Shown in pieces: positions 1 through 64,000 of a stretch of 64,000 nt of DNA. The translations under genes and the position numbers were made by a program. Under the pieces are notes generated by a model, which was not told where the DNA came from, ran no database searches, and saw nothing but the letters and a program-made list of their open reading frames with translations. Origin of the DNA: a virus; IMG/VR virus record IMGVR_UViG_3300044640_001517, positions 1 through 64,000 of that record; one strand, written 5' to 3'. Position 1 is the first letter of the stretch. Every line of letters starts with the position of its first letter.

Positions 1-632
1 TTCTTGTAGGTAACGCAACTAACGTTGCAACGTCTGTAGCGGTAACCGGCGATGTCACGATTACAAATGCTGGCGTCACTGCGATCGGTACGGGTGTTAT
101 CGTCAACGCAGACGTTAGCGCGTCCGCCGCGATCGCACTGAGCAAACTTGCGTCAGGAACATCTGCGCAGATACCAGTTGCAAACGCAACCGGTGTGCCT
201 ACGTATGTGTCGGTTACAGGTGACGTTACAATCACAAATGCTGGTGTCACGGCGATTGGATCAGGTGTAATTGTCAATGCTGACATCAGCGCAACTGCCG
301 CGATTGACCTTGGCAAACTTGCTGACATCTCAACCAGCGCGCAGACGGCGTCATATACACTTGTTCTAGCAGATAAGAACAAGATAGTAGAAATGAACGT
401 GGCAAGTGCAAACGTACTTACAGTACCTACCAATGCAAACGTTGCGTTTGCGGTAGGTTCTCAAATTCAAGTTCTCCAGACAGGCGCCGGTCAGTGCACA
501 ATTACTCCACAGGTGGCAGGCGTAACTATCAACGGAACACCTGGTCTGAAGACACGTGCGCAGTGGTCAATGGTTACACTGATCAAGCGCGCAACTGATA
601 CCTGGGTTGCCGTTGGAGACTTGTCAGCCTAG
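1..632 (+). CDS. Tail-fibre-like structural protein, 5' end outside window
   Basis: The reading frame is open from the first bases (first full codon at base 3), so this is the C-terminal 209 residues of a longer protein; the in-frame GTG at 195 lies inside a repeat and is not a likely start. The visible part has tandem 57-residue repeats (core VTGDVTITNAGVTAIG, then IVNAD and KLA), followed by a beta-rich C-terminal domain of about 90 residues (SYTLVLADKNKIVEMN onward). Low-complexity Thr/Val/Ala/Gly repeats with such an end domain are typical of phage fibres and other virion surface proteins. The next gene begins just after its stop, so they probably form one operon. Receptor binding or virion decoration is inferred only. 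Confidence 0.6.
   Translation, partial: LVGNATNVATSVAVTGDVTITNAGVTAIGTGVIVNADVSASAAIALSKLASGTSAQIPVANATGVPTYVSVTGDVTITNAGVTAIGSGVIVNADISATAAIDLGKLADISTSAQTASYTLVLADKNKIVEMNVASANVLTVPTNANVAFAVGSQIQVLQTGAGQCTITPQVAGVTINGTPGLKTRAQWSMVTLIKRATDTWVAVGDLSA
3..335 (+). repeat. Tandem 171-bp coding repeats in fibre gene
   Basis: A 171-bp (57-codon) unit starts at base 36 and recurs at base 207. Both copies encode VTGDVTITNAGVTAIG followed by VIVNAD and a KLA motif. The second copy is cut short at about 335, where the unique C-terminal domain starts. Bases 3-35 look like the end of another unit, so the array continues outside the window. Confidence 0.75.
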
Positions 633-638
633 TGATGG

Positions 639-1337
639 TTGACATGGTACGATCTAACCACTATGGTATTAAGAGACAGTGGCGGTAAAAAGCCAACCAC
701 TCCAACAATTGGAACTCCAACTGTCGGCAACACGCAGGTAAGTGTCGCGTTTACAGCTTCTACCTACATAGGAAAAGGAACAGTCACATACACAGCGACT
801 TCAAGTCCTGGTGGGTTTACCGCAACTGGAAGTTCGTCGCCTCTTGTAGTTACTGGTCTTACTAACGGAACTGCCTATACCTTTACCGTACGAGCCACCT
901 CATCAAGCGGCGTACAGTCGGATTCTTCAGCGGCTTCAAGCTCGGTTACGCCAGGCGTTGCGCCAAGCGCACCGACAATTGGAACAGCAACCGCTGGAAA
1001 CGCTCAAGCAACCGTAACCTTTACACAGGGTGCAACTGGAACTGCAGCGGCAGGCGCGGTTACATATAGGGCTACTTCAAGCCCTGGTGGTCTTGTTACT
1101 ACTGGTATCAACGTCACCTCACTAACGGTAACTGGTCTTACAAACGGAACCGCATACACATTTGTTGTAAGAGCGGAAAGCGCATTTGGTAATAGCCCTA
1201 ACTCTGCTTCTTCAAACTCTGTCACGCCGGTTGCGCCTCCATACTTTCCTCCATTCTTTCCTCCATTTTTCCCTCCATTCTTTCCTCCATTTTTCCCTCC
1301 ATTCTTTCCTCCGTTTTTTCCACCAGTATTTAAGTAG
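639..1337 (+). CDS. Two-domain fibronectin-III virion protein with (PPFF)n tail
   Basis: 232 residues: a short N-terminus, two fibronectin type III domains (about 20-107 and 110-197, each with TGLTNGTAYTF near the end), then a tail of one PPYF, six PPFF and one PPVF ending in FK. TTG at 639 is the first possible start after an in-frame stop at 633; ATG at 663 is an alternative, and neither has a clear ribosome-binding site. FnIII domains are common add-ons of virion surface proteins in phages. It follows the fibre gene and precedes the oxygenase cluster. The tail resembles the (PPVV)n end of the fibre at 36326-37828, which also ends PPxFK. Virion location is inferred. Confidence 0.65.
   Translation: MTWYDLTTMVLRDSGGKKPTTPTIGTPTVGNTQVSVAFTASTYIGKGTVTYTATSSPGGFTATGSSSPLVVTGLTNGTAYTFTVRATSSSGVQSDSSAASSSVTPGVAPSAPTIGTATAGNAQATVTFTQGATGTAAAGAVTYRATSSPGGLVTTGINVTSLTVTGLTNGTAYTFVVRAESAFGNSPNSASSNSVTPVAPPYFPPFFPPFFPPFFPPFFPPFFPPFFPPVFK
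1236..1331 (+). repeat. 12-bp tandem repeats coding PPFF
   Basis: Eight 12-bp units (CCTCCATTCTTT and variants) encode PPYF, six times PPFF, then PPVF. The alternation of TTC/TTT codons gives a visible 24-bp sub-period. The repeat is in frame with the FnIII gene and forms its C-terminus. Confidence 0.9.
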
Positions 1338-1343
1338 ACGCCG

Positions 1344-2060
1344 ATGGACGATCTTCGTCTTTCAGAGCTGTATAGAGAATACGAAAAGAATGGTTTTGCG
1401 GTTCTTGAGAACGTCATCGATGAAGAACTGATCACCGCATTCGAGAAAGAATATCCTCGAGAAAAATATACAGATATACCTCCGTATGCCTCGTACATTG
1501 CAGATCGAGCCGCATATATAAATAGCGAGATCATACGAAACATCATCTGTCATGAGACACTTGTAAGATTTTTGGCGCTGTCTGGGCAGCAGTATATGCT
1601 GCAAATAATTGAGGCGAGACGCGGGTCATCGCAGATTGACTGGCATATTGACTACTTTGGCGCAGATGATAAGCCGTGGGACGAGTTTGTGGTTGTTCAG
1701 GTCTGTCTGCAAGATGCAACAGAAGAGTCAGGACCGCTTGAGATTATTGAAGGTTCACATCTTTGGAACATTGATTGGAACGTAATCACAAAAGAAAATT
1801 GCGCAGAAAACGCAACTTCTTGCTGGAAGTACTACGAAAAAGCTATAGTAGATCATGCGCAAGAACCTCGTAAGTTCTTATGTAAACGAGGTGACATCGT
1901 GCTTTGGAGTGGATACGCAATGCACCGTGGCAGCAGACCTACTAGTCTATCGATTGAACGACACACGATGATCGGTAGGTATAACTCGTCAAAAAACCCA
2001 GAAGCAGAGTATCCAGATAAGCTCAAAAAACACGGTGAGATTTTGTACGTAGTCCATTGA
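1344..2060 (+). CDS. Phytanoyl-CoA dioxygenase (PhyH) family Fe(II)/2OG oxygenase
   Basis: 238 residues, the usual size for small bacterial PhyH-like enzymes. The iron triad is readable: H101 and D103 in WHIDYF, and H194 in YAMHRGS, with R206 suited to bind 2-oxoglutarate. The stretch ESGPLEIIEGSH (about 128-139) is the typical PhyH segment between the ligands. Such enzymes hydroxylate small molecules or conjugates using O2 and 2OG; the substrate cannot be read. It starts six bases after the FnIII gene and leads a run of oxygenase genes. It is more distant from its neighbours, which have the prolyl-hydroxylase layout. Confidence 0.8.
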   Translation: MDDLRLSELYREYEKNGFAVLENVIDEELITAFEKEYPREKYTDIPPYASYIADRAAYINSEIIRNIICHETLVRFLALSGQQYMLQIIEARRGSSQIDWHIDYFGADDKPWDEFVVVQVCLQDATEESGPLEIIEGSHLWNIDWNVITKENCAENATSCWKYYEKAIVDHAQEPRKFLCKRGDIVLWSGYAMHRGSRPTSLSIERHTMIGRYNSSKNPEAEYPDKLKKHGEILYVVH

Positions 2061-2072
2061 TACAATCAATCT

Positions 2073-2690
2073 ATGGACTCACCCTGGAAGATCCCACCTG
2101 GATATTTTGGCACTGGTCCCCAAAATGTAAAGATATTGAGAAACTTTATTGACCGCGAAGACGTGGAAAAGATCTATGCGTTTTCAAAGACAATAAACGA
2201 GTGGCTTACCGACGGCATGGAGGACACGTACAACGAAGATGGGACGTGCACGTACAGCTCTTGGTATTGGAAAGATCGACAATGCTCAAGCGAGATCTTG
2301 CAGAGACTAAGTCCTGAGATTCACGCGCTGATTGATTCATATATAGACAAGATGGCGATCGTTGCCGGAGAGCTATTCAACTGCGAACTTGAGAAACGTC
2401 CACCGTGTATCATCAGGTGGTTCCCCGGGATAGAGCAGCAGCCGCACGCGGACAAACAACTGCTCGACGGATCTCCAAATCCTTTTCAGGCCTATGACAT
2501 AAACTCGTTGTTCTACTACAATGACGACTTTGAGGGTGGTGAATTATATTATCCAGAGCTAGACATCGTGGTCAAACCTGAACCTGGTCTCGCGGTCATC
2601 CACCCCGGTGATATACATTATCTACATGGCGTAAAGACAATTACACAGGGTGAACGATTTACGTCACCGGTGTTCTACACAGTCAAATGA
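2073..2690 (+). CDS. Prolyl-4-hydroxylase-like Fe(II)/2OG oxygenase
   Basis: 205 residues with a double-stranded beta-helix of the P4H type. Ligands are H125 and D127 (PHADK), H185 (YLHGV) and R195 ten residues later for 2OG. The intervening segment FYYNDDFEGGELYYP followed by KPEPG is the signature of the P4H_2/2OG-FeII_Oxy group. Fold members hydroxylate proline, other residues or small molecules. Nothing indicates secretion. It is third in a tight + strand operon with spacings of a few bases. Catalysis is likely as all ligands are intact; the substrate is unknown. Confidence 0.82.
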   Translation: MDSPWKIPPGYFGTGPQNVKILRNFIDREDVEKIYAFSKTINEWLTDGMEDTYNEDGTCTYSSWYWKDRQCSSEILQRLSPEIHALIDSYIDKMAIVAGELFNCELEKRPPCIIRWFPGIEQQPHADKQLLDGSPNPFQAYDINSLFYYNDDFEGGELYYPELDIVVKPEPGLAVIHPGDIHYLHGVKTITQGERFTSPVFYTVK

Positions 2691-2697
2691 GGACAGA

Positions 2698-3381
2698 ATG
2701 ATTGCAGGAAAGAAGCCGCATAACGCTCTATCTCCACGCGTGCTTGTCTTTAATGACTTTCTGCCAGAAAGCGACTGGCAGACTGTAGACGCATACTGTA
2801 GATCCAAAGGCGACAGTTTTGAGTTTATCGGATACGGCTCGAACATGCGCTACAAAGAATACACACACTCGCAGCGTCATGACATCAAGTACCAGCGCTC
2901 GTATCTCTCTGACGACAAGAATGACACCGGAACCCGGCACGGCGATAACTACAAGATCTACATGGTTGATCTCACAAATACGTCACACTTTCTATACGAT
3001 GAACACACAGGTGAAACGCTATCGACGATGCTGCGCGTCACTCAACGGTTGATCTCTGACATTCATGGAAACCAGACAATATATGAAAGTGGACCGTGGT
3101 TGTCTCGAGCTCCTGCAGGTGGGCACATGAATCTCCACTGCGACGGGACGTTTATCGCCAATCCAGATTTAAGTACAGATTTTTCCGCCGTCTATTATGT
3201 CAATGATGACTACGAAGGCGGAGAACTGGTCATACCGGTAATCGGTGTAAAGATCAAACCAAAGGCAAACTCGCTTATTCTTTGGTCACATGTGTGGCAT
3301 GAAGACATGGCGCACGGTGTCTTACCAGTGACAAAAGGAGAGAGATACATGTCGCAAGGATTCTTTGCGTCTGTAGACTGA
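2698..3381 (+). CDS. Prolyl-4-hydroxylase-like Fe(II)/2OG oxygenase
   Basis: 227 residues from ATG 2698, preferred over an in-frame upstream start at 2650 because it follows the previous stop and has GAGGAC just upstream. Ligands are H147 and D149 (LHCDG), H206 (AHGVLP) and R216. YYVNDDYEGGELVIP and KPKANS mark the P4H-type core. The roughly 130-residue N-terminal part differs from the neighbours, suggesting a different substrate pocket. It is a separate paralogue rather than a recent duplicate of the previous gene. Function beyond hydroxylation is unknown. Confidence 0.82.
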   Translation: MIAGKKPHNALSPRVLVFNDFLPESDWQTVDAYCRSKGDSFEFIGYGSNMRYKEYTHSQRHDIKYQRSYLSDDKNDTGTRHGDNYKIYMVDLTNTSHFLYDEHTGETLSTMLRVTQRLISDIHGNQTIYESGPWLSRAPAGGHMNLHCDGTFIANPDLSTDFSAVYYVNDDYEGGELVIPVIGVKIKPKANSLILWSHVWHEDMAHGVLPVTKGERYMSQGFFASVD

Positions 3382-3384
3382 CAT

Positions 3385-4032
3385 ATGAACCCGATATATC
3401 TAAGTGACCCACGTCTAGGAGTTCTTGTCTACAAGAACGCACTGCCAAAAGAACTTGAGCTTGTCAATCGTCTAGAAAAGACAATCGGCAAAAGCACAAC
3501 TCCACCGTTTATGTGGATGGAGGCACTTGTCGGCTATGCACAAAAGATGCCTGAATACCGCGACTGTGTGGACTGCAAGATCGGCGATATCCATCTACAG
3601 CATCTTCCGCCACAGTTTGAAGAGCTTCGCAACATATACAACGATACGGTTGTCAATCTCCGTCGCTGTGTCGAAGACTATCAGCAGCGGTACAACATCG
3701 GGCTCAACTATATGGAGGCGATCAACTATGTTCGCTATGGTGAGAAGCAGCACTTCCAGGTGCACACGGATCACGGGTTTTCGTACACGTGCACAATGTC
3801 ATCGGTGATGTACCTTAACGACGAGTACGACGGCGGTGAACTATGGTTCCCGTATCTTGATCTCGAGTTCAAGCCAGAGTACGGAGACATCGTGCTATTC
3901 CCGTCAACGTACATATTTGCCCACGCTGCAAAACCGGTGACAAGCGGAGTCAAGTATTCCGCCGTAACGATGTTTGACTACAATGATCGAAACCATGATC
4001 TGCCGTCTAACTACGACTATTCAAGAGAGTAA
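3385..4032 (+). CDS. Prolyl-4-hydroxylase-like Fe(II)/2OG oxygenase with Lys as 2OG ligand
   Basis: 215 residues. H127 and D129 (VHTDH) and H180 (FAHAAKP) are the iron ligands. The residue ten after the distal His is K190 (SGVKYS) rather than the Arg of the neighbouring paralogues. Collagen-type prolyl 4-hydroxylases also use Lys to hold the 2OG carboxylate, so this is the gene most like a classical P4H by that criterion. YLNDEYDGGELWFP and KPEYGDIVLFPS are strong P4H-family segments. It starts three bases after the previous gene and is followed one base later by the DUF6065-like gene. Confidence 0.83.
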   Translation: MNPIYLSDPRLGVLVYKNALPKELELVNRLEKTIGKSTTPPFMWMEALVGYAQKMPEYRDCVDCKIGDIHLQHLPPQFEELRNIYNDTVVNLRRCVEDYQQRYNIGLNYMEAINYVRYGEKQHFQVHTDHGFSYTCTMSSVMYLNDEYDGGELWFPYLDLEFKPEYGDIVLFPSTYIFAHAAKPVTSGVKYSAVTMFDYNDRNHDLPSNYDYSRE

Positions 4033-4033
4033 G

Positions 4034-4735
4034 ATGCCAAAGTTCTCGCTTCTTCGCACATACCAAACGCCACCGGAGATTAGACAGTCGCGTCTCAAAC
4101 GAGAGTGGATGGACAATACGTATAAGAAACATGCGTATCAGTGTCTACCTATGACATACGCCAACGTCTACGGCTGGGAGCTTGTGTTGCCGCATGACGT
4201 TGTTGCGATCTGGGAAGGCGGAAATACACTCCCAAAGATACTTGAAGGCGCTGACTACGGCGGACGTCAACTTGCATACGGCGGAATCATTGGAATGGTT
4301 TCATTCTCAACAGGCTGGGTATTTAAGACAGAACCTGGCTATGAGACAATGATTGGTGGATCGCCAAACTACTTTGTTGACGGAGCCGAGGCCTTATCTG
4401 CAATAATCCCAAGTAGCTGGTGGCCAGATGAGTTTCAGATGAACTGGAAGATCAACAAGATCAATGAACCAGTCACGTTTGAGGCTGGAATGCCGTTTAT
4501 GTTCTTTACAATGTTTGACAGCAATGTACTTGATCGTGTAGAGTTTGACGTTGCAAATCTTTGGGATAACCCAGAGCTTATGCACAGTCGTCAAAAGTAC
4601 GGTGACCAAAAGATGAAAAATAATCAAGAAAATCCTTGGACATGGACAAAAGGAATACGCACCGGACTAGACGCCGATGGGAATACAATTGGACCAGAGT
4701 TTACAGGTTTGCCAAAGCTGAAGGAGCCAAAATGA
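4034..4735 (+). CDS. DUF6065-like protein
   Basis: 233 residues from ATG 4034; the longer frame from 3974 would overlap the oxygenase gene and is less likely. The layout (WMDNTYKKHAYQCLPMT, then ANVYGWEL, WEGG, FSTGWVF, a GGSPNYF stretch, and a central SSWWP) matches my recollection of DUF6065, a family of unknown function. There is no signal peptide or membrane segment. It sits among 2OG oxygenase, methyltransferase and glycosyltransferase genes, so a role in the same modification pathway is plausible. The family call comes from motif memory and could be confirmed by a profile search. Confidence 0.55.
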   Translation: MPKFSLLRTYQTPPEIRQSRLKREWMDNTYKKHAYQCLPMTYANVYGWELVLPHDVVAIWEGGNTLPKILEGADYGGRQLAYGGIIGMVSFSTGWVFKTEPGYETMIGGSPNYFVDGAEALSAIIPSSWWPDEFQMNWKINKINEPVTFEAGMPFMFFTMFDSNVLDRVEFDVANLWDNPELMHSRQKYGDQKMKNNQENPWTWTKGIRTGLDADGNTIGPEFTGLPKLKEPK

Positions 4736-4947
4736 AGTTAGGTGCATTTGACGAAGAGCGCGCTAAAAAAGAGGCAGTCTCGTACCTTGCAAAGTCACTT
4801 ACTGTACTTAGCTCAATACTTGACATTGACCTAGACTCATTCAATCCAGAAAATGCAAATCCGTATGGAATTGATAGTCCGTTTTACGCCTCATACGAAT
4901 GTTTGCGCGAAGAGTTTTATGCGTTTGGAAAGTTAGTAAATGAATAG
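4732..4947 (+). CDS. Hypothetical protein, 71 residues
   Basis: The start ATG at 4732 overlaps the stop of the previous gene as ATGA, the usual translational coupling; the longer frame from 4636 lies inside the DUF6065-like gene and reads basic, shadow-like sequence. The protein is mildly acidic and probably helical (SYLAKSLTVLSSILDIDLD), with a DSPFYASYECLREEFYAFG end. No family is recognised. It is cotranscribed with the genes on both sides, overlapping the next one by eight bases. Confidence 0.6.
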   Translation: MKLGAFDEERAKKEAVSYLAKSLTVLSSILDIDLDSFNPENANPYGIDSPFYASYECLREEFYAFGKLVNE

Positions 4948-5143
4948 TCCAGAAGAAAAAGATGAAATTGACATGAGTGTCCGTCGAGGAGAGTCTGTTA
5001 CAGATGTCTCAGACTGGGACAACGAGGTCATTGAGTGGGACTCAAGTACAGGAATCTACTATGTCGCCGGTAAGCCGGTAAGTATGTGCCAAGGTGTTGC
5101 AATGTTTAAGACGGAAGAAAATGACAATGAAAAGAAAGTATGA
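4940..5143 (+). CDS. Hypothetical acidic protein, 67 residues
   Basis: Small, very acidic protein (starts MNSPEEKDEIDM, contains SDWDNEVIEWDSSTGIYYVAGKPVS). It overlaps the previous gene by eight bases, and the next gene begins inside its last codons. No domain is recognised. The tight packing and its own codon structure argue that it is real; it could be a small accessory factor for the adjacent genes. Confidence 0.55.
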   Translation: MNSPEEKDEIDMSVRRGESVTDVSDWDNEVIEWDSSTGIYYVAGKPVSMCQGVAMFKTEENDNEKKV

Positions 5144-5501
5144 TCCAGCCGCGGACCTGGCGTACCGTTCATGCAACCTTGCTTCTTTGATGTACATACT
5201 TGGAATAGCCAGAGAAGACTTTGAAAAGACAACCATTGATGACGCAATCAATACAATTCGCGATAGGTACGTGTATAAGCATGACATCTCTACAAATATC
5301 GCGTCTCAAGAGTATATCAAGAAACAGAGTATTGTGCTTTCAAGAAACTTTAGACGCGCGTGGTTTGATGTCCAGGTTGCCGCATACGAGGTTGAACACA
5401 TGAAGTGCAGTTGCTACTACGTACAAACTGAACGCGTCTTAGGCGGACAGGAAAAAGTAGTATGCGACGTGTGCACTGAGGCTGGTAGATCGCATGAGTG
5501 A
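5127..5501 (+). CDS. Hypothetical protein with C-terminal cysteine pairs, 124 residues
   Basis: Start placed at ATG 5127, nine bases after GGAAG; ATG 5121 is also possible, and the frame from 5094 is unlikely. The protein is probably helical up to residue 90 (ASLMYILGIAREDFEKTTIDDAINTIRDRY), then has KCSCYY and CDVC near the C-terminus, a spacing that could bind zinc. No family is recognised. It overlaps the next gene by eight bases and belongs to the same operon. Confidence 0.55.
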   Translation: MKRKYDPAADLAYRSCNLASLMYILGIAREDFEKTTIDDAINTIRDRYVYKHDISTNIASQEYIKKQSIVLSRNFRRAWFDVQVAAYEVEHMKCSCYYVQTERVLGGQEKVVCDVCTEAGRSHE

Positions 5502-6237
5502 AGAAAAACGATACGAACCTCAGCGGTCATTTGACTACACAAAGTGGTTTATGGACTGGCGTCAGTTTGCTGATGAGTCAACTCGCAAAGATGGACCCGA
5601 GTCTGTCAAGATCGCAAACTATCTATTCAACACGGTAGGCGTTGATCGTAGAAATATAGCGACAGGTGGCGCGAGCGACTATGAGTTTGTTATCCACTAT
5701 CCGCGACCGCATCTTGCTGACTCGTACGGTCAGTCACAGTGGATGGCAATCTTGCTTATCCAGATGATTATGGACATTGCGCCAAAGAAGCACGTACTTG
5801 CGTTATCAGGCGGACTTGATCGATATCGACTCAAGCCTTTTCAAGATATCTTTGGCTCGTCAATTTACTTCTTAAACAATAAGAAGCTTGCAACCTACGA
5901 GATGTTCCAGCGCGAACATACGCCAATGCATTACGAAGTTGTAACAATGCAGCAACTCGAAGGCGATCCGCCAGGTAAGACGTGGGGATTTGACATGATC
6001 GTTGGCTGGTCACAGGACATGGAAAATCCATTTATCCCAGTTGATTTTTATGTAGATCGTCTTACTCCAGGTGGAGTAATGATCATCCAAAACTCGTCTG
6101 ACAGTGTGTTCTTGTACCATAATGATACGCAGGCAACACCAGTATGGGAGTATCATGAGGCTCTCAAGTCGCGAGATGACTGTCGTGTATATCACATACC
6201 TATCTTTTACGGACTAACGATTGTGGTGAAGGACTAG
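5494..6237 (+). CDS. Rossmann-type, possibly SAM-dependent methyltransferase-like protein
   Basis: 247 residues. The centre reads like a class I SAM-methyltransferase core: a strand KKHVLALSGG (about 109-118), a later WGFDMIVGW strand (about 166-174) and DRLTPGGVMIIQN (about 188-200), the usual D..L.pGG segment. The glycine motif I is not canonical, so methyltransferase activity is uncertain; it may be a degenerate or distant member. It lies between hypothetical genes and another 2OG oxygenase gene, four bases from the latter. Two clearer methyltransferase genes occur at 9840 and 17662. Confidence 0.45.
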   Translation: MSEEKRYEPQRSFDYTKWFMDWRQFADESTRKDGPESVKIANYLFNTVGVDRRNIATGGASDYEFVIHYPRPHLADSYGQSQWMAILLIQMIMDIAPKKHVLALSGGLDRYRLKPFQDIFGSSIYFLNNKKLATYEMFQREHTPMHYEVVTMQQLEGDPPGKTWGFDMIVGWSQDMENPFIPVDFYVDRLTPGGVMIIQNSSDSVFLYHNDTQATPVWEYHEALKSRDDCRVYHIPIFYGLTIVVKD

Positions 6238-6240
6238 ACA

Positions 6241-6912
6241 ATGATTGTAATAGATAACTGTCTTCCAGCAAAGCTATACAAAGAAGTGCTCAATGATGAC
6301 AAGTTCTTCCCCGAGACAATGGGTGGTGGAGACAGGATCGCGACCGAACTCAACTCGTATCATTACGAAAAGTCAAGTTGTTTTGCACCGTATATGTTCT
6401 GGGACGGTTGGTGGAGAAGTCCAGCAAACACACTACGCAAACGCGTAGTTCAGTCAATATGGAAGAATAACTTGCCATGCAAGAAAGAAGACATTCTTGG
6501 TTTTGAGTATTGGACGCGTACATATATGCCAGGCCAGTTCTTAGACGTACACGTCGATGAAGACACATTTTTGTATGAAGACAGCAAGATCTTTAGCGGC
6601 CCGCATATTGGATCGATATACTACGGACTCGATAATCTTGAGGGTGGTTTTGTCGAGATCCACAACGCAAAGTTGATCGACGGAACGCCTCTTGCAATCG
6701 AACGTGAAAACGTAGATCCAATTCTTTCTCCAATTGAAGAGCGCGAAAGAATAGCATATCGAGGAAATCGTCTAATCATCTTTGACGCTGGACACGTTAT
6801 GCATGGAACTACTCCGGCAAAAAGTGGAATACGTCAAGTTATGGTCATAAACGTATGGCACAAAGATCACCCGCCTGTGGCACTAGAAAAGAACACGTTC
6901 TACTATGAATAA
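6241..6912 (+). CDS. Fe(II)/2OG oxygenase, P4H-like
   Basis: 223 residues. H104 and D106 (VHVDED), H188 (VMHGTTP) and R198 give a complete iron/2OG site with the +10 His-to-Arg spacing of the group. Between the ligands lie GSIYYGLDNLEGGFVEI and a longer insert (about 145-170, ending in EERERIAYRGNRLIIFDAG), unlike the compact neighbours. The insert may form a lid over the active site. The gene is four bases from its upstream neighbour and overlaps the next oxygenase gene by eight bases. Confidence 0.8.
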   Translation: MIVIDNCLPAKLYKEVLNDDKFFPETMGGGDRIATELNSYHYEKSSCFAPYMFWDGWWRSPANTLRKRVVQSIWKNNLPCKKEDILGFEYWTRTYMPGQFLDVHVDEDTFLYEDSKIFSGPHIGSIYYGLDNLEGGFVEIHNAKLIDGTPLAIERENVDPILSPIEERERIAYRGNRLIIFDAGHVMHGTTPAKSGIRQVMVINVWHKDHPPVALEKNTFYYE

Positions 6913-7825
6913 TGTCGAGTCAATACAACTGATCGCGGTGCATGCCTACAAGACAGCACTAGATGGAATAGACAACGAAAAGCTCATTGAAGAAATTAGG
7001 ACCCACGACGGGACAATCGCCGAGCACTATCTACAGAACAAGCATCACACGTATTATGAAGACCAACGGTATCCGTTTGGAAGACCAGAGTCAGAGAAAC
7101 TAATTGAGACACTTACTACTGCGGTAAGCCAGATCGTTGGAAGAGACATGATCCTCGAAGAGATCTGGACGTTGACGCTGCAGAAGGGTAACTCAGTTGC
7201 CTGGCATTCTCACAAGTCAAACACACATCTACATCCAGAAGAGTTTTTCTCAATAGCCTACTATCCAAACGCCCAAGAAGGTAGCGCGGATCTGATCTTC
7301 ACAACAACAGCATGCAACACACTTGAGCATAGCACAATTGTTGAAGTGTCTACCGGCACGCTGGTCGTGTTCAACTCATTTGTGACCCACATGACAAGTA
7401 GGCATTTACTTGACGAAGAACGCGTGGTGATCAGCGCAAACTTCTCGCCGGCGCAGCTAAACAACGCGCCTACCCAAGACTGGACTGCGTACTCACGACC
7501 AATATGGTCTGAGTATGAAAAGAAACTAAATGCGTATGATAAGACATTTATTGCAAAGGTGCATACACCGTTTGGTGAAGAAAGCTACATGATAGGTCTT
7601 CGTAATGACGGCACAGGTGAAGTAACAATTGACAACAATGTTCAAGCGTTTAGTACCTACAATCTAACAGATACACTATTTGAGACATCGTTTCAAGTAA
7701 ACGTACCTATGACAACTGTAGTTGCAATTAGATTTTCAATCGATAGTGTGACAAATACAATAGACGGTCTTGTCAAGATCGGAGATTTTTTAGCATGCGC
7801 GCTTACAGGAGAGAAGGTTAAGTAG
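6905..7825 (+). CDS. Fe(II)/2OG oxygenase of the 2OG-FeII_Oxy_5 type with extra C-terminal domain
   Basis: 306 residues. The core resembles the PF13759 group: WHSHKSNTHLHPEEFFS (100-116), then GTLVVFNSFVTHMTS and ERVVISANFSP with H162 and R173. In place of the usual HxD there are HxH pairs (H101/H103 and H108/H110), which is the pattern remembered for this group. After about residue 205 there is a roughly 90-residue domain, probably beta-rich, not recognised. It overlaps the gene before by eight bases and the next by one, so all three are translationally coupled. Confidence 0.7.
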   Translation: MNNVESIQLIAVHAYKTALDGIDNEKLIEEIRTHDGTIAEHYLQNKHHTYYEDQRYPFGRPESEKLIETLTTAVSQIVGRDMILEEIWTLTLQKGNSVAWHSHKSNTHLHPEEFFSIAYYPNAQEGSADLIFTTTACNTLEHSTIVEVSTGTLVVFNSFVTHMTSRHLLDEERVVISANFSPAQLNNAPTQDWTAYSRPIWSEYEKKLNAYDKTFIAKVHTPFGEESYMIGLRNDGTGEVTIDNNVQAFSTYNLTDTLFETSFQVNVPMTTVVAIRFSIDSVTNTIDGLVKIGDFLACALTGEKVK

Positions 7826-8445
7826 TGTCAGTATATGACATCAAGATCAAATCTATTGACGGCGAAGAAGATATACTTGACAGACTTAAAGGCAAGGTTT
7901 GCCTGTTCACCAATATAGTGTCAAAGGCTGGCTACGAACCAAAGTGCAGCAAGCTGTGGTCTCACGCTAGAACAATGCGCCAGTTTTGGGAACTACAGCA
8001 ACTTCACGATCTGTTTGGTGACGACTTTAGTGTTGTTGGTCTCCCGTGTAATCAGTTTTACGGTATGGAGCCGCTCGACAATGAGCAGATTAGTCAGTTC
8101 ATCAAAGACACATATCCTTTTGTCACTTTTCCAATAACTGAAAAGATTGACGTAAACGGACCAGATGAACATCCAGTCTACACGTATCTAAAAGGCCCGC
8201 ACACTCGAAGGGCAGACGATAATCGCGCTGACAATAGCGACGCGGCTATAGCTGGTCAAAATCTTGCAAATCAGGCTATATCAAGAATACCAAGTAACTT
8301 TGAAAAGATCATTGTAAGTCGCGAAGGCCTACACGTCATGAGATTTAGGTTTACTAATTGGCCTATGGCCGACGAGTCGCTTATCAATGAAAGTGATCTA
8401 ACTATCAAAGACAGCATCAAAATGCTATTACCTGATACAAACTAG
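7825..8445 (+). CDS. Glutathione-peroxidase-fold protein lacking the catalytic Cys
   Basis: 206 residues, longer than the roughly 160-180 of bacterial glutathione peroxidases because of an insert (about 44-58) and a charged loop (124-150). The fold is clear from VYDIKIKSIDGEE, LPCNQFYGMEPL, FPITEKIDVNG, HPVYTYLKG and NFEKIIVSREG. The peroxidatic Cys/Sec position (NVASKCG in the family) is Ala35 in IVSKAGY, and the Trp of the catalytic tetrad is Ser157, whereas Gln77 and Asn158 are kept. Cys41 lies six residues on. Ordinary peroxidase chemistry therefore looks unlikely unless Cys41 substitutes. Start GTG 7825 overlaps the previous stop. Confidence 0.75.
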   Translation: MSVYDIKIKSIDGEEDILDRLKGKVCLFTNIVSKAGYEPKCSKLWSHARTMRQFWELQQLHDLFGDDFSVVGLPCNQFYGMEPLDNEQISQFIKDTYPFVTFPITEKIDVNGPDEHPVYTYLKGPHTRRADDNRADNSDAAIAGQNLANQAISRIPSNFEKIIVSREGLHVMRFRFTNWPMADESLINESDLTIKDSIKMLLPDTN

Positions 8446-8678
8446 TCTTCGCGTCGTGTGTGTATTTTGTTCTCAATCATAAGATGTTTGCTCCACGTGT
8501 TGATAGCATGAACAAGCCCAAGCTCTCTTGCAACATCAAATTCTTCTTGGATTAGCTTAATTTTTCCATCGGCAATATCGCACCAAGCGGTAGCAACAGC
8601 CTCAGCGCCAGTTTTTCCAATTGTTCGATACTTATCGTCAAGTTTGTTGAGTAGTGACAAATCGTTCCATTCACGCAT
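8442..8678 (-). CDS. Hypothetical protein, 78 residues
   Basis: Minus-strand gene whose stop overlaps the stop of the peroxidase-like gene by four bases. It is probably helical (KLDDKYRTIGKTGAEAVATAWCDIADGKIKLIQEEFD). No family is recognised and no ribosome-binding site is seen, so it could be leaderless; an AT-rich stretch lies directly upstream in the short divergent spacer to the ferritin-like gene. It is isolated on this strand between + strand operons, which lowers confidence. Confidence 0.5.
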   Translation of the reverse strand: MREWNDLSLLNKLDDKYRTIGKTGAEAVATAWCDIADGKIKLIQEEFDVARELGLVHAINTWSKHLMIENKIHTRRED

Positions 8679-8715
8679 ATAAATATCGTATACATGGATA
8701 CACGCTTTCCAGTGA

Positions 8716-8721
8716 TATTAT
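8716..8721 (+). promoter_or_regulatory. -10 box of a leaderless promoter
   Basis: TATTAT lies six bases before ATG 8728, so transcription would start at or next to the start codon. No ribosome-binding site is present upstream of this ATG. No good -35 box is seen at 17 bases. Leaderless mRNAs of this geometry are common in actinobacteria. Confidence 0.45.
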
Positions 8722-8727
8722 GAGCCT

Positions 8728-9837
8728 ATGACGGTCACAAAAGAAACGTATAAAGAGTTCATCGGCAGAGTAAGCTACGGTGATATTGAACCAATCATAA
8801 GCGCACCTGCAGTGGACTTCGACGCAGTTGATCGTGTCGTAAAAAATGATACCGATGTGATCTTTACTTGGGACTATTCACTCGCGCGACCACAATTGCG
8901 CAAGTTGTATGAGAAGGCAAAAAACAACCAGTGGAACGGTGAGACCGCACTTGACTGGAGTATTGACGTTGATGTAGAAAAGTCAGTTGTTGAAGACTAT
9001 GCCAACTTTGGCTCAAGCAGAGAGATGTCAGTATACGCCGGAAGTCCTGTAGAAAAGTGGGGCGATAAAGAATGGCTCGAGTTTGGTGTAAATAGTCGAA
9101 GGTGGCTGATCTCGCAATTCATACACGGCGAACAAGCCGCGTTGATGTGCTCTGCAAAGTTGACGCAGTCGTGCCCGTGGTACGACGGAAAACTCTACGC
9201 ATCAACGCAAGTGGTAGATGAGGCGCGCCACGTTGAGGTATTTGCTAAATATGGAAAAGAAAAACTTAATGGAGTTCTTCCGTTCAACTGGCATATTCAA
9301 AGTCTGGTAGATGACACGATCGCTGACAGCCGTTGGGACATGACGTACCTCGGAATGCAGATCATGGTTGAAGGACTAGGACTTGCGTCAATGGCGTACA
9401 CCCGTGAACTCACCAATGAACCTCTACTCAAACAACTACTTCGCAATGTTATGACAGACGAGGCTCGTCATATCTCGTTTGGCATTATCTCACTTAAAGA
9501 AATATATGCCGAGATGAGCGATACCGAGATCATGGAACGTCAGCAGTTCGCGTATGAGGCAAGCGTCAAGCTAGGCGAAAGAATGCTTCAGCAAGAGGTC
9601 TATGAGAAGATGGGAATAAAGACGCGTGATATCGCGCCGTATCTTCTTAAAGATCCAGCCCAGGCGTGGATCCGTAAGATGCTTGCCGCAAAGATCGTGC
9701 CAAACGTAAGCAAACTTGGACTACTTGATCGTAACGGCGGATGGCTTAGGAAGAAGTTTGAAGAGATGGGAACAATTGAGTTCGAACACCTTGGTGACTC
9801 TGAAGAAGAATTCTCGGAGTTTATCCACAGGTACTAA
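8728..9837 (+). CDS. Ferritin-like diiron oxygenase (R2/AurF-like)
   Basis: 369 residues with two ExxH metal motifs in DEARH: one in QVVDEARHVEVF (about 163-174) and one in MTDEARHISFG (about 247-257). Single Glu ligands are likely in FIHGEQAAL (about 133) and MVEGLGL (about 215). This two-Glu plus two-ExxH pattern is that of the ferritin-like diiron superfamily, which includes ribonucleotide reductase R2, R2-like oxidases and AurF-type N-oxygenases. The segment ETALDWSIDVD is a recurrent N-terminal part of actinobacterial relatives. It starts a new transcript (leaderless box at 8716) and is followed two bases later by a methyltransferase gene. It adds another O2-activating iron enzyme to the cluster; the substrate is unknown. 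Confidence 0.72.
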   Translation: MTVTKETYKEFIGRVSYGDIEPIISAPAVDFDAVDRVVKNDTDVIFTWDYSLARPQLRKLYEKAKNNQWNGETALDWSIDVDVEKSVVEDYANFGSSREMSVYAGSPVEKWGDKEWLEFGVNSRRWLISQFIHGEQAALMCSAKLTQSCPWYDGKLYASTQVVDEARHVEVFAKYGKEKLNGVLPFNWHIQSLVDDTIADSRWDMTYLGMQIMVEGLGLASMAYTRELTNEPLLKQLLRNVMTDEARHISFGIISLKEIYAEMSDTEIMERQQFAYEASVKLGERMLQQEVYEKMGIKTRDIAPYLLKDPAQAWIRKMLAAKIVPNVSKLGLLDRNGGWLRKKFEEMGTIEFEHLGDSEEEFSEFIHRY

Positions 9838-9839
9838 TC

Positions 9840-10493
9840 ATGAAACATCCCAATGACTTTGGACTTCAAGACGTCTATTCATACGAAACATCTGACGATC
9901 TGCGCAACTACTATAATGATTGGGCGCATGCGTATGATGACTTTGTGACGCAGACCGGGTACATACTTCCCGACAAACTTGCGGATTTCATAGCAGAAAA
10001 TGTGCAAGAGCACGAAACAATGAATGTGCTTGATATTGGTTGTGGGACTGGCGTGCTTGGAAAAGCAATAGGCGACGTGCTGCCTAATCTAGTAATTGAC
10101 GGCATTGATATATCAAGTTCAATGCTGGAGATTGCAAGACAAGCAGAAAGCACAACCGGAAACAAGTACTACACAACTTTATACGAAGCTGATGTAACTC
10201 AGAGTATTCCGTGTCTTAAAGATAACTACGGCCTATTAGTAAGTACAGGCACGTTTACTCCAGGGCATCTTGACTGCGATCACCTGTTTTCATTTATTCC
10301 TTGTCTTAAACAGTACGGCGCTGCGTTTGTGAGTGTCAATAAACAACATTATATAGAAATGAACTTTGCCGAAAAAATAGATCAAGCGCAGAGTAGTGGT
10401 GTTATTGCTGGTTTTGCGTACAGAGAAGTCGAAGCATGGGCTAACGAAAACTACAGCATGAAGGCGATGTTGTTGTTTTTTGTTAAGATGTAG
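9840..10493 (+). CDS. Class I SAM-dependent methyltransferase
   Basis: 217 residues with canonical motif I VLDIGCGTGVLGKAI (about 62-76), acidic loop DGIDISSSMLEIARQ (about 85-99), and YGLLVSTGTFTPGH as the post-IV strand. Architecture is that of the Methyltransf_11/25 group acting on small molecules. It directly follows the diiron gene, so the two probably act in one pathway. The opening segment (ETSDDLRNYYNDWAHAYDDFV) is typical of this group. The substrate is not readable. Confidence 0.8.
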   Translation: MKHPNDFGLQDVYSYETSDDLRNYYNDWAHAYDDFVTQTGYILPDKLADFIAENVQEHETMNVLDIGCGTGVLGKAIGDVLPNLVIDGIDISSSMLEIARQAESTTGNKYYTTLYEADVTQSIPCLKDNYGLLVSTGTFTPGHLDCDHLFSFIPCLKQYGAAFVSVNKQHYIEMNFAEKIDQAQSSGVIAGFAYREVEAWANENYSMKAMLLFFVKM

Positions 10494-10497
10494 ACAG

Positions 10498-11406
10498 ATG
10501 GAACCTGTCGATCTTGGCGGCGGAGTTTTGCTGTTTAGACGAGTTATCAAGATAGACCAAGATTTTTTGATTCCATATCTTGCGGATCTACATGAAAAAG
10601 CTGTCAGTGAAGACTTTACAGTAATCAAGGATGATGACGGCAAAGAACTGTACGCAATAAACAGATCCGGTCATCGCTATAATGTCGCGGATATCTATAG
10701 GGTAAATCGCATCATGGGATTTGCCACAGACGATGAAAACAGTAAACAACATAGATTTTTTAGTTCTTGCGAAGACGCAATCTACGCGTGCTTGCTGAGA
10801 TATATAGAAAGATTTCCTATGATACTGCCTTCGCTATGGTGGAGAACTCAGGGGCATGTTGTTGCGTACCGTGCAGGAAGCGACATGGGTCTTCATTCAG
10901 ACAATGACGTCAACTACCAACCAAATGCTGCACCTGATATGCAGGTTGCAACAAGACACGTGCTTGGTGCAATCATGTATCTAAATGACTCTGTTGACAT
11001 AAAAGATCAAATAGGCAAGTACGAATACACAGGCGGTGAGTTGGCATTTCAGTACTTAAACATAAAGTATAAGCCTAAGTCAGGTGACATCATTATGTTT
11101 CCGTCTAACTACATGGGTACGCATAGGGTAGAACCGTGCAGCGGTAATTCTCGATATGCGTATATAGCTTACTTTTCTCATGGATCACCTGATGAAAAGC
11201 GCGGGATCGGTCCAATGAATAGATCTACCAAGATACAGTCTGCCCAGGTTTGGATGCCAGAGGTGTTTGACGACTATGCAAAGTACATAGAAAAAAAGTA
11301 CGGAGATGATCTTGTAAATCACCCGCTTCTTACACTTCCTCTGAGTAGAATAAATAACAGCACTGGAACAATAGAAGAAGCGCTGGCCGAAAGAAACAAA
11401 GAATGA
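10498..11406 (+). CDS. P4H-like Fe(II)/2OG oxygenase, paralogue group A
   Basis: 302 residues from ATG 10498; an in-frame start at 10480 would overlap the methyltransferase gene. Iron ligands are H133 and D135 (GLHSDND) and H199 (GTHRVEP), with R209 for 2OG. Group A proteins share an N-terminal half (LGGGVLLFRR, a DDDGKELYAINRSG strand-turn, and a CLLRYIERFP...WWR..GH stretch) and then the oxygenase core YTGGELAFQYLNIKYKPKSGDIIMFPSNY. The C-terminal 65 residues extend beyond the core. Its stop overlaps the next group A gene as ATGA, suggesting tandem duplication. Confidence 0.82.
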   Translation: MEPVDLGGGVLLFRRVIKIDQDFLIPYLADLHEKAVSEDFTVIKDDDGKELYAINRSGHRYNVADIYRVNRIMGFATDDENSKQHRFFSSCEDAIYACLLRYIERFPMILPSLWWRTQGHVVAYRAGSDMGLHSDNDVNYQPNAAPDMQVATRHVLGAIMYLNDSVDIKDQIGKYEYTGGELAFQYLNIKYKPKSGDIIMFPSNYMGTHRVEPCSGNSRYAYIAYFSHGSPDEKRGIGPMNRSTKIQSAQVWMPEVFDDYAKYIEKKYGDDLVNHPLLTLPLSRINNSTGTIEEALAERNKE

Positions 11407-12266
11407 TATACAACGACGTGGACGCAGAACATCTAGGTGGCGGTATTATCGTTTTCCGCCGTGCAGTATCTTTTGACTCTCAATGGGCTGTTGAATTCGC
11501 TGAACAACAGATAAGTACAGAACGCGCTGAGATGTACACATCTACGATTGATCCTGAGACCGGCAATCCTGCGTACCTAAATAAAAGTGGATATGTGTTT
11601 GACGCGCGGGGGGTTGAAGAGATGCCTCGTCGCGGTTCGCAGATTCATAGAATTGATAGACAGGATGTCTTAGAATTTCTTGATTTTATTGAAGAATCAA
11701 AAGACAAGTATCTTCTAAAGTACTTTGTTAGGTTTCCTTTGGCGTACAAGAATGTTTGGTGGAAGGTAAAAGGACATCTGGTAAGTTACTCTGTGGAACA
11801 CGGTGGTAAGTTTCTCGGACCTCACTCGGACACAAGCGCCGACTACGCATATGGAATGCCTGAACCTGTAGATCAACTTGCAACACGAAACACAATCTCT
11901 TGCGTCGTGTACTTAAATGAAGACTTCATCGGTGGTCATCACTACTTCAACTATCTTGACATTGACTATGTTCCGCAGACAGGTGACATCTTGATGTTTC
12001 CATCTAACTATATTGCTGCGCATGAGGTGACCCCAGTTGTGTCGGGAAGTAGATATAGCTATCTCGGCTGGTATGCGCACGGGACTGCAAATCCAGTTGT
12101 CAATGAGCATGTTGTCGATCCAGCTTTGCAACCTGACCTGGCGAGAAAAGCCACCAACGTGTATATGCCGTCATTACGACAAGACCTAAAAGACTACCTC
12201 GATAAGATTGGTATCGACAAGTCTTCACATATTTACCAATTAGTAAGAAGCATGCACTCAACATGA
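11403..12266 (+). CDS. P4H-like Fe(II)/2OG oxygenase, paralogue group A
   Basis: 287 residues. H141 and D143 (GPHSDT), H207 (AAHEVTP) and R217 (SGSRYSY) form the metal and 2OG site. The N-terminal half repeats the group A pattern (LGGGIIVFRR, PETGNPAYLNKSG, YFVRFPLAYKNVWWKVKGH). YLNEDFIGGHHYFNYLDIDYVPQTGDILMFPSNY is the core; GGHH replaces the GGEL of its paralogue. It is translationally coupled to both neighbours by four-base overlaps. It is expected to be active; specificity may differ because the loop following the first His differs (TSADYAYG). Confidence 0.82.
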   Translation: MIYNDVDAEHLGGGIIVFRRAVSFDSQWAVEFAEQQISTERAEMYTSTIDPETGNPAYLNKSGYVFDARGVEEMPRRGSQIHRIDRQDVLEFLDFIEESKDKYLLKYFVRFPLAYKNVWWKVKGHLVSYSVEHGGKFLGPHSDTSADYAYGMPEPVDQLATRNTISCVVYLNEDFIGGHHYFNYLDIDYVPQTGDILMFPSNYIAAHEVTPVVSGSRYSYLGWYAHGTANPVVNEHVVDPALQPDLARKATNVYMPSLRQDLKDYLDKIGIDKSSHIYQLVRSMHST

Positions 12267-13006
12267 TAGTTACACACATGGGCAACGGAATAGTTAAGTT
12301 TGAAGACGCGCTTGCCATTGACAAAGAATATATGTCTGGGTTCTTTTCACGGCTCAATGGAGTTGATGTAAACTACGGCCAGATAATCGACGAAGAGCAC
12401 GTCCGCACTGAAGGCCAATACAAACTAAATCGTGAAGAGGTGAGTAAAGCACCTGTTCGATTCACTGATCTCTACAAATTGCAAGCCGCAGAAGACGTTG
12501 ACTTTATCTCAAAGATGCGAGACGCGATCCACGACTGCGTTCGTGCATATGCGCGCATCTTTCCAGTAGTAGCCGAGTGTATCCGCTGGGGCACGCATGG
12601 CTATGTAATTAGATACGAAAATGGCCAGTCAATTGGACCGCACTCAGACTGCAACATTGCGTACGAAGATGATGGAGTAACACCAATCAACACGTTTCCA
12701 ATGCAAAACATATTGACATGTGGTTTGTTTCTAAATGATGACTTTAGTGGCGGAGATCTTCACTTTCGTCCGTGGGCCATTACGGTAAAGCCAAAACCTG
12801 GAACAATTGTTATCTACCCATCTTCATATCTTGGCTGTCATGAAGTGTCTCCGGTAACTGACGGACAGAGACATGCATATCTTATGTGGTACGGACATGG
12901 TCCTATAGGTGGAATGAGTCATCGACCAGCAGACGATCTAAAAGATGTTGTCTCAAACCCTCAGCAGAAGTTTATACCTGTGGGACGGATTGAGTTGTAT
13001 GAGTAG
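12263..13006 (+). CDS. P4H-like Fe(II)/2OG oxygenase, short group A member
   Basis: 247 residues, the shortest group A paralogue. H127 and D129 (GPHSDC), H193 (GCHEVSP) and R203 (DGQRHAY) are intact. It keeps the ARIFPVVAECIRWGTHGYVIRYE stretch and the FLNDDFSGGDLHFRP core but lacks much of the N-terminal strand-turn and the C-terminal extension. Its 3' end overlaps the minus-strand oxygenase gene by 35 bases in tail-to-tail orientation, with no terminator between. It is the last gene of the 8728-13006 operon. Confidence 0.82.
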   Translation: MIVTHMGNGIVKFEDALAIDKEYMSGFFSRLNGVDVNYGQIIDEEHVRTEGQYKLNREEVSKAPVRFTDLYKLQAAEDVDFISKMRDAIHDCVRAYARIFPVVAECIRWGTHGYVIRYENGQSIGPHSDCNIAYEDDGVTPINTFPMQNILTCGLFLNDDFSGGDLHFRPWAITVKPKPGTIVIYPSSYLGCHEVSPVTDGQRHAYLMWYGHGPIGGMSHRPADDLKDVVSNPQQKFIPVGRIELYE

Positions 13007-14018
13007 TTCCATACTGCGTCACGCATCTATTCTGAAATACTGGATTTGACCCAAGTTCTAAACCTTCTGTTGGTTTAGACCAGATCGAGTACTGAGACTT
13101 GCAATAACGTTCGTAGTCATCGTAGATATTGTCAAACCACACCGGGGCGCACCAGTCGCGACTTTCTGAACTTTCAACTATACGAATGTTTGCTTCGTAG
13201 TCTTCTCCGCCTTGACCAAAGAATGTTAGGTATGCGTATCTAGTTCCACCATGCATCTGTGTAACTCCATGACTGCAGATGTAGTTTGTTGGGAAAAAGA
13301 TAATGTCGCCTTTCTTAGGCTTGTACTCAACATTTATATATGGAAACTTTAGACTTCCTCCGCAAAAGTTTTCACCGTTGAGCTCTTCCGGAGTGTCAAC
13401 ACAATCATTAAAATACGCAAGCGCGCCGGCAGTCTGCCGTGAGGCAACCATGCCTTTTGGCATGTATCGAACTCCGCCTGTAACTTTGTAGTTGGTGTCA
13501 TTGTCTTGGTGCCAGCCAAGCATACCGCTTCCTTCATATCGAAGAACATGACCACGCGTTCTCCACCACAGACTTCCAACGACGAGTGGAAACATATCAA
13601 CATAGCGAATTAAGCACTTATATATTGCGTCCTCAAGCGCAACAAAGTAGTCAACCATCTTTTGCGGTGTATGCGGTTGATCTACGGGCGCAAGCAATCT
13701 TGTCGGTGCATTTGGCACATCTTCAAGTCGATATCTAAATCCATCTTCGTTGATGCCGTATTCAACGCCGTCTTCGCCTATGATGTACTTCCAGCGCTCA
13801 CTTGCGACCTCAGCGACCCGCGCGTCAATGTGGTCAAGCGCAAACTTTTCTACACTAAACGCATTCTTGAAAACAATAAGTCCGTTGCCCAGATCTTCAT
13901 ATTCAAGATTTGATATCTCAATAATTGCGCTATCATCAATTACAGGGGTAGAAGGAAGTACCGGCACCTTCATAAACTCAAGGTGCTCTTCTGGTGTTCT
14001 TCTCATTTCGCTATTCAT
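12972..14018 (-). CDS. P4H-like Fe(II)/2OG oxygenase, paralogue group A, minus strand
   Basis: 348 residues from ATG 14018, which sits three codons before the stop of the upstream gene (eight-base overlap); the longer frame from 14081 would overlap by 71 bases. Ligands are H170 and D172 (GWHQDND), H250 (CSHGVTQ) and R260. Group A features are strong: GEDGVEYGINEDGFRYRLEDVP, AIYKCLIRYVDMFPL, WWRTRGHVLRYEG. Closest visible relative is the next gene (14011-15063), with which it shares the NDCxDxPEELNGEN insert, so these two are a recent duplicate pair. Confidence 0.82.
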   Translation of the reverse strand: MNSEMRRTPEEHLEFMKVPVLPSTPVIDDSAIIEISNLEYEDLGNGLIVFKNAFSVEKFALDHIDARVAEVASERWKYIIGEDGVEYGINEDGFRYRLEDVPNAPTRLLAPVDQPHTPQKMVDYFVALEDAIYKCLIRYVDMFPLVVGSLWWRTRGHVLRYEGSGMLGWHQDNDTNYKVTGGVRYMPKGMVASRQTAGALAYFNDCVDTPEELNGENFCGGSLKFPYINVEYKPKKGDIIFFPTNYICSHGVTQMHGGTRYAYLTFFGQGGEDYEANIRIVESSESRDWCAPVWFDNIYDDYERYCKSQYSIWSKPTEGLELGSNPVFQNRCVTQYGTTHTTQSVPQV

Positions 14019-15063
14019 CGAATTTAAGATACTTTGGGTCGATTCTTCCGCGGAGTTTGTTGATCTCGATTCCGTTTTCATAGTAGTACGGAATCTTTAG
14101 TCCTTCATCTCCTTCAAGTGCTCTATTCTGGAACACGGGATTTGGCTTTCTGTTTAGCTCATCTTCAGTCTTGCCAAACTCTTCTGTTATGCAGTACTTT
14201 GTGTAGTCATCATACAAGTTATCAATCCAATGCGCAGGTGACCAGCCTTTGCATTCGTGCGGTTCTACGATGCTAACGTTGTACTCTTCGTGACTACTTC
14301 CCTGCGAAAAGAATTCTAGGTAGCAATACCTGTTGCCCGCGATGACCCTGCGTACTCCGTGAGTTGCCACGTAGTTTGTAGGAAAGATGACGACGTCGCC
14401 AGCTTTAGGCTTTACCTCAATGTTTAGATATGGAAAGAATAATTCTCCACCTAGGTAGTTTTCGCCGTTAAGATCCTCTGGACTATCAGCGCAGTCATTT
14501 ATATAGACAAGCGCAGCGACAACCTGTCGCATCTGTGACTGCCCGTATGGCACATACCTACGTCCGCCAGTTGCGCGGTAGTTTGCGTCATTGTCATTAT
14601 GAATACCTAAAAAGTCTCCAGGCGCGTACCGAATAACATGTCCGCGTTCACGCCACCAGATTGTGCCGAGCACGAGAGGAAAATCGTGGATATACTTGAT
14701 TAGACACTTATAGATCTGATCTTCATAGTGATTAAAGACGTCAATCGCCCAATTTTCAGTGTTGGCATTTACGGGTTCAAGAACACGAACTGGCACTTCT
14801 TCTAGATGCTTCATTGAAAACTTGTTGCCATCTTCGTTTATTGCATACTTATTTCCGTCAGCGTCAACATCGTATTTCCAGCGCTGCTCAGTTGCCCGTT
14901 GTGCATTCTCATCGATCCACGGTATGATCTTTTCTTTTTGCGTATCTACGGCATTAGAATACTGAACCACCGCTCCACCAAGATAGGTAGGTTGAATGGC
15001 GAGTATCTCTTCAATTTCTTTTCTACCGATCTTCGGAGTAGATCCATCGAAGATGTTACGCAT
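14011..15063 (-). CDS. P4H-like Fe(II)/2OG oxygenase, paralogue group A, minus strand
   Basis: 350 residues. H155 and D157 (GIHNDND), H235 (ATHGVRR) and R245 form the active site. It has the group A N-terminal half (DADGNKYAINEDGNKF, QIYKCLIKYIHDFPL, WWRERGHVIRYA) and the NDCADSPEDLNGEN insert shared with its downstream duplicate. It leads a two-gene minus-strand unit from a divergent spacer of 39 bases, with a TAAAAT box seven bases before its ATG and no ribosome-binding site, which suggests a leaderless mRNA. The substrate is unknown. Confidence 0.82.
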   Translation of the reverse strand: MRNIFDGSTPKIGRKEIEEILAIQPTYLGGAVVQYSNAVDTQKEKIIPWIDENAQRATEQRWKYDVDADGNKYAINEDGNKFSMKHLEEVPVRVLEPVNANTENWAIDVFNHYEDQIYKCLIKYIHDFPLVLGTIWWRERGHVIRYAPGDFLGIHNDNDANYRATGGRRYVPYGQSQMRQVVAALVYINDCADSPEDLNGENYLGGELFFPYLNIEVKPKAGDVVIFPTNYVATHGVRRVIAGNRYCYLEFFSQGSSHEEYNVSIVEPHECKGWSPAHWIDNLYDDYTKYCITEEFGKTEDELNRKPNPVFQNRALEGDEGLKIPYYYENGIEINKLRGRIDPKYLKFDE

Positions 15064-15070
15064 ATGTCAG

Positions 15071-15078
15071 ATTTTATA
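15071..15078 (-). promoter_or_regulatory. -10 box of a leaderless promoter (divergent pair)
   Basis: On the minus strand TATAAAAT ends seven bases before ATG 15063. No ribosome-binding site is present. It lies back to back with the + strand box at 15091-15096, giving a compact divergent promoter. Confidence 0.45.
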
Positions 15079-15090
15079 CTGGTTGCAGGA

Positions 15091-15096
15091 TAAAAT
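15091..15096 (+). promoter_or_regulatory. -10 box of a leaderless promoter (divergent pair)
   Basis: TAAAAT lies six bases before ATG 15103, the same spacing as TATTAT before ATG 8728. No ribosome-binding site precedes the ATG, so this box also decides the start over the in-frame GTG at 15097. Confidence 0.45.
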
Positions 15097-15102
15097 GTGT
15101 TA

Positions 15103-15921
15103 ATGGCCGAAAATGAAAATCCAAACACCACGCAGATAGTTATTCCTGCTGAGACCTTAAGCAGCTGGAATTTGTTTATTGGAGTTCCGTGCTACGACAG
15201 TTCAGTGACAGAACCATTTATGATGTCACTGATCCGCACAATGCTGCACTTTGAGAAGATCGGCGTGCGGCTAACAATAAGTACATTGGCTGATTCACTG
15301 ATCTCTAGATCTAGAAACATGCTTCTTGCCAAGTTTATGGCAGACCCCGTATACACGCACTTTATGTTTATTGACTCAGATATTGGTTTTGCTCCAGAGT
15401 CAGTACTAAAACTTCTATGGCACGACAAAGAAGTTATCGCCGCAGCGTATCCAGTAAAAGAGATCAACTGGAAAAAGATTGAAGAACTAGTGTCAGACGG
15501 AATGCCGATCCAAGAAGCGGCAAAGAACTCGGCGCGCTTTGCGTTTAGCGCGATTCAACCAGGCCAAACCTCTGTTGAAGTCTCTAACGGAGCACTTGCA
15601 GCATATGATCTTGGCACTGGATTTATGATGATCAAGCGTGAGACTGTTGAAAAGATGATCGAGGCTCATCCAGAGCTCAAGTACGACGATGACACAGGCG
15701 GACTCAACGAGAAAGAAAAAGAGTTTGCGTATAACTTCTTCAATCCACATATTGACTCACGGTCACGGTACTTATCAGAGGACTACGCGTTTTGTCGATA
15801 TTGGCAGCAACTTGGTGGAAAGACGTGGCTTGATCCCGACATCGATCTGACGCATGTCGGCAGATTTAGATACACCGGCAGCGCGCGAGCATACATCGAC
15901 ACTCTTATCGTAAAAGAATAA
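15103..15921 (+). CDS. GT-A fold glycosyltransferase-like protein
   Basis: 272 residues from ATG 15103. The N-terminal half is a nucleotide-sugar-binding GT-A domain: SLIRTMLHFEKIGVRL, DSLISRSRNMLLAKF, and the metal-binding DSD in HFMFIDSDIGFAPES (about 86-100), followed by AAYPVKE. LGTGFMMIKRE (about 166-176) and SEDYAFCRYWQQLGGKTWLDPDI (about 222-244) are typical acceptor-side segments. Similar proteins are common in large environmental phages. It forms an operon with the next glycosyltransferase (one base apart). Acceptor and sugar cannot be read; a virion protein acceptor is an attractive idea given the fibre genes. Confidence 0.75.
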   Translation: MAENENPNTTQIVIPAETLSSWNLFIGVPCYDSSVTEPFMMSLIRTMLHFEKIGVRLTISTLADSLISRSRNMLLAKFMADPVYTHFMFIDSDIGFAPESVLKLLWHDKEVIAAAYPVKEINWKKIEELVSDGMPIQEAAKNSARFAFSAIQPGQTSVEVSNGALAAYDLGTGFMMIKRETVEKMIEAHPELKYDDDTGGLNEKEKEFAYNFFNPHIDSRSRYLSEDYAFCRYWQQLGGKTWLDPDIDLTHVGRFRYTGSARAYIDTLIVKE

Positions 15922-15922
15922 G

Positions 15923-17677
15923 ATGAAGATCGCGGTATATACCATCGCGCTTAACGAAGCAAAGTTTGTCGAACCTTGGTATAACTCTGCAAAAGACGCT
16001 GACTATCTTCTTATCGCTGACACTGGGTCTACGGATGGAACAGTTGAGAAGGCAAAAGAACTAGGAATCAATGTTGTATCTATAAACATCAAACCTTGGC
16101 GCTTTGATGATGCGCGTAACGCTTCGCTCGCTGTGCTACCTTCTGATATTGACGTGTGCATCTCACTTGACATGGACGAAGTACTTGTTGAGGGCTGGCG
16201 AGATCATCTTGAAAAAATGCCAGAGGGGACAACAAGACCTCGATACAAGTATGTGTGGAACTGGAACGCTGATGGATCGGAAGGCTTGGTGTACGGAGCT
16301 GACAAGATCCACGCTCGTCATGGATACCGCTGGGTTCATCCAGTCCACGAGGTTATCTCTCCAACAGACGAAGAAGTACAGAACTGGATCGGAATGGAGA
16401 TTCACCACCACGCTGACTCAACAAAGTCGCGTGGACAGTACTTACCTCTTCTCAAGCGCGCGGTTGATGAGCGTCCAAATGACGACCGCAACGCGTACTA
16501 TTACGCACGAGAACTGTATTTTTATGAAAAGCCAGAAGCGGCAGACGAGTTCAAACGACATCTAGCACTGCCAACAGCGCAGTGGCGGCCAGAACGAGCC
16601 GCGTCAATGCGGTATCTTGCTAAGTTAGAAAAGCATGAAGCAGAGACATGGCTACTTCGCGCGTGCGCTGAGGCACCAGAATATCGCGAGCCGTGGCACG
16701 ATCTTGCATTTTATTACTATGAAAAGAAGCAGTGGGAAAACTGTCTATCAGCGGCCAAGCGTGCGCTTGCGATAAAAGAAAAGCCACTTGCGTATCTCAA
16801 TGATGCCGCCGCGTGGGGTGCATCTCCACACGACCTCGCCAGTATTTCTGCGTGGAGCATTGGGCAAAGACATGAGGCCATCATGCATGTGCGTAACGCC
16901 ATATGCGCAGATCCAAACAATGAACGTATGCAAGAAAATCTTGCAATGATGCTCCGGAATACATATCCAGAAAAGATCACAGCAATAATTCCAACAAAGT
17001 CAAACATCTCCGGCGCGTTAGGCGTCATATCGCGTCTACAGAAAGATCCCCAGGTAGAAACAATTGTCGTTATTGCAGACGGAGATAAGGCCCACGAGAC
17101 GTACGAATCACTGCTAAAAGACAAAGAAAAGGTAGAACTTAGAAAGGTTGAACTTGGCGTAGGTATTCATGTGATGTGGAACATCGGAATAGATATCGCC
17201 AAAGAAAACGGTACCTCAGCCGCATTTGTAAACGATGATGTTACGCTTGGCGATAACTGTATAGGTACGCTTGCGTCACTTGTTGAGTACGACAAGCAGA
17301 TCGGTCTTGTCTGTCCGACATATGACTATCGCAAGTTTGTTGACATATACCAAGACGTTGAAACCACAGCAAACGGACGATCAGACGGCACAGGTGGTCT
17401 TGGAGGATTCTGCATGGTTATTCCAAAAAACCTCACCAAAGAGTGGCGCTTTGACGAGTCAATGAAGTGGTGGTACGGAGATGATGATGTTCTTGCCTGG
17501 TGTAGACTTACAAAAAAACTTCGTGCGGTAATGACAAGTATCACGCGGTGTAGCGGAAATATATCGGCAACAATCAACAACGATCCTCCGCCTGGATTTG
17601 CAGATCTTGTAAGAGAAGATAGACGAATATTCATTGAAAAGTGGGAAAAACAAGGAGTGCCATGCATAGAGCGGTAG
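15923..17677 (+). CDS. Two-headed glycosyltransferase: GT2, TPR-like linker, second GT-A domain
   Basis: 584 residues. N-terminal GT2 domain (1-185): VYTIALNEAKFVEPW, ADTGSTDGTVEKAKELG and the metal motif in CISLDMDEVL (about 74-83), like SunS-type protein glycosyltransferases. Residues about 190-345 form helical repeats resembling TPRs (YYARELYFYEKPEAADEF, WHDLAFYYYEKKQWENCLSAAKRAL). From about 350 a second GT-A domain follows (KITAIIPTKSN, AAFVNDDVTLGDN, LGGFCMVIPK, WWYGDDDVLAWCRL). TPRs in protein glycosyltransferases often bind the acceptor polypeptide, so a protein target is plausible. It is adjacent to another glycosyltransferase and a methyltransferase gene. Confidence 0.78.
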   Translation: MKIAVYTIALNEAKFVEPWYNSAKDADYLLIADTGSTDGTVEKAKELGINVVSINIKPWRFDDARNASLAVLPSDIDVCISLDMDEVLVEGWRDHLEKMPEGTTRPRYKYVWNWNADGSEGLVYGADKIHARHGYRWVHPVHEVISPTDEEVQNWIGMEIHHHADSTKSRGQYLPLLKRAVDERPNDDRNAYYYARELYFYEKPEAADEFKRHLALPTAQWRPERAASMRYLAKLEKHEAETWLLRACAEAPEYREPWHDLAFYYYEKKQWENCLSAAKRALAIKEKPLAYLNDAAAWGASPHDLASISAWSIGQRHEAIMHVRNAICADPNNERMQENLAMMLRNTYPEKITAIIPTKSNISGALGVISRLQKDPQVETIVVIADGDKAHETYESLLKDKEKVELRKVELGVGIHVMWNIGIDIAKENGTSAAFVNDDVTLGDNCIGTLASLVEYDKQIGLVCPTYDYRKFVDIYQDVETTANGRSDGTGGLGGFCMVIPKNLTKEWRFDESMKWWYGDDDVLAWCRLTKKLRAVMTSITRCSGNISATINNDPPPGFADLVREDRRIFIEKWEKQGVPCIER

Positions 17678-18180
17678 TTGATTGGGTTGCGTATTCACTT
17701 GAGAAGCGCAGTACTCTTGAAAATGCAAAGATGGCAGGCAACCGTGTTCTTGAGATTGGAAGTCTTGACATCAACGGAAGCATCAAGTCAATGTTTGACG
17801 GTTTGACTTCTGAAGGTGGTTCGTATTTTGGCATTGATCTTCAAGACGGTCCAGGTGTTGATCTTGTGATTGATGCCGTGGCGTATAAAAGCAACGAGCC
17901 ATACGACATAATTGTCTGCGCCGAGGTGTTTGAGCATACCCCAGCGTGGAAGGCGATCATCTTAAATGCGCATTCTCTTCTTGTAGATGGTGGAATGTTT
18001 ATCGCAACGATGGCTGGTGAAGGACGACCACCGCACTCCGCGATTGACACAAACCCGATACGCAGTTGGGAGTATTACAGCAACATTACAAATCTTGAAC
18101 TCGCAACGATGCTAGATGTATTTACAACGGCTGAGGTAAACGTGTTTTCAGATGACACCCGTTGTTGGGCAGTTAAGTAG
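17662..18180 (+). CDS. SAM-dependent methyltransferase-like protein
   Basis: 172 residues from ATG 17662, chosen because AAGGAG lies six bases upstream; the frame from 17641 lacks this. Motif I is RVLEIGSLDINGSIK (GSLDxNG variant), with the acidic loop in YFGIDLQDGPGVDLV and post-motif DIIVCAEVFEHTPAWKA...LLVDGGMFIAT, the Methyltransf_11-like pattern seen in sugar and nucleotide-sugar methyltransferases of phage and surface-polysaccharide clusters. It overlaps the end of the glycosyltransferase gene by 16 bases. Its stop abuts the WhiB stop directly. Confidence 0.72.
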   Translation: MHRAVVDWVAYSLEKRSTLENAKMAGNRVLEIGSLDINGSIKSMFDGLTSEGGSYFGIDLQDGPGVDLVIDAVAYKSNEPYDIIVCAEVFEHTPAWKAIILNAHSLLVDGGMFIATMAGEGRPPHSAIDTNPIRSWEYYSNITNLELATMLDVFTTAEVNVFSDDTRCWAVK

Positions 18181-18672
18181 TTACTTTTTCTTCTTTTTCT
18201 TTTTCTCTGATTTTGCCTCGCGCTCAGCGTGGTACGCGTTTACCGCGTTGGCGCTAGTGCGACTTCTCCAATAGAACTCGCACTCGTCACAAACAACAAG
18301 TTTCATCGTTGTCCAACGACCACCTTCAGGCGATTCAGCAATAACAACTCGAAGCTTGCTTGGTCGCGCGCCGCAGTGCGGACAGTTTGGAAAACGTTTA
18401 CGTCGAACCTCTTGCCCTGTGTGAGAAACAGACAAGGCTCGACGAATTTCACCTTCGTCTTTTCCACCCCACACTCCGTGTATCTGCTTATTGTCAAGCG
18501 CCCACTTAAGACACTGCTTGCGTACAGGACATGTGTAGCAAAGATTTTTTGCCTCGTATTTTTCTTTTGCTATCTTTGAAAAGAAGTATTGCTGTACTTT
18601 TTTATTTTCAGGCAATGCGCACGCGGCATCGTCCATCCACGACACATCGCTTAGACTTCCAGACTTCTTCAC
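18181..18672 (-). CDS. WhiB-family iron-sulfur regulator with C-terminal zinc ribbon
   Basis: 163 residues. Four cluster cysteines are C18 (DDAACAL), C45, C48 (CYTC) and C54, followed by the GVWGG turn (66-70) that defines WhiB proteins. A second domain has C97, C100 (CPHC), C128 and C131 (CDEC), a zinc-ribbon arrangement not usual in Wbl proteins, and the C-terminus is KSEKKKKKKK. WhiB proteins are 4Fe-4S factors that bind the primary sigma factor and occur in actinobacteria and their phages, so this is the best host marker here. It is coupled to the upstream gene by a four-base overlap. It may redirect host transcription. Confidence 0.9.
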   Translation of the reverse strand: MKKSGSLSDVSWMDDAACALPENKKVQQYFFSKIAKEKYEAKNLCYTCPVRKQCLKWALDNKQIHGVWGGKDEGEIRRALSVSHTGQEVRRKRFPNCPHCGARPSKLRVVIAESPEGGRWTTMKLVVCDECEFYWRSRTSANAVNAYHAEREAKSEKKKKKKK

Positions 18673-19007
18673 GCGATCTCAACCCACACAACCTCGTGAA
18701 TATCATCAACGTTTTCACCAAGTCGAGTTTCGCCATCTTCATCGCATACGTATTCTTCGTATGAACCGTCAACAGTTCCTGCATATCCGTATGTCGCTTC
18801 GGCAATTTCAACCTTCTTAAACGCATCTCCGAGTGAGTGAACAATTCCGTCGCGTTGAATAGCCGACGCAAGTGCTCGCTTAACTACTTCGTTTTCAAGA
18901 TCGACATGATCTACTGTAAAAAAGACAACGGAGTTAGATTTAGTAGATCTATACCCCTCTCCCGTCCACTCTGACCAGAGACACTCGCCTTTTCTTGAAT
19001 CCTTCAT
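18669..19007 (-). CDS. Hypothetical protein, 112 residues
   Basis: No family is recognised. The protein is acidic with probable beta-strands (SNSVVFFTVDHVD, KVEIAEATYGYAGTV, YVCDEDGE, EVVWVEIA). Its stop overlaps the WhiB start (ATGA), so the two are co-translated. TACAAT lies eight bases before its ATG with no ribosome-binding site, compatible with a leaderless transcript. The 106 bases upstream hold no recognised gene. Confidence 0.6.
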   Translation of the reverse strand: MKDSRKGECLWSEWTGEGYRSTKSNSVVFFTVDHVDLENEVVKRALASAIQRDGIVHSLGDAFKKVEIAEATYGYAGTVDGSYEEYVCDEDGETRLGENVDDIHEVVWVEIA

Positions 19008-19113
19008 GCGCGACTATTGTATCCCGCATTCTAGTGACTCGTGGTCATCTACAACAGGAATTGTGTGGTTACACCAGTCTTACATTTGCGATGTTCTAAT
19101 GCAGTCTGGATGC

Positions 19114-19629
19114 TTATAGAACAGACTCTACGTAGCCGTCCTGATGTGGCCAGAGGTACGTATAGGTGTCGGGGGCAGAACCAGTATCTTCAGCCCAACC
19201 GAACTGTTTGTACCAGTCGTAGTTTTTGCATAGTAGTGCGGTGCGGTGAGTAGAACATAGGTCCTCGTAGTACTTTGCGTCTTGCATCCACGGCGGTAAT
19301 AGTAGATCAGAACTAATGCGACCTAGCGATACCGCCTTGTCATATGTGCGGTAGGTCTTATCAAGAAGTGTTGACTTGTACCCGCGTGAGATCCACTCAA
19401 AGTACGTTGCTGAGATGTACGAAACAAGCAATGTCTCGTAGCCTCGCCACATGCGAACTACGGGGTGATTTGACCAGCCCTTAGGATCTCGGTGGTTACC
19501 GTCTGGATCAAGATTACACATGTTGAGCAGGCACTGCCACGCCTCAAGAGTTTGCTTGTGCAGGCGCTTGTTGTCAAGATGCTGCGCCGTGAGCTCGAAT
19601 GATTGGGTGTTTGTAAGAAATGATTGCAT
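19114..19629 (-). CDS. Pyrimidine-dimer DNA glycosylase-like protein (Pyr_excise / MSMEG_6728-like)
   Basis: 171 residues from ATG 19629, which has AGGACGG upstream; the TTG at 19653 is an unlikely start. The opening MQSFLTNTQSFELTAQHLDNKRLHKQTLEAWQCL, then GWSNHPVVRMWRGYETLL, PPWMQDAKY and HRTALLCKNYDWYKQFGW, match the actinobacterial family related to T4 endonuclease V. That enzyme removes UV pyrimidine dimers; relatives may act on other damaged bases. A TATAAT box at 19659-19664 gives it its own promoter. Repair fits a sunlit-water lifestyle, which is inference. Confidence 0.75.
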   Translation of the reverse strand: MQSFLTNTQSFELTAQHLDNKRLHKQTLEAWQCLLNMCNLDPDGNHRDPKGWSNHPVVRMWRGYETLLVSYISATYFEWISRGYKSTLLDKTYRTYDKAVSLGRISSDLLLPPWMQDAKYYEDLCSTHRTALLCKNYDWYKQFGWAEDTGSAPDTYTYLWPHQDGYVESVL

Positions 19630-19658
19630 AAACCGTCCTGTGTCGTTTGTCAAGATCT

Positions 19659-19664
19659 ATTATA
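19659..19664 (-). promoter_or_regulatory. Consensus -10 box TATAAT
   Basis: Perfect TATAAT on the minus strand, 29 bases before ATG 19629 of the dimer-glycosylase-like gene, which has its own ribosome-binding site. A -35 element is weak (TTTTGC region). This looks like a conventional promoter with a short leader. Confidence 0.5.
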
Positions 19665-19693
19665 CAACCTAGACACGCAAAACGCGTGACTGA

Positions 19694-20941
19694 TTATTCA
19701 GCCGGCGTAAGCCAGGTCTTCTTCGCGTAGCTACGGCTAAACCCTTTGTCCGTATCAAGTAACCACTCTCGTTCACCGATAAGCTCTCCTTGAGGACCAT
19801 TAGGTTGGCCGTCAAGCGACGCTTTTGCAGCATTGGCGATCCAGTTAGCAGCCTGCACAGCAACCGCCTTACCCCACGTCGCGCCAAGCATTGAGTAGTT
19901 ACGCGCATCTAAGAACTCCCAGCTATCAGGCAGTCCTTGAATTCGTGCGGCCTCACGGTGAGTAATTCTTCGCATAAGAGTCGGGTGGATCACATGATCT
20001 AATGCACCGCCGGTAAGAACGTGCGCCCATGAATCAGAAGGCCAACGGTGTGGCATTGAGAATCCCATGTAGTAGTCACGCGCTCGTGCCTTTTCTTCTT
20101 GAGCGAGCCATGACTGTGGGAATCGATCACCATTTTTCTCAACAGCAATCTTAAGTGCTTGACCGGCATCAATTCGAGCTTTCCAGCCGTCATTGCCGAT
20201 GATGTCAAAGATCTCTTGAATACGCACAGTGTCTTTGTTGTTCTTGTTCATGTGACCGTTTACGACGCCGCTTTCATTACGCAACGGTTGCGCCCACTTT
20301 GAAGCTTCTTTATTGTAGCGCTGTGGTTCCCACATGATCTCAAGATCTGTTAGATCTCCGATTACGTCCATGATCGTTGGAATTTCTTTCGGCATCAACG
20401 CCTGCGCACCAAACGGCATTCCCCGTTCTGCGGCAACCCAGAAGTATCGAGGACGATATGAGAATCCGCCAACCTGAAGGTTATTCATCTTTACATGGTA
20501 CAGGTCATATTCTTTACCTGAAAGTTCTTCAACCATCGTGCGATACTTCAGCATTGTGTCGCGTCCCTGCGTGTATGCCTGCTGTACACATTCAAAGATA
20601 ATAATTTTTGGTTTTACGCGTGCGGCATATTTCATGAAGGCGCGCGTGTGTTCGTGCGCTTTTGCGTCAGGTCCACGATTGTCCATACCTGACCAAACAG
20701 ACCAGCCAGAGCACGGTGGACAACCTACCACCATGTCGCACTTTGCGTCTGGCCATTCTGTTGCGTCATCAGAGAAAAATGCAGACCAGTTCTCGCCAAG
20801 ATGCTTGCGGTTTAGTTCGGCAACAGGATTGCCAAAGTTAAGTGTACCAACGCGGGCGGTCATATCTACTCCGGCATTTACAAATCCTAGACTTAGAAAT
20901 CCAGCAAGACCGTTGCAATCAACAAAAGTGGGGTTTGACAT
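19694..20941 (-). CDS. C5-cytosine DNA methyltransferase
   Basis: 415 residues. Conserved motifs in order: I FVDCNGLAGFLSLGFVNAG (6-24), IV VVGCPPCSGWS with the catalytic Cys of PPC (about 77), VI IIIFECVQQ (ECV instead of the usual ENV), VIII FSYRPRYFWVA, IX THREAARIQGLPDSW, X GATWGKAVAVQAANW. A target-recognition region lies between VIII and IX. GGAGAGAG precedes the ATG. No cognate restriction endonuclease gene is adjacent, so it looks like an orphan protective or hypermodification enzyme. Serine after the catalytic Cys and ECV are departures from the consensus. Confidence 0.85.
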   Translation of the reverse strand: MSNPTFVDCNGLAGFLSLGFVNAGVDMTARVGTLNFGNPVAELNRKHLGENWSAFFSDDATEWPDAKCDMVVGCPPCSGWSVWSGMDNRGPDAKAHEHTRAFMKYAARVKPKIIIFECVQQAYTQGRDTMLKYRTMVEELSGKEYDLYHVKMNNLQVGGFSYRPRYFWVAAERGMPFGAQALMPKEIPTIMDVIGDLTDLEIMWEPQRYNKEASKWAQPLRNESGVVNGHMNKNNKDTVRIQEIFDIIGNDGWKARIDAGQALKIAVEKNGDRFPQSWLAQEEKARARDYYMGFSMPHRWPSDSWAHVLTGGALDHVIHPTLMRRITHREAARIQGLPDSWEFLDARNYSMLGATWGKAVAVQAANWIANAAKASLDGQPNGPQGELIGEREWLLDTDKGFSRSYAKKTWLTPAE

Positions 20942-20969
20942 ATCTCTCTCCGTATGAGTAGGTGAGACA

Positions 20970-20975
20970 AATATA
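20970..20975 (-). promoter_or_regulatory. Possible -10 box TATATT
   Basis: TATATT on the minus strand, 28 bases before the methyltransferase ATG at 20941. A short inverted repeat AGGTT-gcag-AACCT (20983-20996) lies just upstream and might be an operator or weak stem-loop. No clear -35 box is seen. Confidence 0.3.
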
Positions 20976-21000
20976 TCCCGAGAGGTTGCAGAACCTGGTA

Positions 21001-21291
21001 CTACTTAGGTTCGCCAACCTCGTACCCGCACGCTGCGTATCCGGCAATATCAATCCACGTGTCTGGTTGAAACCCGGAGCGTGACGCGTATCGCGCAACC
21101 TTTACAGCAACCATCGCCATCGCGACATCTTCACGTGTAACCTCGATACCAAAGATCACTGACCAAAGCTTTGCGATTCGATCAAAGTTCTCTTCAGGTC
21201 CGCCGTACTGCGCGTCTCGAGCACCACTGATGATTGTCTGCGCCTCGTTTAGGCACTTCTCACGACCTTTAGTTGTCTTACTCAATTTCAT
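21001..21291 (-). CDS. DUF6378-like phage protein
   Basis: 96 residues. The pattern LNEAQTIISGARDAQYGGPEENFDRIAKLW, then VTREDVAMAMVAVKVARYAS and DTWIDIAGYAACG, is that of DUF6378, a small helical phage and prophage family that I recall as related to nucleotide-binding all-alpha folds, function unknown. It overlaps the upstream small gene by 14 bases. It lies next to the methyltransferase and dUTPase-like genes, so a nucleotide-related role is reasonable. Confidence 0.7.
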   Translation of the reverse strand: MKLSKTTKGREKCLNEAQTIISGARDAQYGGPEENFDRIAKLWSVIFGIEVTREDVAMAMVAVKVARYASRSGFQPDTWIDIAGYAACGYEVGEPK

Positions 21292-21478
21292 CTACCTTTG
21301 TTCGAACATAGACAGTGGCCTTGTACTCATGTGCCGAGTGCGCTTCAATGTGAAACTCTGTGTCTGACGGCAGCTCAACTTCATCGTTTTCACTGATCTC
21401 TCGCCACGAACGCAGTGCCTCTTCTTTGATCGACGACAATGTCGAACCGTACACCTCAAATTCAATTGATGCCCTCAT
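21278..21478 (-). CDS. Hypothetical protein, 66 residues
   Basis: Small acidic protein with strand-helix-strand character (ASIEFEVYGSTLSSIKEEALRSWREI...EFHIEAHS...YKATVYVRTKVDEIE). No family is recognised. It overlaps the downstream gene by 14 bases and the upstream gene by four, so it is part of the 22160-21001 operon. Confidence 0.6.
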   Translation of the reverse strand: MRASIEFEVYGSTLSSIKEEALRSWREISENDEVELPSDTEFHIEAHSAHEYKATVYVRTKVDEIE

Positions 21479-21684
21479 GCTATGACCATCTTTTCTAAAA
21501 CGTTAGGTGAGTGGTGAGTCTCTGAGAGAGACGGGGTTAGACCGTCGATACTGGAGACAATGACGTCACCGTCACGTATGTCAAGTACTTCACAGTATCT
21601 GCCGTTGTGGATTTCGCCAACAACTCCGCTGTACGAGTGCAGTTTTACCCGAACCATGTCACCTATGACTATGCTATTTGTCAT
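21475..21684 (-). CDS. Hypothetical KOW/SH3-like small protein
   Basis: 69 residues if started at ATG 21684, 14 bases after the upstream stop; ATG 21729 is in frame but overlaps the previous gene by 31 bases. The first part, IGDMVRVKLHSYSGVVGEIHNGRYCEVLDIRDGDVIV, looks like a small SH3/KOW-type beta-barrel. Such barrels often bind nucleic acid or mediate contacts. No closer family is recognised. Confidence 0.5.
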   Translation of the reverse strand: MTNSIVIGDMVRVKLHSYSGVVGEIHNGRYCEVLDIRDGDVIVSSIDGLTPSLSETHHSPNVLEKMVIA

Positions 21685-21698
21685 TACATCTGTCCATG

Positions 21699-22160
21699 TT
21701 ACTTGTGGGAACACTGCGCCTCCGGACATGTTGCTGTATCAAAGTCATCAAGTGCACGCGCGCATGACTGGCACTTCATACCTTCGGCCTTGACTACGTA
21801 GCCTTTAAGTTGACGTTGACGATTTACTTCCATCTTGTTTACGTAGTATGCGTCAAGTTGCTCGTCTGTTCCGCCTACGGCGCAGATGATGTTCGCCACA
21901 AAGTGCAAGACATCGACGCACTCTTTGACAACGGCCTCACGGTTTACATATGGGTCATCGTGTTGCCAGGGCTTCCACGAGATCTCCTTACGGATCTCAG
22001 CAAGCTCATCATCGATTGCAAGCATGTTCCAGCGTAGATACTCAATGATGTTATTGAGTGACTCTGGCGATTGACCTTCAAACTTGCTATAGTCAATCTT
22101 GTACGCTTCTGTTTGTAGTTTCTTGGTGTTACCAAGCCACTCGTTGAATAGTGTTCCCAT
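21699..22160 (-). CDS. dUTPase/MazG-like all-alpha NTP pyrophosphohydrolase with zinc knuckle
   Basis: 153 residues. Metal-binding motif is split as DDELAEIRKEISW (about 50-62) and EAVVKECVDVLHFVANII (about 75-92), the ExxE...ExxD arrangement of dimeric dUTPase and MazG enzymes. A C-terminal ribbon has CQSC and CPEAQC (about 130-150). Such enzymes hydrolyse dUTP, and in some phages dCTP, to the monophosphate. It is transcribed with the glycosyltransferases (ATG overlaps the upstream stop by one base). With the dCMP-hydroxymethylase-like enzyme, a dCTPase role like T4 gp56 is possible; the substrate cannot be read. Confidence 0.65.
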   Translation of the reverse strand: MGTLFNEWLGNTKKLQTEAYKIDYSKFEGQSPESLNNIIEYLRWNMLAIDDELAEIRKEISWKPWQHDDPYVNREAVVKECVDVLHFVANIICAVGGTDEQLDAYYVNKMEVNRQRQLKGYVVKAEGMKCQSCARALDDFDTATCPEAQCSHK

Positions 22161-23173
22161 TATTTTCCTATAAGTCTTTCCAGTTGAACTGTTAGTTCTT
22201 CTCGTGTTGGTATGCTTTTGACGTATTGCTGCTTTTGAGTTACTGATAATTCATATCGATCGATCTCTGACATCTCTTCAATTCCACTTGCAAGATGATC
22301 CCAAGCGTTTCCGATCTTCTTACTCTCACGCCAATCAGTTGCGATCGGAGTGCCGGCATTCAGTGCATGAACATATACCTGAGACCACCACGTCATCTTG
22401 TCGCCGTGAGGCCCGATGATCGCACCCATACTTGAATTGAGCGCATCGAACAGATCACTACTTGTTCTGGCTTTTGTCTCGCGGATTGACATTGCCGGAG
22501 TTGATAGTCCATCAAGTGCATTCTTTGTCCACCGCGTCTTGTCGTTATCAACGATCCAACGCTTTACACGCGACGAGTTGAAGTTTGCGTTTTCAGTGAC
22601 ATTAAATGAATCAAGGTTGATCCCAATCATCGATGAATAAGCGTTCTCCGGTACACCAGAAAACGTACTTGCATCGCCGCCCCAAGGTAAACGCGGATAT
22701 AGCGTCGCGGCCCACGGATCATTGCTAAGAAGCATGACAGCGTTCACGATGTGTTTGCGTATGTCTGCGTTTCCAGCAACCTGAAGATATCCCTTGCGCT
22801 TTGAGTAGAAGTCTTTGAACAACGTCTGACTGTTCTTTTCAATCGCCCTAAAGTTTGCAAATATCTTCCACGGCTCAGGTGCATCGATAAATGTCATGAG
22901 GCTATCTCGTCCCTCAAGTGTCTTGATCGCTGCAAGTGCACCGTATGCGGAGTTTGCTGTTACACTTAACGGAGGTGCGATTCCAACAAGAACCTTCTGA
23001 TACTGCTTAAGATCGCGCGCTGACCAACTAAGTGATGGCTCGGAGAATGTGACAGTATAGCCCATCTTCTCTAACACCTGCGACAATGCACCAGCAAACG
23101 TCAGTGATCGATTTGCGATCGATGACGAATACTGCTGCGCGGTCGTTCCGGTGATAAGTACTTGTTTACTCAC
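22160..23173 (-). CDS. GT-B fold glycosyltransferase-like protein
   Basis: 337 residues. An N-terminal Rossmann half (QVLITGTTAQQYSSS, VLEKMGYTVTFSEPSLSW, KVLVGIAPPLSV) and a C-terminal part with LFDALNSSMGAIIGPHGDKMTWWSQVYVHALNAGTPIAT (about 240-280), resembling the donor-binding loop of GT-B enzymes. Sequence similarity to named families is weak. It is coupled to the upstream GT gene by a four-base overlap and to the dUTPase-like gene downstream, placing it among nucleotide and DNA-modification genes rather than in the left-arm surface cluster. Modification of hydroxymethylated bases is one possible role. Confidence 0.55.
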   Translation of the reverse strand: MSKQVLITGTTAQQYSSSIANRSLTFAGALSQVLEKMGYTVTFSEPSLSWSARDLKQYQKVLVGIAPPLSVTANSAYGALAAIKTLEGRDSLMTFIDAPEPWKIFANFRAIEKNSQTLFKDFYSKRKGYLQVAGNADIRKHIVNAVMLLSNDPWAATLYPRLPWGGDASTFSGVPENAYSSMIGINLDSFNVTENANFNSSRVKRWIVDNDKTRWTKNALDGLSTPAMSIRETKARTSSDLFDALNSSMGAIIGPHGDKMTWWSQVYVHALNAGTPIATDWRESKKIGNAWDHLASGIEEMSEIDRYELSVTQKQQYVKSIPTREELTVQLERLIGK

Positions 23174-24423
23174 GAAAAAGCACTGTCAATCATCGCCTGT
23201 GCTGTCTTTGCTGGAGAATTCATCTCACGCAATAGGGCACGGTTGTATCTTGCAATCTCAAGACGCTCTGCGTCTGGAATTGCAAGTGATTCTTTGACAG
23301 ACTCTGCGATGCGCTTTGCAAGCTCAATGCCTTCTGGAAAGACAAGCTTCGCGTGTGTCGGCGATCGATCATAGTAATCAATGATGTTCATCTTGAACTC
23401 AGGGTCTGATAGGTGCTTAGGCGTAACACACATCGCGCCTGCCTCAAGAGCTTCCATCGTCGTAAACTCGCAGTGACCACTTGAGAAGTTGCCAGCCGTT
23501 AGGTTTAGGTGAACCCTAAAGCGCGAGTTTACAACAACAGGATCGTGATAGTTACCGAGGTAGCTGATCTCTGGCCCGTTTGGAACTTTAAGATCCCAGT
23601 GATACGGCGTGATGACATTTCCGTCTTCGTCAAATCCAGGTTTACCCATGTTCTCTGCCTTAAGCACAGCATGACGTTTTCCTGTCGCGCCAAAGTGTTC
23701 CTTGAGTTGCTCATACACGAGGTACGTAGGCGATGGTCCAAGGCCGATTGAGCAGGCTCCCCAGATCTCCATTCGTACGTCTTCAGGTAAGAACGCGCCA
23801 GCAACAGCGGCGAGTGGCTGTCCTTTGTTGTAAACAAATCGACCAGTGACGCCGACAACGTTGCCTGTTGGGATCTCGTCTTCAATGTTGTAGCGAGATA
23901 GGTACGGCAAACGCGCACGCACCCACTTCAATGATGCAAAGTAATCGTTTGCATCGCCTTCTGGGTTGTCGCGTGTTGTGACAAACGCAGCCGCGCGTGA
24001 CGGCGATTCAAGCAGTGCGCCAACAAAAGGAATTTCTTTTTGGATGTAAGGTGTGCCATGAAGCGCGGTTGTCCAGCGTGTCTTGGTCTTACGTAACGCG
24101 TCAACATAATCAGGCAGAACGTTTTCGCCCTCTTTCAACGCCGTTTTGTCATGTGCAAGTACGCGGATCTCAGGCAATACAACAAGATCATATGTGTCAA
24201 GTACAGCGACAAGATCGCGCGTCTTCACAACAACGTCGGGTGAGTCGCCCCACCAACGTCCGCCAGGTTGCGATGTTCCCCACGACTTGCGTGTCTTACC
24301 GCTCTTTGTGAAAGACACCACCTGGCAGTCATGTCCTAATTGTTCAAATCCTTGGCGAAGGTTAAATGCAAACCTTGTCGGTCCTTTGACCCCTGGCTCT
24401 GGCTCAAGAATTGCTACGCGCAT
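23170..24423 (-). CDS. GT4-like glycosyltransferase
   Basis: 417 residues from ATG 24423 with GGGAGAG upstream; the frame extends to 24477 but lacks a signal. It has a typical GT-B layout: VAILEPEPGVKGPTRFAFNLRQGFEQLGHDC, then TTALHGTPYI, GVTGRFVYNKGQPLAAVA (start of the second Rossmann domain, about 215), and SSGHCEFTTMEALEAGAMCVTPKHL (about 340-364), the ExFGxxxxEA-type donor-binding motif. It is coupled to the next glycosyltransferase gene. The pair sits with C5-methyltransferase and dUTPase-like genes, so DNA-base glycosylation is plausible but not shown. Confidence 0.75.
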   Translation of the reverse strand: MRVAILEPEPGVKGPTRFAFNLRQGFEQLGHDCQVVSFTKSGKTRKSWGTSQPGGRWWGDSPDVVVKTRDLVAVLDTYDLVVLPEIRVLAHDKTALKEGENVLPDYVDALRKTKTRWTTALHGTPYIQKEIPFVGALLESPSRAAAFVTTRDNPEGDANDYFASLKWVRARLPYLSRYNIEDEIPTGNVVGVTGRFVYNKGQPLAAVAGAFLPEDVRMEIWGACSIGLGPSPTYLVYEQLKEHFGATGKRHAVLKAENMGKPGFDEDGNVITPYHWDLKVPNGPEISYLGNYHDPVVVNSRFRVHLNLTAGNFSSGHCEFTTMEALEAGAMCVTPKHLSDPEFKMNIIDYYDRSPTHAKLVFPEGIELAKRIAESVKESLAIPDAERLEIARYNRALLREMNSPAKTAQAMIDSAFS

Positions 24424-24476
24424 AAAGTTCTCTCCCTTGATTATGAATGAATGAAATGTATCATAGACAAAACACA

Positions 24477-24510
24477 AACGGCGTGACTATCTTTCGACAG
24501 CCACGCCGTT
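24477..24510 (-). terminator. Stem-loop terminator after the DUF669-like gene
   Basis: Arms AACGGCGTG (24477-24485) and CACGCCGTT (24502-24510) pair perfectly over nine bases, with a further partly paired CTATC/GACAG inside. On the minus strand it is followed by TTGTGTTTTGTCT, a moderate T-rich run. It lies 22 bases after the stop at 24532 and before the glycosyltransferase gene, so it separates the replication operon from the 24423-21001 operon. Confidence 0.6.
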
Positions 24511-24531
24511 GCGTGCATTACTTCTTCGTTA

Positions 24532-25077
24532 TCAGAACGGAGAAGCGGGTGGCTGTTCTGCTGTTGGAGCAGGCGCTGCAGCTGGTGCTGGAGCAGGTGC
24601 TGGAGCAGGAGCAGGTGCAGGTGCAGGCGCAGGAGCTGCAGCAACAGGTGCTGGTGCTGCTCCAGTATTTGCTACTGAGTAGTACGCCTTGATCTCGTTC
24701 TTCTTCTGTCCCTGCCACGTGCGTGAACCTACTTGTGCACGGAAGGTCTTTTCCTTAAGTGCTGCTTCGATCTGCGCGTTGCTTGGGCTGGTTGCGAAGA
24801 ACTCACGGCCAAGACCAAGTGCGTTCATCTTGCGGAAGAAGATTCCGAGTGCTGTTGGGTTGTCTGTTGAAACAACAAGGTTGTCCCAGATCAAACGCTT
24901 TGCGTGCGCGCCGGTCTGAACTTGAGCCTTCACCGAGAACATGGTCTTACCAGACTGTGAGACCTTTGCGGTTGCTTCAACAACCTTGAGATCGTAGTCA
25001 CCGTCCGGAAGTGGATCGTATCCGCCTGTTGATTCTCCAGCGTCTTTAATAAGATCGCCCCAATTGAGTGTACTCAT
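24532..25077 (-). CDS. DUF669-like (putative ssDNA-binding) protein with Pro-Ala tail
   Basis: 181 residues. The first 130 (LNWGDLIKDAG, LPDGDYDLKVVEATAKVSQSGKTMFSVKAQVQTGAHAKRLIWDNLVVS, ALGIFFRKMNALGLG) fit DUF669, phage proteins usually found with recombination or replication genes and thought to have an OB-like fold. The tail is a long Pro-Ala repeat (APAPAPAPAP) ending SPF; a disordered linker with a Phe-ended tip is reminiscent of single-strand-binding proteins, although the acidic tip is absent. It lies downstream of the RecA-like ATPase and RecB-like nuclease. The single-strand-binding role is inferred. Confidence 0.6.
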   Translation of the reverse strand: MSTLNWGDLIKDAGESTGGYDPLPDGDYDLKVVEATAKVSQSGKTMFSVKAQVQTGAHAKRLIWDNLVVSTDNPTALGIFFRKMNALGLGREFFATSPSNAQIEAALKEKTFRAQVGSRTWQGQKKNEIKAYYSVANTGAAPAPVAAAPAPAPAPAPAPAPAPAPAAAPAPTAEQPPASPF

Positions 25078-25086
25078 GATTGTTAC

Positions 25087-25863
25087 CTATTCTTTCTCTG
25101 TGTTTGTTGATGAGATTGCTTGTGCTGGACGAGGTCCAAACACGATGTCAAGCATTGCCTCTACTCCGAGATGCTGTTGCTCAACAATTTTTCCGAGGCG
25201 TCCTTGTACACGCTCGCCTGCTTCGTACTGATTTGTACGTTCTACGTACATGCGCCGTGCCTTGTACGGTGCCTGTGTTGGATCACCACTGAAGATATCT
25301 TCAACAGTGATTGCGCCAAGGATGTCGTAGAAATATGGTGCTTGAATTGCAAGCTGTCCCTGTAGATATGGACGGTAGCGACCGTCTTTATCCTGTCGGG
25401 CCATCGCGGTAAGAACCACTGCTTCAAGCGGTGCTGTTGGGTGCATTGTTAAGTCACGAAGGTCACGCAACAACGCTCCCATGTGACGAAGAAGTTCACC
25501 CCACTGCTGCATCTGCATCTGGTTTGTGCCGGCAATATTATCCATGCACTTAACCTGAAGTTCAGATACGGAGTCGATGATCAACGACTTAAATTGATGA
25601 CGACCTAACTGCAACCACTGATACGCCTTGAGCACTGTGTCGTACTCAGTGACGTTTACAACGCAGGTGTCCCATGTGCCGTCGGCAACTGGTGGCTCCT
25701 CGCGTAGTGGGTCCCAATACCGAACGTTGATAGGTAGGAATCGATGCCCACCCTCAACGTCGAGCATGAGTCGCGGGTACGGTGCTGTGACCGCAAATGA
25801 CGACTTACCGACTTTTGACTCGCCGTAGACCATGATGGTCAATGAGCGTTGTACTTGTCCCAT
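25087..25863 (-). CDS. Phage RecA-like P-loop ATPase (AAA_24 type)
   Basis: 258 residues. Walker A GESKVGKSSF (14-23) and Walker B SLIIDSVSEL (about 92-101) are clear; VVLTAMARQDKDGRYRPYLQG follows in the position of the sensor region. Family members are phage ATPases related to RecA/Sak4, often paired with a single-strand-binding protein and acting in replication or recombination. It lies directly between the DUF669-like and RecB-like genes (one-base overlap with the latter), the usual arrangement. Confidence 0.8.
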   Translation of the reverse strand: MGQVQRSLTIMVYGESKVGKSSFAVTAPYPRLMLDVEGGHRFLPINVRYWDPLREEPPVADGTWDTCVVNVTEYDTVLKAYQWLQLGRHQFKSLIIDSVSELQVKCMDNIAGTNQMQMQQWGELLRHMGALLRDLRDLTMHPTAPLEAVVLTAMARQDKDGRYRPYLQGQLAIQAPYFYDILGAITVEDIFSGDPTQAPYKARRMYVERTNQYEAGERVQGRLGKIVEQQHLGVEAMLDIVFGPRPAQAISSTNTEKE

Positions 25864-26834
25864 TATTCATTTCCTTTCGCTTCATCTGTTTTGTAGTAAC
25901 CATACGGGTCGGCGACCGCGTATATCTCGCTTATTGCATGTTCGGCGGCGCTACCGTCGTCGAACAGTGGGCAAATCGCAAAGAACTGACATTTCCACTT
26001 GCAATCTCTGCTTGGTCGTGGATAGGCGACTTCATAGTGATCTTGTCCTTCGTCAAGTGCGTTTCTCACTCTCAACATATCGCCAATGGTGCCTTTAAGG
26101 CGTGACGCAAACACGCGAAGTGCAAATTGGTTGTGACGGACTTCCATCTGCTCATAGAACGGAGGTTTTGCGTTTGCAGTGCGCTTAACCTTCTTGAGCA
26201 TCGTAAAGATGCCGCCTTCACTTCGCTCCCCTGCATTCTTACCAAGTTCTGTATTCTGGTGGTCTTCAAGAAGCATGTACGTAAGGATCTGTTCGTTCAT
26301 GTGTGCAAGACTTGCAAACTCTGCAAACGAACCACCAACTGTCTTAAAGTCGCGGAACATACGCACACCGTCACCCTTACGGCGAACACGCATGTCAAGT
26401 TTGCCTTGCAGTTCTACCTCACCGTCGAACATCGGCATTGAGATGATCTCTTCAGTTGAGATCATTTCAAGCTCTGCATCAATGCCGTTTTCATCTACCC
26501 ACTGCAGATAACCTTCGAGCATGATACGACCGAGCTCGGCTTCGCTGTCGAGATCCATTGTGTCGCGGTATGTGTCAATTAGCAGTTGCTTGTCTTTCTT
26601 GACAAGTTCCGCGTGTGCCTCAAGCAGTGGAACACCTTGGCCGTAGTACGCATCAAGCGCGCCGTGGATACGTGTACCAAGCGCAAGCGCGCCTGTCATG
26701 TTCTGTGATTTTGGTTGAAGTCGACGATAGTAGTTCAACCACCACTTACGACGACAGTCTTTGAATGTTTGGATCTCCGAGTTTGAGATCTTGATTGGTC
26801 GCGGTGTAATCGCTACCGGAACTGACATGTCCAC
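25863..26834 (-). CDS. RecB/Cas4-like PD-(D/E)xK exonuclease with iron-sulfur cysteines
   Basis: 323 residues. ISNSEIQTFKDCRRKWWLNYY at the N-terminus and CKWKCQFFAIC near the C-terminus (about 275-285) provide the four Cys typical of Cas4/AddB iron-sulfur nucleases. The catalytic core is GKLDMRVRR...RMFRDFKTV (about 148-168), the D...DxK motif, followed by EQILTYMLLE. This family digests DNA ends in phage recombination. It overlaps both neighbours by one base and belongs to the core replication operon. It is not a CRISPR gene: no cas1/cas2 or array is present. Confidence 0.85.
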   Translation of the reverse strand: MDMSVPVAITPRPIKISNSEIQTFKDCRRKWWLNYYRRLQPKSQNMTGALALGTRIHGALDAYYGQGVPLLEAHAELVKKDKQLLIDTYRDTMDLDSEAELGRIMLEGYLQWVDENGIDAELEMISTEEIISMPMFDGEVELQGKLDMRVRRKGDGVRMFRDFKTVGGSFAEFASLAHMNEQILTYMLLEDHQNTELGKNAGERSEGGIFTMLKKVKRTANAKPPFYEQMEVRHNQFALRVFASRLKGTIGDMLRVRNALDEGQDHYEVAYPRPSRDCKWKCQFFAICPLFDDGSAAEHAISEIYAVADPYGYYKTDEAKGNE

Positions 26835-28627
26835 TATGAACCTGCTTTCTCTGTCTTGAGCATGGCAAGCAATTGATCCTTATCGCGAACGATCTGTTCA
26901 AAGTTGTCTGCTTTTGTGTCGAGTACGTCGATGACGCGCTCCTCTATTGTTCCCTCAGTGACATAGTCCATGATCACGATTGAGTCATGGATTTCGCTGC
27001 CGATGCGGTGAACGCGATCCATCGCCTGCTTGTGATCCACAAGAGACCACGGACGTTGGAGCATTACCAATCTGCGCGCGGCTGTGAGCGTGATTCCAAC
27101 GCCACCTGCCTGTGCGGTAAACAAGACCCACTTGATCTTGCCTGACTGGAAATCATCTACCGCCTTCTGACGTTCGTCTTCGTCTTGGGCGCCGGTAATA
27201 AGACCGTGCGGGATCTTTGCCTTTGTCATTTCTTTGCTGAGCAACTCAATTAGCTGACGCGACACCGCGCAGACAGCGACTGAATCATCTCCAAAGTCAC
27301 CGCTCGCAATATCGTCCATAAGCGCGTCAACCTTGCATGATGGACCGACAAGACGCACTTGGCTTTCGCCCGTAATCTCATCAACCTGCATCTCTGCAAA
27401 CGAACTCGCAAACTGTAGTAGGCGTGTTGTCTGCGTGAGTGGACTTGGCGCAGTTACCGCAGATCCACCTTCAAGTTCTGCGATCATAAGATCACGCATC
27501 TGGTCATACGCTTTCTTCTGTTTTGATGACATCTCAATGTCGCGGCGTTCCTTGAGTACAGGCGGAAGCCACGGAAGCACGCGTGCCTTAAGCATTCTGC
27601 GCATACGAGGATTTATCGCGGCATAGAATTCTTCGTTCATGTGAGGCTTTACGCCGATCACAATCATTCCGCCAAACGCGTTGAGCATTGTGTCAACCAT
27701 GCGATCGATCCAGCGTGTCTTACTTGGCCACTCACTTGGTGACAACCAGTGAAGGATTGGCCAGAGGTCAAGAACGTTGTTTGCGATCGGTGTTCCAGTG
27801 AGCGCAAAGCGAACGTCTGCATCGCCTGTTGCCGCCCATAGTGCACGCGTCTGCTTTGACTTTGGATCTTTAGAGCGGTGAATCTCGTCAGCAACAACAA
27901 CCTTGAAGTCGATACCGTTGAGTTCACGCTTGTGGATCTCACAACGATTTTCACTTACTTTTTCGTCGTGGCCACCGCAATCAGTGCAACGTGCTAGTGC
28001 AACAGAGCCATAAGGCGCCAGTCGCGAGTGTGAGCGCAATGACTCCCAGTTGATTACGTATACATCAGCCTCTGTATCGAATTGCTTGCGGCGTTGACCT
28101 GCTGAACCTTTGATGACCTGGACGCGAACGCCAGGCCACCACATCTTAAACTCACGTTCCCAGTTTTTCTTGAGCGTGTTAGGGCAAACAACCAAGGCAG
28201 GAAATACTTCTTCAGTCTCTGACAGTTTCTTAATTGCACGAATTGTCTGTGCTGTCTTACCAAGACCTGGTTCATCGGCGAGCAACGCGCGACGTGCAGT
28301 TGACAAGAACGCAACGCCGGCGCGCTGATGAGGAAACAGATCTTCATCGCCTTCAAAGGTGTCAAGATCACGTAGGGCGTTCGCCGGCGAGATTCTCGTT
28401 GCGAGTTCATTTGCGGCCCACGCCGACAGTTTTGGTCCAATTACAAGATCTGACCTAAATACCGATCGAAGTGCGAGGCACGATGACCAGCCCAGTGGCA
28501 CGCGCCACGCTTGATCCGATGCTGACCATGTCGCACCTGGGATACTCTTGCATAATTCCTTAAAACGCCACTCTGTTTCAATACGGATGTGTTCTCCCGT
28601 ACTGTTAAGATCTACATTTACTGGCAC
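26834..28627 (-). CDS. SNF2-family DEAD-like helicase
   Basis: 597 residues, start GTG 28627 with AAAGGAA upstream. The N-terminal 70 residues (WRFKELCKSIPGATWSASDQAWRVP) look like a HARP-type DNA-binding segment. Helicase motifs: I ADEPGLGKTAQTIRA (about 108-122), II VVADEIHRSKD (about 243-253), III ALTGTPIANN, V FTAQAGGVGITLTAA, VI MDRVHRIGSEI (about 537-547). SNF2 proteins remodel or branch-migrate DNA. In phages with family A polymerases it may drive replication restart or act at forks. Confidence 0.88.
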   Translation of the reverse strand: MPVNVDLNSTGEHIRIETEWRFKELCKSIPGATWSASDQAWRVPLGWSSCLALRSVFRSDLVIGPKLSAWAANELATRISPANALRDLDTFEGDEDLFPHQRAGVAFLSTARRALLADEPGLGKTAQTIRAIKKLSETEEVFPALVVCPNTLKKNWEREFKMWWPGVRVQVIKGSAGQRRKQFDTEADVYVINWESLRSHSRLAPYGSVALARCTDCGGHDEKVSENRCEIHKRELNGIDFKVVVADEIHRSKDPKSKQTRALWAATGDADVRFALTGTPIANNVLDLWPILHWLSPSEWPSKTRWIDRMVDTMLNAFGGMIVIGVKPHMNEEFYAAINPRMRRMLKARVLPWLPPVLKERRDIEMSSKQKKAYDQMRDLMIAELEGGSAVTAPSPLTQTTRLLQFASSFAEMQVDEITGESQVRLVGPSCKVDALMDDIASGDFGDDSVAVCAVSRQLIELLSKEMTKAKIPHGLITGAQDEDERQKAVDDFQSGKIKWVLFTAQAGGVGITLTAARRLVMLQRPWSLVDHKQAMDRVHRIGSEIHDSIVIMDYVTEGTIEERVIDVLDTKADNFEQIVRDKDQLLAMLKTEKAGS

Positions 28628-28660
28628 GTATCAAATTCCTTTTGTCGTTGCGTAGGTGTC

Positions 28661-28666
28661 ACTATA
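28661..28666 (-). promoter_or_regulatory. Extended -10 promoter TGGTATAGT
   Basis: On the minus strand TATAGT is preceded by TGG, an extended -10 motif, in the 92-base AT-rich spacer between the RuvC-like and helicase genes. The start codon of the helicase gene is 33 bases downstream. TTGACT lies only ten bases upstream, too close for a standard -35. No gene is seen in this spacer. Confidence 0.4.
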
Positions 28667-28719
28667 CCATATACTAAGTCAAAATTGCATTAGTTTTGGA
28701 TAATTCTTTCTTAGTATTT

Positions 28720-29184
28720 TTATTGGAGCAGTCTTCGGGGTGTCCAGCCCTTTTTAGCAAGATAAAGCAGCCCGTGGCGGATTGCATCAAGGGCGTGACC
28801 TTCCCCGCCTTTATGCCAGTAGTCAAGCTTCTTGAGCGCCTCGTTTGGGAACATTCTCTTGGCGTCTACAGGACTTTGAAGCACAATCGACTCTGGACTT
28901 GCGCAGGTGGATTCACGCGCAAGATGCTTGAGAACGCCGATCTGCTCGAGTGAGTACGGTGCCTGCGAGTTCTTTGCGGTCTGCGCCGTGATAGTAAATC
29001 GCTCACAGGCGATCTCGAGATCTACCCGAGCATCAAGTGCCATGTCAAGTCCACGACGAACCGCGGTTGCAAACTCGTCTGCTTGGTATTCACCCGACCA
29101 AAGAAGCTCTGGCTCGCCATCTGAAAATGAAAATAGACAGATACCGCTGGCTTTACCAGGATCTACTGCAAGGATCAATCTCAT
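28720..29184 (-). CDS. RuvC-like (RNase H fold) nuclease
   Basis: 154 residues. Catalytic residues match RuvC: D8 in LAVDPGKASG, E61 in IACERF, and H130/D133 in GHALDAIRHGL. Length fits compact phage Holliday-junction resolvases. It overlaps the DNA polymerase gene start by four bases. Likely role is resolving branched replication or packaging intermediates. Confidence 0.82.
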   Translation of the reverse strand: MRLILAVDPGKASGICLFSFSDGEPELLWSGEYQADEFATAVRRGLDMALDARVDLEIACERFTITAQTAKNSQAPYSLEQIGVLKHLARESTCASPESIVLQSPVDAKRMFPNEALKKLDYWHKGGEGHALDAIRHGLLYLAKKGWTPRRLLQ

Positions 29185-31007
29185 AGGTACTTATCTCCCC
29201 AACACTCAAGCGGACCGTCAACGTCTGCTGTTAATGGAACTGCCCAACCTTCACGCGTTGTCATGCACTCGCGAACAAGTTTCTTGATCTCTTCGGCGTC
29301 CTTACGCGGAGCATTGAGCACAATTTCGTCGTGCACCGGAACGATAAGAAGTTCCGTGAGATCTGCTTGATCGAGTTTTACAAGGTTGCTCTTGAATACC
29401 TCGGCCGCGCCGCCTTGAATCAGATAGTTGACAAGTGTATACACACGGCCATCGTCACATGGAAGACGTCGTCCGGTCCAGGTGTATACATATCCCTGTC
29501 CCTCGGACTTAAATCTACGCATGCCAACGTCTTCAATCTGACGTTGGAAGTGACTCATTCCTGGGAATCGCGAGTCAAACGCGTCAGACACTGACTTCAT
29601 CTGTCCCTCAAGCACGCCGGCGGTGATCGCCTGCTTTGCAACACCTGCGCCGTATAGGCGACCGTAGACCATGCTCTTGATGAGGTTACGACGTTTATCA
29701 GACTTCTTCATCGTTGGATCTTCGTACACCTCGCGACCAATCTCCGTAAACGGATCTGATCCTGTAGCGTCAGCAAGATGAAACAGGTTTACAAGGTTTT
29801 GATCTTGTGAGAGACTTGCAAACATGCGGAACTCAACCTGATCGAGGTCCGAGGTGATGATTACATGGTCCTCGTCTTTTGGAATAAACGCGCGACGAAC
29901 GACGTCATCGCCTTTTGGCAACGTTTGAAGTGCTGGGCTTGTAATCGACATGCGACTAGTACGAGCACCGAGAGTACGGACAGACGGATGAACCACGCCG
30001 TCAATAGACTCAGTAAGGAAGTTCGAGAAGTATGTGTTGGCAAGTTTGTCGGCCTTTCGTTGTTTAAGTACTGTGTCAGCGAGGTTCTTTACCTCGTCAT
30101 TTCCGTCACGGAGAAGAATCTTTAGCTGATCCTTTGTGCAGGACTTCTGTCCTGTCGGCGTATACTCCGTGATCTCTGCGCCGAGACTTTCAAATAAACG
30201 TACAAGTTGAACGTTACTTGTGATTGACGTTCCGCTATAGGTTTGCTTTGCCCACGCCTTAACCTTCTCGGTATACGCAGTGAGTTCGTCAAACTTTTGC
30301 TTAGAGTAGTCGAGGTTTACACGTGCTCCATTCAACTCCATGCGCGTCACAATTTTGCGCGTCGCCATCTCGAGTTCATACGCTTTTTGGTACGGACCAT
30401 CAGGACCGCACTGCTTGTAGAACAACTCCCAGAGACGGGTTGTTAGCACACAGTCAAGCGCACCGTATGACCAATATGGTTGAAAGTTTGTTGGCACAGT
30501 TCCCCATGTCCAACCGTTCTTTGCAAGCTCAACGTCGAGTGTTTCCTGTAACGCAACCGCACGACTGTCAACATGCAATGCTGCAAGACGTTTTAGCGCG
30601 CCTGATCCTAGTGGATCGATGACGTGCGCCATAATCATTGTGTCATGCGCGCGGTGCCAAGGCATCTCCCAACGTGACTTGACAGCGAACCAACGAGCCT
30701 CAAACGCGATGTTGTGGCAGATGATCGGGCCGTCAAACTTATCCATCGCTTCATAAAATACGCCGCCCCACTCGTTCCACGGAATTGACCAACCCTGTTC
30801 ACCGTCGCCAACCTGCACAAGACGAAGTTGACCGTGCCACGGAGAGAACGCATGTTCACGCGGATTACCTGGAAGTTCTCCTGTTTCAGTGTCAATTGAG
30901 ATCGCGTCATACGGACGACGTTGACCTAGCCAATGAATGAAATCGTTGGCCTTCTGTGCTGAGTCAACGAGATGTAACTGAACATCTGAAAGATTATTGG
31001 TTGTCAT
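29181..31007 (-). CDS. Family A DNA polymerase
   Basis: 608 residues, similar to other compact phage Pol I-like enzymes. The N-terminal 3'-5' exonuclease domain has Exo I D39/E41 (SIDTETGE) and Exo II HNIAFEARW, where Glu103 stands where Asp is usual. The polymerase domain has motif A SDLDQVEFR (about 384), motif B RRNLIKSMVYGRLYG (about 436-450) with Tyr-Gly at the nucleotide-discriminating position, and motif C VPVHDEIVL (about 554). Tyr at that position also occurs in T7 polymerase. No 5'-3' exonuclease domain is present. It is the main replicative enzyme of the phage. Confidence 0.92.
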   Translation of the reverse strand: MTTNNLSDVQLHLVDSAQKANDFIHWLGQRRPYDAISIDTETGELPGNPREHAFSPWHGQLRLVQVGDGEQGWSIPWNEWGGVFYEAMDKFDGPIICHNIAFEARWFAVKSRWEMPWHRAHDTMIMAHVIDPLGSGALKRLAALHVDSRAVALQETLDVELAKNGWTWGTVPTNFQPYWSYGALDCVLTTRLWELFYKQCGPDGPYQKAYELEMATRKIVTRMELNGARVNLDYSKQKFDELTAYTEKVKAWAKQTYSGTSITSNVQLVRLFESLGAEITEYTPTGQKSCTKDQLKILLRDGNDEVKNLADTVLKQRKADKLANTYFSNFLTESIDGVVHPSVRTLGARTSRMSITSPALQTLPKGDDVVRRAFIPKDEDHVIITSDLDQVEFRMFASLSQDQNLVNLFHLADATGSDPFTEIGREVYEDPTMKKSDKRRNLIKSMVYGRLYGAGVAKQAITAGVLEGQMKSVSDAFDSRFPGMSHFQRQIEDVGMRRFKSEGQGYVYTWTGRRLPCDDGRVYTLVNYLIQGGAAEVFKSNLVKLDQADLTELLIVPVHDEIVLNAPRKDAEEIKKLVRECMTTREGWAVPLTADVDGPLECWGDKYL

Positions 31008-31504
31008 AGATATGTCGTTCCTTGAGGCGTGTCTCTGTCGATTGTTGTTACGAGTATTCCGCAGTTCCTGAGATATGTAACTGATGTCTCAGGATTGCGA
31101 TGCGCGTCCACTCCGCCTATTCTACATACAACTCGCTTGATTCCTGAGTTTGATATGAGCTTTGCACATTGCATACACGGAGGGCTGCTAATGTAGATAG
31201 TTCCACCCTCGCTCAACGAGCGATCTACATACAAAAGTGCGTTTGCCTCGGCGTGGATCGCAGGGCAGGCATCATACATATTGTCAAGTGGTGCAACGCC
31301 TTTTGCGCGATCGCACCAGTTGATGCACTCACCAGACTCTGGCCAACTTGCGGCAGGTCCATTGTAGCCTGTTGCGACGATGTGCTGATCGTGCGAAACA
31401 ATTGCAGCACCCATCTGTGCACGGGTACAGCGTGATCGTTTTGCTACGGCGTCAACGACCGCAAGCCAGGTATCGTCCCAAGACGGACGATTGTCACTTG
31501 CCAT
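31004..31504 (-). CDS. dCMP (deoxycytidylate) deaminase
   Basis: 166 residues from ATG 31504 with AGGGAA upstream; the longer frame to 31618 runs through the neighbouring small gene and is discarded. Zinc site: H84-A-E86 in PAIHAEANAL and C110/C113 in SSPPCMQC. The family converts dCMP to dUMP for dTMP synthesis, often under allosteric dCTP/dTTP control. It overlaps the polymerase start by four bases. Here it may also balance dCMP use with the neighbouring dCMP-hydroxymethylase-like enzyme. Confidence 0.88.
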   Translation of the reverse strand: MASDNRPSWDDTWLAVVDAVAKRSRCTRAQMGAAIVSHDQHIVATGYNGPAASWPESGECINWCDRAKGVAPLDNMYDACPAIHAEANALLYVDRSLSEGGTIYISSPPCMQCAKLISNSGIKRVVCRIGGVDAHRNPETSVTYLRNCGILVTTIDRDTPQGTTYL

Positions 31505-31670
31505 TCTGTTCCCTGTGGTTATTTGCCTCGTTGATTGTTCCGGCCATGATCCGAGCAAGTAGCTCAATCGCGTCGCGTCGTGAGAACCCAGCTGCCTTGA
31601 GCGTGATAAACAACTCATGCATGCTGATGGCCGCGTCTTTCATCGGTGAGTTGTACTCGTCTTTTGCCAC
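31494..31670 (-). CDS. Small hypothetical protein, 58 residues
   Basis: GTG at 31670 follows the stop of the thymidylate-synthase-fold gene by one base; the gene ends 11 bases inside the dCMP deaminase start. It reads MAKDEYNSPMKDAAISMHEL, then LKAAGFSRRDAIELLARIM, an amphipathic helical pattern with no frame problem. Small helical proteins with GFSRRDAxELL-like motifs are common in actinophage replication operons. No function is assigned. Confidence 0.65.
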   Translation of the reverse strand: MAKDEYNSPMKDAAISMHELFITLKAAGFSRRDAIELLARIMAGTINEANNHREQNGK

Positions 31671-31671
31671 T

Positions 31672-32532
31672 TTATTGTTCTTTCTTCTTGTTGTTCTCGA
31701 TCGCCTTTGCCATAACGTCTGTGTACCAACGTTCGGCAGGAGTTAGACGATCGCGAAGTTCTGTCTGATACACAGCCTTGAGTGCGATCAGCGCAGACGA
31801 TTCAACCTCGCGCCACGTACGACCTGTGATCTCTGGGTTCGCCTCGACCTTGTCTGTATACTTGAGTCCTTCCGCGGCTTCGTAGTGATCTGCGTAGATA
31901 TGCAATGATCCAACGTGATGTGAATATGTACCCGGTTCGATCTGCAAAATAGAACAGATCGCAAGCTGCGCACGTGAGAACTGAAAGAAATCGTAAGCTG
32001 CGCCAAGCCACACATCGTTTGATCGCATGTACACACTCATGTTGAGCTTGTTCTTGCGGATACGGAACTGGTGTAGCACTGTGCACGGATAGTCACGCTT
32101 GTTTTCTTGTGTATCGAGCTGTGGACTCCACATTGTGATTACGCCCTGACGGGTATCTGGGTCGCGCTTGAGACGCTCGATGATGATCTCATATTGACCT
32201 TTTGTCCGCGTACCGTATGAGCCGTGGAACATTCCGTCATCTTCGATGTAGTTCTTAAACTGTGGGCCGATGTCAATTACGAGTTCAGGAATACTTACGC
32301 CTGAGAGCAACTGCAGCGCCTCAACAGCACCGATACCTGAGACGGGGTTACGGTTCACATTGAGTGGAAGTGCCGCACGAATATCGTGGATATGAATTGT
32401 CGCGTCTTCAATCTCACGCGTCTTCATTCCACGAGGTGCAACCTCTTCGCCATGCTTAAGAACATGCTGGACAAGATCAACATAGCCGTTTACGCCGTCT
32501 TGAATCTCAATTGTCTTTATGGAAGTATCCAC
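31672..32532 (-). CDS. Thymidylate-synthase-fold enzyme, probably dCMP hydroxymethylase (T4 gp42-like)
   Basis: 286 residues. The nucleophile is C150 in DYPCTVLHQF and the phosphate-binding segment is MRSNDVWLGAAYD (169-181). The residue that is Asn in true thymidylate synthases (base-recognition Asn, E. coli N177) is Asp181. Asp at this place is the known determinant for dCMP in T4 dCMP hydroxymethylase. The next motif reads VGSLHIYADHY (207-217), close to T4 gp42 VGSLHVYSRHF and unlike the GDxHLYxNH of thymidylate synthases. It therefore likely forms 5-hydroxymethyl-dCMP, or 5-methyl-dCMP, using methylene-tetrahydrofolate. The dNMP kinase gene lies upstream and overlaps it. Confidence 0.75.
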   Translation of the reverse strand: MDTSIKTIEIQDGVNGYVDLVQHVLKHGEEVAPRGMKTREIEDATIHIHDIRAALPLNVNRNPVSGIGAVEALQLLSGVSIPELVIDIGPQFKNYIEDDGMFHGSYGTRTKGQYEIIIERLKRDPDTRQGVITMWSPQLDTQENKRDYPCTVLHQFRIRKNKLNMSVYMRSNDVWLGAAYDFFQFSRAQLAICSILQIEPGTYSHHVGSLHIYADHYEAAEGLKYTDKVEANPEITGRTWREVESSALIALKAVYQTELRDRLTPAERWYTDVMAKAIENNKKKEQ

Positions 32533-33515
32533 GGGTCTCCTTCTGTAGTTTCTTTATTTGCAAATCTTTCAAGTGCAAGTCCGTACTCTACCCGGTCATG
32601 GTGATGAAACCGGCGAACATACTGCGGGTGAGGTGCAACGACAATGTCTGCAGAACTTACTCCAGAGCGGAGTAGACGCTTCTCGGCCATTCGACCAAGC
32701 GCGACAATCTGCGGCTGCCCCAGTGCCATCCACAGTTCAATGAATCTCATGTTCTTGACGTCATCAGAGTTTACAACTCCTACCTCACGCCAGAGTGTCT
32801 CGGGTAGCGCCGATAATAGGTAGTCGCCAGAGTTTCCGTTATACGGCATGAACGGAAGTATTGTGCCGTCTTTGTTGATGCGATCATCGCCAACGAGGAG
32901 AGCCTTTGGCTTTACAGCTCCGATGTACTCTGGAAACTCGCGGAGAAACTCAGCGGCATATACCCGCTTTGTCGCGATCTCGATGAGCGCGGCTGCAAGA
33001 TTCGGTATCTCGTCCATGCTGTCCGGCTGCGGCGTAATTGTTCCGGCAAGACCGTGGGTAGATTTAGCAGCTGTCGCGTATAGCCCAATGATTGTTTCCA
33101 GATCTTGTTCAGTTACATAGTCATCGCCACGCCCTCTCAGACGCATCTGGATGACATCTAAGGGCTGGTAAAGCCAGAATTGGGATACTCCACGGGACGC
33201 CAAAACCATCTCAACCCAACGCCACCCAGGGATACCAAGCAGTCCGTAGTTATCGTTTATACAGGTGTGAGGACGCTTGAGCGGTGCATATGTCGCCTCG
33301 CCCCAGTGCCAGCGATCCGCCACCCAGTATTCATTTAAGAAGTCAGTATTTTCAATGCTGGCGCCGTACTCGTTTAGCACCCAAAGGCGAGATTCTTCTT
33401 GGGGACGACCTTGATGAATTGTGCGCACAGGTCCGCGTTCTTCGAGCTGTCGCGCAATCTCTGCGCATAGAGAACTTTTTCCAGAGGCGTCTGTGCCTTC
33501 TACTGCGATAAACAT
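32517..33515 (-). CDS. Thymidylate-kinase-like dNMP kinase fused to uracil-glycosylase-superfamily-like domain
   Basis: 332 residues. The N-terminal 190 are a P-loop kinase of the dTMP-kinase type: VEGTDASGKSSL (4-15), a DRWHWGE motif (about 68-74), and a basic LID RLRGRGDDYV. After about 200 a second domain reads ALLVGDDRINKDGTILPFMPYNGNSG, GVVNSDDV, VALGRMAEKRLL, and VAPHPQYVRRF, in the order of uracil-DNA-glycosylase motifs (G-E/D-x-P loop, Asn strand, VLLG, and H-P-S). Catalytic identity is uncertain. It may phosphorylate hydroxymethyl-dCMP as T4 gp1 does. AAAGGAC precedes the ATG. Confidence 0.65.
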   Translation of the reverse strand: MFIAVEGTDASGKSSLCAEIARQLEERGPVRTIHQGRPQEESRLWVLNEYGASIENTDFLNEYWVADRWHWGEATYAPLKRPHTCINDNYGLLGIPGWRWVEMVLASRGVSQFWLYQPLDVIQMRLRGRGDDYVTEQDLETIIGLYATAAKSTHGLAGTITPQPDSMDEIPNLAAALIEIATKRVYAAEFLREFPEYIGAVKPKALLVGDDRINKDGTILPFMPYNGNSGDYLLSALPETLWREVGVVNSDDVKNMRFIELWMALGQPQIVALGRMAEKRLLRSGVSSADIVVAPHPQYVRRFHHHDRVEYGLALERFANKETTEGDPWILP

Positions 33516-33545
33516 GTCTGTCGTCCTTTGGTCATTGTGGGTACT

Positions 33546-33551
33546 ACTATA
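33546..33551 (-). promoter_or_regulatory. Possible -10 box TATAGT before the kinase gene
   Basis: TATAGT on the minus strand, 30 bases before ATG 33515 of the kinase fusion, in the 55-base spacer. It is the same hexamer as at 28661-28666. A -35 box is not evident. Confidence 0.35.
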
Positions 33552-33570
33552 ACAATAAGTCGCCTTTGAT

Positions 33571-34056
33571 TTAGGGAATCATTTCTATTTTATAGATCGA
33601 CTCAATTCCTTTATCTACCTGTGCAGATTCTTCAAGAAGTCTTTGCGCAACATTTGTTAGGTAGCGTGCGCCAGCATTGTCATACTTATACAGCGCCTCG
33701 AGCACAGCACCTGGATCTTCACTTACCTGCGCCCAGTAGCGATCTTTCTCTGGAAAGATAAGTCCAGCCTCGAGCCGTGGACCGCAGTCAGGGCAGGGCA
33801 CAGCGTCTTGCTTGATCTCACTTGCTGGAATTTCTTGAAGACCGTATCGCTTAACTAGATGGCAGGCCGCGCCGTGAAAAGTAACGGATACGCCAACTCG
33901 AGAAAGTATGTACGCTCCGTTTTCTGTTCTATATAGCTCGAATTCGATCCAGCGCGTAGAACCGCTCTTCCATGAAGACGATTTGCCTAGTAACTTTCCG
34001 TTAAACTGAAGCGTGCGTGAGCCATCTTTTACTTGAATCATTGGTCTATTTTCCAT
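33571..34056 (-). CDS. Hypothetical protein with CPDC zinc-type motif
   Basis: 161 residues; ATG 34056 is used, with ATG 34041 as alternative. The first 80 residues are beta-rich (RTLQFNGKLLGKSSSWKS..RWIEFELYRTENGAYILSRVGVSVTFHG). CHLVKR (about 65-70) and CPDCGP (about 88-93) could form a zinc site, and the C-terminus is helical (ARYLTNVAQRLLEESAQ). A TATAGT box downstream (33546-33551) may serve the next gene. I recall similar proteins from actinophages but cannot name a family. Confidence 0.55.
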   Translation of the reverse strand: MENRPMIQVKDGSRTLQFNGKLLGKSSSWKSGSTRWIEFELYRTENGAYILSRVGVSVTFHGAACHLVKRYGLQEIPASEIKQDAVPCPDCGPRLEAGLIFPEKDRYWAQVSEDPGAVLEALYKYDNAGARYLTNVAQRLLEESAQVDKGIESIYKIEMIP

Positions 34057-34102
34057 CTCTGTGTGCTTGTGTCAATAATATCAACAACTAAAAATAATGA
34101 TG

Positions 34103-34270
34103 TTACTTCTTCATCTGTGCAATTTGGTCTTGAAGTGTGCGGACTGTCGCCTTAAGAATAGCGTTATCTCTGGCGTAGTTTGCCACCTGAATACTTAGCT
34201 CGTTTATGATCAACATCGGGCTGAGATCAGAAGGTATATCTTGTGCTGTTATTGGTGCAGGATTGCTCAT
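34103..34270 (-). CDS. Small coiled-coil protein, 55 residues
   Basis: ATG 34270 follows the TAA of the tandem oxygenase gene immediately. It reads MSNPAPITAQDIPSDLSPML, then NELSIQVANYARDNAILKATVRTLQDQIAQMKK, a clear heptad-like helix with a disordered start. It is too short for standard gene finders but has a perfect stop-start junction. The function is unknown; such small coiled coils occur in phage structural and replication regions. Confidence 0.6.
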   Translation of the reverse strand: MSNPAPITAQDIPSDLSPMLIINELSIQVANYARDNAILKATVRTLQDQIAQMKK

Positions 34271-35620
34271 TTATATTCCGTTCGACGTTGACTCGATGTA
34301 GTTATACCAGCGAACAGCCGCGTATCGTGTGCCAGTGACAACGGGGTCTACGCGGTGCATGTTCTGAAATCCTGAACTAAACAAGACTATTTTTCCAGCC
34401 TCTCGCTTGATTGGTAGGTTGAAGTGTTGAAAATGCAGATCTCCACCGGTGTAGTCATCGTTGAGAAGCGCAGATACTGATAAGACGCGCTGGAACTCAA
34501 AGCAATCATCAACGTGGTTATGAAATGATCCGCCACGCTCGTACCTGGTGATCTGCCAGTTATATGACTTAAGTCGAGGCACGTTGTACATTGCCCTAAA
34601 GTCTTCGACCATCGGCGCGATACCGGCCTCGAGACTTTCATACAGTCTTCGGATTGGATCGTGCGGATGGCAGCTTAGCTGCGTCTCATTGATGAACTTT
34701 ACGTAGCAAGTTCGTGCATTATAGTTTACAGCAGCCTCACGCTTGTCATCGAGTACCTGTGCAGGCTCCCACTGACGAAAACATGAGTTTTGCGCAAGAC
34801 CTCGAAGAAGATTGGCAGCTTCCTTTGTTGTCCTGTACGCGACAATTCCAGGTGCAAGAACCTCGCGGTCAACAATGGGTATATCAACAAGCTCAACCGG
34901 ATCATCAACATAGTCACCAAGGATCTGGTCATAGAGAGACAAGACACCTGAGTACTCGTGACAACTGCATGTTGGCTGTTTTACTGGAGGATCTGGTAGA
35001 GGTATGTACCTGTTGCGATTGAAAAATCTAATGTCGCCGTCACTTCCATACCTTCCAATACTCTTTGGGCTTTTCTGAATCCAATGATCTGGACGGGTAA
35101 AGTGCAAGAAAAGAACAGTTGTAAACCGCTCTTTACTCAATGTCGGGAACGGTGGTCGCGCGTGAATATGTTGTTGACCAGCAAATATAATAGCCTCGTT
35201 GTCGTGCTGCTCATATTCATTGCCTTCTACAATTAAGTTCCAGTTGGCTGTGTTCTCAATCGTGATGTCAATTGTTGTCTGTGTACCGTTCTGGTCAGTA
35301 TGTGGCCATAGGTGCGGGACGCACCCGTCAACTGACTGATATCTTGTTGCAAAGAAGTAGGCCTTCTTTAGCGAGTCATCATTGAACAACTCCCTGGCGC
35401 GTTTGATCATGTATTCTTCAATATCCTGCGAAAATGACACAGGCGATTCCCAGCGGCCGATCATTGTGTGATACTGAAGTGGACCGCCCGGGCCCATCTT
35501 TAGGTTGTTTACAGTTTCTTTTACGCGAGCAAACATCTCGTCTGAAAAGAAAGACTTGATTACAACAGGCTCACTTATTAGTGGATCTGGAAGATCAAAC
35601 TGAATTTGTCCGTTGCGCAT
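34271..35620 (-). CDS. Tandem two-domain Fe(II)/2OG oxygenase
   Basis: 449 residues from ATG 35620, one base after the upstream stop; the frame extends to 35653 but would overlap. Domain 1 (about 15-180): H107/D109 (WPHTDQ), H153 (HIHARPP) and R165. Domain 2 (about 300-440): H369/D371 (HNHVDD), H422 (MHRVDPV) and R432, with LLNDDYTGGDLHFQHF. Both sites look complete. A linker with PTCSCHE (about 216-222) joins them. Two active domains in one chain suggest sequential hydroxylation or a dimer-like unit. It lies 0.7 kb from the (PPVV)n fibre gene. Confidence 0.8.
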   Translation of the reverse strand: MRNGQIQFDLPDPLISEPVVIKSFFSDEMFARVKETVNNLKMGPGGPLQYHTMIGRWESPVSFSQDIEEYMIKRARELFNDDSLKKAYFFATRYQSVDGCVPHLWPHTDQNGTQTTIDITIENTANWNLIVEGNEYEQHDNEAIIFAGQQHIHARPPFPTLSKERFTTVLFLHFTRPDHWIQKSPKSIGRYGSDGDIRFFNRNRYIPLPDPPVKQPTCSCHEYSGVLSLYDQILGDYVDDPVELVDIPIVDREVLAPGIVAYRTTKEAANLLRGLAQNSCFRQWEPAQVLDDKREAAVNYNARTCYVKFINETQLSCHPHDPIRRLYESLEAGIAPMVEDFRAMYNVPRLKSYNWQITRYERGGSFHNHVDDCFEFQRVLSVSALLNDDYTGGDLHFQHFNLPIKREAGKIVLFSSGFQNMHRVDPVVTGTRYAAVRWYNYIESTSNGI

Positions 35621-35621
35621 G

Positions 35622-35861
35622 TTACCACTTGCCAAGTGGACATTTTGCTCCAAGAAGTTTGGTCTTCATGTTCATAAAACATCCGCATTCTCGGCATTGT
35701 TTTGTGAGTGTAATTAGACGGTCACATTGGACGCAGATATCCATACGAGAGTTAGAAAGGTCTTCATTTGCGCGTGGAACATGCGGATTAAAGAAATCAA
35801 GCGGAGTTACATTGTCTCCGTATTTCTCCTTAAATTGCTCCCACCGTGACTTTGGCTTCAT
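35622..35861 (-). CDS. Zinc-ribbon protein, DUF6171-like
   Basis: 79 residues. Cysteines lie in DICVQCDRL, QCRECGCFM and AKCPLGKW, the same order as a family of small phage proteins (DUF6171 in memory) ending in CPLGKW. The N-terminal 38 residues are polar (SRWEQFKEKYGDNVTPLDFF). ATG 35861 shares its first base with the upstream stop (TGATG). It may be a small regulatory or assembly factor. No function is known to me. Confidence 0.6.
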   Translation of the reverse strand: MKPKSRWEQFKEKYGDNVTPLDFFNPHVPRANEDLSNSRMDICVQCDRLITLTKQCRECGCFMNMKTKLLGAKCPLGKW

Positions 35862-36286
35862 CAGACAACCCGTCCCATTCCGTCAATTCGACGTTCAACG
35901 CCGTTGATCGTCTGCATGATGTAAAAGCCTTCATCGTCGTGCTTCCAGCCTGTCGCAACCTGCCTACTTCGCTCGCGAGTTATACGAATCGCCTTAGCCT
36001 CACTAAGAAGTACAGCCGTAAACAGCTCGTTGAGAATAAGTTCAGTTATGCCATTCTCGTCTTCAACGCCGTACTCATCAGTGGCGCGAACGATCTCAAC
36101 CTCGTTTCCGTCGATTACCTCAGTAAACGAAGAGTATGTTGGATTTGTGAGAAAGAACGCACCCGCTGAAGGAGAGAATGCGTCTGCGTAGACGACGTCT
36201 CCGTCAATGACAAACGCAATAGCGATGCCAGTCTGCTGCCCGTCGCGCTCAAGTGAATATATAACGTCTTGTGTAGTTAGTCTCAT
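35861..36286 (-). CDS. Hypothetical protein, 141 residues
   Basis: Acidic, beta-rich start (GIAIAFVIDGDVVYADAFSPSAGAFF), then a helix LILNELFTAVLLSEAKAIRI and a C-terminal GFYIMQTINGVERRIDG. No family is recognised. A TAAATT box ends seven bases before its ATG with no ribosome-binding site (possible leaderless start). It separates the fibre gene, which ends at 36326, from the small-gene operon. Structural or host-interaction roles are equally possible. Confidence 0.5.
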   Translation of the reverse strand: MRLTTQDVIYSLERDGQQTGIAIAFVIDGDVVYADAFSPSAGAFFLTNPTYSSFTEVIDGNEVEIVRATDEYGVEDENGITELILNELFTAVLLSEAKAIRITRERSRQVATGWKHDDEGFYIMQTINGVERRIDGMGRVV

Positions 36287-36293
36287 GATGCTT

Positions 36294-36299
36294 AATTTA
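36294..36299 (-). promoter_or_regulatory. Possible leaderless -10 box TAAATT
   Basis: TAAATT on the minus strand ends seven bases before ATG 36286, the same geometry as the box at 15071-15078. No ribosome-binding site is seen. It is weaker than the others in sequence. Confidence 0.3.
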
Positions 36300-36325
36300 T
36301 CATCTAATCAAGTAAAAAAGCGAAC

Positions 36326-37828
36326 TCACTTAAATGTTGGCGGTGCTGTTACCGGCGGTGTCACTGGAGGAACTACCGGAGGAACTACCGGAGGAACTAC
36401 CGGAGGAACTACAGGAGGAACTACAGGAGCGACAACAGGAGCAGGTGATGTGCACGTAGCGCCAGACGCCAGCGGACTTACACACTCGCCGACATATGTA
36501 CAGCTGTTGAATCCGATGTCACCAGGGTTGCAATACTTGTTGCTTGGGGCGACCGGTGCTGTCACAGGCGCTGTTACTGGCGCAGTTACTGGCGCAGTTA
36601 CTGGCGCAGTTACCGGAGGATAGGTCATTGTTGAGCAGCCTGCGCCAGTTCCGTATCCGCAGTCGCCGTTGTTGTAGCAGCCTTCAAGGTTGGAGATGAC
36701 GTTGGCAGGTGAGCAGATGTTAAACGGTTCTGGGGTAACCGGAGCTGTAACAGGCGCTGTTACCGGTGCTGTTACCGGTGCTGTCACAGGTGAAGCTGGT
36801 GTACACGAGGCACCGCTCGCGCCTACTTTACATTCACCAACATCATAGCATTCGTAAAATCCAATATCTCCTGGGTTGCATAAGTTATACGTAACAACTA
36901 CAGGTGACACCGGAGGTGTGACAGGTGACACTGGAGAAGATCCGCAGAGAGTGAGACAGTACTGCGTTGTTGTTCCCGCTTGATCTGTAATGTTGCAGTA
37001 CAGCGTTGTGCCGTCATACGAGAGTGCGTATGTATTTGTATCGTTCTGCGCATCAAACCTGATACCGCCAGGAACAAGTTCTGTTTGATTTCCAGCCGCG
37101 TTATATGCAATCAGTCCGTCATATGTCAAGACAGAGACGTTTCCAGGATAGACACCGCCTGTAGGACCAACAATCAACGCGCCAGCAACCGCTGATGTGT
37201 ACGCGGCATCTCCAAGGTTGCCGATATACATATAACCAAGAAAACTTCCACCTGTGAACAAAGTGTCACCGACAATTGTCCAGCCGGCGATTGAACTTCC
37301 TGTACCGCCAAAACCTTGACCAATCTGGATATCGATACCGGTGAGAGTTCCTACAGTGATGTTTCCAGCGTCAAGATTGGACACAGTGATGATGCTTGCA
37401 TCAATACTTCCAGCGGTAATCTTGTTGGCGCTGACGCTCGCAATTGCGTGATCACCAAGTTCATTTGGCTGCCAGCCGGTGCCGGTCCAACGATAAATTC
37501 TATTGTCATCGTCGGTGTCAAACCAAAGATCTCCAACCGCCGTGGCTGTTGGCGACTCTGGTTGATGAAACGCCTTGTTTTTTCCATTGGCTGTAGTTAC
37601 AGCATTTGAGATGTCTGTTGATACGTCGTTCCCAAGTTTTGGACCAGTGACAGCGCCGTCTGCTAGTTCAATGGGCGTTACTGCGCCTTTTTCAATTGCC
37701 CGTGAGGGTACAGACCGTGTCTGAATCTGCGTAGGTACAGATCTTTTTTGAAGAAGTCGAAGACGACTGTCCATCGATGTGACAAGTTTTCCGACTGTCC
37801 GTAAACTTCTACGACGTATGCTAGCCAC
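36326..37828 (-). CDS. Fibre or minor tail protein with Cys modules and (PPVV)n tail
   Basis: About 500 residues; GTG 37828 (overlapping the upstream stop) or TTG 37837 are possible starts. After an N-terminal part with VGDLWFDTDDDNRIYRWTGTGWQ, a pattern common in tail fibres, and a region with GDTLFTGGSFLGYMYIG, come three four-Cys modules (C-x9-11-C-x5-C-x7-9-C; for example NLCNPGDIGFYEC) separated by PVTA repeats, then a (PPVV)n tail ending PPTFK. The Cys modules look like disulfide-rich receptor-binding knots. It follows the minor tail gene in the virion operon. Confidence 0.6.
   Translation of the reverse strand: MASIRRRSLRTVGKLVTSMDSRLRLLQKRSVPTQIQTRSVPSRAIEKGAVTPIELADGAVTGPKLGNDVSTDISNAVTTANGKNKAFHQPESPTATAVGDLWFDTDDDNRIYRWTGTGWQPNELGDHAIASVSANKITAGSIDASIITVSNLDAGNITVGTLTGIDIQIGQGFGGTGSSIAGWTIVGDTLFTGGSFLGYMYIGNLGDAAYTSAVAGALIVGPTGGVYPGNVSVLTYDGLIAYNAAGNQTELVPGGIRFDAQNDTNTYALSYDGTTLYCNITDQAGTTTQYCLTLCGSSPVSPVTPPVSPVVVTYNLCNPGDIGFYECYDVGECKVGASGASCTPASPVTAPVTAPVTAPVTAPVTPEPFNICSPANVISNLEGCYNNGDCGYGTGAGCSTMTYPPVTAPVTAPVTAPVTAPVTAPVAPSNKYCNPGDIGFNSCTYVGECVSPLASGATCTSPAPVVAPVVPPVVPPVVPPVVPPVVPPVTPPVTAPPTFK
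36345..36440 (-). repeat. 12-bp tandem repeats coding PPVV
   Basis: About six 12-bp units (GGAGGAACTACC read on the + strand) encode PPVV on the minus strand at the C-terminus of the fibre gene. A separate 12-bp array at about 36555-36622 encodes PVTA between Cys modules. The tetrapeptide design parallels PPFF at 1236-1331. Confidence 0.85.
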
Positions 37829-39830
37829 GAGTGTCAACCTGCCATTCAGAGATAAGGTTCAATGTTACAACCTCTGGAAACGTTGGTGTGTTCTCTACCC
37901 TAACTGAGTATGAGTCAATCTTTCGTACAATCACGGTATCACGAGGTTCAAGATCGCTTGCTAGTCTTGCGCGGATAAACTCGTCGTCTATATTTAGCGC
38001 GCACCAGTCTCCAGGTACGTACTCACCTACCTTTGGAGAAAGTGATCCGTTTACCGTTACCTGGATATCTGCAAGTGGAGGTCTAAACTCCGTGAGATAT
38101 CTCTCCGCGTAGCCCTGTAACGCTTCTTCACTCGACGTGTCAACATACAGTTGGTCCTGTGTAAGCGACACGCTAACCTGGTCAGCTGATTCTTCAGCGT
38201 CAAGTAGCGGCCATCCGGCGGCAAGAAGCTCTGTTGAACTTGCAACGGAGTACGGCTGACTTGCGTCTTGGCCGAGGTCTCCAGTGCTACCAACAATAAA
38301 GAAACGAGTCGCCGCGTTCTCTGACGACTCATCGATCTTTACTTCTTGGATACTTCCAGGATAGTCAAACACAAGTCTGTCAGCGCCAAAACGACTGATC
38401 GGGGAAACCTCACCAGGCAACGGCGGATCTGGAAAATCAATTGGAATCATGACAAACTGACGCGTAAACGAATTGGTCAAGGCGTCGTATTCACAGTCAA
38501 TGCGGTACTCAAAGCCGTCAATGCTGTCTGAGTATTTATCGAGTTCTTCTCCAACTGATAGCAGCTGAAATCCTCGATATGTTTTATTTTTAAGGTTCTT
38601 TCCGCTGTATCCCAGATCTGAGTACGTCATGCCAATGTCAGAGTTGGCTGGAAACGGACCGTATGTTTTTACACTGATCGCCGGCGTAACAGTCGCCGTT
38701 CCTCCGACAACAGGCACAGGTAACACATCGGTGACGTAGGCTGTAACAAATGTAAATGTCGTGGGCGTAACAGCATCAATTGTGTGTGTTCCGTTAAACA
38801 CCTCGTATGTCAATGTCGTATCGTCAACACCCGCCACCACGACAGTGTCATTGTCGCTAAACAGGTGCGGCGTTGACGTCGTAAGCATGGCCTGATAACT
38901 GCTAAGTTGCTTGTAGGTCACTGTCTGTGTATTTGCTGTAATTGGCGTTGTGCCTACGTTTGCCGCAATAATGTCAAACGTAACTGTAAAAGCATCAGGA
39001 ATACTTGTTGCCTCGTATAGACCGTTAAGAGTATGACCGGCATTTACGATCTCAAATTGCTGACCAAGAATCAGACCATGCTCTGTTGACGTGACCACAG
39101 TCCCTACGTTACTTGTAACCGAGTAGCTTACCATTGGGGCGTTATTTGATACACCAGGCTCAATTTCATAGTTTGGAAAGTCAATGTTTGTATAGTCAAC
39201 AAACATTGTGTCAAGCAACTGACGTATAAAATCGTATGTATCAACACGAACATATACAGAGCAATTAATGTACGTGCCGTCGGGCAGAGACGGCAGTGAG
39301 ATCGTACAAGTGTTTAGGGTAGGCGCGGTTGCAACCGTGTAGTAGCCGTTATAGATAAAGTCACCGACTTCATAAAATATGACCTGTACAGTTGAACCTA
39401 TAGGAAACTCATAGTCAGAGATGTCAAGTGAGATCGTCGTTGTGCCTGCGGCCTTTGTTATCGTCGCCGCAAAGTCATGGGTATAGGTTTTCCAGATATT
39501 GCGATGATACAAATAGCTAGTAAACTCTGCGCCCTGCACAGTCATTGTTCGTGACTCTACCGAGTACGAGCGTGACCAGATGATGCCTCCCCATACGCAC
39601 TGACCGTCACGGACAATGTACAGACCTGTCTTACCTGGCATTGTGGTCTCATACAGGTTAAATGGTACAGTATCTGGGATATACGGAATAGTCCCAGAAA
39701 ACTTACCTGCACCTTTGATTGCGCGTTCGTACGTGACATTTGTAAACGGGATCTCAGCAATTACTGTGTTTGTCAACAGGTCAGTTGCAAAGTACCTGTA
39801 TATTGATGAGTATTCTGTTATCGTTGACAT
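37821..39830 (-). CDS. Minor tail protein (tail tip)
   Basis: 669 residues. The N-terminal 140 (DLLTNTVIAEIPFTNVTYERAIKGAGKFSGTIP, GLYIVRDGQCVWGGIIWSRSYS, MTVQGAEFTSYLYHRNIW) are typical of actinophage minor tail proteins downstream of the distal tail protein. About residues 225-390 hold two beta-domains (EHGLILGQQFEI and TPHLFSDNDTVVVAGV) that also occur in the distal and major tail proteins. The last 240 residues return to conserved tail-hub sequence. AGGGA precedes the ATG. A role in the baseplate or tip is expected. Confidence 0.75.
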   Translation of the reverse strand: MSTITEYSSIYRYFATDLLTNTVIAEIPFTNVTYERAIKGAGKFSGTIPYIPDTVPFNLYETTMPGKTGLYIVRDGQCVWGGIIWSRSYSVESRTMTVQGAEFTSYLYHRNIWKTYTHDFAATITKAAGTTTISLDISDYEFPIGSTVQVIFYEVGDFIYNGYYTVATAPTLNTCTISLPSLPDGTYINCSVYVRVDTYDFIRQLLDTMFVDYTNIDFPNYEIEPGVSNNAPMVSYSVTSNVGTVVTSTEHGLILGQQFEIVNAGHTLNGLYEATSIPDAFTVTFDIIAANVGTTPITANTQTVTYKQLSSYQAMLTTSTPHLFSDNDTVVVAGVDDTTLTYEVFNGTHTIDAVTPTTFTFVTAYVTDVLPVPVVGGTATVTPAISVKTYGPFPANSDIGMTYSDLGYSGKNLKNKTYRGFQLLSVGEELDKYSDSIDGFEYRIDCEYDALTNSFTRQFVMIPIDFPDPPLPGEVSPISRFGADRLVFDYPGSIQEVKIDESSENAATRFFIVGSTGDLGQDASQPYSVASSTELLAAGWPLLDAEESADQVSVSLTQDQLYVDTSSEEALQGYAERYLTEFRPPLADIQVTVNGSLSPKVGEYVPGDWCALNIDDEFIRARLASDLEPRDTVIVRKIDSYSVRVENTPTFPEVVTLNLISEWQVDTRG

Positions 39831-39853
39831 GTCATCGTCCCTAGGCTACTAAA

Positions 39854-41047
39854 CTAACCTATCCAGCCGGAGCGATAGTACACATCTAAAGTTGCAACAC
39901 CCGTCGCGTCACCGTCGTCTGTGAAAGTGATCTCGTTGTCGCCAGGCTCAAGTCGGATCCAGTCAAGAAGAACCTCAAGCATTGAACGCGTGCCGGCGGT
40001 GATTCCGTTAAACGTTACCGAGTGATCATGCGTATCAATCTCAAGAACGTCAACGTCAATTGACGCGGTGCCGGACACACCCGCACTGGCGACGTTTGCG
40101 GCGATCTTTTCATACGTAAACGACGACGTAGTAGGCGTGCCTGTGATTACGTGTACACCGTTATATGTGGCGTTGACGCCGGCAACCGTGACAATGTCGT
40201 CTATGATGAGGTTGTGTACCGCACTGGTTGTAAGTGTGGCAACATTACTTGTAAGCTGTGCGTTGGTGACACTGTGCGTTGTGGCGGCACGGAGTTGCTG
40301 GATGATCGTGATGAACTCATCATTTGCCGCGTTATAGATCGTTCCGGTGCCTGTCAGAGGGCCTGTGACGGTAAGCACCGCCGGTACCTTGATGTTTCCA
40401 CCGTTGTTGATGACACGCGAACCTGTCTCTGCGACCGCGGTATTTGCTGACGGAATGTTCACAATCGTGTATCCGTCGGGATCGGCAGCGTTCCACTCGT
40501 ACTTGATCGGGTCAGCCGCACGGAGACCGATCGTAAAGTCAATTCTTCCGCGCGCGTTTACCGATGTAATTGAAGGTCGACCGCTTAGACGAACCTTTGC
40601 AGCGCGGGTAGGTTCTTCATCGACCTTAAGCCAGCCATTACTGTAGACAAGACTTGTTGCCGCAATGAGAGTGTTTCGCGCCGCCGGCGCAAGACTTGGA
40701 TCTGGTGTAAGTATTGAACCGGTGAGTGTGATCTGACGCGCCAGCCAGCGGCCACGTACGTCATACGAGCCGTCACCATAGCCGCGTTCGATGTCAGGGA
40801 CAGCGGGATCTGGATGTACCCACCAGCCATCGATATCTGTACAGACCCAGATAACTCCGTTTTCATCAATTGCATTTAAGACAAGATCTCCAAGCTGAAT
40901 ATCGTTCTTCAGCTTCATACCGGTGATCCACGGACGTGGAAGCGGTGTTAGAGCCTTGTTTACCTTTGATGTTTCATAGCCTTGCGTTACCGCGTCGACA
41001 TACGCACCTGCGCCGTATAGTCCAGATCCATATGTTACTTCGGCCAT
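39854..41047 (-). CDS. Distal tail (Dit-like) minor tail protein
   Basis: 397 residues. GSGLYGAGAYVDA at the start, LGDLVLNAIDENGVIWVCTDIDGWW (about 51-76), GDGSYDVRGRWLARQITLTGSI and a DPIKYEWN turn are typical of the first minor tail protein after the tape measure. A beta-domain AVHNLIIDDIVTVAGVNATYNGVHVI (about 270-300) is inserted in the second half. AAGGAG is nine bases before the ATG. It probably forms the distal ring that joins tube and tip. Confidence 0.7.
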   Translation of the reverse strand: MAEVTYGSGLYGAGAYVDAVTQGYETSKVNKALTPLPRPWITGMKLKNDIQLGDLVLNAIDENGVIWVCTDIDGWWVHPDPAVPDIERGYGDGSYDVRGRWLARQITLTGSILTPDPSLAPAARNTLIAATSLVYSNGWLKVDEEPTRAAKVRLSGRPSITSVNARGRIDFTIGLRAADPIKYEWNAADPDGYTIVNIPSANTAVAETGSRVINNGGNIKVPAVLTVTGPLTGTGTIYNAANDEFITIIQQLRAATTHSVTNAQLTSNVATLTTSAVHNLIIDDIVTVAGVNATYNGVHVITGTPTTSSFTYEKIAANVASAGVSGTASIDVDVLEIDTHDHSVTFNGITAGTRSMLEVLLDWIRLEPGDNEITFTDDGDATGVATLDVYYRSGWIG

Positions 41048-41056
41048 CGTAACTCC

Positions 41057-42283
41057 TTAACCAATGTTTCCAACGGTTGTTGCTGAGCCCATATCTACGT
41101 ACATGAAGTTACTTCCAACAACCGATGTCACTGTTCCAGCAGAGCATGTGAACACCAAACCGAGTCGTGTGTTTGCCACCGGAATGACCGTTCCTGTGAT
41201 CTTCATCGCCATTGTCGCCGTGTCCGCAATCGAGTACGAAGCGGCTGAGGTTGTTGTTGCGGCACCTGTGGCGTTCATGTGAATGATGTTGCCGTTTGTA
41301 CCAGTTGTCAATGACGCGCCCTGTGTAATAAGCGTAATCAGTGCGGTAAGGTCAAGGTTTGTCGCGGCTGAGTTATTCATCGAGACAGTGACGGTTCCAG
41401 CCGTCGCCTTTGTAAACTTCAGGTCATACTCAAAACGATACAGACGTCCGGCAAGAAGTGCTGGACGAACTGTGGCCGTAAAGAAGTGACCGCCAGAGGC
41501 AACAGACGCGCCAGTCGCAAGCTTGCCGTATTGAGGCGCCATGATGACGCCACGGCCTGTGCCGTTTGTCGTGTTACCGGTGATAAACATGTTATTGCCG
41601 TCAAACTCAATTGCACCTTGAGTAGGAGATGTAAGGTTTGTTCCGCTTGTTAGAGTAAGTGCCGCGGCTGAGGTTGTTCCAGCAGAGATGATTGGCGCGG
41701 TGAGCGTCTTAGTTGTCAGTGTCTGCGAGTCAGTTGTACCGACGATTGTTCCAGTTGGTACCGCTTTTCCAAGAACCTGCGTTGCGCTAAGCACAGTGCT
41801 TCCCGCAATTTCGTATACTTTTCCAGTGGCAAGGTTCAAGTCTTCAGATGATGTCCATGCCGCTGTTGAGCTTACCCAGTTAAATGTCTTGTCAGTTGCA
41901 CCTTTGAGTGTGATTCCTCCGCCATCTGCCGTTACGTCTGTGGGCGTAGTAACGGAGCCAAGCTCGATGTTCTTATCGTCAACGGTGAGAGTCGTGCTGT
42001 TTACTGTCGTGGTTGTGCCGTTAACAGTGAGGTTGCCTGTGATCGTCACGGCACCGCTGACAGCTAACGTTGTAAGAGTGCCAACTGACGTAAGACTCGA
42101 AGACACAACGTTTGATGAAAGTGTTGTCCCAACGATTCCGTTTGCCGCCGCCTTGATCGCCCACGTGTTTGAGCTCAAAAACGCAAAACGGTTGTCAATC
42201 GCGACAATCGCCGCGTTGAGGGTTGTACCCCAACCCGTGTCTCCGTTTGCCGGAATTTGTGTGCCGTCTATCAATGTTGCCAT
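41057..42283 (-). CDS. Thr/Ala-rich tail fibre-like structural protein
   Basis: 408 residues with very low complexity (many T, A, S, G). The segment LTVNGTTTTVNSTTLTVDDKNIELGS (about 86-111) is a widespread motif of phage tail-fibre and neck proteins. A C-terminal 150-residue domain (GHFFTATVRPALLAGRLYRFEYDLKF) is probably a beta-sandwich. It lies between tape measure and distal tail genes. AGGAG lies before the ATG. A trimeric fibre or tail-spike part is likely. Confidence 0.6.
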   Translation of the reverse strand: MATLIDGTQIPANGDTGWGTTLNAAIVAIDNRFAFLSSNTWAIKAAANGIVGTTLSSNVVSSSLTSVGTLTTLAVSGAVTITGNLTVNGTTTTVNSTTLTVDDKNIELGSVTTPTDVTADGGGITLKGATDKTFNWVSSTAAWTSSEDLNLATGKVYEIAGSTVLSATQVLGKAVPTGTIVGTTDSQTLTTKTLTAPIISAGTTSAAALTLTSGTNLTSPTQGAIEFDGNNMFITGNTTNGTGRGVIMAPQYGKLATGASVASGGHFFTATVRPALLAGRLYRFEYDLKFTKATAGTVTVSMNNSAATNLDLTALITLITQGASLTTGTNGNIIHMNATGAATTTSAASYSIADTATMAMKITGTVIPVANTRLGLVFTCSAGTVTSVVGSNFMYVDMGSATTVGNIG

Positions 42284-42304
42284 GTCTGTTTTCTCCTATT
42301 CGAG

Positions 42305-45300
42305 TTATGCCATTCCGCGACTTAGTTGTACTGCCAGTTGTCGCGAAATCAACGAGGCAAGTTCTCTCTCATCCATACCAGGTGATGGCTGAACGTTTAT
42401 TGTAATACCTCCGCCGGCACCGCCAGCGAATGTCTTCATGATTGCGATATCGCGCTTTGAAAGACCGTCTTCGTTGAGTGGCTCGACGCGCTCTGGGCGA
42501 CCCGCCTCGGCTATGCGTGCGAGAGTACCACCCGGCGACGGCATGACGACGCCTCCCTCAGCAAGTTCTGGAATGTCAGGAAGGCCAAGAGTAAATCCGC
42601 CAACAGTCACTCCAAATATCTTTGCAGAAGGAATCTTAAACTCTAGTTTGTTCCAAGCTCTAATGATGAAGTTGATTGCACTCTTAAATGTGCTAATAAT
42701 CGCATCGCCGATCTTTCCAAAGATCGACTTTGCTCCATTGACTACTCCAACAATGAAGTCCCACGCCTTCATAAATGCTGTTTTAATTCCGCCCCAGACT
42801 TTGCCCCAAATTTCGCCGATGAATCCAAAGACTGGCTTAATTACATTGTTCCAGTAGAATTGAACTAGCGTAGATACATATCTCCAAACAGTAGAGAACA
42901 CTGCCTGAATACCGTTCCATATGCCACTCCATACAGTGCCAATGAGTCCAAAGACTGGTTTAATTATGTTGTTCCACACAAAACTAACTGAAGTTGCAAT
43001 AATGTTCCAGGCCGTCTCAAATGCAACCTTCATTGCTTCCCAGACGGCACCAACGACTACACCAAAAATCTCAAACACTGGCTTAATAACGTTTTCCCAG
43101 GCCCATTGAATTGAGTTGTAGATCAGTGGCCACACAAGGTCCCACCCGGCTTTAATGCCTTTCCAAATTCCAATTATGGCCAGTCCCATCAGTATAAATG
43201 GAAGCATGATCAAGCCAACGGCAATCTTAAAAGCAATCACAAGAGCAGGCCACACAGCGTCCCACGCGGACTTAATTCCACCCCAGACTGCGGCAAAGAA
43301 TCCACCAATCTGTTCACCGACAAACTTGATGCCTTCCCAAAGAGCATAAAGTCCAGCTTTTATGCCATCCCACACAGCGTGAACAAAATCTCTAAACCAC
43401 TCAAACTTCTTGTACATGACGACGACAATGGCGATGAGTGCGACTATTGCTACGATCCATATCGTTATCGGGTTTGCAGCCATTGCAGCGCCAAGACCTT
43501 TTAGCGCGCCGCCCATCGCAACAATGGCGCCTTTGGCTTTGCCCATTGCTGTCTGGAAATAAGCAATCATCTTGCTGTTTTGACCAAACAGTGTTTGGAA
43601 CGTTTTAGTGTTTGTCAATCCACTTTTTAGTGCGGCAAAGAATCCAGCTCCTCCCGCTCTAGCATACTTAAATCCATCTGTAAAAAGACCTAAGCCTGTT
43701 TTACTTGCAAGAAGAGCTTTGTCAAATGATATCAATCCTCCCGTTGCATACTTAAAAGCTTTATTAGCTACTATGCCAAGCCGACTAAATCCTAGTCGCA
43801 GCCCGTGTACGGCCGCAAGTACACCGAATATCTTTCCAACAAGAGGGACACTAAAAAACGCAACAAGAGCGTCCATTGCTTTAGTAAGAACTAGAAAAAA
43901 CATCTGTAAGCTACCGGACTCGAGGAAGACGGCAGTCATCTCTAAGAAGCTGCCTACAAATTCTGCAAACGCCGCTCCACCTTCAATGAGCGCTGGCATT
44001 CTATCGAGGATAGCATCTACACCTTCTCCGATCCGTGCAATTGAACCTTCAAGAGATCCATCTCCTCCAGCACGGAGGATTGCTGCAACGATTCTTCCAA
44101 TGATACTAAGAATTTCTTGAAAGCTGCCAAAGGCTGTGTCAAAGTATTCTTTAAGTTTTCCACTTGCAAGATGCTTTGATGTAAAGTCTTCAAAGCGCTG
44201 GGTCAGATCGATCATCCAGTCAAGCATTGTTTGACCAGCACCGTCTTTTCCAGTTACGGCTCGACCCATGTTCATAAACGCGCCGATGATATTTCCAATT
44301 GCTTTACCAAATCCGGCGGCAATATCTCCGGCATGGTTGAACATGTCGGTCAATCCACTGATGTTTCCTTCAGCGTCTTTGGCCCAGCCGCCAGTAATTG
44401 TTGTGACAAAGTCAGTAAACCGCCTGGTCAACGGTCCTGCCGCAACAAGAAGCGATTGAATTAGCCGCGTGATACTGCCAAGTATTGTTCCGAATTGGCC
44501 AATAACATAGTTGTTGTTGTCCATGATAATGCCAAGGTCTTTGACTCCGGCAGGGGTTGTAACGAGCGCAGCAAAGTCTTTTGCAGACTTGCCTATCGCC
44601 GTGCCGGTTTCACGTAGCTTTGCCTTGAGCGTTGGGAACAACCTATCTACAAGTAACTGAATCGCCTCTTGAAGTGGAGGAAATAAAGTTTCACTAATTG
44701 CAAGTCTAAGTTCATCTAGCTTTGGTTTTAGACCCGCGATAAACTTTGCAAATTCTTTTTGGTACTCGTTTAGACCAGCAAAGGCGTCTTGCCCAGCGCC
44801 TCCAACACCTTTCATCGCGTCATCGACTTTTTTCGTTGCGATTGCTAAGTTGTCATAGGCCCGCGTGAGTTGATACGCCGCTTCTTTTTTAGCCTCTTCA
44901 GCGCCTAGCACTTCTTTAGAATTCAAGATCTGCTCTTGAGTGTTCCACGTATTGTTATTTGTCGCCTTATTTTGCTCTACAGTCAGGTCGTTGACACGGT
45001 CTTTTTGCTTACGTAGGTTAAGATCTGCCTGCGCAAAAGCAAGCTCAGCCTCCCGGCGAGCACGACTATTTGGAGCAAGATCTTGAACACGCGCAAGTGT
45101 TTCACGGGCTTTTTCAAGTTCGATTGCCGCACGTTTTTCGCCAATCACCGCGTCTTCAGTTGCAAAATTAAGATCTTCTATTCGATTTTTTGCAATGTCA
45201 TACGCCTCATTTAAGTCTTCCTGTGCTCTAAAGACACCAGCTTTTGCTTTTTCAAGCGCGCGATTTGCGTCAGCCTCTGCCCTAAGAAGTTGCGGCATAT

Positions 45301-45748
45301 TGTCGCTCGCGCCGCCTCCAGACGGTTTTGTTAGCTGTCCTATCGCTTTTCCTACACCGCCGAATGCGATCTTAAACGCAACCATGCCTTGCAGAAGAGA
45401 AGACATTATTCCGCCGAGAGCCATGAGTGACGGCCCTGCGGCCGCAGCCTCAAGACCTATGACTGCGATACCAGCTGCGGCAGAGCCAAGAACAGGAACA
45501 AGAACGCCTATCGCGCCTTGCAGATAGTAGCTTCTTTCAATTAGCTTGTTGATTTGCTTATATGTGTTAACAGCTTCGTTTTGGAATGATGTCATTCCAC
45601 GCGAAGCACCAGAACTAAATCCACTGCCGAGAGAACTTCCAGCCCGATTACCGAGTGGGCCAAGACCGTTCATCGCCTGTTGCACTTGATTTTGGAAACC
45701 GGTGGTTATCGCGTTGACGACAATATATGCACTACCTACAACGGCCAT
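42305..45748 (-). CDS. Tail tape measure protein
   Basis: 1147 residues; its length sets tail length. After a Gly/Ser-rich start, residues about 140-310 form a long coiled coil (EADANRALEKAKAGVFRAQEDLNEAY), followed by helical sections, a hydrophobic segment ITIWIVAIVALIAIVVVM (about 765), and about four Trp-rich repeats of roughly 40 residues (IKPVF..G..W..W.GI..AF). The C-terminus GGGITINVQPSPGMDERELASLIS is a common tape-measure end. AAGGAGGTG precedes the ATG, the strongest ribosome-binding site seen here. Confidence 0.92.
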   Translation of the reverse strand: MAVVGSAYIVVNAITTGFQNQVQQAMNGLGPLGNRAGSSLGSGFSSGASRGMTSFQNEAVNTYKQINKLIERSYYLQGAIGVLVPVLGSAAAGIAVIGLEAAAAGPSLMALGGIMSSLLQGMVAFKIAFGGVGKAIGQLTKPSGGGASDNMPQLLRAEADANRALEKAKAGVFRAQEDLNEAYDIAKNRIEDLNFATEDAVIGEKRAAIELEKARETLARVQDLAPNSRARREAELAFAQADLNLRKQKDRVNDLTVEQNKATNNNTWNTQEQILNSKEVLGAEEAKKEAAYQLTRAYDNLAIATKKVDDAMKGVGGAGQDAFAGLNEYQKEFAKFIAGLKPKLDELRLAISETLFPPLQEAIQLLVDRLFPTLKAKLRETGTAIGKSAKDFAALVTTPAGVKDLGIIMDNNNYVIGQFGTILGSITRLIQSLLVAAGPLTRRFTDFVTTITGGWAKDAEGNISGLTDMFNHAGDIAAGFGKAIGNIIGAFMNMGRAVTGKDGAGQTMLDWMIDLTQRFEDFTSKHLASGKLKEYFDTAFGSFQEILSIIGRIVAAILRAGGDGSLEGSIARIGEGVDAILDRMPALIEGGAAFAEFVGSFLEMTAVFLESGSLQMFFLVLTKAMDALVAFFSVPLVGKIFGVLAAVHGLRLGFSRLGIVANKAFKYATGGLISFDKALLASKTGLGLFTDGFKYARAGGAGFFAALKSGLTNTKTFQTLFGQNSKMIAYFQTAMGKAKGAIVAMGGALKGLGAAMAANPITIWIVAIVALIAIVVVMYKKFEWFRDFVHAVWDGIKAGLYALWEGIKFVGEQIGGFFAAVWGGIKSAWDAVWPALVIAFKIAVGLIMLPFILMGLAIIGIWKGIKAGWDLVWPLIYNSIQWAWENVIKPVFEIFGVVVGAVWEAMKVAFETAWNIIATSVSFVWNNIIKPVFGLIGTVWSGIWNGIQAVFSTVWRYVSTLVQFYWNNVIKPVFGFIGEIWGKVWGGIKTAFMKAWDFIVGVVNGAKSIFGKIGDAIISTFKSAINFIIRAWNKLEFKIPSAKIFGVTVGGFTLGLPDIPELAEGGVVMPSPGGTLARIAEAGRPERVEPLNEDGLSKRDIAIMKTFAGGAGGGITINVQPSPGMDERELASLISRQLAVQLSRGMA

Positions 45749-45802
45749 ACGTATTCACCTCCTTCCATCGCAGTGTCTACCGCTATTCTAAATCATTTTT
45801 AG

Positions 45803-46231
45803 CTACCTGAGTGGGGCGTCTAATGCCTTACCAAACGGTAGTATTGCATCTTCATTTAGAACAGTCGGCGGAACATACGGCTTTGTAGAATTTGACCGTG
45901 CAAACGGATCAATAGGCACTGGCACGCCGTCGTCATCGTCGTCTAGTGGAAGATCGACATTCCGATTGCTGTTCTGCGTACTTGTTCCGTATTTGTACGT
46001 TGTTCCATAGAGGCTGCTATAGATTGTTTGTCTAAACTTGTCTTTTGCTTCGAGCATCTCACCGGACGAAACATTTAACGAATCTTCTTCAAACAAGTAG
46101 TGAAGAAAGTCGACTGCGTCAGCAGCATCTAATTGTCGGATATCAACGCCAAGTGAGATTGCTTTACCGTTGACATACGGCCAGGTATCAACCGCCCAAA
46201 CTAGGAAGCTGCTGGCGGCTGCGTAGGGCGG
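45803..46231 (-). CDS. Tail assembly chaperone T part, translated by frameshift
   Basis: This frame has no proper start of its own and is open from a TGA at 46232-46234 to the stop at 45803. It reads SSFLVWAVDTWPYVNGKAISLGVD...DAVDFLHYLFEEDSL, with conserved gpG-T character, and ends with an acidic linker (DLPLDDDDDG) and FGKALDAPLR. It lies in the -1 frame relative to the upstream chaperone, overlapping its last 30 bases. The fused product would load the tape measure for tail assembly, as in lambda gpGT. The first Met-like codon (46096, TTG) is not credible as a start. Confidence 0.7.
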   Translation of the reverse strand, partial: PPYAAASSFLVWAVDTWPYVNGKAISLGVDIRQLDAADAVDFLHYLFEEDSLNVSSGEMLEAKDKFRQTIYSSLYGTTYKYGTSTQNSNRNVDLPLDDDDDGVPVPIDPFARSNSTKPYVPPTVLNEDAILPFGKALDAPLR

Positions 46232-46542
46232 TCAGAGTACTGCTCCACCAACCAAGCAACAATGCTGCTCAACTGCTCAACGTCGACGATCTTGTCATCA
46301 CTTTGCACGAGTTCGTCAAAACGAACGTAGCTTTCTTGGACAAGAACAAGTTCAAAAAACCTGTTAATGATTGCGGCAGCCTCGGCTGGGTTATCTTGAC
46401 TAGATGACTTTGCTACGAGGTCTAAAAGAACTTTTCCTTGCATCTTAGGTTTGCACTGAAAATCTTCACCGTGCAGCTTAAATGAAAGTGGCTCTACTGG
46501 TTTATCTTGGTCGCCTGAACCAAAATCTTTGAATCTTGCCAT
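46201..46542 (-). CDS. Tail assembly chaperone (gpG-like)
   Basis: 113 residues. FKLHGEDFQCKPKMQGKVLLDLVA is the conserved start of actinophage chaperones; the rest is helical (AAAIINRFFELVLVQESYVRFDELVQ, SSIVAWLVEQYSDRP). It sits directly before the tape measure, the standard place. Ribosomes that shift -1 near its end continue into the T part. Most product should be the unshifted form. Confidence 0.75.
   Translation of the reverse strand: MARFKDFGSGDQDKPVEPLSFKLHGEDFQCKPKMQGKVLLDLVAKSSSQDNPAEAAAIINRFFELVLVQESYVRFDELVQSDDKIVDVEQLSSIVAWLVEQYSDRPTQPPAAS
46204..46231 (-). promoter_or_regulatory. Programmed -1 frameshift window in tail chaperone
   Basis: The shift must occur after the -1 frame TGA (46232-46234) and before the gpG stop (46201-46203). 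Within it, CGC-CCT (46230-46225) lets a proline tRNA slip from CCT to CCC by one base, giving P-Y-A-A-S-S-F-L-V-W. No classical X-XXY-YYZ heptamer is present, so the exact site is uncertain. Confidence 0.5.
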
Positions 46543-46594
46543 ATGTGTTTTCTCCGTTATTCGTCTGAAACTGCACCGTGCAATTTCTAGTATG

Positions 46595-46987
46595 CTACCG
46601 TACCATGTATAAGAAGCGTGACAGGTACCTATTTGGTCGCGTGCCTGGGTGCATCACCGCCCGTGTGTAGACAATTCTGCCTCGACTTGAGAATCTTAGA
46701 TGTGTGTTGCCGCCGTCTGGCGTAATGATGTGCGGCCGCGTACCTTCGTGGTGCATATACGCGTATCTAAGTGGAGATCCAATCGTCATGTCTTGCCCCA
46801 TGCGAGTTGGCTTTTGCGATATGCTGATTGACGCGGCGAGTGCTCCCGTGCGTTTACCTACGACGCCTCTGGCCGCCTGTTGAATCCGCAAACCTCGGCT
46901 AAACATGTGACGACCTACATCGCCTGTTGGATCTTGTAGCAGGTGAAATAAAGGTGCCCTGTACCAGTTGATTACAACTAACTGCAT
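46595..46987 (-). CDS. HK97 gp10-like minor head-tail protein
   Basis: 130 residues from ATG 46987, which overlaps the upstream stop (TAATG); the longer frame to 47095 lies within the tail terminator gene. It contains SRGLRIQQAARGVVGKRTGALAASISISQ, YAYMHHEGTRPHIITPDGGNTHLRFSSRG and VMHPGTRPNRYLSRFL, the usual pattern of tail-completion or neck proteins in actinophages. Probably located at the head-tail connector. It is followed by a 52-base spacer before the chaperone gene. Confidence 0.75.
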   Translation of the reverse strand: MQLVVINWYRAPLFHLLQDPTGDVGRHMFSRGLRIQQAARGVVGKRTGALAASISISQKPTRMGQDMTIGSPLRYAYMHHEGTRPHIITPDGGNTHLRFSSRGRIVYTRAVMHPGTRPNRYLSRFLYMVR

Positions 46988-47490
46988 TACGGAATCGCCA
47001 TCGTAAGTTGCATCGTTACAAGTTGAAATCCACCTTCTGGTGGTGGAATATCTACTGTTGCGATTGTGCCAACGCCAAAAGTTCCAGGCTCCCACTGGTC
47101 AAGAGCATTAAGCGACTCCATAAGAACCCACGCATCTACCGCTGAGATCTCCGCGCCTTCAGATATCTTTTCTGGAGAGGGCGGACGTCCATTCATTCCT
47201 ACAACAGGTATCTCACGGGCAAGTGTAATCATCATCACAGCGGTGCGCGGCATGTTACATCTCTGCGGCATAGACGCCTGATCGCCTGGAGGACCTAGGT
47301 ATATCTGAATAAGAGAGACAGAAAGTTGCTCACAGTCAATTGCAACTTGGCCGACGTTCCAGTACCTTCTATTTGGTAGAGGGACGTTGTACGAGTCAAA
47401 TATCGTGATGATGGTCTCTAAGACGTTGTCAAGCAGGTTCTTTGCATTAAGCGCGTCTTCTGACACGTTTGCAATAGATGTAATTGCCAT
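46987..47490 (-). CDS. Tail terminator-like protein
   Basis: 167 residues. Helical start (SEDALNAKNLLDNVLETIITIFDSYNVPLPNRRYW) then DCEQLSVSLIQIYLGPPGDQ, RCNMPRTAVMMITLAREIP and a beta end GFQLVTMQLTMAIP. Size, position between adaptor and neck genes, and fold pattern fit the tail terminator of actinophages. Coupled to the downstream gene by a one-base overlap. The call rests on context as much as on sequence. Confidence 0.6.
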   Translation of the reverse strand: MAITSIANVSEDALNAKNLLDNVLETIITIFDSYNVPLPNRRYWNVGQVAIDCEQLSVSLIQIYLGPPGDQASMPQRCNMPRTAVMMITLAREIPVVGMNGRPPSPEKISEGAEISAVDAWVLMESLNALDQWEPGTFGVGTIATVDIPPPEGGFQLVTMQLTMAIP

Positions 47491-47493
47491 AGG

Positions 47494-48633
47494 TTAATCG
47501 CCGATCGTGACTATTGGACTAAGTGACTGCGCGGCCATCTTAATCTGCAAGTTGCCCGAAGCGATGTACACTGTCTCAGTTTCGCCAGGTGTGACAAGAC
47601 TAGGACGTGATGCATACAAATCCCAGGTACCAGGGTCAATCAAACCAACTACGCTAAACGCCTTTCCGTATGGAACTGTCACACGGATAGCCGTATTGCC
47701 TGAGATATACTCAACGGCAGACTGATCAAGATCTAGAGATTTTGCATTTGACCAGTTGTTGAGTACAACCTGCGTAACCCAGCCAGTTCCGTCGAGCAAA
47801 AAGTTAGCATTTAGATAGCTAAGCGTGAGATCAACCGTACCATCAGCATCTTTATAGATCGTGATGTCTGTTGAAGATGCTGGAAGTTTAAGTTCTTTTG
47901 GATTAAGTCGACGAGCACGTGACATGTCAGGACTGAATACACGTGCACGGTTGCGTGCCTTGTCAGGGTTGACTGACTTCAAGAACATGTCAACCATGTA
48001 GATACCTGTTCGACCTTCTTGAACAAAGTCCTGAGGATCAAGAATCGTGTATGAAACACCTTGTCGTGAGATACTTGTCACGCGCTGTGGAAGTTCGCAG
48101 TCTTCTCCGGCCCACATCTTGCAGAACTCAATGGCGAGTGTTCTGGCGGCCATCTGTCCCATCGCAGGAGGTGGCGCGCCATATGTGTACGTGACCTCAA
48201 TGTTACAAGGCCACCAAGGTACGCCGATGGTCGGTTGAATTGTTGAGTGGTCTGAGAGATAGTAATAGTTTGGATTGACGATATTGCCGAGGTGATCTCG
48301 AATTGCGTGAATCTTTTGCACAGGCGTACCGCGAAGTTTTAGTCGCGCGCCTGGAGTTACGCCGTCAGACGCTGTCTCATAGTAGCTATTTGCTGTAAGC
48401 GGAATGTTCTCTATGTTTCCGTTTGCGATGATCGCCGTTGTCGTGCCAGTTGCAAGACCAAAGCTGTGCCAGCGTGTAAAGCAGACATACCGTTCTGTTA
48501 CGGTGTTTGTGCCGGTGTACTTTCTACCGGTCAATGCCCAGAGTAGCTGTGACGCCGATTTTGCCGCGTCGTACGAATACTCTGACTCCGAGTAGCTACC
48601 GAGGTCTGCTGTACTTACCCAGAGGTTTGTCAT
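47494..48633 (-). CDS. Head-to-tail adaptor-like protein
   Basis: 379 residues from ATG 48633, which has AGGAAC upstream; TTG at 48636 is a less likely start. The N-terminal half (SYDAAKSASQLLWALTGRKYTGTNTVTERYV, RGTPVQKIHAIRDHLG, MAARTLAIEFCKMWAGEDCELPQRVTSISRQGVSYTILD) is a clear helical adaptor of the gp6/gp15 type. The C-terminal 150 residues are a beta-domain not usual in short adaptors. An inverted repeat lies just upstream (48665-48708). Confidence 0.7.
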   Translation of the reverse strand: MTNLWVSTADLGSYSESEYSYDAAKSASQLLWALTGRKYTGTNTVTERYVCFTRWHSFGLATGTTTAIIANGNIENIPLTANSYYETASDGVTPGARLKLRGTPVQKIHAIRDHLGNIVNPNYYYLSDHSTIQPTIGVPWWPCNIEVTYTYGAPPPAMGQMAARTLAIEFCKMWAGEDCELPQRVTSISRQGVSYTILDPQDFVQEGRTGIYMVDMFLKSVNPDKARNRARVFSPDMSRARRLNPKELKLPASSTDITIYKDADGTVDLTLSYLNANFLLDGTGWVTQVVLNNWSNAKSLDLDQSAVEYISGNTAIRVTVPYGKAFSVVGLIDPGTWDLYASRPSLVTPGETETVYIASGNLQIKMAAQSLSPIVTIGD

Positions 48634-48664
48634 CAAAGTTCCTATCTATCCGTAGCTTTTCCAA

Positions 48665-48708
48665 TGAGCGTGGCGCTTAAGTATATATTACTACGCGCGC
48701 CACGCTCA
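48665..48708 (-). terminator. Perfect 12-bp stem-loop after the major tail gene
   Basis: Arms TGAGCGTGGCGC (48665-48676) and GCGCCACGCTCA (48697-48708) are perfect complements, with a 20-base AT-rich loop. It lies 12 bases after the major tail stop. No T-run follows on the minus strand, so it may act as an intrinsic stop without T-tail, an RNA-stability element, or a processing site setting tail-tube mRNA level. Confidence 0.55.
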
Positions 48709-48719
48709 GATTATGGAAA

Positions 48720-49772
48720 CTACGATGTTGGGTCCTCAGTTGACGCGATGATGAAGTCGATCGCGTTATCTGCGTTGAAGTCCGCGTTACCAGGAACGTT
48801 GTAAGCAGTTGTTGAACCTTGCGAAGCAAAGTCTGTAACCGCACGACTATTCGCTGTAACAACCGCCGTACCAACCGCCGCACCAGATGTGATTGAACCT
48901 GTTGTTGTGGTTGTGTACGTAAACGTTGTTGTTGTAGGTGCTGAAACAATTGTGTAAGTTCCGTTTAAAGGAGCGTAGGTGCTTGTCAGACCAGCAACTG
49001 TAACTGTGTCTCCAGCAACAAATCCGTGGTCTGTGCCTGTGGTGATTGTTGCTGTTGAGCTTGTGCGTGCTCCAAGTGTTGTTGCAGCTGTGAGATCTCC
49101 GTGCCATGTGTAGAAGCCCTTGCGTCCGGTTGGAGCCCACGACGAACGTGCGTACGAGTACGGACGTTCTGTTGCAACTGGGAACTCCCAACGGTCATCG
49201 AGTCCGTCACCGAAGAGTGAGTTACCGATGCTGTAGCCTTCAAACGTCGTCGCAAGCATGCCGTTTTCAATAACACGGTCACCGCTTTGACGCATACGGC
49301 AGTAAGGGAATACCCAGTGGAAGTAAGGAAGCGTTGCTGCTCGCTTACCGTTTGCCACTGCAAATGACCAGCACTCAATGGCGACACCGTAGCCGGCTGG
49401 GTCGTCACCAATACCAGGCGATGACCAACCAATGCTCTTGTTATCTGGCGATGCAAATGATCCGAGGTTCTTGCGAAGCAAGAGACCACCGGACATGAGC
49501 TCGGTCAGTTCTGGGTCTGGTTCGCAGATAGCGAGTTCCATCGTCACACGCTTGAGTGTGTCAGGTGCCTTGTATGAAACGCAGATTGTTCCGTTTGCGG
49601 ACTTTTCTGTGATTTCATCGCCGTCTTCGTACTCAGGTGTAAATGACAAGCGCATAAAGCCGCTTGTTGTGTAGCTATCGCCTGCGTTGTTAAGCAAGTT
49701 ACCAGAAGCGTCGAGGCGCGTGATGCGGATCGATACGCCTTGAATACTTGCTGCGTAATCTTGGGTTGCCAT
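48720..49772 (-). CDS. Major tail (tube) protein
   Basis: 350 residues. VSIRITRLDASGNLLNNAGDSYTTSGFMRLSFTPEYEDGDEITEKSANGTICVSY and DTLKRVTMELAICEPDPELTELMSGG are typical of actinophage tube proteins; YAR...WAPTGRKGFYTWHGDL closes the tube domain (about 235). A C-terminal add-on has the TDHGFVAGDTVTVAGLTSTYAPLNGTYTI beta-domain also found in two tail proteins, probably exposed on the tube surface. AAGGAG is ten bases before the ATG, fitting high expression. It precedes the adaptor genes, an unusual order. Confidence 0.75.
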   Translation of the reverse strand: MATQDYAASIQGVSIRITRLDASGNLLNNAGDSYTTSGFMRLSFTPEYEDGDEITEKSANGTICVSYKAPDTLKRVTMELAICEPDPELTELMSGGLLLRKNLGSFASPDNKSIGWSSPGIGDDPAGYGVAIECWSFAVANGKRAATLPYFHWVFPYCRMRQSGDRVIENGMLATTFEGYSIGNSLFGDGLDDRWEFPVATERPYSYARSSWAPTGRKGFYTWHGDLTAATTLGARTSSTATITTGTDHGFVAGDTVTVAGLTSTYAPLNGTYTIVSAPTTTTFTYTTTTTGSITSGAAVGTAVVTANSRAVTDFASQGSTTAYNVPGNADFNADNAIDFIIASTEDPTS

Positions 49773-49792
49773 GTTTTCTTTTCTCCTTAGGA

Positions 49793-50668
49793 TTAGACTG
49801 TCAGGTCTACTCTGACTGCTAGATGAATTGTTGTATCAAAGTAAACCGCCGCTGGGCGAATTGCCTTGAGCTTCATGTCATTTTGGTTTCCGCTGACATC
49901 GTATGCTTGACCGTTGTTGTCGTTTACAACATCAATTTTTCCGACGTATACATGCACTGAGCCAGTGCCGTACATCCATTTATTTGCATCAGTTGCAGTT
50001 GCTCCAGTAGCACCAGTTGGACCTGTGCCAGAGTAACCAGATCCGATGATAACCGGAGTTCCAGCGACTGTCTCAATGCGCCCGTCTTCCTTATGAAAAA
50101 GCATATAGCTTGCGGAAAGAAGTCCTGCGATATCACGTGTCATATGAATGACGCCCTGCTCACCACACGGGGACGATGATCCGATCTTAAAATCAAGAAG
50201 CGCGAGTGCTCTCGCCGCGCTGATCGCTGTTCCGCTGTTTAGTACCGTCGCGGTAGAGGCTGACAATGCGATATCGTCGTGTGACTCTCCCTCGCGAATT
50301 GCGCCGTCCCAAAGTTCTTGCTCAATTGCCTTTTGTGTAATGCCCTCAATTTGTCGCGAAATTCTGTCAAAGCGATCAAGTGCAGTATACCCAAATGTTG
50401 AAATCTGTTCTTCTACTTCAATAAAAAATGGCTTGATCTGTGTGTATCGCGTTGGGGTACTGTCTGAAGCAATTGACGCTGACGTTGTGTCAGTGTCGTC
50501 CCAATTCTTTGCCGAGTAGATACTCGTATCCCACTCTTGCGCAAACGTACGGATCCACCGATCCTCGTCAGGCAAAGTAGTCGGCGCAGGCTTAGCCACC
50601 GAAAGCAGACCGTAGTCTGCTGGCTCAATCGCAGGTGCGACTACAACTCCATCTTTTGGAAATGCCAT
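49793..50668 (-). CDS. Capsid-like or decoration structural protein
   Basis: 291 residues. FFIEVEEQISTFGYTALDRFDRISRQIEGITQKAIEQELWDG (about 70-120) is a long helix like the spine helix of HK97-fold capsid proteins, and ISAARALALLDFKIG plus GEQGVIHMTRDIAGLLS (about 150-185) resemble the A-domain. GSVHVYVGKIDVVND (about 235) is also capsid-like. It lies directly after the major capsid gene, so it may be a second capsid protein or a decoration protein. AGAGGA precedes the ATG. The exact role is uncertain. Confidence 0.5.
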   Translation of the reverse strand: MAFPKDGVVVAPAIEPADYGLLSVAKPAPTTLPDEDRWIRTFAQEWDTSIYSAKNWDDTDTTSASIASDSTPTRYTQIKPFFIEVEEQISTFGYTALDRFDRISRQIEGITQKAIEQELWDGAIREGESHDDIALSASTATVLNSGTAISAARALALLDFKIGSSSPCGEQGVIHMTRDIAGLLSASYMLFHKEDGRIETVAGTPVIIGSGYSGTGPTGATGATATDANKWMYGTGSVHVYVGKIDVVNDNNGQAYDVSGNQNDMKLKAIRPAAVYFDTTIHLAVRVDLTV

Positions 50669-50705
50669 TTTTTCCTCTAAGTTCCTTGTGTGTTTGTTTT
50701 GTCTT

Positions 50706-50731
50706 GGAGAGGCCTGTCTCCAGGCCCCTCC
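50706..50731 (-). terminator. Stem-loop after the major capsid gene
   Basis: GGAGAGGCCTG (50706-50716) and CAGGCCCCTCC (50721-50731) form an 11-bp stem with one G-T pair and a TCTC loop. It lies 31 bases after the capsid stop. On the minus strand it is followed by AAGACAAAAC, not a T-run; a stabilising or partial terminator role is likely. Confidence 0.5.
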
Positions 50732-50761
50732 ACTACAAATTGCTTACTACTACCGAGTGGT

Positions 50762-52666
50762 TTAGTACTCGATAGCTGCTGCTGTTGCGCCACCTGTGGT
50801 GTCACGGAGTGCTGCTGCAACACCGTTAACCGAGATGGTCGATGTGACTACGAGTGACTCGACGCCAACCTTTGCGATTCCTTCGAAGGTTTCAACGAAC
50901 ATCTTGTAGTCGTTGGTTCCCACGAGTGTGGAGTCGCGGATGATGCCTACGTCCAAGGTGCCACCGTCGAGGAACAAGAATGTTCCTTCTGCAAAGATGT
51001 ACCAGGTGAACGTGTCTAGGAACTCGTTGAGTGCTGCAGACGATGACTGTGTGCCGTAGACGTTCAAGTCATGCGAGTAGGTGATCTGAACACCGCGAGC
51101 TGCGAGGTATCCATCGATTTCACCAGTTGCATTCATTGAGTTGTCGCCAGGCATTGCCAACGTAAGGTCTGCCACCATTGCGTCCTTGATCCAAGCTGGT
51201 GCGATTACGCGCAACTTGTGATCTGGGGACAAACGATGACGGCTACGCATAGCTACTGCTGCACGACCAACCTGAACGAGGAAGTCACGAGCAACGCCGA
51301 TAAGGCTTGTTGTCGTAACAGCTGTCGAACCAGATGTCAACTTGCCAGCGAGGTACTGCTCGGCCTCACGTGCGTGCTGAACCAAAGCAAGCTCGTTGTG
51401 ACGAGCAATCAACTCTGGGTAGGCACGTGTCATGAGGTTGCCGAACTGCAGTTGCAAAGTAACAGCGTCAGTTGCGACTGTTGTTTCTGTTGCTGCAGAT
51501 ACGGTCAAGCTTGACTTTGTTGCTGGGTCTGGGGAACCTGCTGCATCATTTGCTGCTGTCCAGATGCCAACTGCGTCTCCGTATTCGCTCAGCACTGGCG
51601 GAACGATGTAACGGATACCACCGCGGTCTGCCGAGAATCGTGGAAGCGAGTCGCGGATTGGACGGTCAGTTGATCCAAAACCGAAGATGTCATACTTGAC
51701 TTCAAACGGTGTTGAGTGACCACCGGAAGCAACGAGTGCTTCTGGCGACATAACTGCCTTCATCTTTGCGATGTTGCTGTCAGTGTCCTGGGTAAGAACA
51801 CGTGATTCTGGGTACTTGGTTGTGATCGATGCCACGATGTGCTGTTCGCCGTCGCCACCCTTTACACGGCGCAAACCGTGCAAGCGTGAAGCCATAGCTT
51901 CTGCAATTTCTTGAGCATCTTTCATTGGTGATCCGGCCGTGTAACCAGGGATGTCTGCGCCAGCAGTGATTGCCACTGGTGCTGTTTCCTTCTGGCTTGG
52001 TTGACGGTCGGCTGGGGCTTGGAATTCTACTTCCAAGCCTGTGTTGTCTGCCGCGGCAGTCATGGTTGCCTCCTGGGCTTCCTGCTCTTGTGGAGCATTG
52101 GTAATTTCTGTTGATGTGCTTGCTTCAGCTTCGGCTGGCACTTCAATCGCTGCCTCTGCAACTGCTTCTTCCGCGACTGCGGCCTCTACGGTTGCTTCTG
52201 GAGCTACTGCTGCTTCAGCTGTTGCTGCTTCTTCTGTGGTTGAAAGTTCAGATGCTTCGATCACTTCTGTTGATGCTTCCGCCATTGGAGCTGCCTTCTT
52301 TTCCTCTTCAGGAGTTTCTGGCTTTTCTTCTTCTGGCTTCTCTTCTTCCATTGGAGCTGCTGGCATTTCTTCTGCTGGCATCTCTTCTGGAGTCTGATCC
52401 ATGCTCTCAACTGCTTCACCCTTAACACGCATTGCGGCTTCGGCTGCACGTGCTGCAAGCTCTTGTGCAAGAGCTTCACGACGCTTAGCTTCACCACGTA
52501 CCGTGTCGAGCATGTCCGCAAGTTGCGTCATAGCATCCACTGTCTGTGCTGTTGGCTCCTGACCCTCAACCGTTTCGAACTCGGTAACGATTTCAGCTTG
52601 CAACTCGGCGATTTGGTCGTCGGTCAAGCTATCGATCGTGTCGAGCTGTTGTTTGATACGGTCCAC
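50762..52666 (-). CDS. Major capsid protein with N-terminal scaffold-like region (HK97 fold)
   Basis: 634 residues from GTG 52666, which is preceded by GGAGGAGGG; the frame reaches 52690 but the downstream GTG has the far better signal. Residues 1-90 are a coiled-coil-like delta/scaffold domain, about 90-215 an acidic Glu/Pro/Ala-rich stretch (EEEKPEEEKPETPEEEKK), and the rest the HK97-type shell (VKYDIFGFGSTDRPIRDSLPRF, LARDFLVQVG-like helix, KLRVIAPAWIKDAMVADLTLAMPGD, FETFEGIAKVGVESLVVTSTISVNG). The protease gene is upstream. The acidic part is likely removed on maturation. Confidence 0.88.
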   Translation of the reverse strand: MDRIKQQLDTIDSLTDDQIAELQAEIVTEFETVEGQEPTAQTVDAMTQLADMLDTVRGEAKRREALAQELAARAAEAAMRVKGEAVESMDQTPEEMPAEEMPAAPMEEEKPEEEKPETPEEEKKAAPMAEASTEVIEASELSTTEEAATAEAAVAPEATVEAAVAEEAVAEAAIEVPAEAEASTSTEITNAPQEQEAQEATMTAAADNTGLEVEFQAPADRQPSQKETAPVAITAGADIPGYTAGSPMKDAQEIAEAMASRLHGLRRVKGGDGEQHIVASITTKYPESRVLTQDTDSNIAKMKAVMSPEALVASGGHSTPFEVKYDIFGFGSTDRPIRDSLPRFSADRGGIRYIVPPVLSEYGDAVGIWTAANDAAGSPDPATKSSLTVSAATETTVATDAVTLQLQFGNLMTRAYPELIARHNELALVQHAREAEQYLAGKLTSGSTAVTTTSLIGVARDFLVQVGRAAVAMRSRHRLSPDHKLRVIAPAWIKDAMVADLTLAMPGDNSMNATGEIDGYLAARGVQITYSHDLNVYGTQSSSAALNEFLDTFTWYIFAEGTFLFLDGGTLDVGIIRDSTLVGTNDYKMFVETFEGIAKVGVESLVVTSTISVNGVAAALRDTTGGATAAAIEY

Positions 52667-52690
52667 TGTCCCTCCTCCGGGATCAGTCAC

Positions 52691-52713
52691 GATAGACCCA
52701 CTTTAGGTCTATC
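52691..52713 (-). promoter_or_regulatory. 5'-leader stem-loop of the capsid mRNA
   Basis: GATAGACC (52691-52698) and GGTCTATC (52706-52713) form a perfect 8-bp hairpin with a 7-base loop, ending 24 bases before the capsid GTG and just upstream of GGAGGAGGG. A second small hairpin TGCAC-cgat-GTGCA lies at 52743-52756. Such a leader could stabilise the very abundant capsid mRNA. Confidence 0.45.
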
Positions 52714-52799
52714 TGGGGCTTCTGTCCATGGAGAGGGACTCTTGCACCGATGTGCAGAGGCACTCACCTAGGAATAACAATAACACTAACTAAAATGTC

Positions 52800-55700
52800 T
52801 TATGTCAATAATCTCAACAGCTTGCTCATCTCTGATGAGACCTCACTCTGAGAATACACGTCTCCGCCAGACTTATAGCTGCGGAGTGACTCGGTGGCGA
52901 TGTCGGCGTCTTCCTTGCCGATCTTCGCCTCAACCTTTGCGATCATGTCGTCGATCAGATCCCTAAGAACTGGCGGCAGGTCACTAAATCGAACCTTCTG
53001 TGCCTCTTTACCAAAAGGAAGTGGAAGGTTTGACAGGACCTGGCCTAACAACCTTGCTGATTCCCTAACGTTTCCAAGGGCTGTGGCGTCTAAAGCCCCA
53101 GAATCAAGGCGGTCGATAAGGCTAATAAGTTGCGCAGAAGACTTCGCCGCGGCGTCGTAGTCGCCAAGACTTTCGTTATTCTGTGCTTCCTCGAGCTTCT
53201 CCATCAGCTGCGCGTTTCCACCTGTTCCAAGGTCTTGCTTGAGACGTGCGAGCACATCCCTAAACTTTCCCTTTACGTCACGGGGTTGGTTGACGCCAGA
53301 GATATATTTCCCAGGTGTATTGGAAACTGCTTCTGGACTATTCGGTTTCACCGCTGGTAGGGCTGCTAAAAGCCCCTCCTTGGCTGAGGCCACGCGGGCA
53401 CGGAGTTCTTCGATCTTTCGAGTGTTCTCCGCAGTTGCGCTTTCCGCAGCTGTTTTCGCAGCCGCTACTCGTGCTTGGATATCGGTAACAACTTCTTCGT
53501 CAATGAGACCTGCTGTCTTCCACTGTTCTGGAACCAGCTCGGACTTACCAAGTCCTCGCGCCTTCTTGATGATGTGACGGCGAACCGCGGCACGCTTACC
53601 TGGCTTTGAACGGCCGTACGCTTGGATCGCGTTCTTGAGGTCTTCCTCGTTGCGGATTGGATATGAACCATCTGGAAGAGCCTTGCCTTCACTTGCTAGA
53701 CGCTCACGGGCCGCCTTCGAGATGTATCCGAATGTCTCATACTCAAAGCTACTGCGTACGCGGTTTGAAAGCTCCAAGGCCTGTGCCGCAAGTTCTGCGT
53801 TTTCTTTTCCTTCAAGCTTTGCGATGCGACTTGTGAGTTCAGCCATTGGATCTACCTTCATCTTTGCAAGTACCTGGGCACCTGCGGCGACGAGAGCGTA
53901 GACCTGACCTGATGCAACGCGTGCGCGTGCGATCGGGAAGCCGGGCACGTTTACCTGACACACAGCAACAAGTTCAAGCGCGCCGTTGATCGGACGCCAG
54001 TCACCCGACGGAGCTGATGCACGCAATGCACGAATCTGCTCAGGCGTTGCGTTTGGACGAAGCGCACCTGCGACCCAGATGCCGTAGGCATCTTCGCCGG
54101 CGTGAACGTCTGCGATCGCTGAACCAGTGTCGTCATAGTGGCGGGCGGCTTCTAGTGCGCTGGCCTCAAGTGATGCGTGTCCACCTGCGAGCGTCAGTTG
54201 ACCGACAGGATAGTCCTTGCCGTCATCTGCGCGAACAACACCTGTGTGGAAGTACGCGTAACCTGTGCGACTCTTTGGCGCGCGGGTACCGCTACGCATG
54301 CCGATGTGGTCTGTCTGCCACGACGCGATGTGGCCAAACACTCGGCCAAGATCATCAACTGTAAGTGGTGTAGGTCCGCTAAGTTGCGGATTTACAAACC
54401 AGTCAGAAGGTGGAACTGTTGGGATCGCCCCAGCAAGAATTCCGCAGGCCACGATCGCGGCTGCGTCCATCGGATCCATATCTTCTTCTACGTAGACTCC
54501 GTCTGGAATCTGTTCCATATTTCCCTCCTGGGATTCTCCAGATGTGTCTGCTACATCCTCCAAGTAGATCTTGCATTCTTCGAATGCAGGCTTTGGAACA
54601 ATTGTGACAGCCATAACCCTGGCCTTTGTGATTGTTATTTTATCACCGCCAATTTTCTTCTCTTTTGGAGAATCTGCGGCTTCGTCCTTTGCATCTTCAT
54701 TTGCCTCAAAACGATCGAGGTCTGCTGATACTCCGCGTAGGAATCCTTGACGGACCATACGCTCGGCCTCTTTGCCGTATGCGTTTGTGTCAAATACTCC
54801 ATGCGCATTTCCAATACCGTTCTCGGTACGTTCCATCTTGTCAATACGACCTACAACGACAGAGCCATTGTGGCCATCTGCGGTCTTGATCTGCCAGAGT
54901 AGAGGCAGCGGCAAGGCACGGACACTGATCGCATTTTTCTTAAACTTTCGACCGTCACCTGACTCAGTATCTTCAGGTATGACCAGCGGGATCATGAACT
55001 TTGAACCCATCATCGTGTCTTCAGCCGACGCCGTGAGTACACGATCGCGTGCCTCCTGTGCCTCCGCCTGTCGCACGATTGCGTCAATAACTGCTTCTTC
55101 ATCGACAAGATCAAAACCACTTGCCTTGATTGACTTGGCGTTCTTCTTGCCGACGTTGTACTTGCTGCCAGGCCAGACGCCTGTCGCCTCCTTGTGACGA
55201 AGTGCACAGTAGCCCTTGGCTCGTGGACCCATGTACTTTGCGAGATGGTGGAAGCAACGCGTCCAGTCGCCTGGCGTGTTCCAGCGGATCTTCAACGCGC
55301 CGCGACCAAACAACCAGTAGTGACGTAGCTTCTCGGCTTTTCCGCGATTACGATCAACTCCACCTGCGGCTGTCAACGAATCAATGTCATCAAGCTCGGC
55401 CATGAGCGCCACAACGCCTGCTTCAGGCGCCCAGTCAGCTTCATAGTTGTCATCTTCGATCGCGTAGATCTCTTCAAGACTTAGGCGCATGTCGTCTTCG
55501 GTGACATCTGTTCCAGAGCCGTAACCGACGACACCGTCGTGATCTACAAGCTCTGCGTACTCGGCCTTAAAGCCATCTGACGCCTCGGCAGCTGTTAGAT
55601 ACTTCTTGGTCTTTTTCTTCTTGTTTGAACCAAAGATGTCGTACACAGGCTGCTCAATGATGAACTCATTAACGGATTGATTCTTGCTCTTACCGCCGTG

Positions 55701-58256
55701 GAGCATCTTCGCGTGTGTTGATGTGTAGATATGAAGTGCGTCCTTGTGACGCAACTGGCAATATCCCTTTGCACGTGGGCCCATGTATTTGCCAAGGTGG
55801 CGTACACAACGTGACCAGTCACCCGGTAGACCCCACTTGATCTTTGCAGCACCGCGTCCGTAGACCCAGTAGCGACGAAGTTTTTCAGCGTTACCGCGGT
55901 TCTTATCGAGACCGCCCTGCGCAAACTCTGTTGCGCTTGCCGTTACATTTACCTTTACAACTCCGTCTGGAATTACAGCAAAACGACACTTACCTTCATC
56001 TTCAATCGGCAGAGAGATGATTCGACAGACATCGTTGTCGTTTTCATCGTGCGTGTAGAAAACGCAGTTTTCACATTTAACGCCGATATCAGCTACCTTG
56101 TTCTCAGCCGCTGGCGTGTAACCAGCCCAGATGCCTGTGCCGTCTTCATTGAACTTGCCGTACTTATCGGCAATCTCAATAAGAGCGCGCATAAGGTCTT
56201 GTTCTTCAGCTACGAGAATTCCAGCGGCGGCTAGCGCATGCAACGCAGACGCGGTTGTTCCGCCGTCGATCTGTGCAAGAACATCGGTATACGCATCTCC
56301 GCTAAGCGGAACAACTGGTGGTGGAGTTGCAGATGTTAGATCGCTTAGGATACCTTCGTCCGGTACCCACTTCTTATCTGTTCGCTTAAACACCATAGGA
56401 CGCAGCGAGTCTGTTCCAGCAGGAACAATTGAGATCAGGTCAAACACAGCGGACGGATCGTCTGGAGAAACAATCGCCATATACACTGGCTGAACGTCAG
56501 AAGTTTCTGGTGTAAGAGGTTTGCCGGGTCCTTTATTGGTTAACTTGTACTCATCAGCAACTTGCTTGATCGTCTTCTTCTCTTCTACATCTGCTGATGC
56601 TGAAAATCCTGTAGGATTGTAGTACAGGTGATACAGCGGATTTTTCTTAAAAAGATCTTTGAATAACGGATGTTCACGGCGATCACCTGTAAACGCTTTT
56701 TGGCCGGTAAGTTTTTCACGACCTGCAACATATTTATCCCAAGAAGCGCTTGTTTCTTCCTTTGTAGGCTGTGTTGGCTTTACAAACGTATTCTGCTGAG
56801 CTGACTGTCGTTGTCCGTTTACCCATGCTGGGTAGTTGTACAAGACCTGTTGTAGGTCTCCAGGTGTTAGCGGAGGAAGTGTACCTGGAATTCGCGCGTT
56901 AGGCGAGTTCATCGGAGTTCGTGGTTGACCAAGGATTCCAGATGTATCAAGTGGCATGTTGCTTGGTGTGGCGACACCTTCACCGCCAGACCTTGCTGTG
57001 TCAGCGACCGCCTGTGTGTCTGTTCCAGCAACCCGCACAGACTCTCCCGAGTCCATCTTTACTGTTACACTCTGCGTGCCTTTGTCAATCGCGGTGATAC
57101 GTCCGGTGTTTGCTGGATTGCCGCCAACTGAAACACGTGAACCCATGCGCGCAAACTTTCCACCTTTATCGCGTACTTGTTTCTGCGCGTTTGCCGCACG
57201 TTCTTTTGGAGAATAAACGTTGTCTGCTGGATTGATCGCGCCTTCTGGACCAGCGGCAACGATCGTGTTGTCGATGATTCCCCAGTCAATGTCTCCGAGC
57301 TCAGCGGCCATAAGTTCAGCCTCTTCTGGATATAGCTCGTAGACACCCGTCTTTTCAAACGGTTGCTGCTGGAATCGCGCTGAAAGAATAAGTGCTGACT
57401 CGGCATCAATAGGCACATGCGTCTTCTCAGCCGTGTCATATATGTCGTCAAGCGCCTTGTCGTATGTTGCGATATCACTGTCAACATGCGCGAGATCGTC
57501 CCAACCGCCACCGTCCCAGACGTATGCCTCGCCGTCTTCATTGATCATGTATAGGCGATCGATAGATCCGTCATCGAGACGAATACGAGCCACAAACTCT
57601 GGACCGTTTTCTTGATCTTCTTCGGCAAGTCTAAATGCGTTGACGTCGGCGTCGTAACTTGTCGCCATTCCGTAATAGTCATCATCAGCAACGATAAATG
57701 CGCCGGCGCTTACAGCCTTCTTGTTTTCGCGTTCAACGATCTGCTGTGCCCAGCGCCACGCGGCGTCGCCGCCCCAGAGTGCCCAGGCGATGCGACCGTT
57801 CGATGGAAATCCGTCTGAGCCTGGCTTGTAGCCTTTGCCTTTCTTATCTACCTCATGTCGTGGGAAGTACTTTGCGATGTGGCGGACCTTGGCCAGTCCG
57901 ATCTGTCCGCCGTTGGCGAGTATACGCGCTGTGTTGAGACCAACAGGCGTTCCACCACGGCGATGCTCCTTACGCCACTCTAAGGCCCTCTTAGCCTCTG
58001 CTTGCGCTGCCTTAGGTATCGTGTACATACGTCCAGAGGCGGTGATTGCACTGATGCGGAGATCAGCCAGCGCGCCAGACGCGAGGTCAAAGTGAACTTG
58101 ATCTGCTGAAGCTTCTGTATTCCACGGCTGTATATACGAGAGGTTGCTTAACGTACCTACCTCGTCGACCATGTTAGTAATTGAGTCAATCACAACGGCA
58201 GATGTGCCGTCGGTAAACATCATGTAGCTACCGTGAGAACCAAAAAGCTTTATCAT
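52800..58256 (-). CDS. Giant capsid maturation protease fusion protein
   Basis: 1818 residues, far longer than a stand-alone protease. Order: N-terminal domain with RRGGTPVGLNTARILANGG and RIAWALWGGDAAWRWAQQI (about 90-175); a proline-rich linker with repeats of NSPNARIPG type; two copies of a basic Cys-containing module (about 780-840 and 964-1020; KLRRYW.YGRGA, HLGKYMGPRAKGYC); then the protease (about 1080-1200) with catalytic His in TADGHNGSVVVG and Ser in LRGVSADLD; conserved tail ASWQTDHIGM; and a DUF6582-like C-terminus (about 1509-1585; GYISKAARERLASEGKALPDGSYPI). It cleaves the capsid scaffold. Cleavage of itself is likely. Confidence 0.82.
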   Translation of the reverse strand: MIKLFGSHGSYMMFTDGTSAVVIDSITNMVDEVGTLSNLSYIQPWNTEASADQVHFDLASGALADLRISAITASGRMYTIPKAAQAEAKRALEWRKEHRRGGTPVGLNTARILANGGQIGLAKVRHIAKYFPRHEVDKKGKGYKPGSDGFPSNGRIAWALWGGDAAWRWAQQIVERENKKAVSAGAFIVADDDYYGMATSYDADVNAFRLAEEDQENGPEFVARIRLDDGSIDRLYMINEDGEAYVWDGGGWDDLAHVDSDIATYDKALDDIYDTAEKTHVPIDAESALILSARFQQQPFEKTGVYELYPEEAELMAAELGDIDWGIIDNTIVAAGPEGAINPADNVYSPKERAANAQKQVRDKGGKFARMGSRVSVGGNPANTGRITAIDKGTQSVTVKMDSGESVRVAGTDTQAVADTARSGGEGVATPSNMPLDTSGILGQPRTPMNSPNARIPGTLPPLTPGDLQQVLYNYPAWVNGQRQSAQQNTFVKPTQPTKEETSASWDKYVAGREKLTGQKAFTGDRREHPLFKDLFKKNPLYHLYYNPTGFSASADVEEKKTIKQVADEYKLTNKGPGKPLTPETSDVQPVYMAIVSPDDPSAVFDLISIVPAGTDSLRPMVFKRTDKKWVPDEGILSDLTSATPPPVVPLSGDAYTDVLAQIDGGTTASALHALAAAGILVAEEQDLMRALIEIADKYGKFNEDGTGIWAGYTPAAENKVADIGVKCENCVFYTHDENDNDVCRIISLPIEDEGKCRFAVIPDGVVKVNVTASATEFAQGGLDKNRGNAEKLRRYWVYGRGAAKIKWGLPGDWSRCVRHLGKYMGPRAKGYCQLRHKDALHIYTSTHAKMLHGGKSKNQSVNEFIIEQPVYDIFGSNKKKKTKKYLTAAEASDGFKAEYAELVDHDGVVGYGSGTDVTEDDMRLSLEEIYAIEDDNYEADWAPEAGVVALMAELDDIDSLTAAGGVDRNRGKAEKLRHYWLFGRGALKIRWNTPGDWTRCFHHLAKYMGPRAKGYCALRHKEATGVWPGSKYNVGKKNAKSIKASGFDLVDEEAVIDAIVRQAEAQEARDRVLTASAEDTMMGSKFMIPLVIPEDTESGDGRKFKKNAISVRALPLPLLWQIKTADGHNGSVVVGRIDKMERTENGIGNAHGVFDTNAYGKEAERMVRQGFLRGVSADLDRFEANEDAKDEAADSPKEKKIGGDKITITKARVMAVTIVPKPAFEECKIYLEDVADTSGESQEGNMEQIPDGVYVEEDMDPMDAAAIVACGILAGAIPTVPPSDWFVNPQLSGPTPLTVDDLGRVFGHIASWQTDHIGMRSGTRAPKSRTGYAYFHTGVVRADDGKDYPVGQLTLAGGHASLEASALEAARHYDDTGSAIADVHAGEDAYGIWVAGALRPNATPEQIRALRASAPSGDWRPINGALELVAVCQVNVPGFPIARARVASGQVYALVAAGAQVLAKMKVDPMAELTSRIAKLEGKENAELAAQALELSNRVRSSFEYETFGYISKAARERLASEGKALPDGSYPIRNEEDLKNAIQAYGRSKPGKRAAVRRHIIKKARGLGKSELVPEQWKTAGLIDEEVVTDIQARVAAAKTAAESATAENTRKIEELRARVASAKEGLLAALPAVKPNSPEAVSNTPGKYISGVNQPRDVKGKFRDVLARLKQDLGTGGNAQLMEKLEEAQNNESLGDYDAAAKSSAQLISLIDRLDSGALDATALGNVRESARLLGQVLSNLPLPFGKEAQKVRFSDLPPVLRDLIDDMIAKVEAKIGKEDADIATESLRSYKSGGDVYSQSEVSSEMSKLLRLLT

Positions 58257-58988
58257 CTATTTAGCACCTTCATCTGCTTGTACTTTATCTTGTACAGGAC
58301 CGCCTGCTACCCAGGCATCACATGTACGCGAGGCCGCACACTTGAAGTCGAAAGCCTCACAATACCCTAGTTCTGCGATGTCGATTGCGTCCCAGGCGTT
58401 CTGTTCGCTTGATCCACCCTGCTCCAGTCCCCCAGCGATGCAGTCACGCATCTGCTTTGTAATAATGAATACCGCGCAGTTTCCGCAGAGGCTTTTCTTC
58501 GCGTCATCGATCGTGACAGACCACCTGTCAGCTTTTGCCTGCCAAAACTCTTCATTTGGCTCTGCCGGATTTAGCGGCCCGTAGCCTGCGGTATCGATCG
58601 CGTTCTGACGGTACTTGATGTTTAGCGCAATGTCCTGGGTGGCTGGAGGGCACTTTGCTGGCGCCGCGGCCGTAAGCGCGTAGTTGTGGTTTCCTTCGTC
58701 ATCTACCTCGTAGCGTGGTTTTTCGCCTCGCATGTCAAACGAGTCGTAGTACTTGACGTAATCTACTTCTACTTCATCGATCGTAAACTCGCCGCTGTGA
58801 TCTTCATAGAACTGGTATGTATCAATCTTGTTCCATGTACCGTTGTCGCGCATGAGCAATCCGCCCTTACTTGGACAGGCAAACATGAGATATTGGACGT
58901 CGTAGTTATCGTCTACAAGGACGTAAAGATCTTCATCTTCTTTGATCTCAGTTGGCCATGTGTCAAGTGCTTTTGTGTCTTCTGCCAT
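58257..58988 (-). CDS. Cys-rich virion-associated protein
   Basis: 243 residues. The N-terminal half has EDLYVLVDDNYDVQYLMFACPSKGGLLMRDNGTW; the C-terminal half has a Cys module: KCPPATQDIALN, CGNCAVF, MRDCIAGGL, LGYCEAFDFKCAASRTCDAWVAGG (about 165-235). The CxNC...C...YCxxxxFxC...C order resembles iron-sulfur or zinc-like modules often attached to phage virion protease or portal-linked proteins. It ends directly before the protease fusion start. AGGAAAG precedes the ATG. Virion association is inferred from context. Confidence 0.55.
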   Translation of the reverse strand: MAEDTKALDTWPTEIKEDEDLYVLVDDNYDVQYLMFACPSKGGLLMRDNGTWNKIDTYQFYEDHSGEFTIDEVEVDYVKYYDSFDMRGEKPRYEVDDEGNHNYALTAAAPAKCPPATQDIALNIKYRQNAIDTAGYGPLNPAEPNEEFWQAKADRWSVTIDDAKKSLCGNCAVFIITKQMRDCIAGGLEQGGSSEQNAWDAIDIAELGYCEAFDFKCAASRTCDAWVAGGPVQDKVQADEGAK

Positions 58989-59003
58989 GTGCTCTTTCCT
59001 GTG

Positions 59004-62000
59004 CTATAGTTGAATTCTGTTAAGCTTCTCATCAGGCTGTATCGCCCTAATTTTATACATAATTCCGCGACTTGAGAACGTTATTTCTCGTTTATTTGGG
59101 TCCCACTTAAAGCCACTGTTCTCCTTGAGTTGGAACGACAGACCACCATCACGGTCAGTCGTGATCTCCATGTAGCTTCTAATCGGAAGACCTTGGTCAT
59201 CAAAGTCACGAATGATCTTTGCCGAGTATGCTGCACGCAGCCAGCCGGCGTATTCACCGTCGACATTTTCAAGTACGGCCTGCGTGCCGGCGCGGTTGAG
59301 GTAGTTACCGTACTTTGCAAACTCGTCGTAGTCAGGCAGTGGAAGCATGTTTGTGTCTTTCTCTTCACCAGCCGAGGTGACGGGCATTGGTGGCACAGTG
59401 CGTCCAGTGTACAGCGTTAGGTTTATAAGCTGTTGCATGATATATGACTGCAGGTTCCTGTCCCTTGTGTTGGCGTACATGGGCAAAAGCATGCCTCTAG
59501 CCGCACTGTACATTTCAAATGACTTCATCTTTGCAACTTTTTTAATGATCTCGTCAACAAGTTTGTACCTGTCTAAGATATCAGCGTAGTCTTCTCCGGT
59601 TGGATTGCCTGCGTTTTCCTGCCCAAACGGAATAACTATCTCCGCCCTAAGCATTGTGTCGTATCCACCTGCGTTAGTTACAGCATGGTTTCCAGAAAAC
59701 GGCAACCAGTCGACCTTGCCTTCCTCTTCCTGCCTGTCAAACGGAGAGTTGTATTCAGCAACTTTATTTCTCAATACATTTACGTCACTGGCCAACATTG
59801 GCTCCACGTACGCGTCTCCAGATAAAACGGCGCCTGCACTGCCTGCGTCGTGCGTGTAGTAGTGCCCGTCTGGATACCTAACAATGATCTGCGGTAACTG
59901 TCTTGTGTTTTCTATTTCAAAAGGATCTAACCCCATGTCAACTGTAAACATATATTTTGCAGCTACTGCCACGGATCCTGCAGGCGCGGGTTGATAGTGC
60001 AGATCTGATCCCGTATATGTAAGCATCGCCGCAAGGTCATTAAAGTCTACAGTTTCACTTCCACCCGCCTCTGTAAATGCTTCTGTGAGGTTTTCTTCTG
60101 CAAAACGCAGCAACTGTCCTTTAGCGCTGTCTTTACTTCCTCTTCTATCTTCTAAGATTTTTGATCCAGCAGTCAAGATAATTTCCTCTATCGGAGTTCC
60201 GTCTATCTCAGTAATCCCACGTTCCTTTAGCATTTTAATTGCGCGGTCACGAACAAGTTGTGACACAACAATCTGCGCGTCCTTTGTAATTGGAACACCG
60301 TGCTTAACCATCGCTTCCTGGCCTTCGTACTTGACTGCCCTTAAGATATCTGTTCCAGGGACACGCTTGCCGTACAGGTCGTCTATGTTTGCATATAGAT
60401 CTGATCGCTCAAAGATGTCAGTTGCTGGCCACCAGATACTTCCTTCACTGTTTGCGTTAAATCCGCCCATGACTTCTAGCGTGCTATTTTCGTCATGCTT
60501 TGTCGGCCTAAGAAACACGTAGTCAGCCCCGCCTGTCCATAGGTCTTCAGTCGAGGACATTCCCTTATAGTTGAGACCTTCTTGTACTCGAGAAACTGTT
60601 GCAACTAGTCCGTTTGTTACTACGTCAACAATTGCGTTTGTAGTTACCTGTATAAGTTCTTCTGGGGTCGGTGGTCTGCTCTGTGTATCAACAAGATTTG
60701 CAACTGCTTTTTCAAGACTTAAGTTGTGCTTAAAGCCTTTTATGCCTGTATCTTCTTGCATAAGAAACGCCACATTGTCTGGAAGCATATACTCAATGCG
60801 TCCATGAGACCCGATACGCGGGAACACATCTGCTGCTTCTACTCCCCAGCGTTCTTTGATCTTTTCAAGTTTCTTATCACGACGATCTTGGTCTGTAATG
60901 TTGATGTTTGGGTCAGTCTGAGAGTCGAACAGCGACAGCAGTCTGTTTTCAATAAGCGACTTTGTGTCTTGCTGTTGCGCGGCGCGCACATCACGTACAC
61001 CGGCCGCGCGGAGCGCCTCTTCGATATCAGACTGCTCGGCGTCAATTGGAAGATCAATGATCACCTGGTTGTGGAATGCTGCAGGCGCTGATTCATATTG
61101 TGCGTCAAGTGGTTCAAGACTATTGTCGTCATTTGCACGCATGATATTTATTGACCACGGATTGCCTGTATCTTCGCTATCTGAGACAAACATTCTGCCG
61201 TTATTGAATACCGCTCCGCCCCAGTTATTTACAACACTTTCACCTGAGAGAACAATGTCGCCGTTTTCAGCAACGCTTACACGTTCAATTTGCGGCGCCT
61301 CTGCTCTAAACAAACTTCCAGCTTGACCTAGATTAGATGAGATTTCTTGTGTAACTTCCGCTCCGCGCCAGGACGTAAGTTTGAATCGAAGGCGCAACTT
61401 GCGCTCGCCGTCTGGCGTAATGATTGTTGATGCACGGATGTCAAGATCTTCAATATCTGTACTGTCGACAGCCGCTGATACTCCGCGTTCTTTGTACTGA
61501 TCTGGGCGATCTACAACAGTAGAGACAGCCTCCATTAGAGAAGGAATGCCAGTAAGTCCAGATGAAGATATAGGCTTTGGATCTTTAATGACAACAGGAG
61601 GTCTACCTGCAGGTGTGACTTCTGAATTAGATTTCCCGTGCAGCTTTATCTTGTCACTTGTCACGAGTCTTGCGCCTTCACGCAGAGATAGTCTATAGTC
61701 ACTTTCTTCAGTTGCGTCCATGTATTGTATGCGGTCTTTCCACTTCTTAACCTGTGGATCAGTTGAGGCGTTTAGCATCTGATCAATAAACATGTCAAGA
61801 TTCATCAATGAAGGCCGTGCAAAATCCCAGTCTTCTGCAAGTTGCTTCATTTTCTTTGAATTATCAAAGTCTCCGCCGAGATACATGTCTGACGCGTTTT
61901 CTTTTATGGCTTGATCGAGAAGCGCAAAATACGCTCCGGCATTTTTATTTATCTCTTCTTGACTACGGACATCGTCTTCTTGGCGTTCAAATATCATCTC

Positions 62001-64000
62001 AATACCGTGACGAACAGCCGCGGCAACGTCTTGTCTAGATGTAATCCCATCTGCCATGAGCAAAAACCTAGGCCATGTTGACTGATCACCGCTTCTAAAT
62101 AATGTTGGATCCCAGCCCGTCCTGATTACGGGTGTCTTGATGTCGTTGACGGTTGACTCAATATTTTGCTTGAGGATCTTTGCAGACTTTGCGCTGCTTC
62201 CGCTGGTTGTGTCCATGTCAGTGTTTATCGCAGCGAGTAGATCTTGGTATTCTTGCTCGCCTGCTGCCTTAGGAATATCAGGTACCATCGCCAGTGGATT
62301 TGCAAGATTTGCGTTTAGAAAATCAGCAACAGCTTTGAGCTCAGGTGAGTCATACATGTTGTTGATCTGCTCTTCTGTAAATCCTTTATTGAACCAACTT
62401 GTCTGAGGACTAATTCCAAATATCGGATACCACTTGTTTGTAGGTACACTTGTCTTTCCACCCGAACCTGTGCTTGCGTAGAACGGAACACTGACGCCGT
62501 TGATGTTGACGAGCACGATCGGACGACCTGCGACGTTTGCGATTGACATCATTGTCTCATTGACAGGCATCTTTACGAGAGTCGCTGACATTCCACGGAT
62601 CTGATCATGAAGAGTTGCGTGCATGTCTGAGAGGGCACTGTCAACCATCTCTGACATCACCTCTGGATCAATTGCGTTTTGCTCTGGTGCAGGTGTTTCA
62701 TCACCAGTCTCGACTGTTGTGTCGGGGGTCTCTGAAACTTCTGGATTCCATGGTGGAGGTGGTGGTATATCGTCAGGAGCCTCTGTTGCCCCCTCTGGGG
62801 CTTCAGCTTTTGGGAGCGCTGAGCCGCCGTCGCCTTCTGGAGGACTAGGTGGAGGTTCAACGCCTACACCGCCTTCTCCTTCTGCTGGTGGTTCACCCTT
62901 AGGAGCTTTTGATTTCTTAGCCTTTGGATCGATCTCGCCCGCCTGCACCTTGTTCCAGATCTCCATCTGCTGTTCAAGATTCTTAGGCTTCTTCTTTTCG
63001 CTTCCCTTTTCACGTGTGATCTCGACGTATGGATCTTCATCAGGACCGATGACGGTAAGTTCACGTGTGTTGTACGCCAGACGCGCAACGTACGGACCCC
63101 AGGCACCCTTCTGCTCTGTTGGACGTGGGTCAATCTCCATGCGGACCTTGACACCGCCCCAGGTCTTTTCATACTCCTCGACGATACCTGCGTAACCAAA
63201 CTTGGTACGGACACGCATGCCAGGTGTGAGGAACGTTGTGCCGTCCTTCGCGTAACCTGCTGGGCGACCCTTAGAGTCGACAGCGTCGATCGGTGGGAGA
63301 GCGGCTCCTGTTGGACGCCAGTATGCCGAACCGTCAATGTAACGTTTTACTGCCTTGACCATGTCCTTGAATGACTCCATGTCAACGTATCTCTCGCTGA
63401 AGATGTCATATGTTGGTAGTGAGTCAATGATCGCGTTCAGTCGTGCGAGTGCTTGATCGTCTGTCATTGTTCCGTTTGCAAGAGCCTCGCGGATCTGTCG
63501 GACCTCTTCAGCAGCCTTCTTGATCTTGTTGCGGTCAGTTGCCATGAGTACCGAGTCTTCGCCCGTTACTTCGTCACGTGATTTCTCAACATCATCAAAT
63601 GCGTTCTGCAGGTCAGCTGCTTTTTCGGAGTCATCCTTGTAGCGGAGCACCTGCGACATATCAACGTTATTGTTGGTTGTCTCGAGCTGCTCTGGAGCAA
63701 CATCATCTGGTGCCTGCTGTTCGCCCGTAGGTACTACACCTAGCGGTGCAGGTACATCGTCTGGACGCCACTCTGGATCAAGCTTAGGTTGCTCAGCGGG
63801 TGTCTCTTTAGGAGTAAGTTTACTAATGCGGATCGCATCTGCGGCATCTGCCGCCTGAAGCATCAGACTCTGGAGGTCCCCAGCGCCTACCTCTGCGTAA
63901 GGTTCAAGAAGCTCGGCAGCATCGCGGAATCGCTCTTCAGCGTCGACGTACTGTTCACCTTCATAGGCGTAGAGCGCGTCTTTAACGGCTTGACGGAACT
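59004..64000 (-). CDS. Giant virion protein, N-terminus outside window, with ADP-ribosyltransferase-like segment
   Basis: The frame stays open to base 64000, so the true start is outside; 1665 residues are visible. The first part is helical with acidic/proline linkers (EGGVGVEPPPSPPEGDGGS) and an SH3-like stretch (RVRTKFGYAGIVEEYEKTWGGVKVRMEID). Around residue 1120-1260 (numbered from Met 63863) TGGADYVFLRPTK, WWPATDIFERSDLYANIDDLYGKR, QEAMVKHGVPITKDAQIVV and LKERGITEIDGTPIEEII follow the layout of ART-like domains in actinophage virion proteins. It lies where portal and MuF-like genes are expected. Injection into the host is possible. Confidence 0.6.
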   Translation of the reverse strand, partial: FRQAVKDALYAYEGEQYVDAEERFRDAAELLEPYAEVGAGDLQSLMLQAADAADAIRISKLTPKETPAEQPKLDPEWRPDDVPAPLGVVPTGEQQAPDDVAPEQLETTNNNVDMSQVLRYKDDSEKAADLQNAFDDVEKSRDEVTGEDSVLMATDRNKIKKAAEEVRQIREALANGTMTDDQALARLNAIIDSLPTYDIFSERYVDMESFKDMVKAVKRYIDGSAYWRPTGAALPPIDAVDSKGRPAGYAKDGTTFLTPGMRVRTKFGYAGIVEEYEKTWGGVKVRMEIDPRPTEQKGAWGPYVARLAYNTRELTVIGPDEDPYVEITREKGSEKKKPKNLEQQMEIWNKVQAGEIDPKAKKSKAPKGEPPAEGEGGVGVEPPPSPPEGDGGSALPKAEAPEGATEAPDDIPPPPPWNPEVSETPDTTVETGDETPAPEQNAIDPEVMSEMVDSALSDMHATLHDQIRGMSATLVKMPVNETMMSIANVAGRPIVLVNINGVSVPFYASTGSGGKTSVPTNKWYPIFGISPQTSWFNKGFTEEQINNMYDSPELKAVADFLNANLANPLAMVPDIPKAAGEQEYQDLLAAINTDMDTTSGSSAKSAKILKQNIESTVNDIKTPVIRTGWDPTLFRSGDQSTWPRFLLMADGITSRQDVAAAVRHGIEMIFERQEDDVRSQEEINKNAGAYFALLDQAIKENASDMYLGGDFDNSKKMKQLAEDWDFARPSLMNLDMFIDQMLNASTDPQVKKWKDRIQYMDATEESDYRLSLREGARLVTSDKIKLHGKSNSEVTPAGRPPVVIKDPKPISSSGLTGIPSLMEAVSTVVDRPDQYKERGVSAAVDSTDIEDLDIRASTIITPDGERKLRLRFKLTSWRGAEVTQEISSNLGQAGSLFRAEAPQIERVSVAENGDIVLSGESVVNNWGGAVFNNGRMFVSDSEDTGNPWSINIMRANDDNSLEPLDAQYESAPAAFHNQVIIDLPIDAEQSDIEEALRAAGVRDVRAAQQQDTKSLIENRLLSLFDSQTDPNINITDQDRRDKKLEKIKERWGVEAADVFPRIGSHGRIEYMLPDNVAFLMQEDTGIKGFKHNLSLEKAVANLVDTQSRPPTPEELIQVTTNAIVDVVTNGLVATVSRVQEGLNYKGMSSTEDLWTGGADYVFLRPTKHDENSTLEVMGGFNANSEGSIWWPATDIFERSDLYANIDDLYGKRVPGTDILRAVKYEGQEAMVKHGVPITKDAQIVVSQLVRDRAIKMLKERGITEIDGTPIEEIILTAGSKILEDRRGSKDSAKGQLLRFAEENLTEAFTEAGGSETVDFNDLAAMLTYTGSDLHYQPAPAGSVAVAAKYMFTVDMGLDPFEIENTRQLPQIIVRYPDGHYYTHDAGSAGAVLSGDAYVEPMLASDVNVLRNKVAEYNSPFDRQEEEGKVDWLPFSGNHAVTNAGGYDTMLRAEIVIPFGQENAGNPTGEDYADILDRYKLVDEIIKKVAKMKSFEMYSAARGMLLPMYANTRDRNLQSYIMQQLINLTLYTGRTVPPMPVTSAGEEKDTNMLPLPDYDEFAKYGNYLNRAGTQAVLENVDGEYAGWLRAAYSAKIIRDFDDQGLPIRSYMEITTDRDGGLSFQLKENSGFKWDPNKREITFSSRGIMYKIRAIQPDEKLNRIQL

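What the first reader, a model, noticed from the sequence alone, without database searches (positions are those of the whole stretch)
19694..24423. C5-cytosine methyltransferase grouped with two GT-B glycosyltransferases
An orphan C5 methyltransferase with changed motif VI (ECV for ENV) lies in the same region as two glycosyltransferases and a dUTPase-like gene. Published phage pathways combine a C5 methyltransferase, a TET-like 2OG oxygenase and transferases to build complex cytosine modifications; this window has all three protein classes. It competes with the dCMP-hydroxymethylase route, and the two might even mark different cytosines.
Basis: inference. Interest (0 to 1): 0.6.

Follow-up and report, generated by a model that had tools for sequence, protein, structure and literature searches.

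The report
Methyltransferase-like enzyme tied to hydroxymethylcytosine synthesis
A phage enzyme that looks like an ordinary DNA cytosine methyltransferase belongs to a viral family whose cofactor pocket is rebuilt and which was always found alongside the enzyme that makes hydroxymethylcytosine, so it probably decorates that already-modified base rather than methylating plain cytosine.

Summary
Window 19694-20941(-) encodes a C5-methyltransferase-fold protein (Pfam 3.6e-25) with ECV for ENV. It lies beside two GT-B-type glycosyltransferase genes (22160-23173, shown by fold; 23170-24423, shown by motifs) and a dUTPase/MazG gene.

The proposed route (5mC, then TET, then transferase) is not supported. 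No window oxygenase reaches the TET/JBP cut-off; 25 of 28 records with the family have no TET/JBP match at E<=0.01.

ECV is one of several family-wide changes. In 46 family members, motif I Phe, motif IV Gln, motif VI Asn and motif X Asn (Lys in 46/46) are replaced; 73 ordinary phage C5-methyltransferases mostly keep them. Catalytic Cys, Glu and RxR are intact.

The family is tied to the dCMP-hydroxymethylase route rather than competing with it. All 33 long records with the family encode a thymidylate-synthase homologue with the dCMP-hydroxymethylase Asp, against 1 of 24 control phages. In three records (two lineages) the hydroxymethylase-glycosyltransferase cassette persists without the methyltransferase-like gene.

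Best reading: phage DNA carries glycosylated 5hmC, and the methyltransferase-like enzyme performs an extra reaction on 5hmC in DNA. Action on 5hmC and its chemistry are inferred. It fails the tests for a CmoX carboxymethyltransferase.

The parts
19694..20941 (-). C5-methyltransferase-fold enzyme with remodelled cofactor pocket (NGLAG motif I, PPCS motif IV, ECVQQ motif VI, GKAV motif X; catalytic C77, E117, R163, R165 kept)
   Evidence: Pfam 3.6e-25; family alignments; AlphaFold2 and Foldseek
21001..21291 (-). DUF6378 protein, cassette neighbour of unknown role
   Evidence: Pfam 7.2e-28; conserved neighbour
21278..21478 (-). small cassette ORF, no assigned family
21475..21729 (-). small cassette ORF, no assigned family, recurs in relatives
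21699..22160 (-). all-alpha NTP pyrophosphohydrolase (dUTPase_2/MazG); inferred dCTP/dUTP pool cleaner
   Evidence: Pfam 5.5e-12; PHROG dUTPase 1.5e-21
22160..23173 (-). GT-B fold glycosyltransferase, conserved partner (337 aa)
   Evidence: AlphaFold2 pLDDT 94.2; Foldseek best hits are GT-B glycosyltransferases; cassette conservation
23170..24423 (-). GT4-like GT-B glycosyltransferase (417 aa from ATG; ORF runs to 24477 from TTG)
   Evidence: E-x7-E and GR-x-x-NKG motifs; relatives match Glycos_transf_1 1.2e-6
31004..31618 (-). dCMP deaminase
   Evidence: Pfam 3.4e-18; PHROG 174 2.3e-43
31672..32532 (-). dCMP hydroxymethylase (thymidylate-synthase family, Asp181 in place of the TS Asn)
   Evidence: Pfam 2.4e-24; alignment to MilA CMP 5-hydroxymethylase and to thymidylate synthases; Asp invariant
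32517..33515 (-). P-loop nucleoside monophosphate kinase, inferred hmdCMP kinase
   Evidence: PHROG 761 thymidylate kinase 1.7e-9; always beside the hydroxymethylase

Best explanation
The genes form one cytosine-hypermodification system with two levels. Nucleotide level: the hydroxymethylase (31672-32532) makes hmdCMP, the kinase beside it helps make hmdCTP, and the deaminase and dUTPase/MazG enzyme (21699-22160) remove normal dCMP/dCTP/dUTP, so that DNA is built with 5hmC. DNA level: the two GT-B enzymes put sugars on the hydroxyl of 5hmC. The methyltransferase-like enzyme (19694-20941) is a further DNA-level step on 5hmC: it flips the base, its Cys77 adds to C6, and a reaction at the 5-hydroxymethyl carbon follows in a pocket rebuilt for something other than methyl transfer from AdoMet. 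My most likely version is loss of the hydroxyl and addition of a small, probably anionic, nucleophile held by Lys358. Shown: the genes and folds, the altered residues, the linkage to the hydroxymethylase, and that the GT cassette survives without the MTase-like gene. Inferred from family knowledge: hydroxymethylase and GT activities. Inferred only: action on 5hmC, and the chemistry.
For: 33/33 long records with the family have a TS-family protein with Asp at the dCMP-specific position; 1/24 for ordinary C5-MTase phages (Fisher 4.5e-15, not corrected for kinship). That Asp is associated with modified-cytosine contigs (PMC8670742). Replacement of motif I Phe (N/H/Q in 43/46; Phe 71/73 in ordinary enzymes), HhaI Q82 (S/A 46/46 against Q 70/73), N120 (C/S 46/46 against N 72/73), N304 (K 46/46 and 5/5 deep relatives, against N 60 of 65 unaligned-gap-free) while C, E, RxR are intact. 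Q82 and N304 are the conserved residues shortened in M.HhaI to accept bulkier transfers (PMC10666283). A C5-MTase can couple thiols to 5hmC in DNA (eM.SssI, PMC7176277) and M.MpeI acts on 5hmC (PMC11347137), so the chemistry exists as a side reaction. GT-GT-MazG cassette intact without the gene in L381, L384, L382. Sugar-supply genes in sister cassettes: nucleotidylyltransferase 1.3e-9 and GDP-mannose 3,5-epimerase 8.3e-87; UDP-galactopyranose mutase annotated in DSL-LC01.
Against: No measurement on virion DNA. Linkage to the hydroxymethylase may partly reflect shared ancestry of these phages; the control phages are of other lineages. Catalytic residues for ordinary methylation are intact, and AdoMet binding by a changed pocket is not excluded. 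The motif II acidic residue aligns poorly, so its loss rests on the HaeIII alignment. No small-molecule partner enzyme was identified. A full 5hmC replacement is assumed by analogy with T4.
Confidence: 0.5

Rival explanations
1. Ordinary AdoMet-dependent C5 methylation: the enzyme methylates residual or host-derived plain cytosines at a short motif, and the altered residues are tolerated drift.
For: C5-MTase fold and catalytic Cys, Glu, RxR intact; annotated as methyltransferase in all cultured relatives.
Against: Cofactor-side and C5-side residues are replaced by other invariant residues across 20-77% identity, which is not drift. A genome with full 5hmC leaves no C5-H to methylate. Linkage to the hydroxymethylase is unexplained.
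Confidence: 0.2
2. Dehydroxymethylation: the enzyme removes formaldehyde from 5hmC at chosen sites, restoring plain cytosine, for example where host polymerase or packaging enzymes need it.
For: [quoted passage not shown] Explains need for 5hmC and loss of the AdoMet signature.
Against: No reason for an invariant Lys and new invariant N-terminal residues if no second ligand is bound.
Confidence: 0.13
3. Carboxymethylation of cytosine like CmoX, with Lys in place of the CmoX Arg at motif X reading a carboxylated AdoMet.
For: Same position: SpCmoX Arg350 replaces HhaI Asn304, and engineered M.MpeI N374K carboxymethylates (PMC12783734); here Lys is invariant.
Against: CmoA absent from 28/28 records and no asparagine-synthetase-type ligase in 28/28. 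SpCmoX binds the cofactor adenosine with Phe25, Glu47, Phe48, Asp69; the motif I Phe is replaced here and the motif II Glu not seen. Does not explain linkage to the hydroxymethylase.
Confidence: 0.08
4. One reading: plain 5mC made by the enzyme, oxidised by a TET-like oxygenase and glycosylated by the neighbouring GTs.
For: All three protein classes occur in the window; Burke et al. 2021 describe such phages (cited in PMC11404850; paper not held).
Against: No Tet_JBP match above cut-off in this virus or in 28 records; GT cassette stays without the MTase-like gene; the 2OG cluster is near only 8 of the loci compared.
Confidence: 0.04

Closest known systems
C5-cytosine DNA methyltransferases (PF00145: M.HaeIII, M.HhaI, DNMT1)
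   Same: Fold, catalytic Cys-Pro context, motif VI Glu, motif VIII RxR
   Different: Motif I Phe, HhaI Q82, N120 and N304 replaced family-wide; invariant Lys in motif X; found only with a dCMP hydroxymethylase in the records tested
CmoX, DNA cytosine C5-carboxymethyltransferase of phage S-B43 (PMC12783734)
   Same: C5-MTase fold with a basic residue at the motif X Asn position; phage DNA hypermodification
   Different: Lys not Arg; no SPPC motif; adenosine-binding Phe missing; no CmoA and no asparagine-synthetase-type ligase in 28/28 records
T4-type 5hmC synthesis and glucosylation (dCMP hydroxymethylase, dCTPase, hmC-DNA glucosyltransferases)
   Same: Hydroxymethylase with Asp, dCMP deaminase, dUTPase/MazG-type pyrophosphohydrolase, kinase, GT-B enzymes
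   Different: T4 is not known to have a C5-MTase-like step (own knowledge); the GTs here are different families
5hmC carbamoyltransferase system of environmental phages (MetaGPA, PMC8670742)
   Same: Hydroxymethylase with Asp177 plus a DNA-level tailoring enzyme and a pyrophosphohydrolase and deaminase
   Different: Tailoring enzymes here are GT-B proteins and a C5-MTase-fold protein; that paper's text does not name DNA methylases

Membership tests
AdoMet-dependent C5-cytosine methyltransferase (PF00145) | C5-MTase fold and significant family match | tested here: met
   Pfam 3.6e-25; Foldseek DNMT1/MET1, HaeIII, HhaI
AdoMet-dependent C5-cytosine methyltransferase (PF00145) | catalytic Cys (motif IV), Glu (VI), RxR (VIII) | tested here: met
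   C 45/45 with a letter, E 46/46, R 46/46 and 46/46
AdoMet-dependent C5-cytosine methyltransferase (PF00145) | motif I FxGxG, motif VI ENV, conserved Q (IV) and N (X) | tested here: not met
   Replaced in the family; kept in most of 73 ordinary phage enzymes
AdoMet-dependent C5-cytosine methyltransferase (PF00145) | methyl transfer from AdoMet to cytosine C5 | not testable with these tools
   Needs purified enzyme
CmoX carboxymethyltransferase | Arg at the HhaI N304 position | tested here: not met
   Lys in 46/46 and 5/5; Lys works in engineered M.MpeI N374K
CmoX carboxymethyltransferase | SPPC motif | tested here: not met
   CPPC in most, NPPC or SPPC-like in a few distant members; GMA2 reads SPPC
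CmoX carboxymethyltransferase | CmoA in the genome | tested here: not met
   0/28 records
CmoX carboxymethyltransferase | associated amide ligase (CmoY, asparagine-synthetase family) | tested here: not met
   PF00733 0/28
TET-dependent 5mC hypermodification | TET/JBP dioxygenase in the genome | tested here: not met
   Window best 10.5 bits against cut-off 34.9; 0/28 over cut-off
dCMP hydroxymethylase (31672-32532) | thymidylate-synthase family with Asp for the substrate-specifying Asn | tested here: met
dCMP hydroxymethylase (31672-32532) | 5hmdCMP formation | not testable with these tools
   Needs assay or virion nucleosides
GT-B glycosyltransferase (22160-23173) | GT-B fold | tested here: met
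   Foldseek best seven matches at E<=0.001 are GT-B glycosyltransferases, TM 0.34-0.50
GT-B glycosyltransferase (23170-24423) | GT4-type motifs or family match | tested here: inconclusive
   E-x7-E present; relatives match Glycos_transf_1 1.2e-6, this protein only 0.056
5hmC-DNA glucosyltransferase (T4 alpha/beta type) | closest fold among T4 enzymes and activity on 5hmC DNA | tested here: inconclusive
   T4 enzymes not among the 50 best Foldseek hits; activity not testable

The most novel reading that the evidence does not exclude
A natural C5-methyltransferase-fold enzyme that no longer uses AdoMet: it takes 5hmC in DNA, uses the Cys-C6 adduct to expel the hydroxyl, and joins another small molecule held by an invariant motif X lysine, making a second, non-glycosidic class of 5hmC hypermodification.
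Probability: 0.27. Interest if true: 0.85.

Novelty: new variant of a known kind. Interest (0 to 1): 0.6.

Why it matters
C5-methyltransferases are annotated in phages as simple protection by methylation. A widespread actinophage family with the cofactor pocket rebuilt, and always found with hydroxymethylcytosine synthesis, would be a different step: tailoring of an already modified base. Coupling of small molecules to 5hmC by such enzymes is used as a laboratory trick; a natural version would give new DNA-labelling enzymes and a new phage DNA base. It is directly testable, because 13 cultured Gordonia phage records, DSL-LC01 and Kurnik carry the family.

Tried and rejected
TET/JBP profile on the window, whole virus and 28 records: none over cut-off. 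CmoA and asparagine-synthetase-type ligase: none in 28. The class I methyltransferase at 9840-10493 is not CmoA-like. Reading the reverse test as 12 of 25 hydroxymethylase phages lacking the gene was rejected: only G027/G028 (near-identical) and G031 cover the position; the rest are cut off, so 13 have it and 3 lack it. Two GT-selected records without hydroxymethylase (G081, G082) are truncated on the side where it lies. Genome collection scan found no bacterial member. GT profile search against solved structures by sequence found nothing for either GT. Model coordinates are not readable here, so the pocket could not be superposed on M.HhaI. GT alignment A9 was too diverse to search with.
Full report
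What is there. The window is bases 1-64000 of a 90,334-base viral record. The 337-aa protein has no sequence-family match, also when 36 relatives are scanned, but its confident model (pLDDT 94.2) resembles GT-B glycosyltransferases. The 417-aa protein has GT4-like motifs and relatives that match Glycos_transf_1. The GT-B claim is therefore right for the first by fold and probable for the second by motif.

The cassette is old. The nearest MTase is in Actinomycetia phage DSL-LC01 (67%), then 13 Gordonia phage records (33-35%) and Micrococcus phage Kurnik (34%). All keep GTs, MazG/dUTPase and the MTase-like gene in one run. In 56 MTase loci, the 337-aa GT family is in 45 and MazG in 47 (the printed 49 and 49 include 4 and 2 MTase-negative loci). 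Sister cassettes add sugar-supply enzymes: a sugar-1-phosphate nucleotidylyltransferase, a GDP-mannose 3,5-epimerase, and an annotated UDP-galactopyranose mutase in DSL-LC01. This fits GTs using several different sugars.

The MTase-like protein is not ordinary. ECV is one of several family-wide changes. In a joint alignment of 46 family members and 73 ordinary phage C5-MTases, the motif I Phe is kept by 71/73 ordinary enzymes and replaced in nearly all family members; HhaI Q82 is Q in 70/73 against S/A in 46/46; N120 is N in 72/73 against C/S in 46/46; N304 is N in 60 (8 gapped) against K in 46/46. Five deep relatives (about 20% identity) also have Lys. Catalytic Cys, motif VI Glu and both motif VIII Arg are kept. 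Other residues in the N-terminal, cofactor-side part are invariant instead (G37, N44, G49, W52, W63), so the site is rebuilt, not decayed. On a tree the Lys family and its deep relatives fall on one side of a branch from the ordinary enzymes (SH-aLRT 89; quick tree with some long branches). The fold is still that of DNMT1/HaeIII/HhaI. Q82 and N304 are conserved in C5-MTases and are the residues shortened in M.HhaI to accept bulkier transferred groups (PMC10666283).

It travels with 5hmC synthesis. All 28 long records chosen only for having the MTase family encode a thymidylate-synthase-family protein, all with Asp where thymidylate synthase has Asn (for Kurnik by spacing). The five deep relatives give 5/5. 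Long phage records with ordinary C5-MTases give 1/24, and that one also has Asp. Fisher p is 4.5e-15 for 33/33 against 1/24; it ignores kinship, so it is a description rather than a test. The linked lineages are as little as 20-40% identical in the MTase and differ in gene order, which argues against simple co-inheritance. The Asp marks cytosine substrates and is associated with modified-cytosine contigs (PMC8670742). The window's own hydroxymethylase aligns with the MilA CMP 5-hydroxymethylase.

The natural gene loss. In L381/L384 (near-identical) and L382, kinase, hydroxymethylase, deaminase, polymerase, two GT-B genes, (MazG in L381/L384), DUF6378, pyrimidine-dimer glycosylase and WhiB stay, and only the MTase-like gene is missing. 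Thus glycosylation does not need it. Of hydroxymethylase records in which the position is covered, 13 have the gene and 3 lack it.

What it does. Because 5hmC is made before replication, plain cytosine C5-H should be scarce, so an enzyme that keeps base flipping and Cys attack but rebuilds the cofactor side most plausibly acts on 5hmC. C5-MTases can couple thiols to 5hmC (PMC7176277), and M.MpeI action on 5hmC suggests loss of formaldehyde (PMC11347137). I favour substitution at the 5-CH2 over dehydroxymethylation because an invariant Lys and new invariant residues suggest a bound ligand. These last steps are inference.

Comparison. CmoX of phage S-B43 (PMC12783734) is the closest precedent: C5-MTase fold with Arg at the same motif X position, using Cx-SAM. 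The present family differs by Lys, by missing the motif I Phe, and by lacking CmoA and the asparagine-synthetase-type ligase in 28/28 records. It is not filed as CmoX. I searched papers for this family in Gordonia phages and found only general remarks that GMA2 methylases may protect DNA (PMC4524720). No bacterial member was found in one scan of 84,980 genomes, a pattern-based search that could miss distant ones.

Noticed in passing
window 1344-15063 and 34271-35653: About a dozen PhyH/2OG-FeII_Oxy_3-type (prolyl-hydroxylase-like) oxygenases clustered with GT-A glycosyltransferases, an AurF-like protein and a glutathione peroxidase. In related phages the same region holds collagen-like proteins and a tryptophan halogenase, so protein or surface decoration is a likelier role than DNA oxidation.
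   Followed up: partly
L146-L150 (deep relatives): A distant group with ESVQQ and motif X Lys but PRCT in place of PPCQ around the catalytic Cys, also always with an Asp-type hydroxymethylase.
   Followed up: partly
L002 15941-17038; L013 5741-7751; L094 8478-9491: Sugar-supply genes inside sister cassettes: annotated UDP-galactopyranose mutase; kinase-like, HAD-like and nucleotidylyltransferase trio; GDP-mannose 3,5-epimerase. The sugar on 5hmC probably varies between phages.
   Followed up: partly
window 19114-19653: Pyrimidine dimer DNA glycosylase (PF03013, 7.5e-14) conserved next to the MTase-like gene and kept when that gene is missing.
   Followed up: no
L203 (record G021), next to the hydroxymethylase: A helix-hairpin-helix DNA-glycosylase-like ORF and a thymidylate-kinase-like ORF flank the hydroxymethylase in a distant family member.
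   Followed up: no
L393 10456-11685 (record bases about 74255-75484): Ferritin-like domain fused to DUF5824 beside the portal gene.
   Followed up: no
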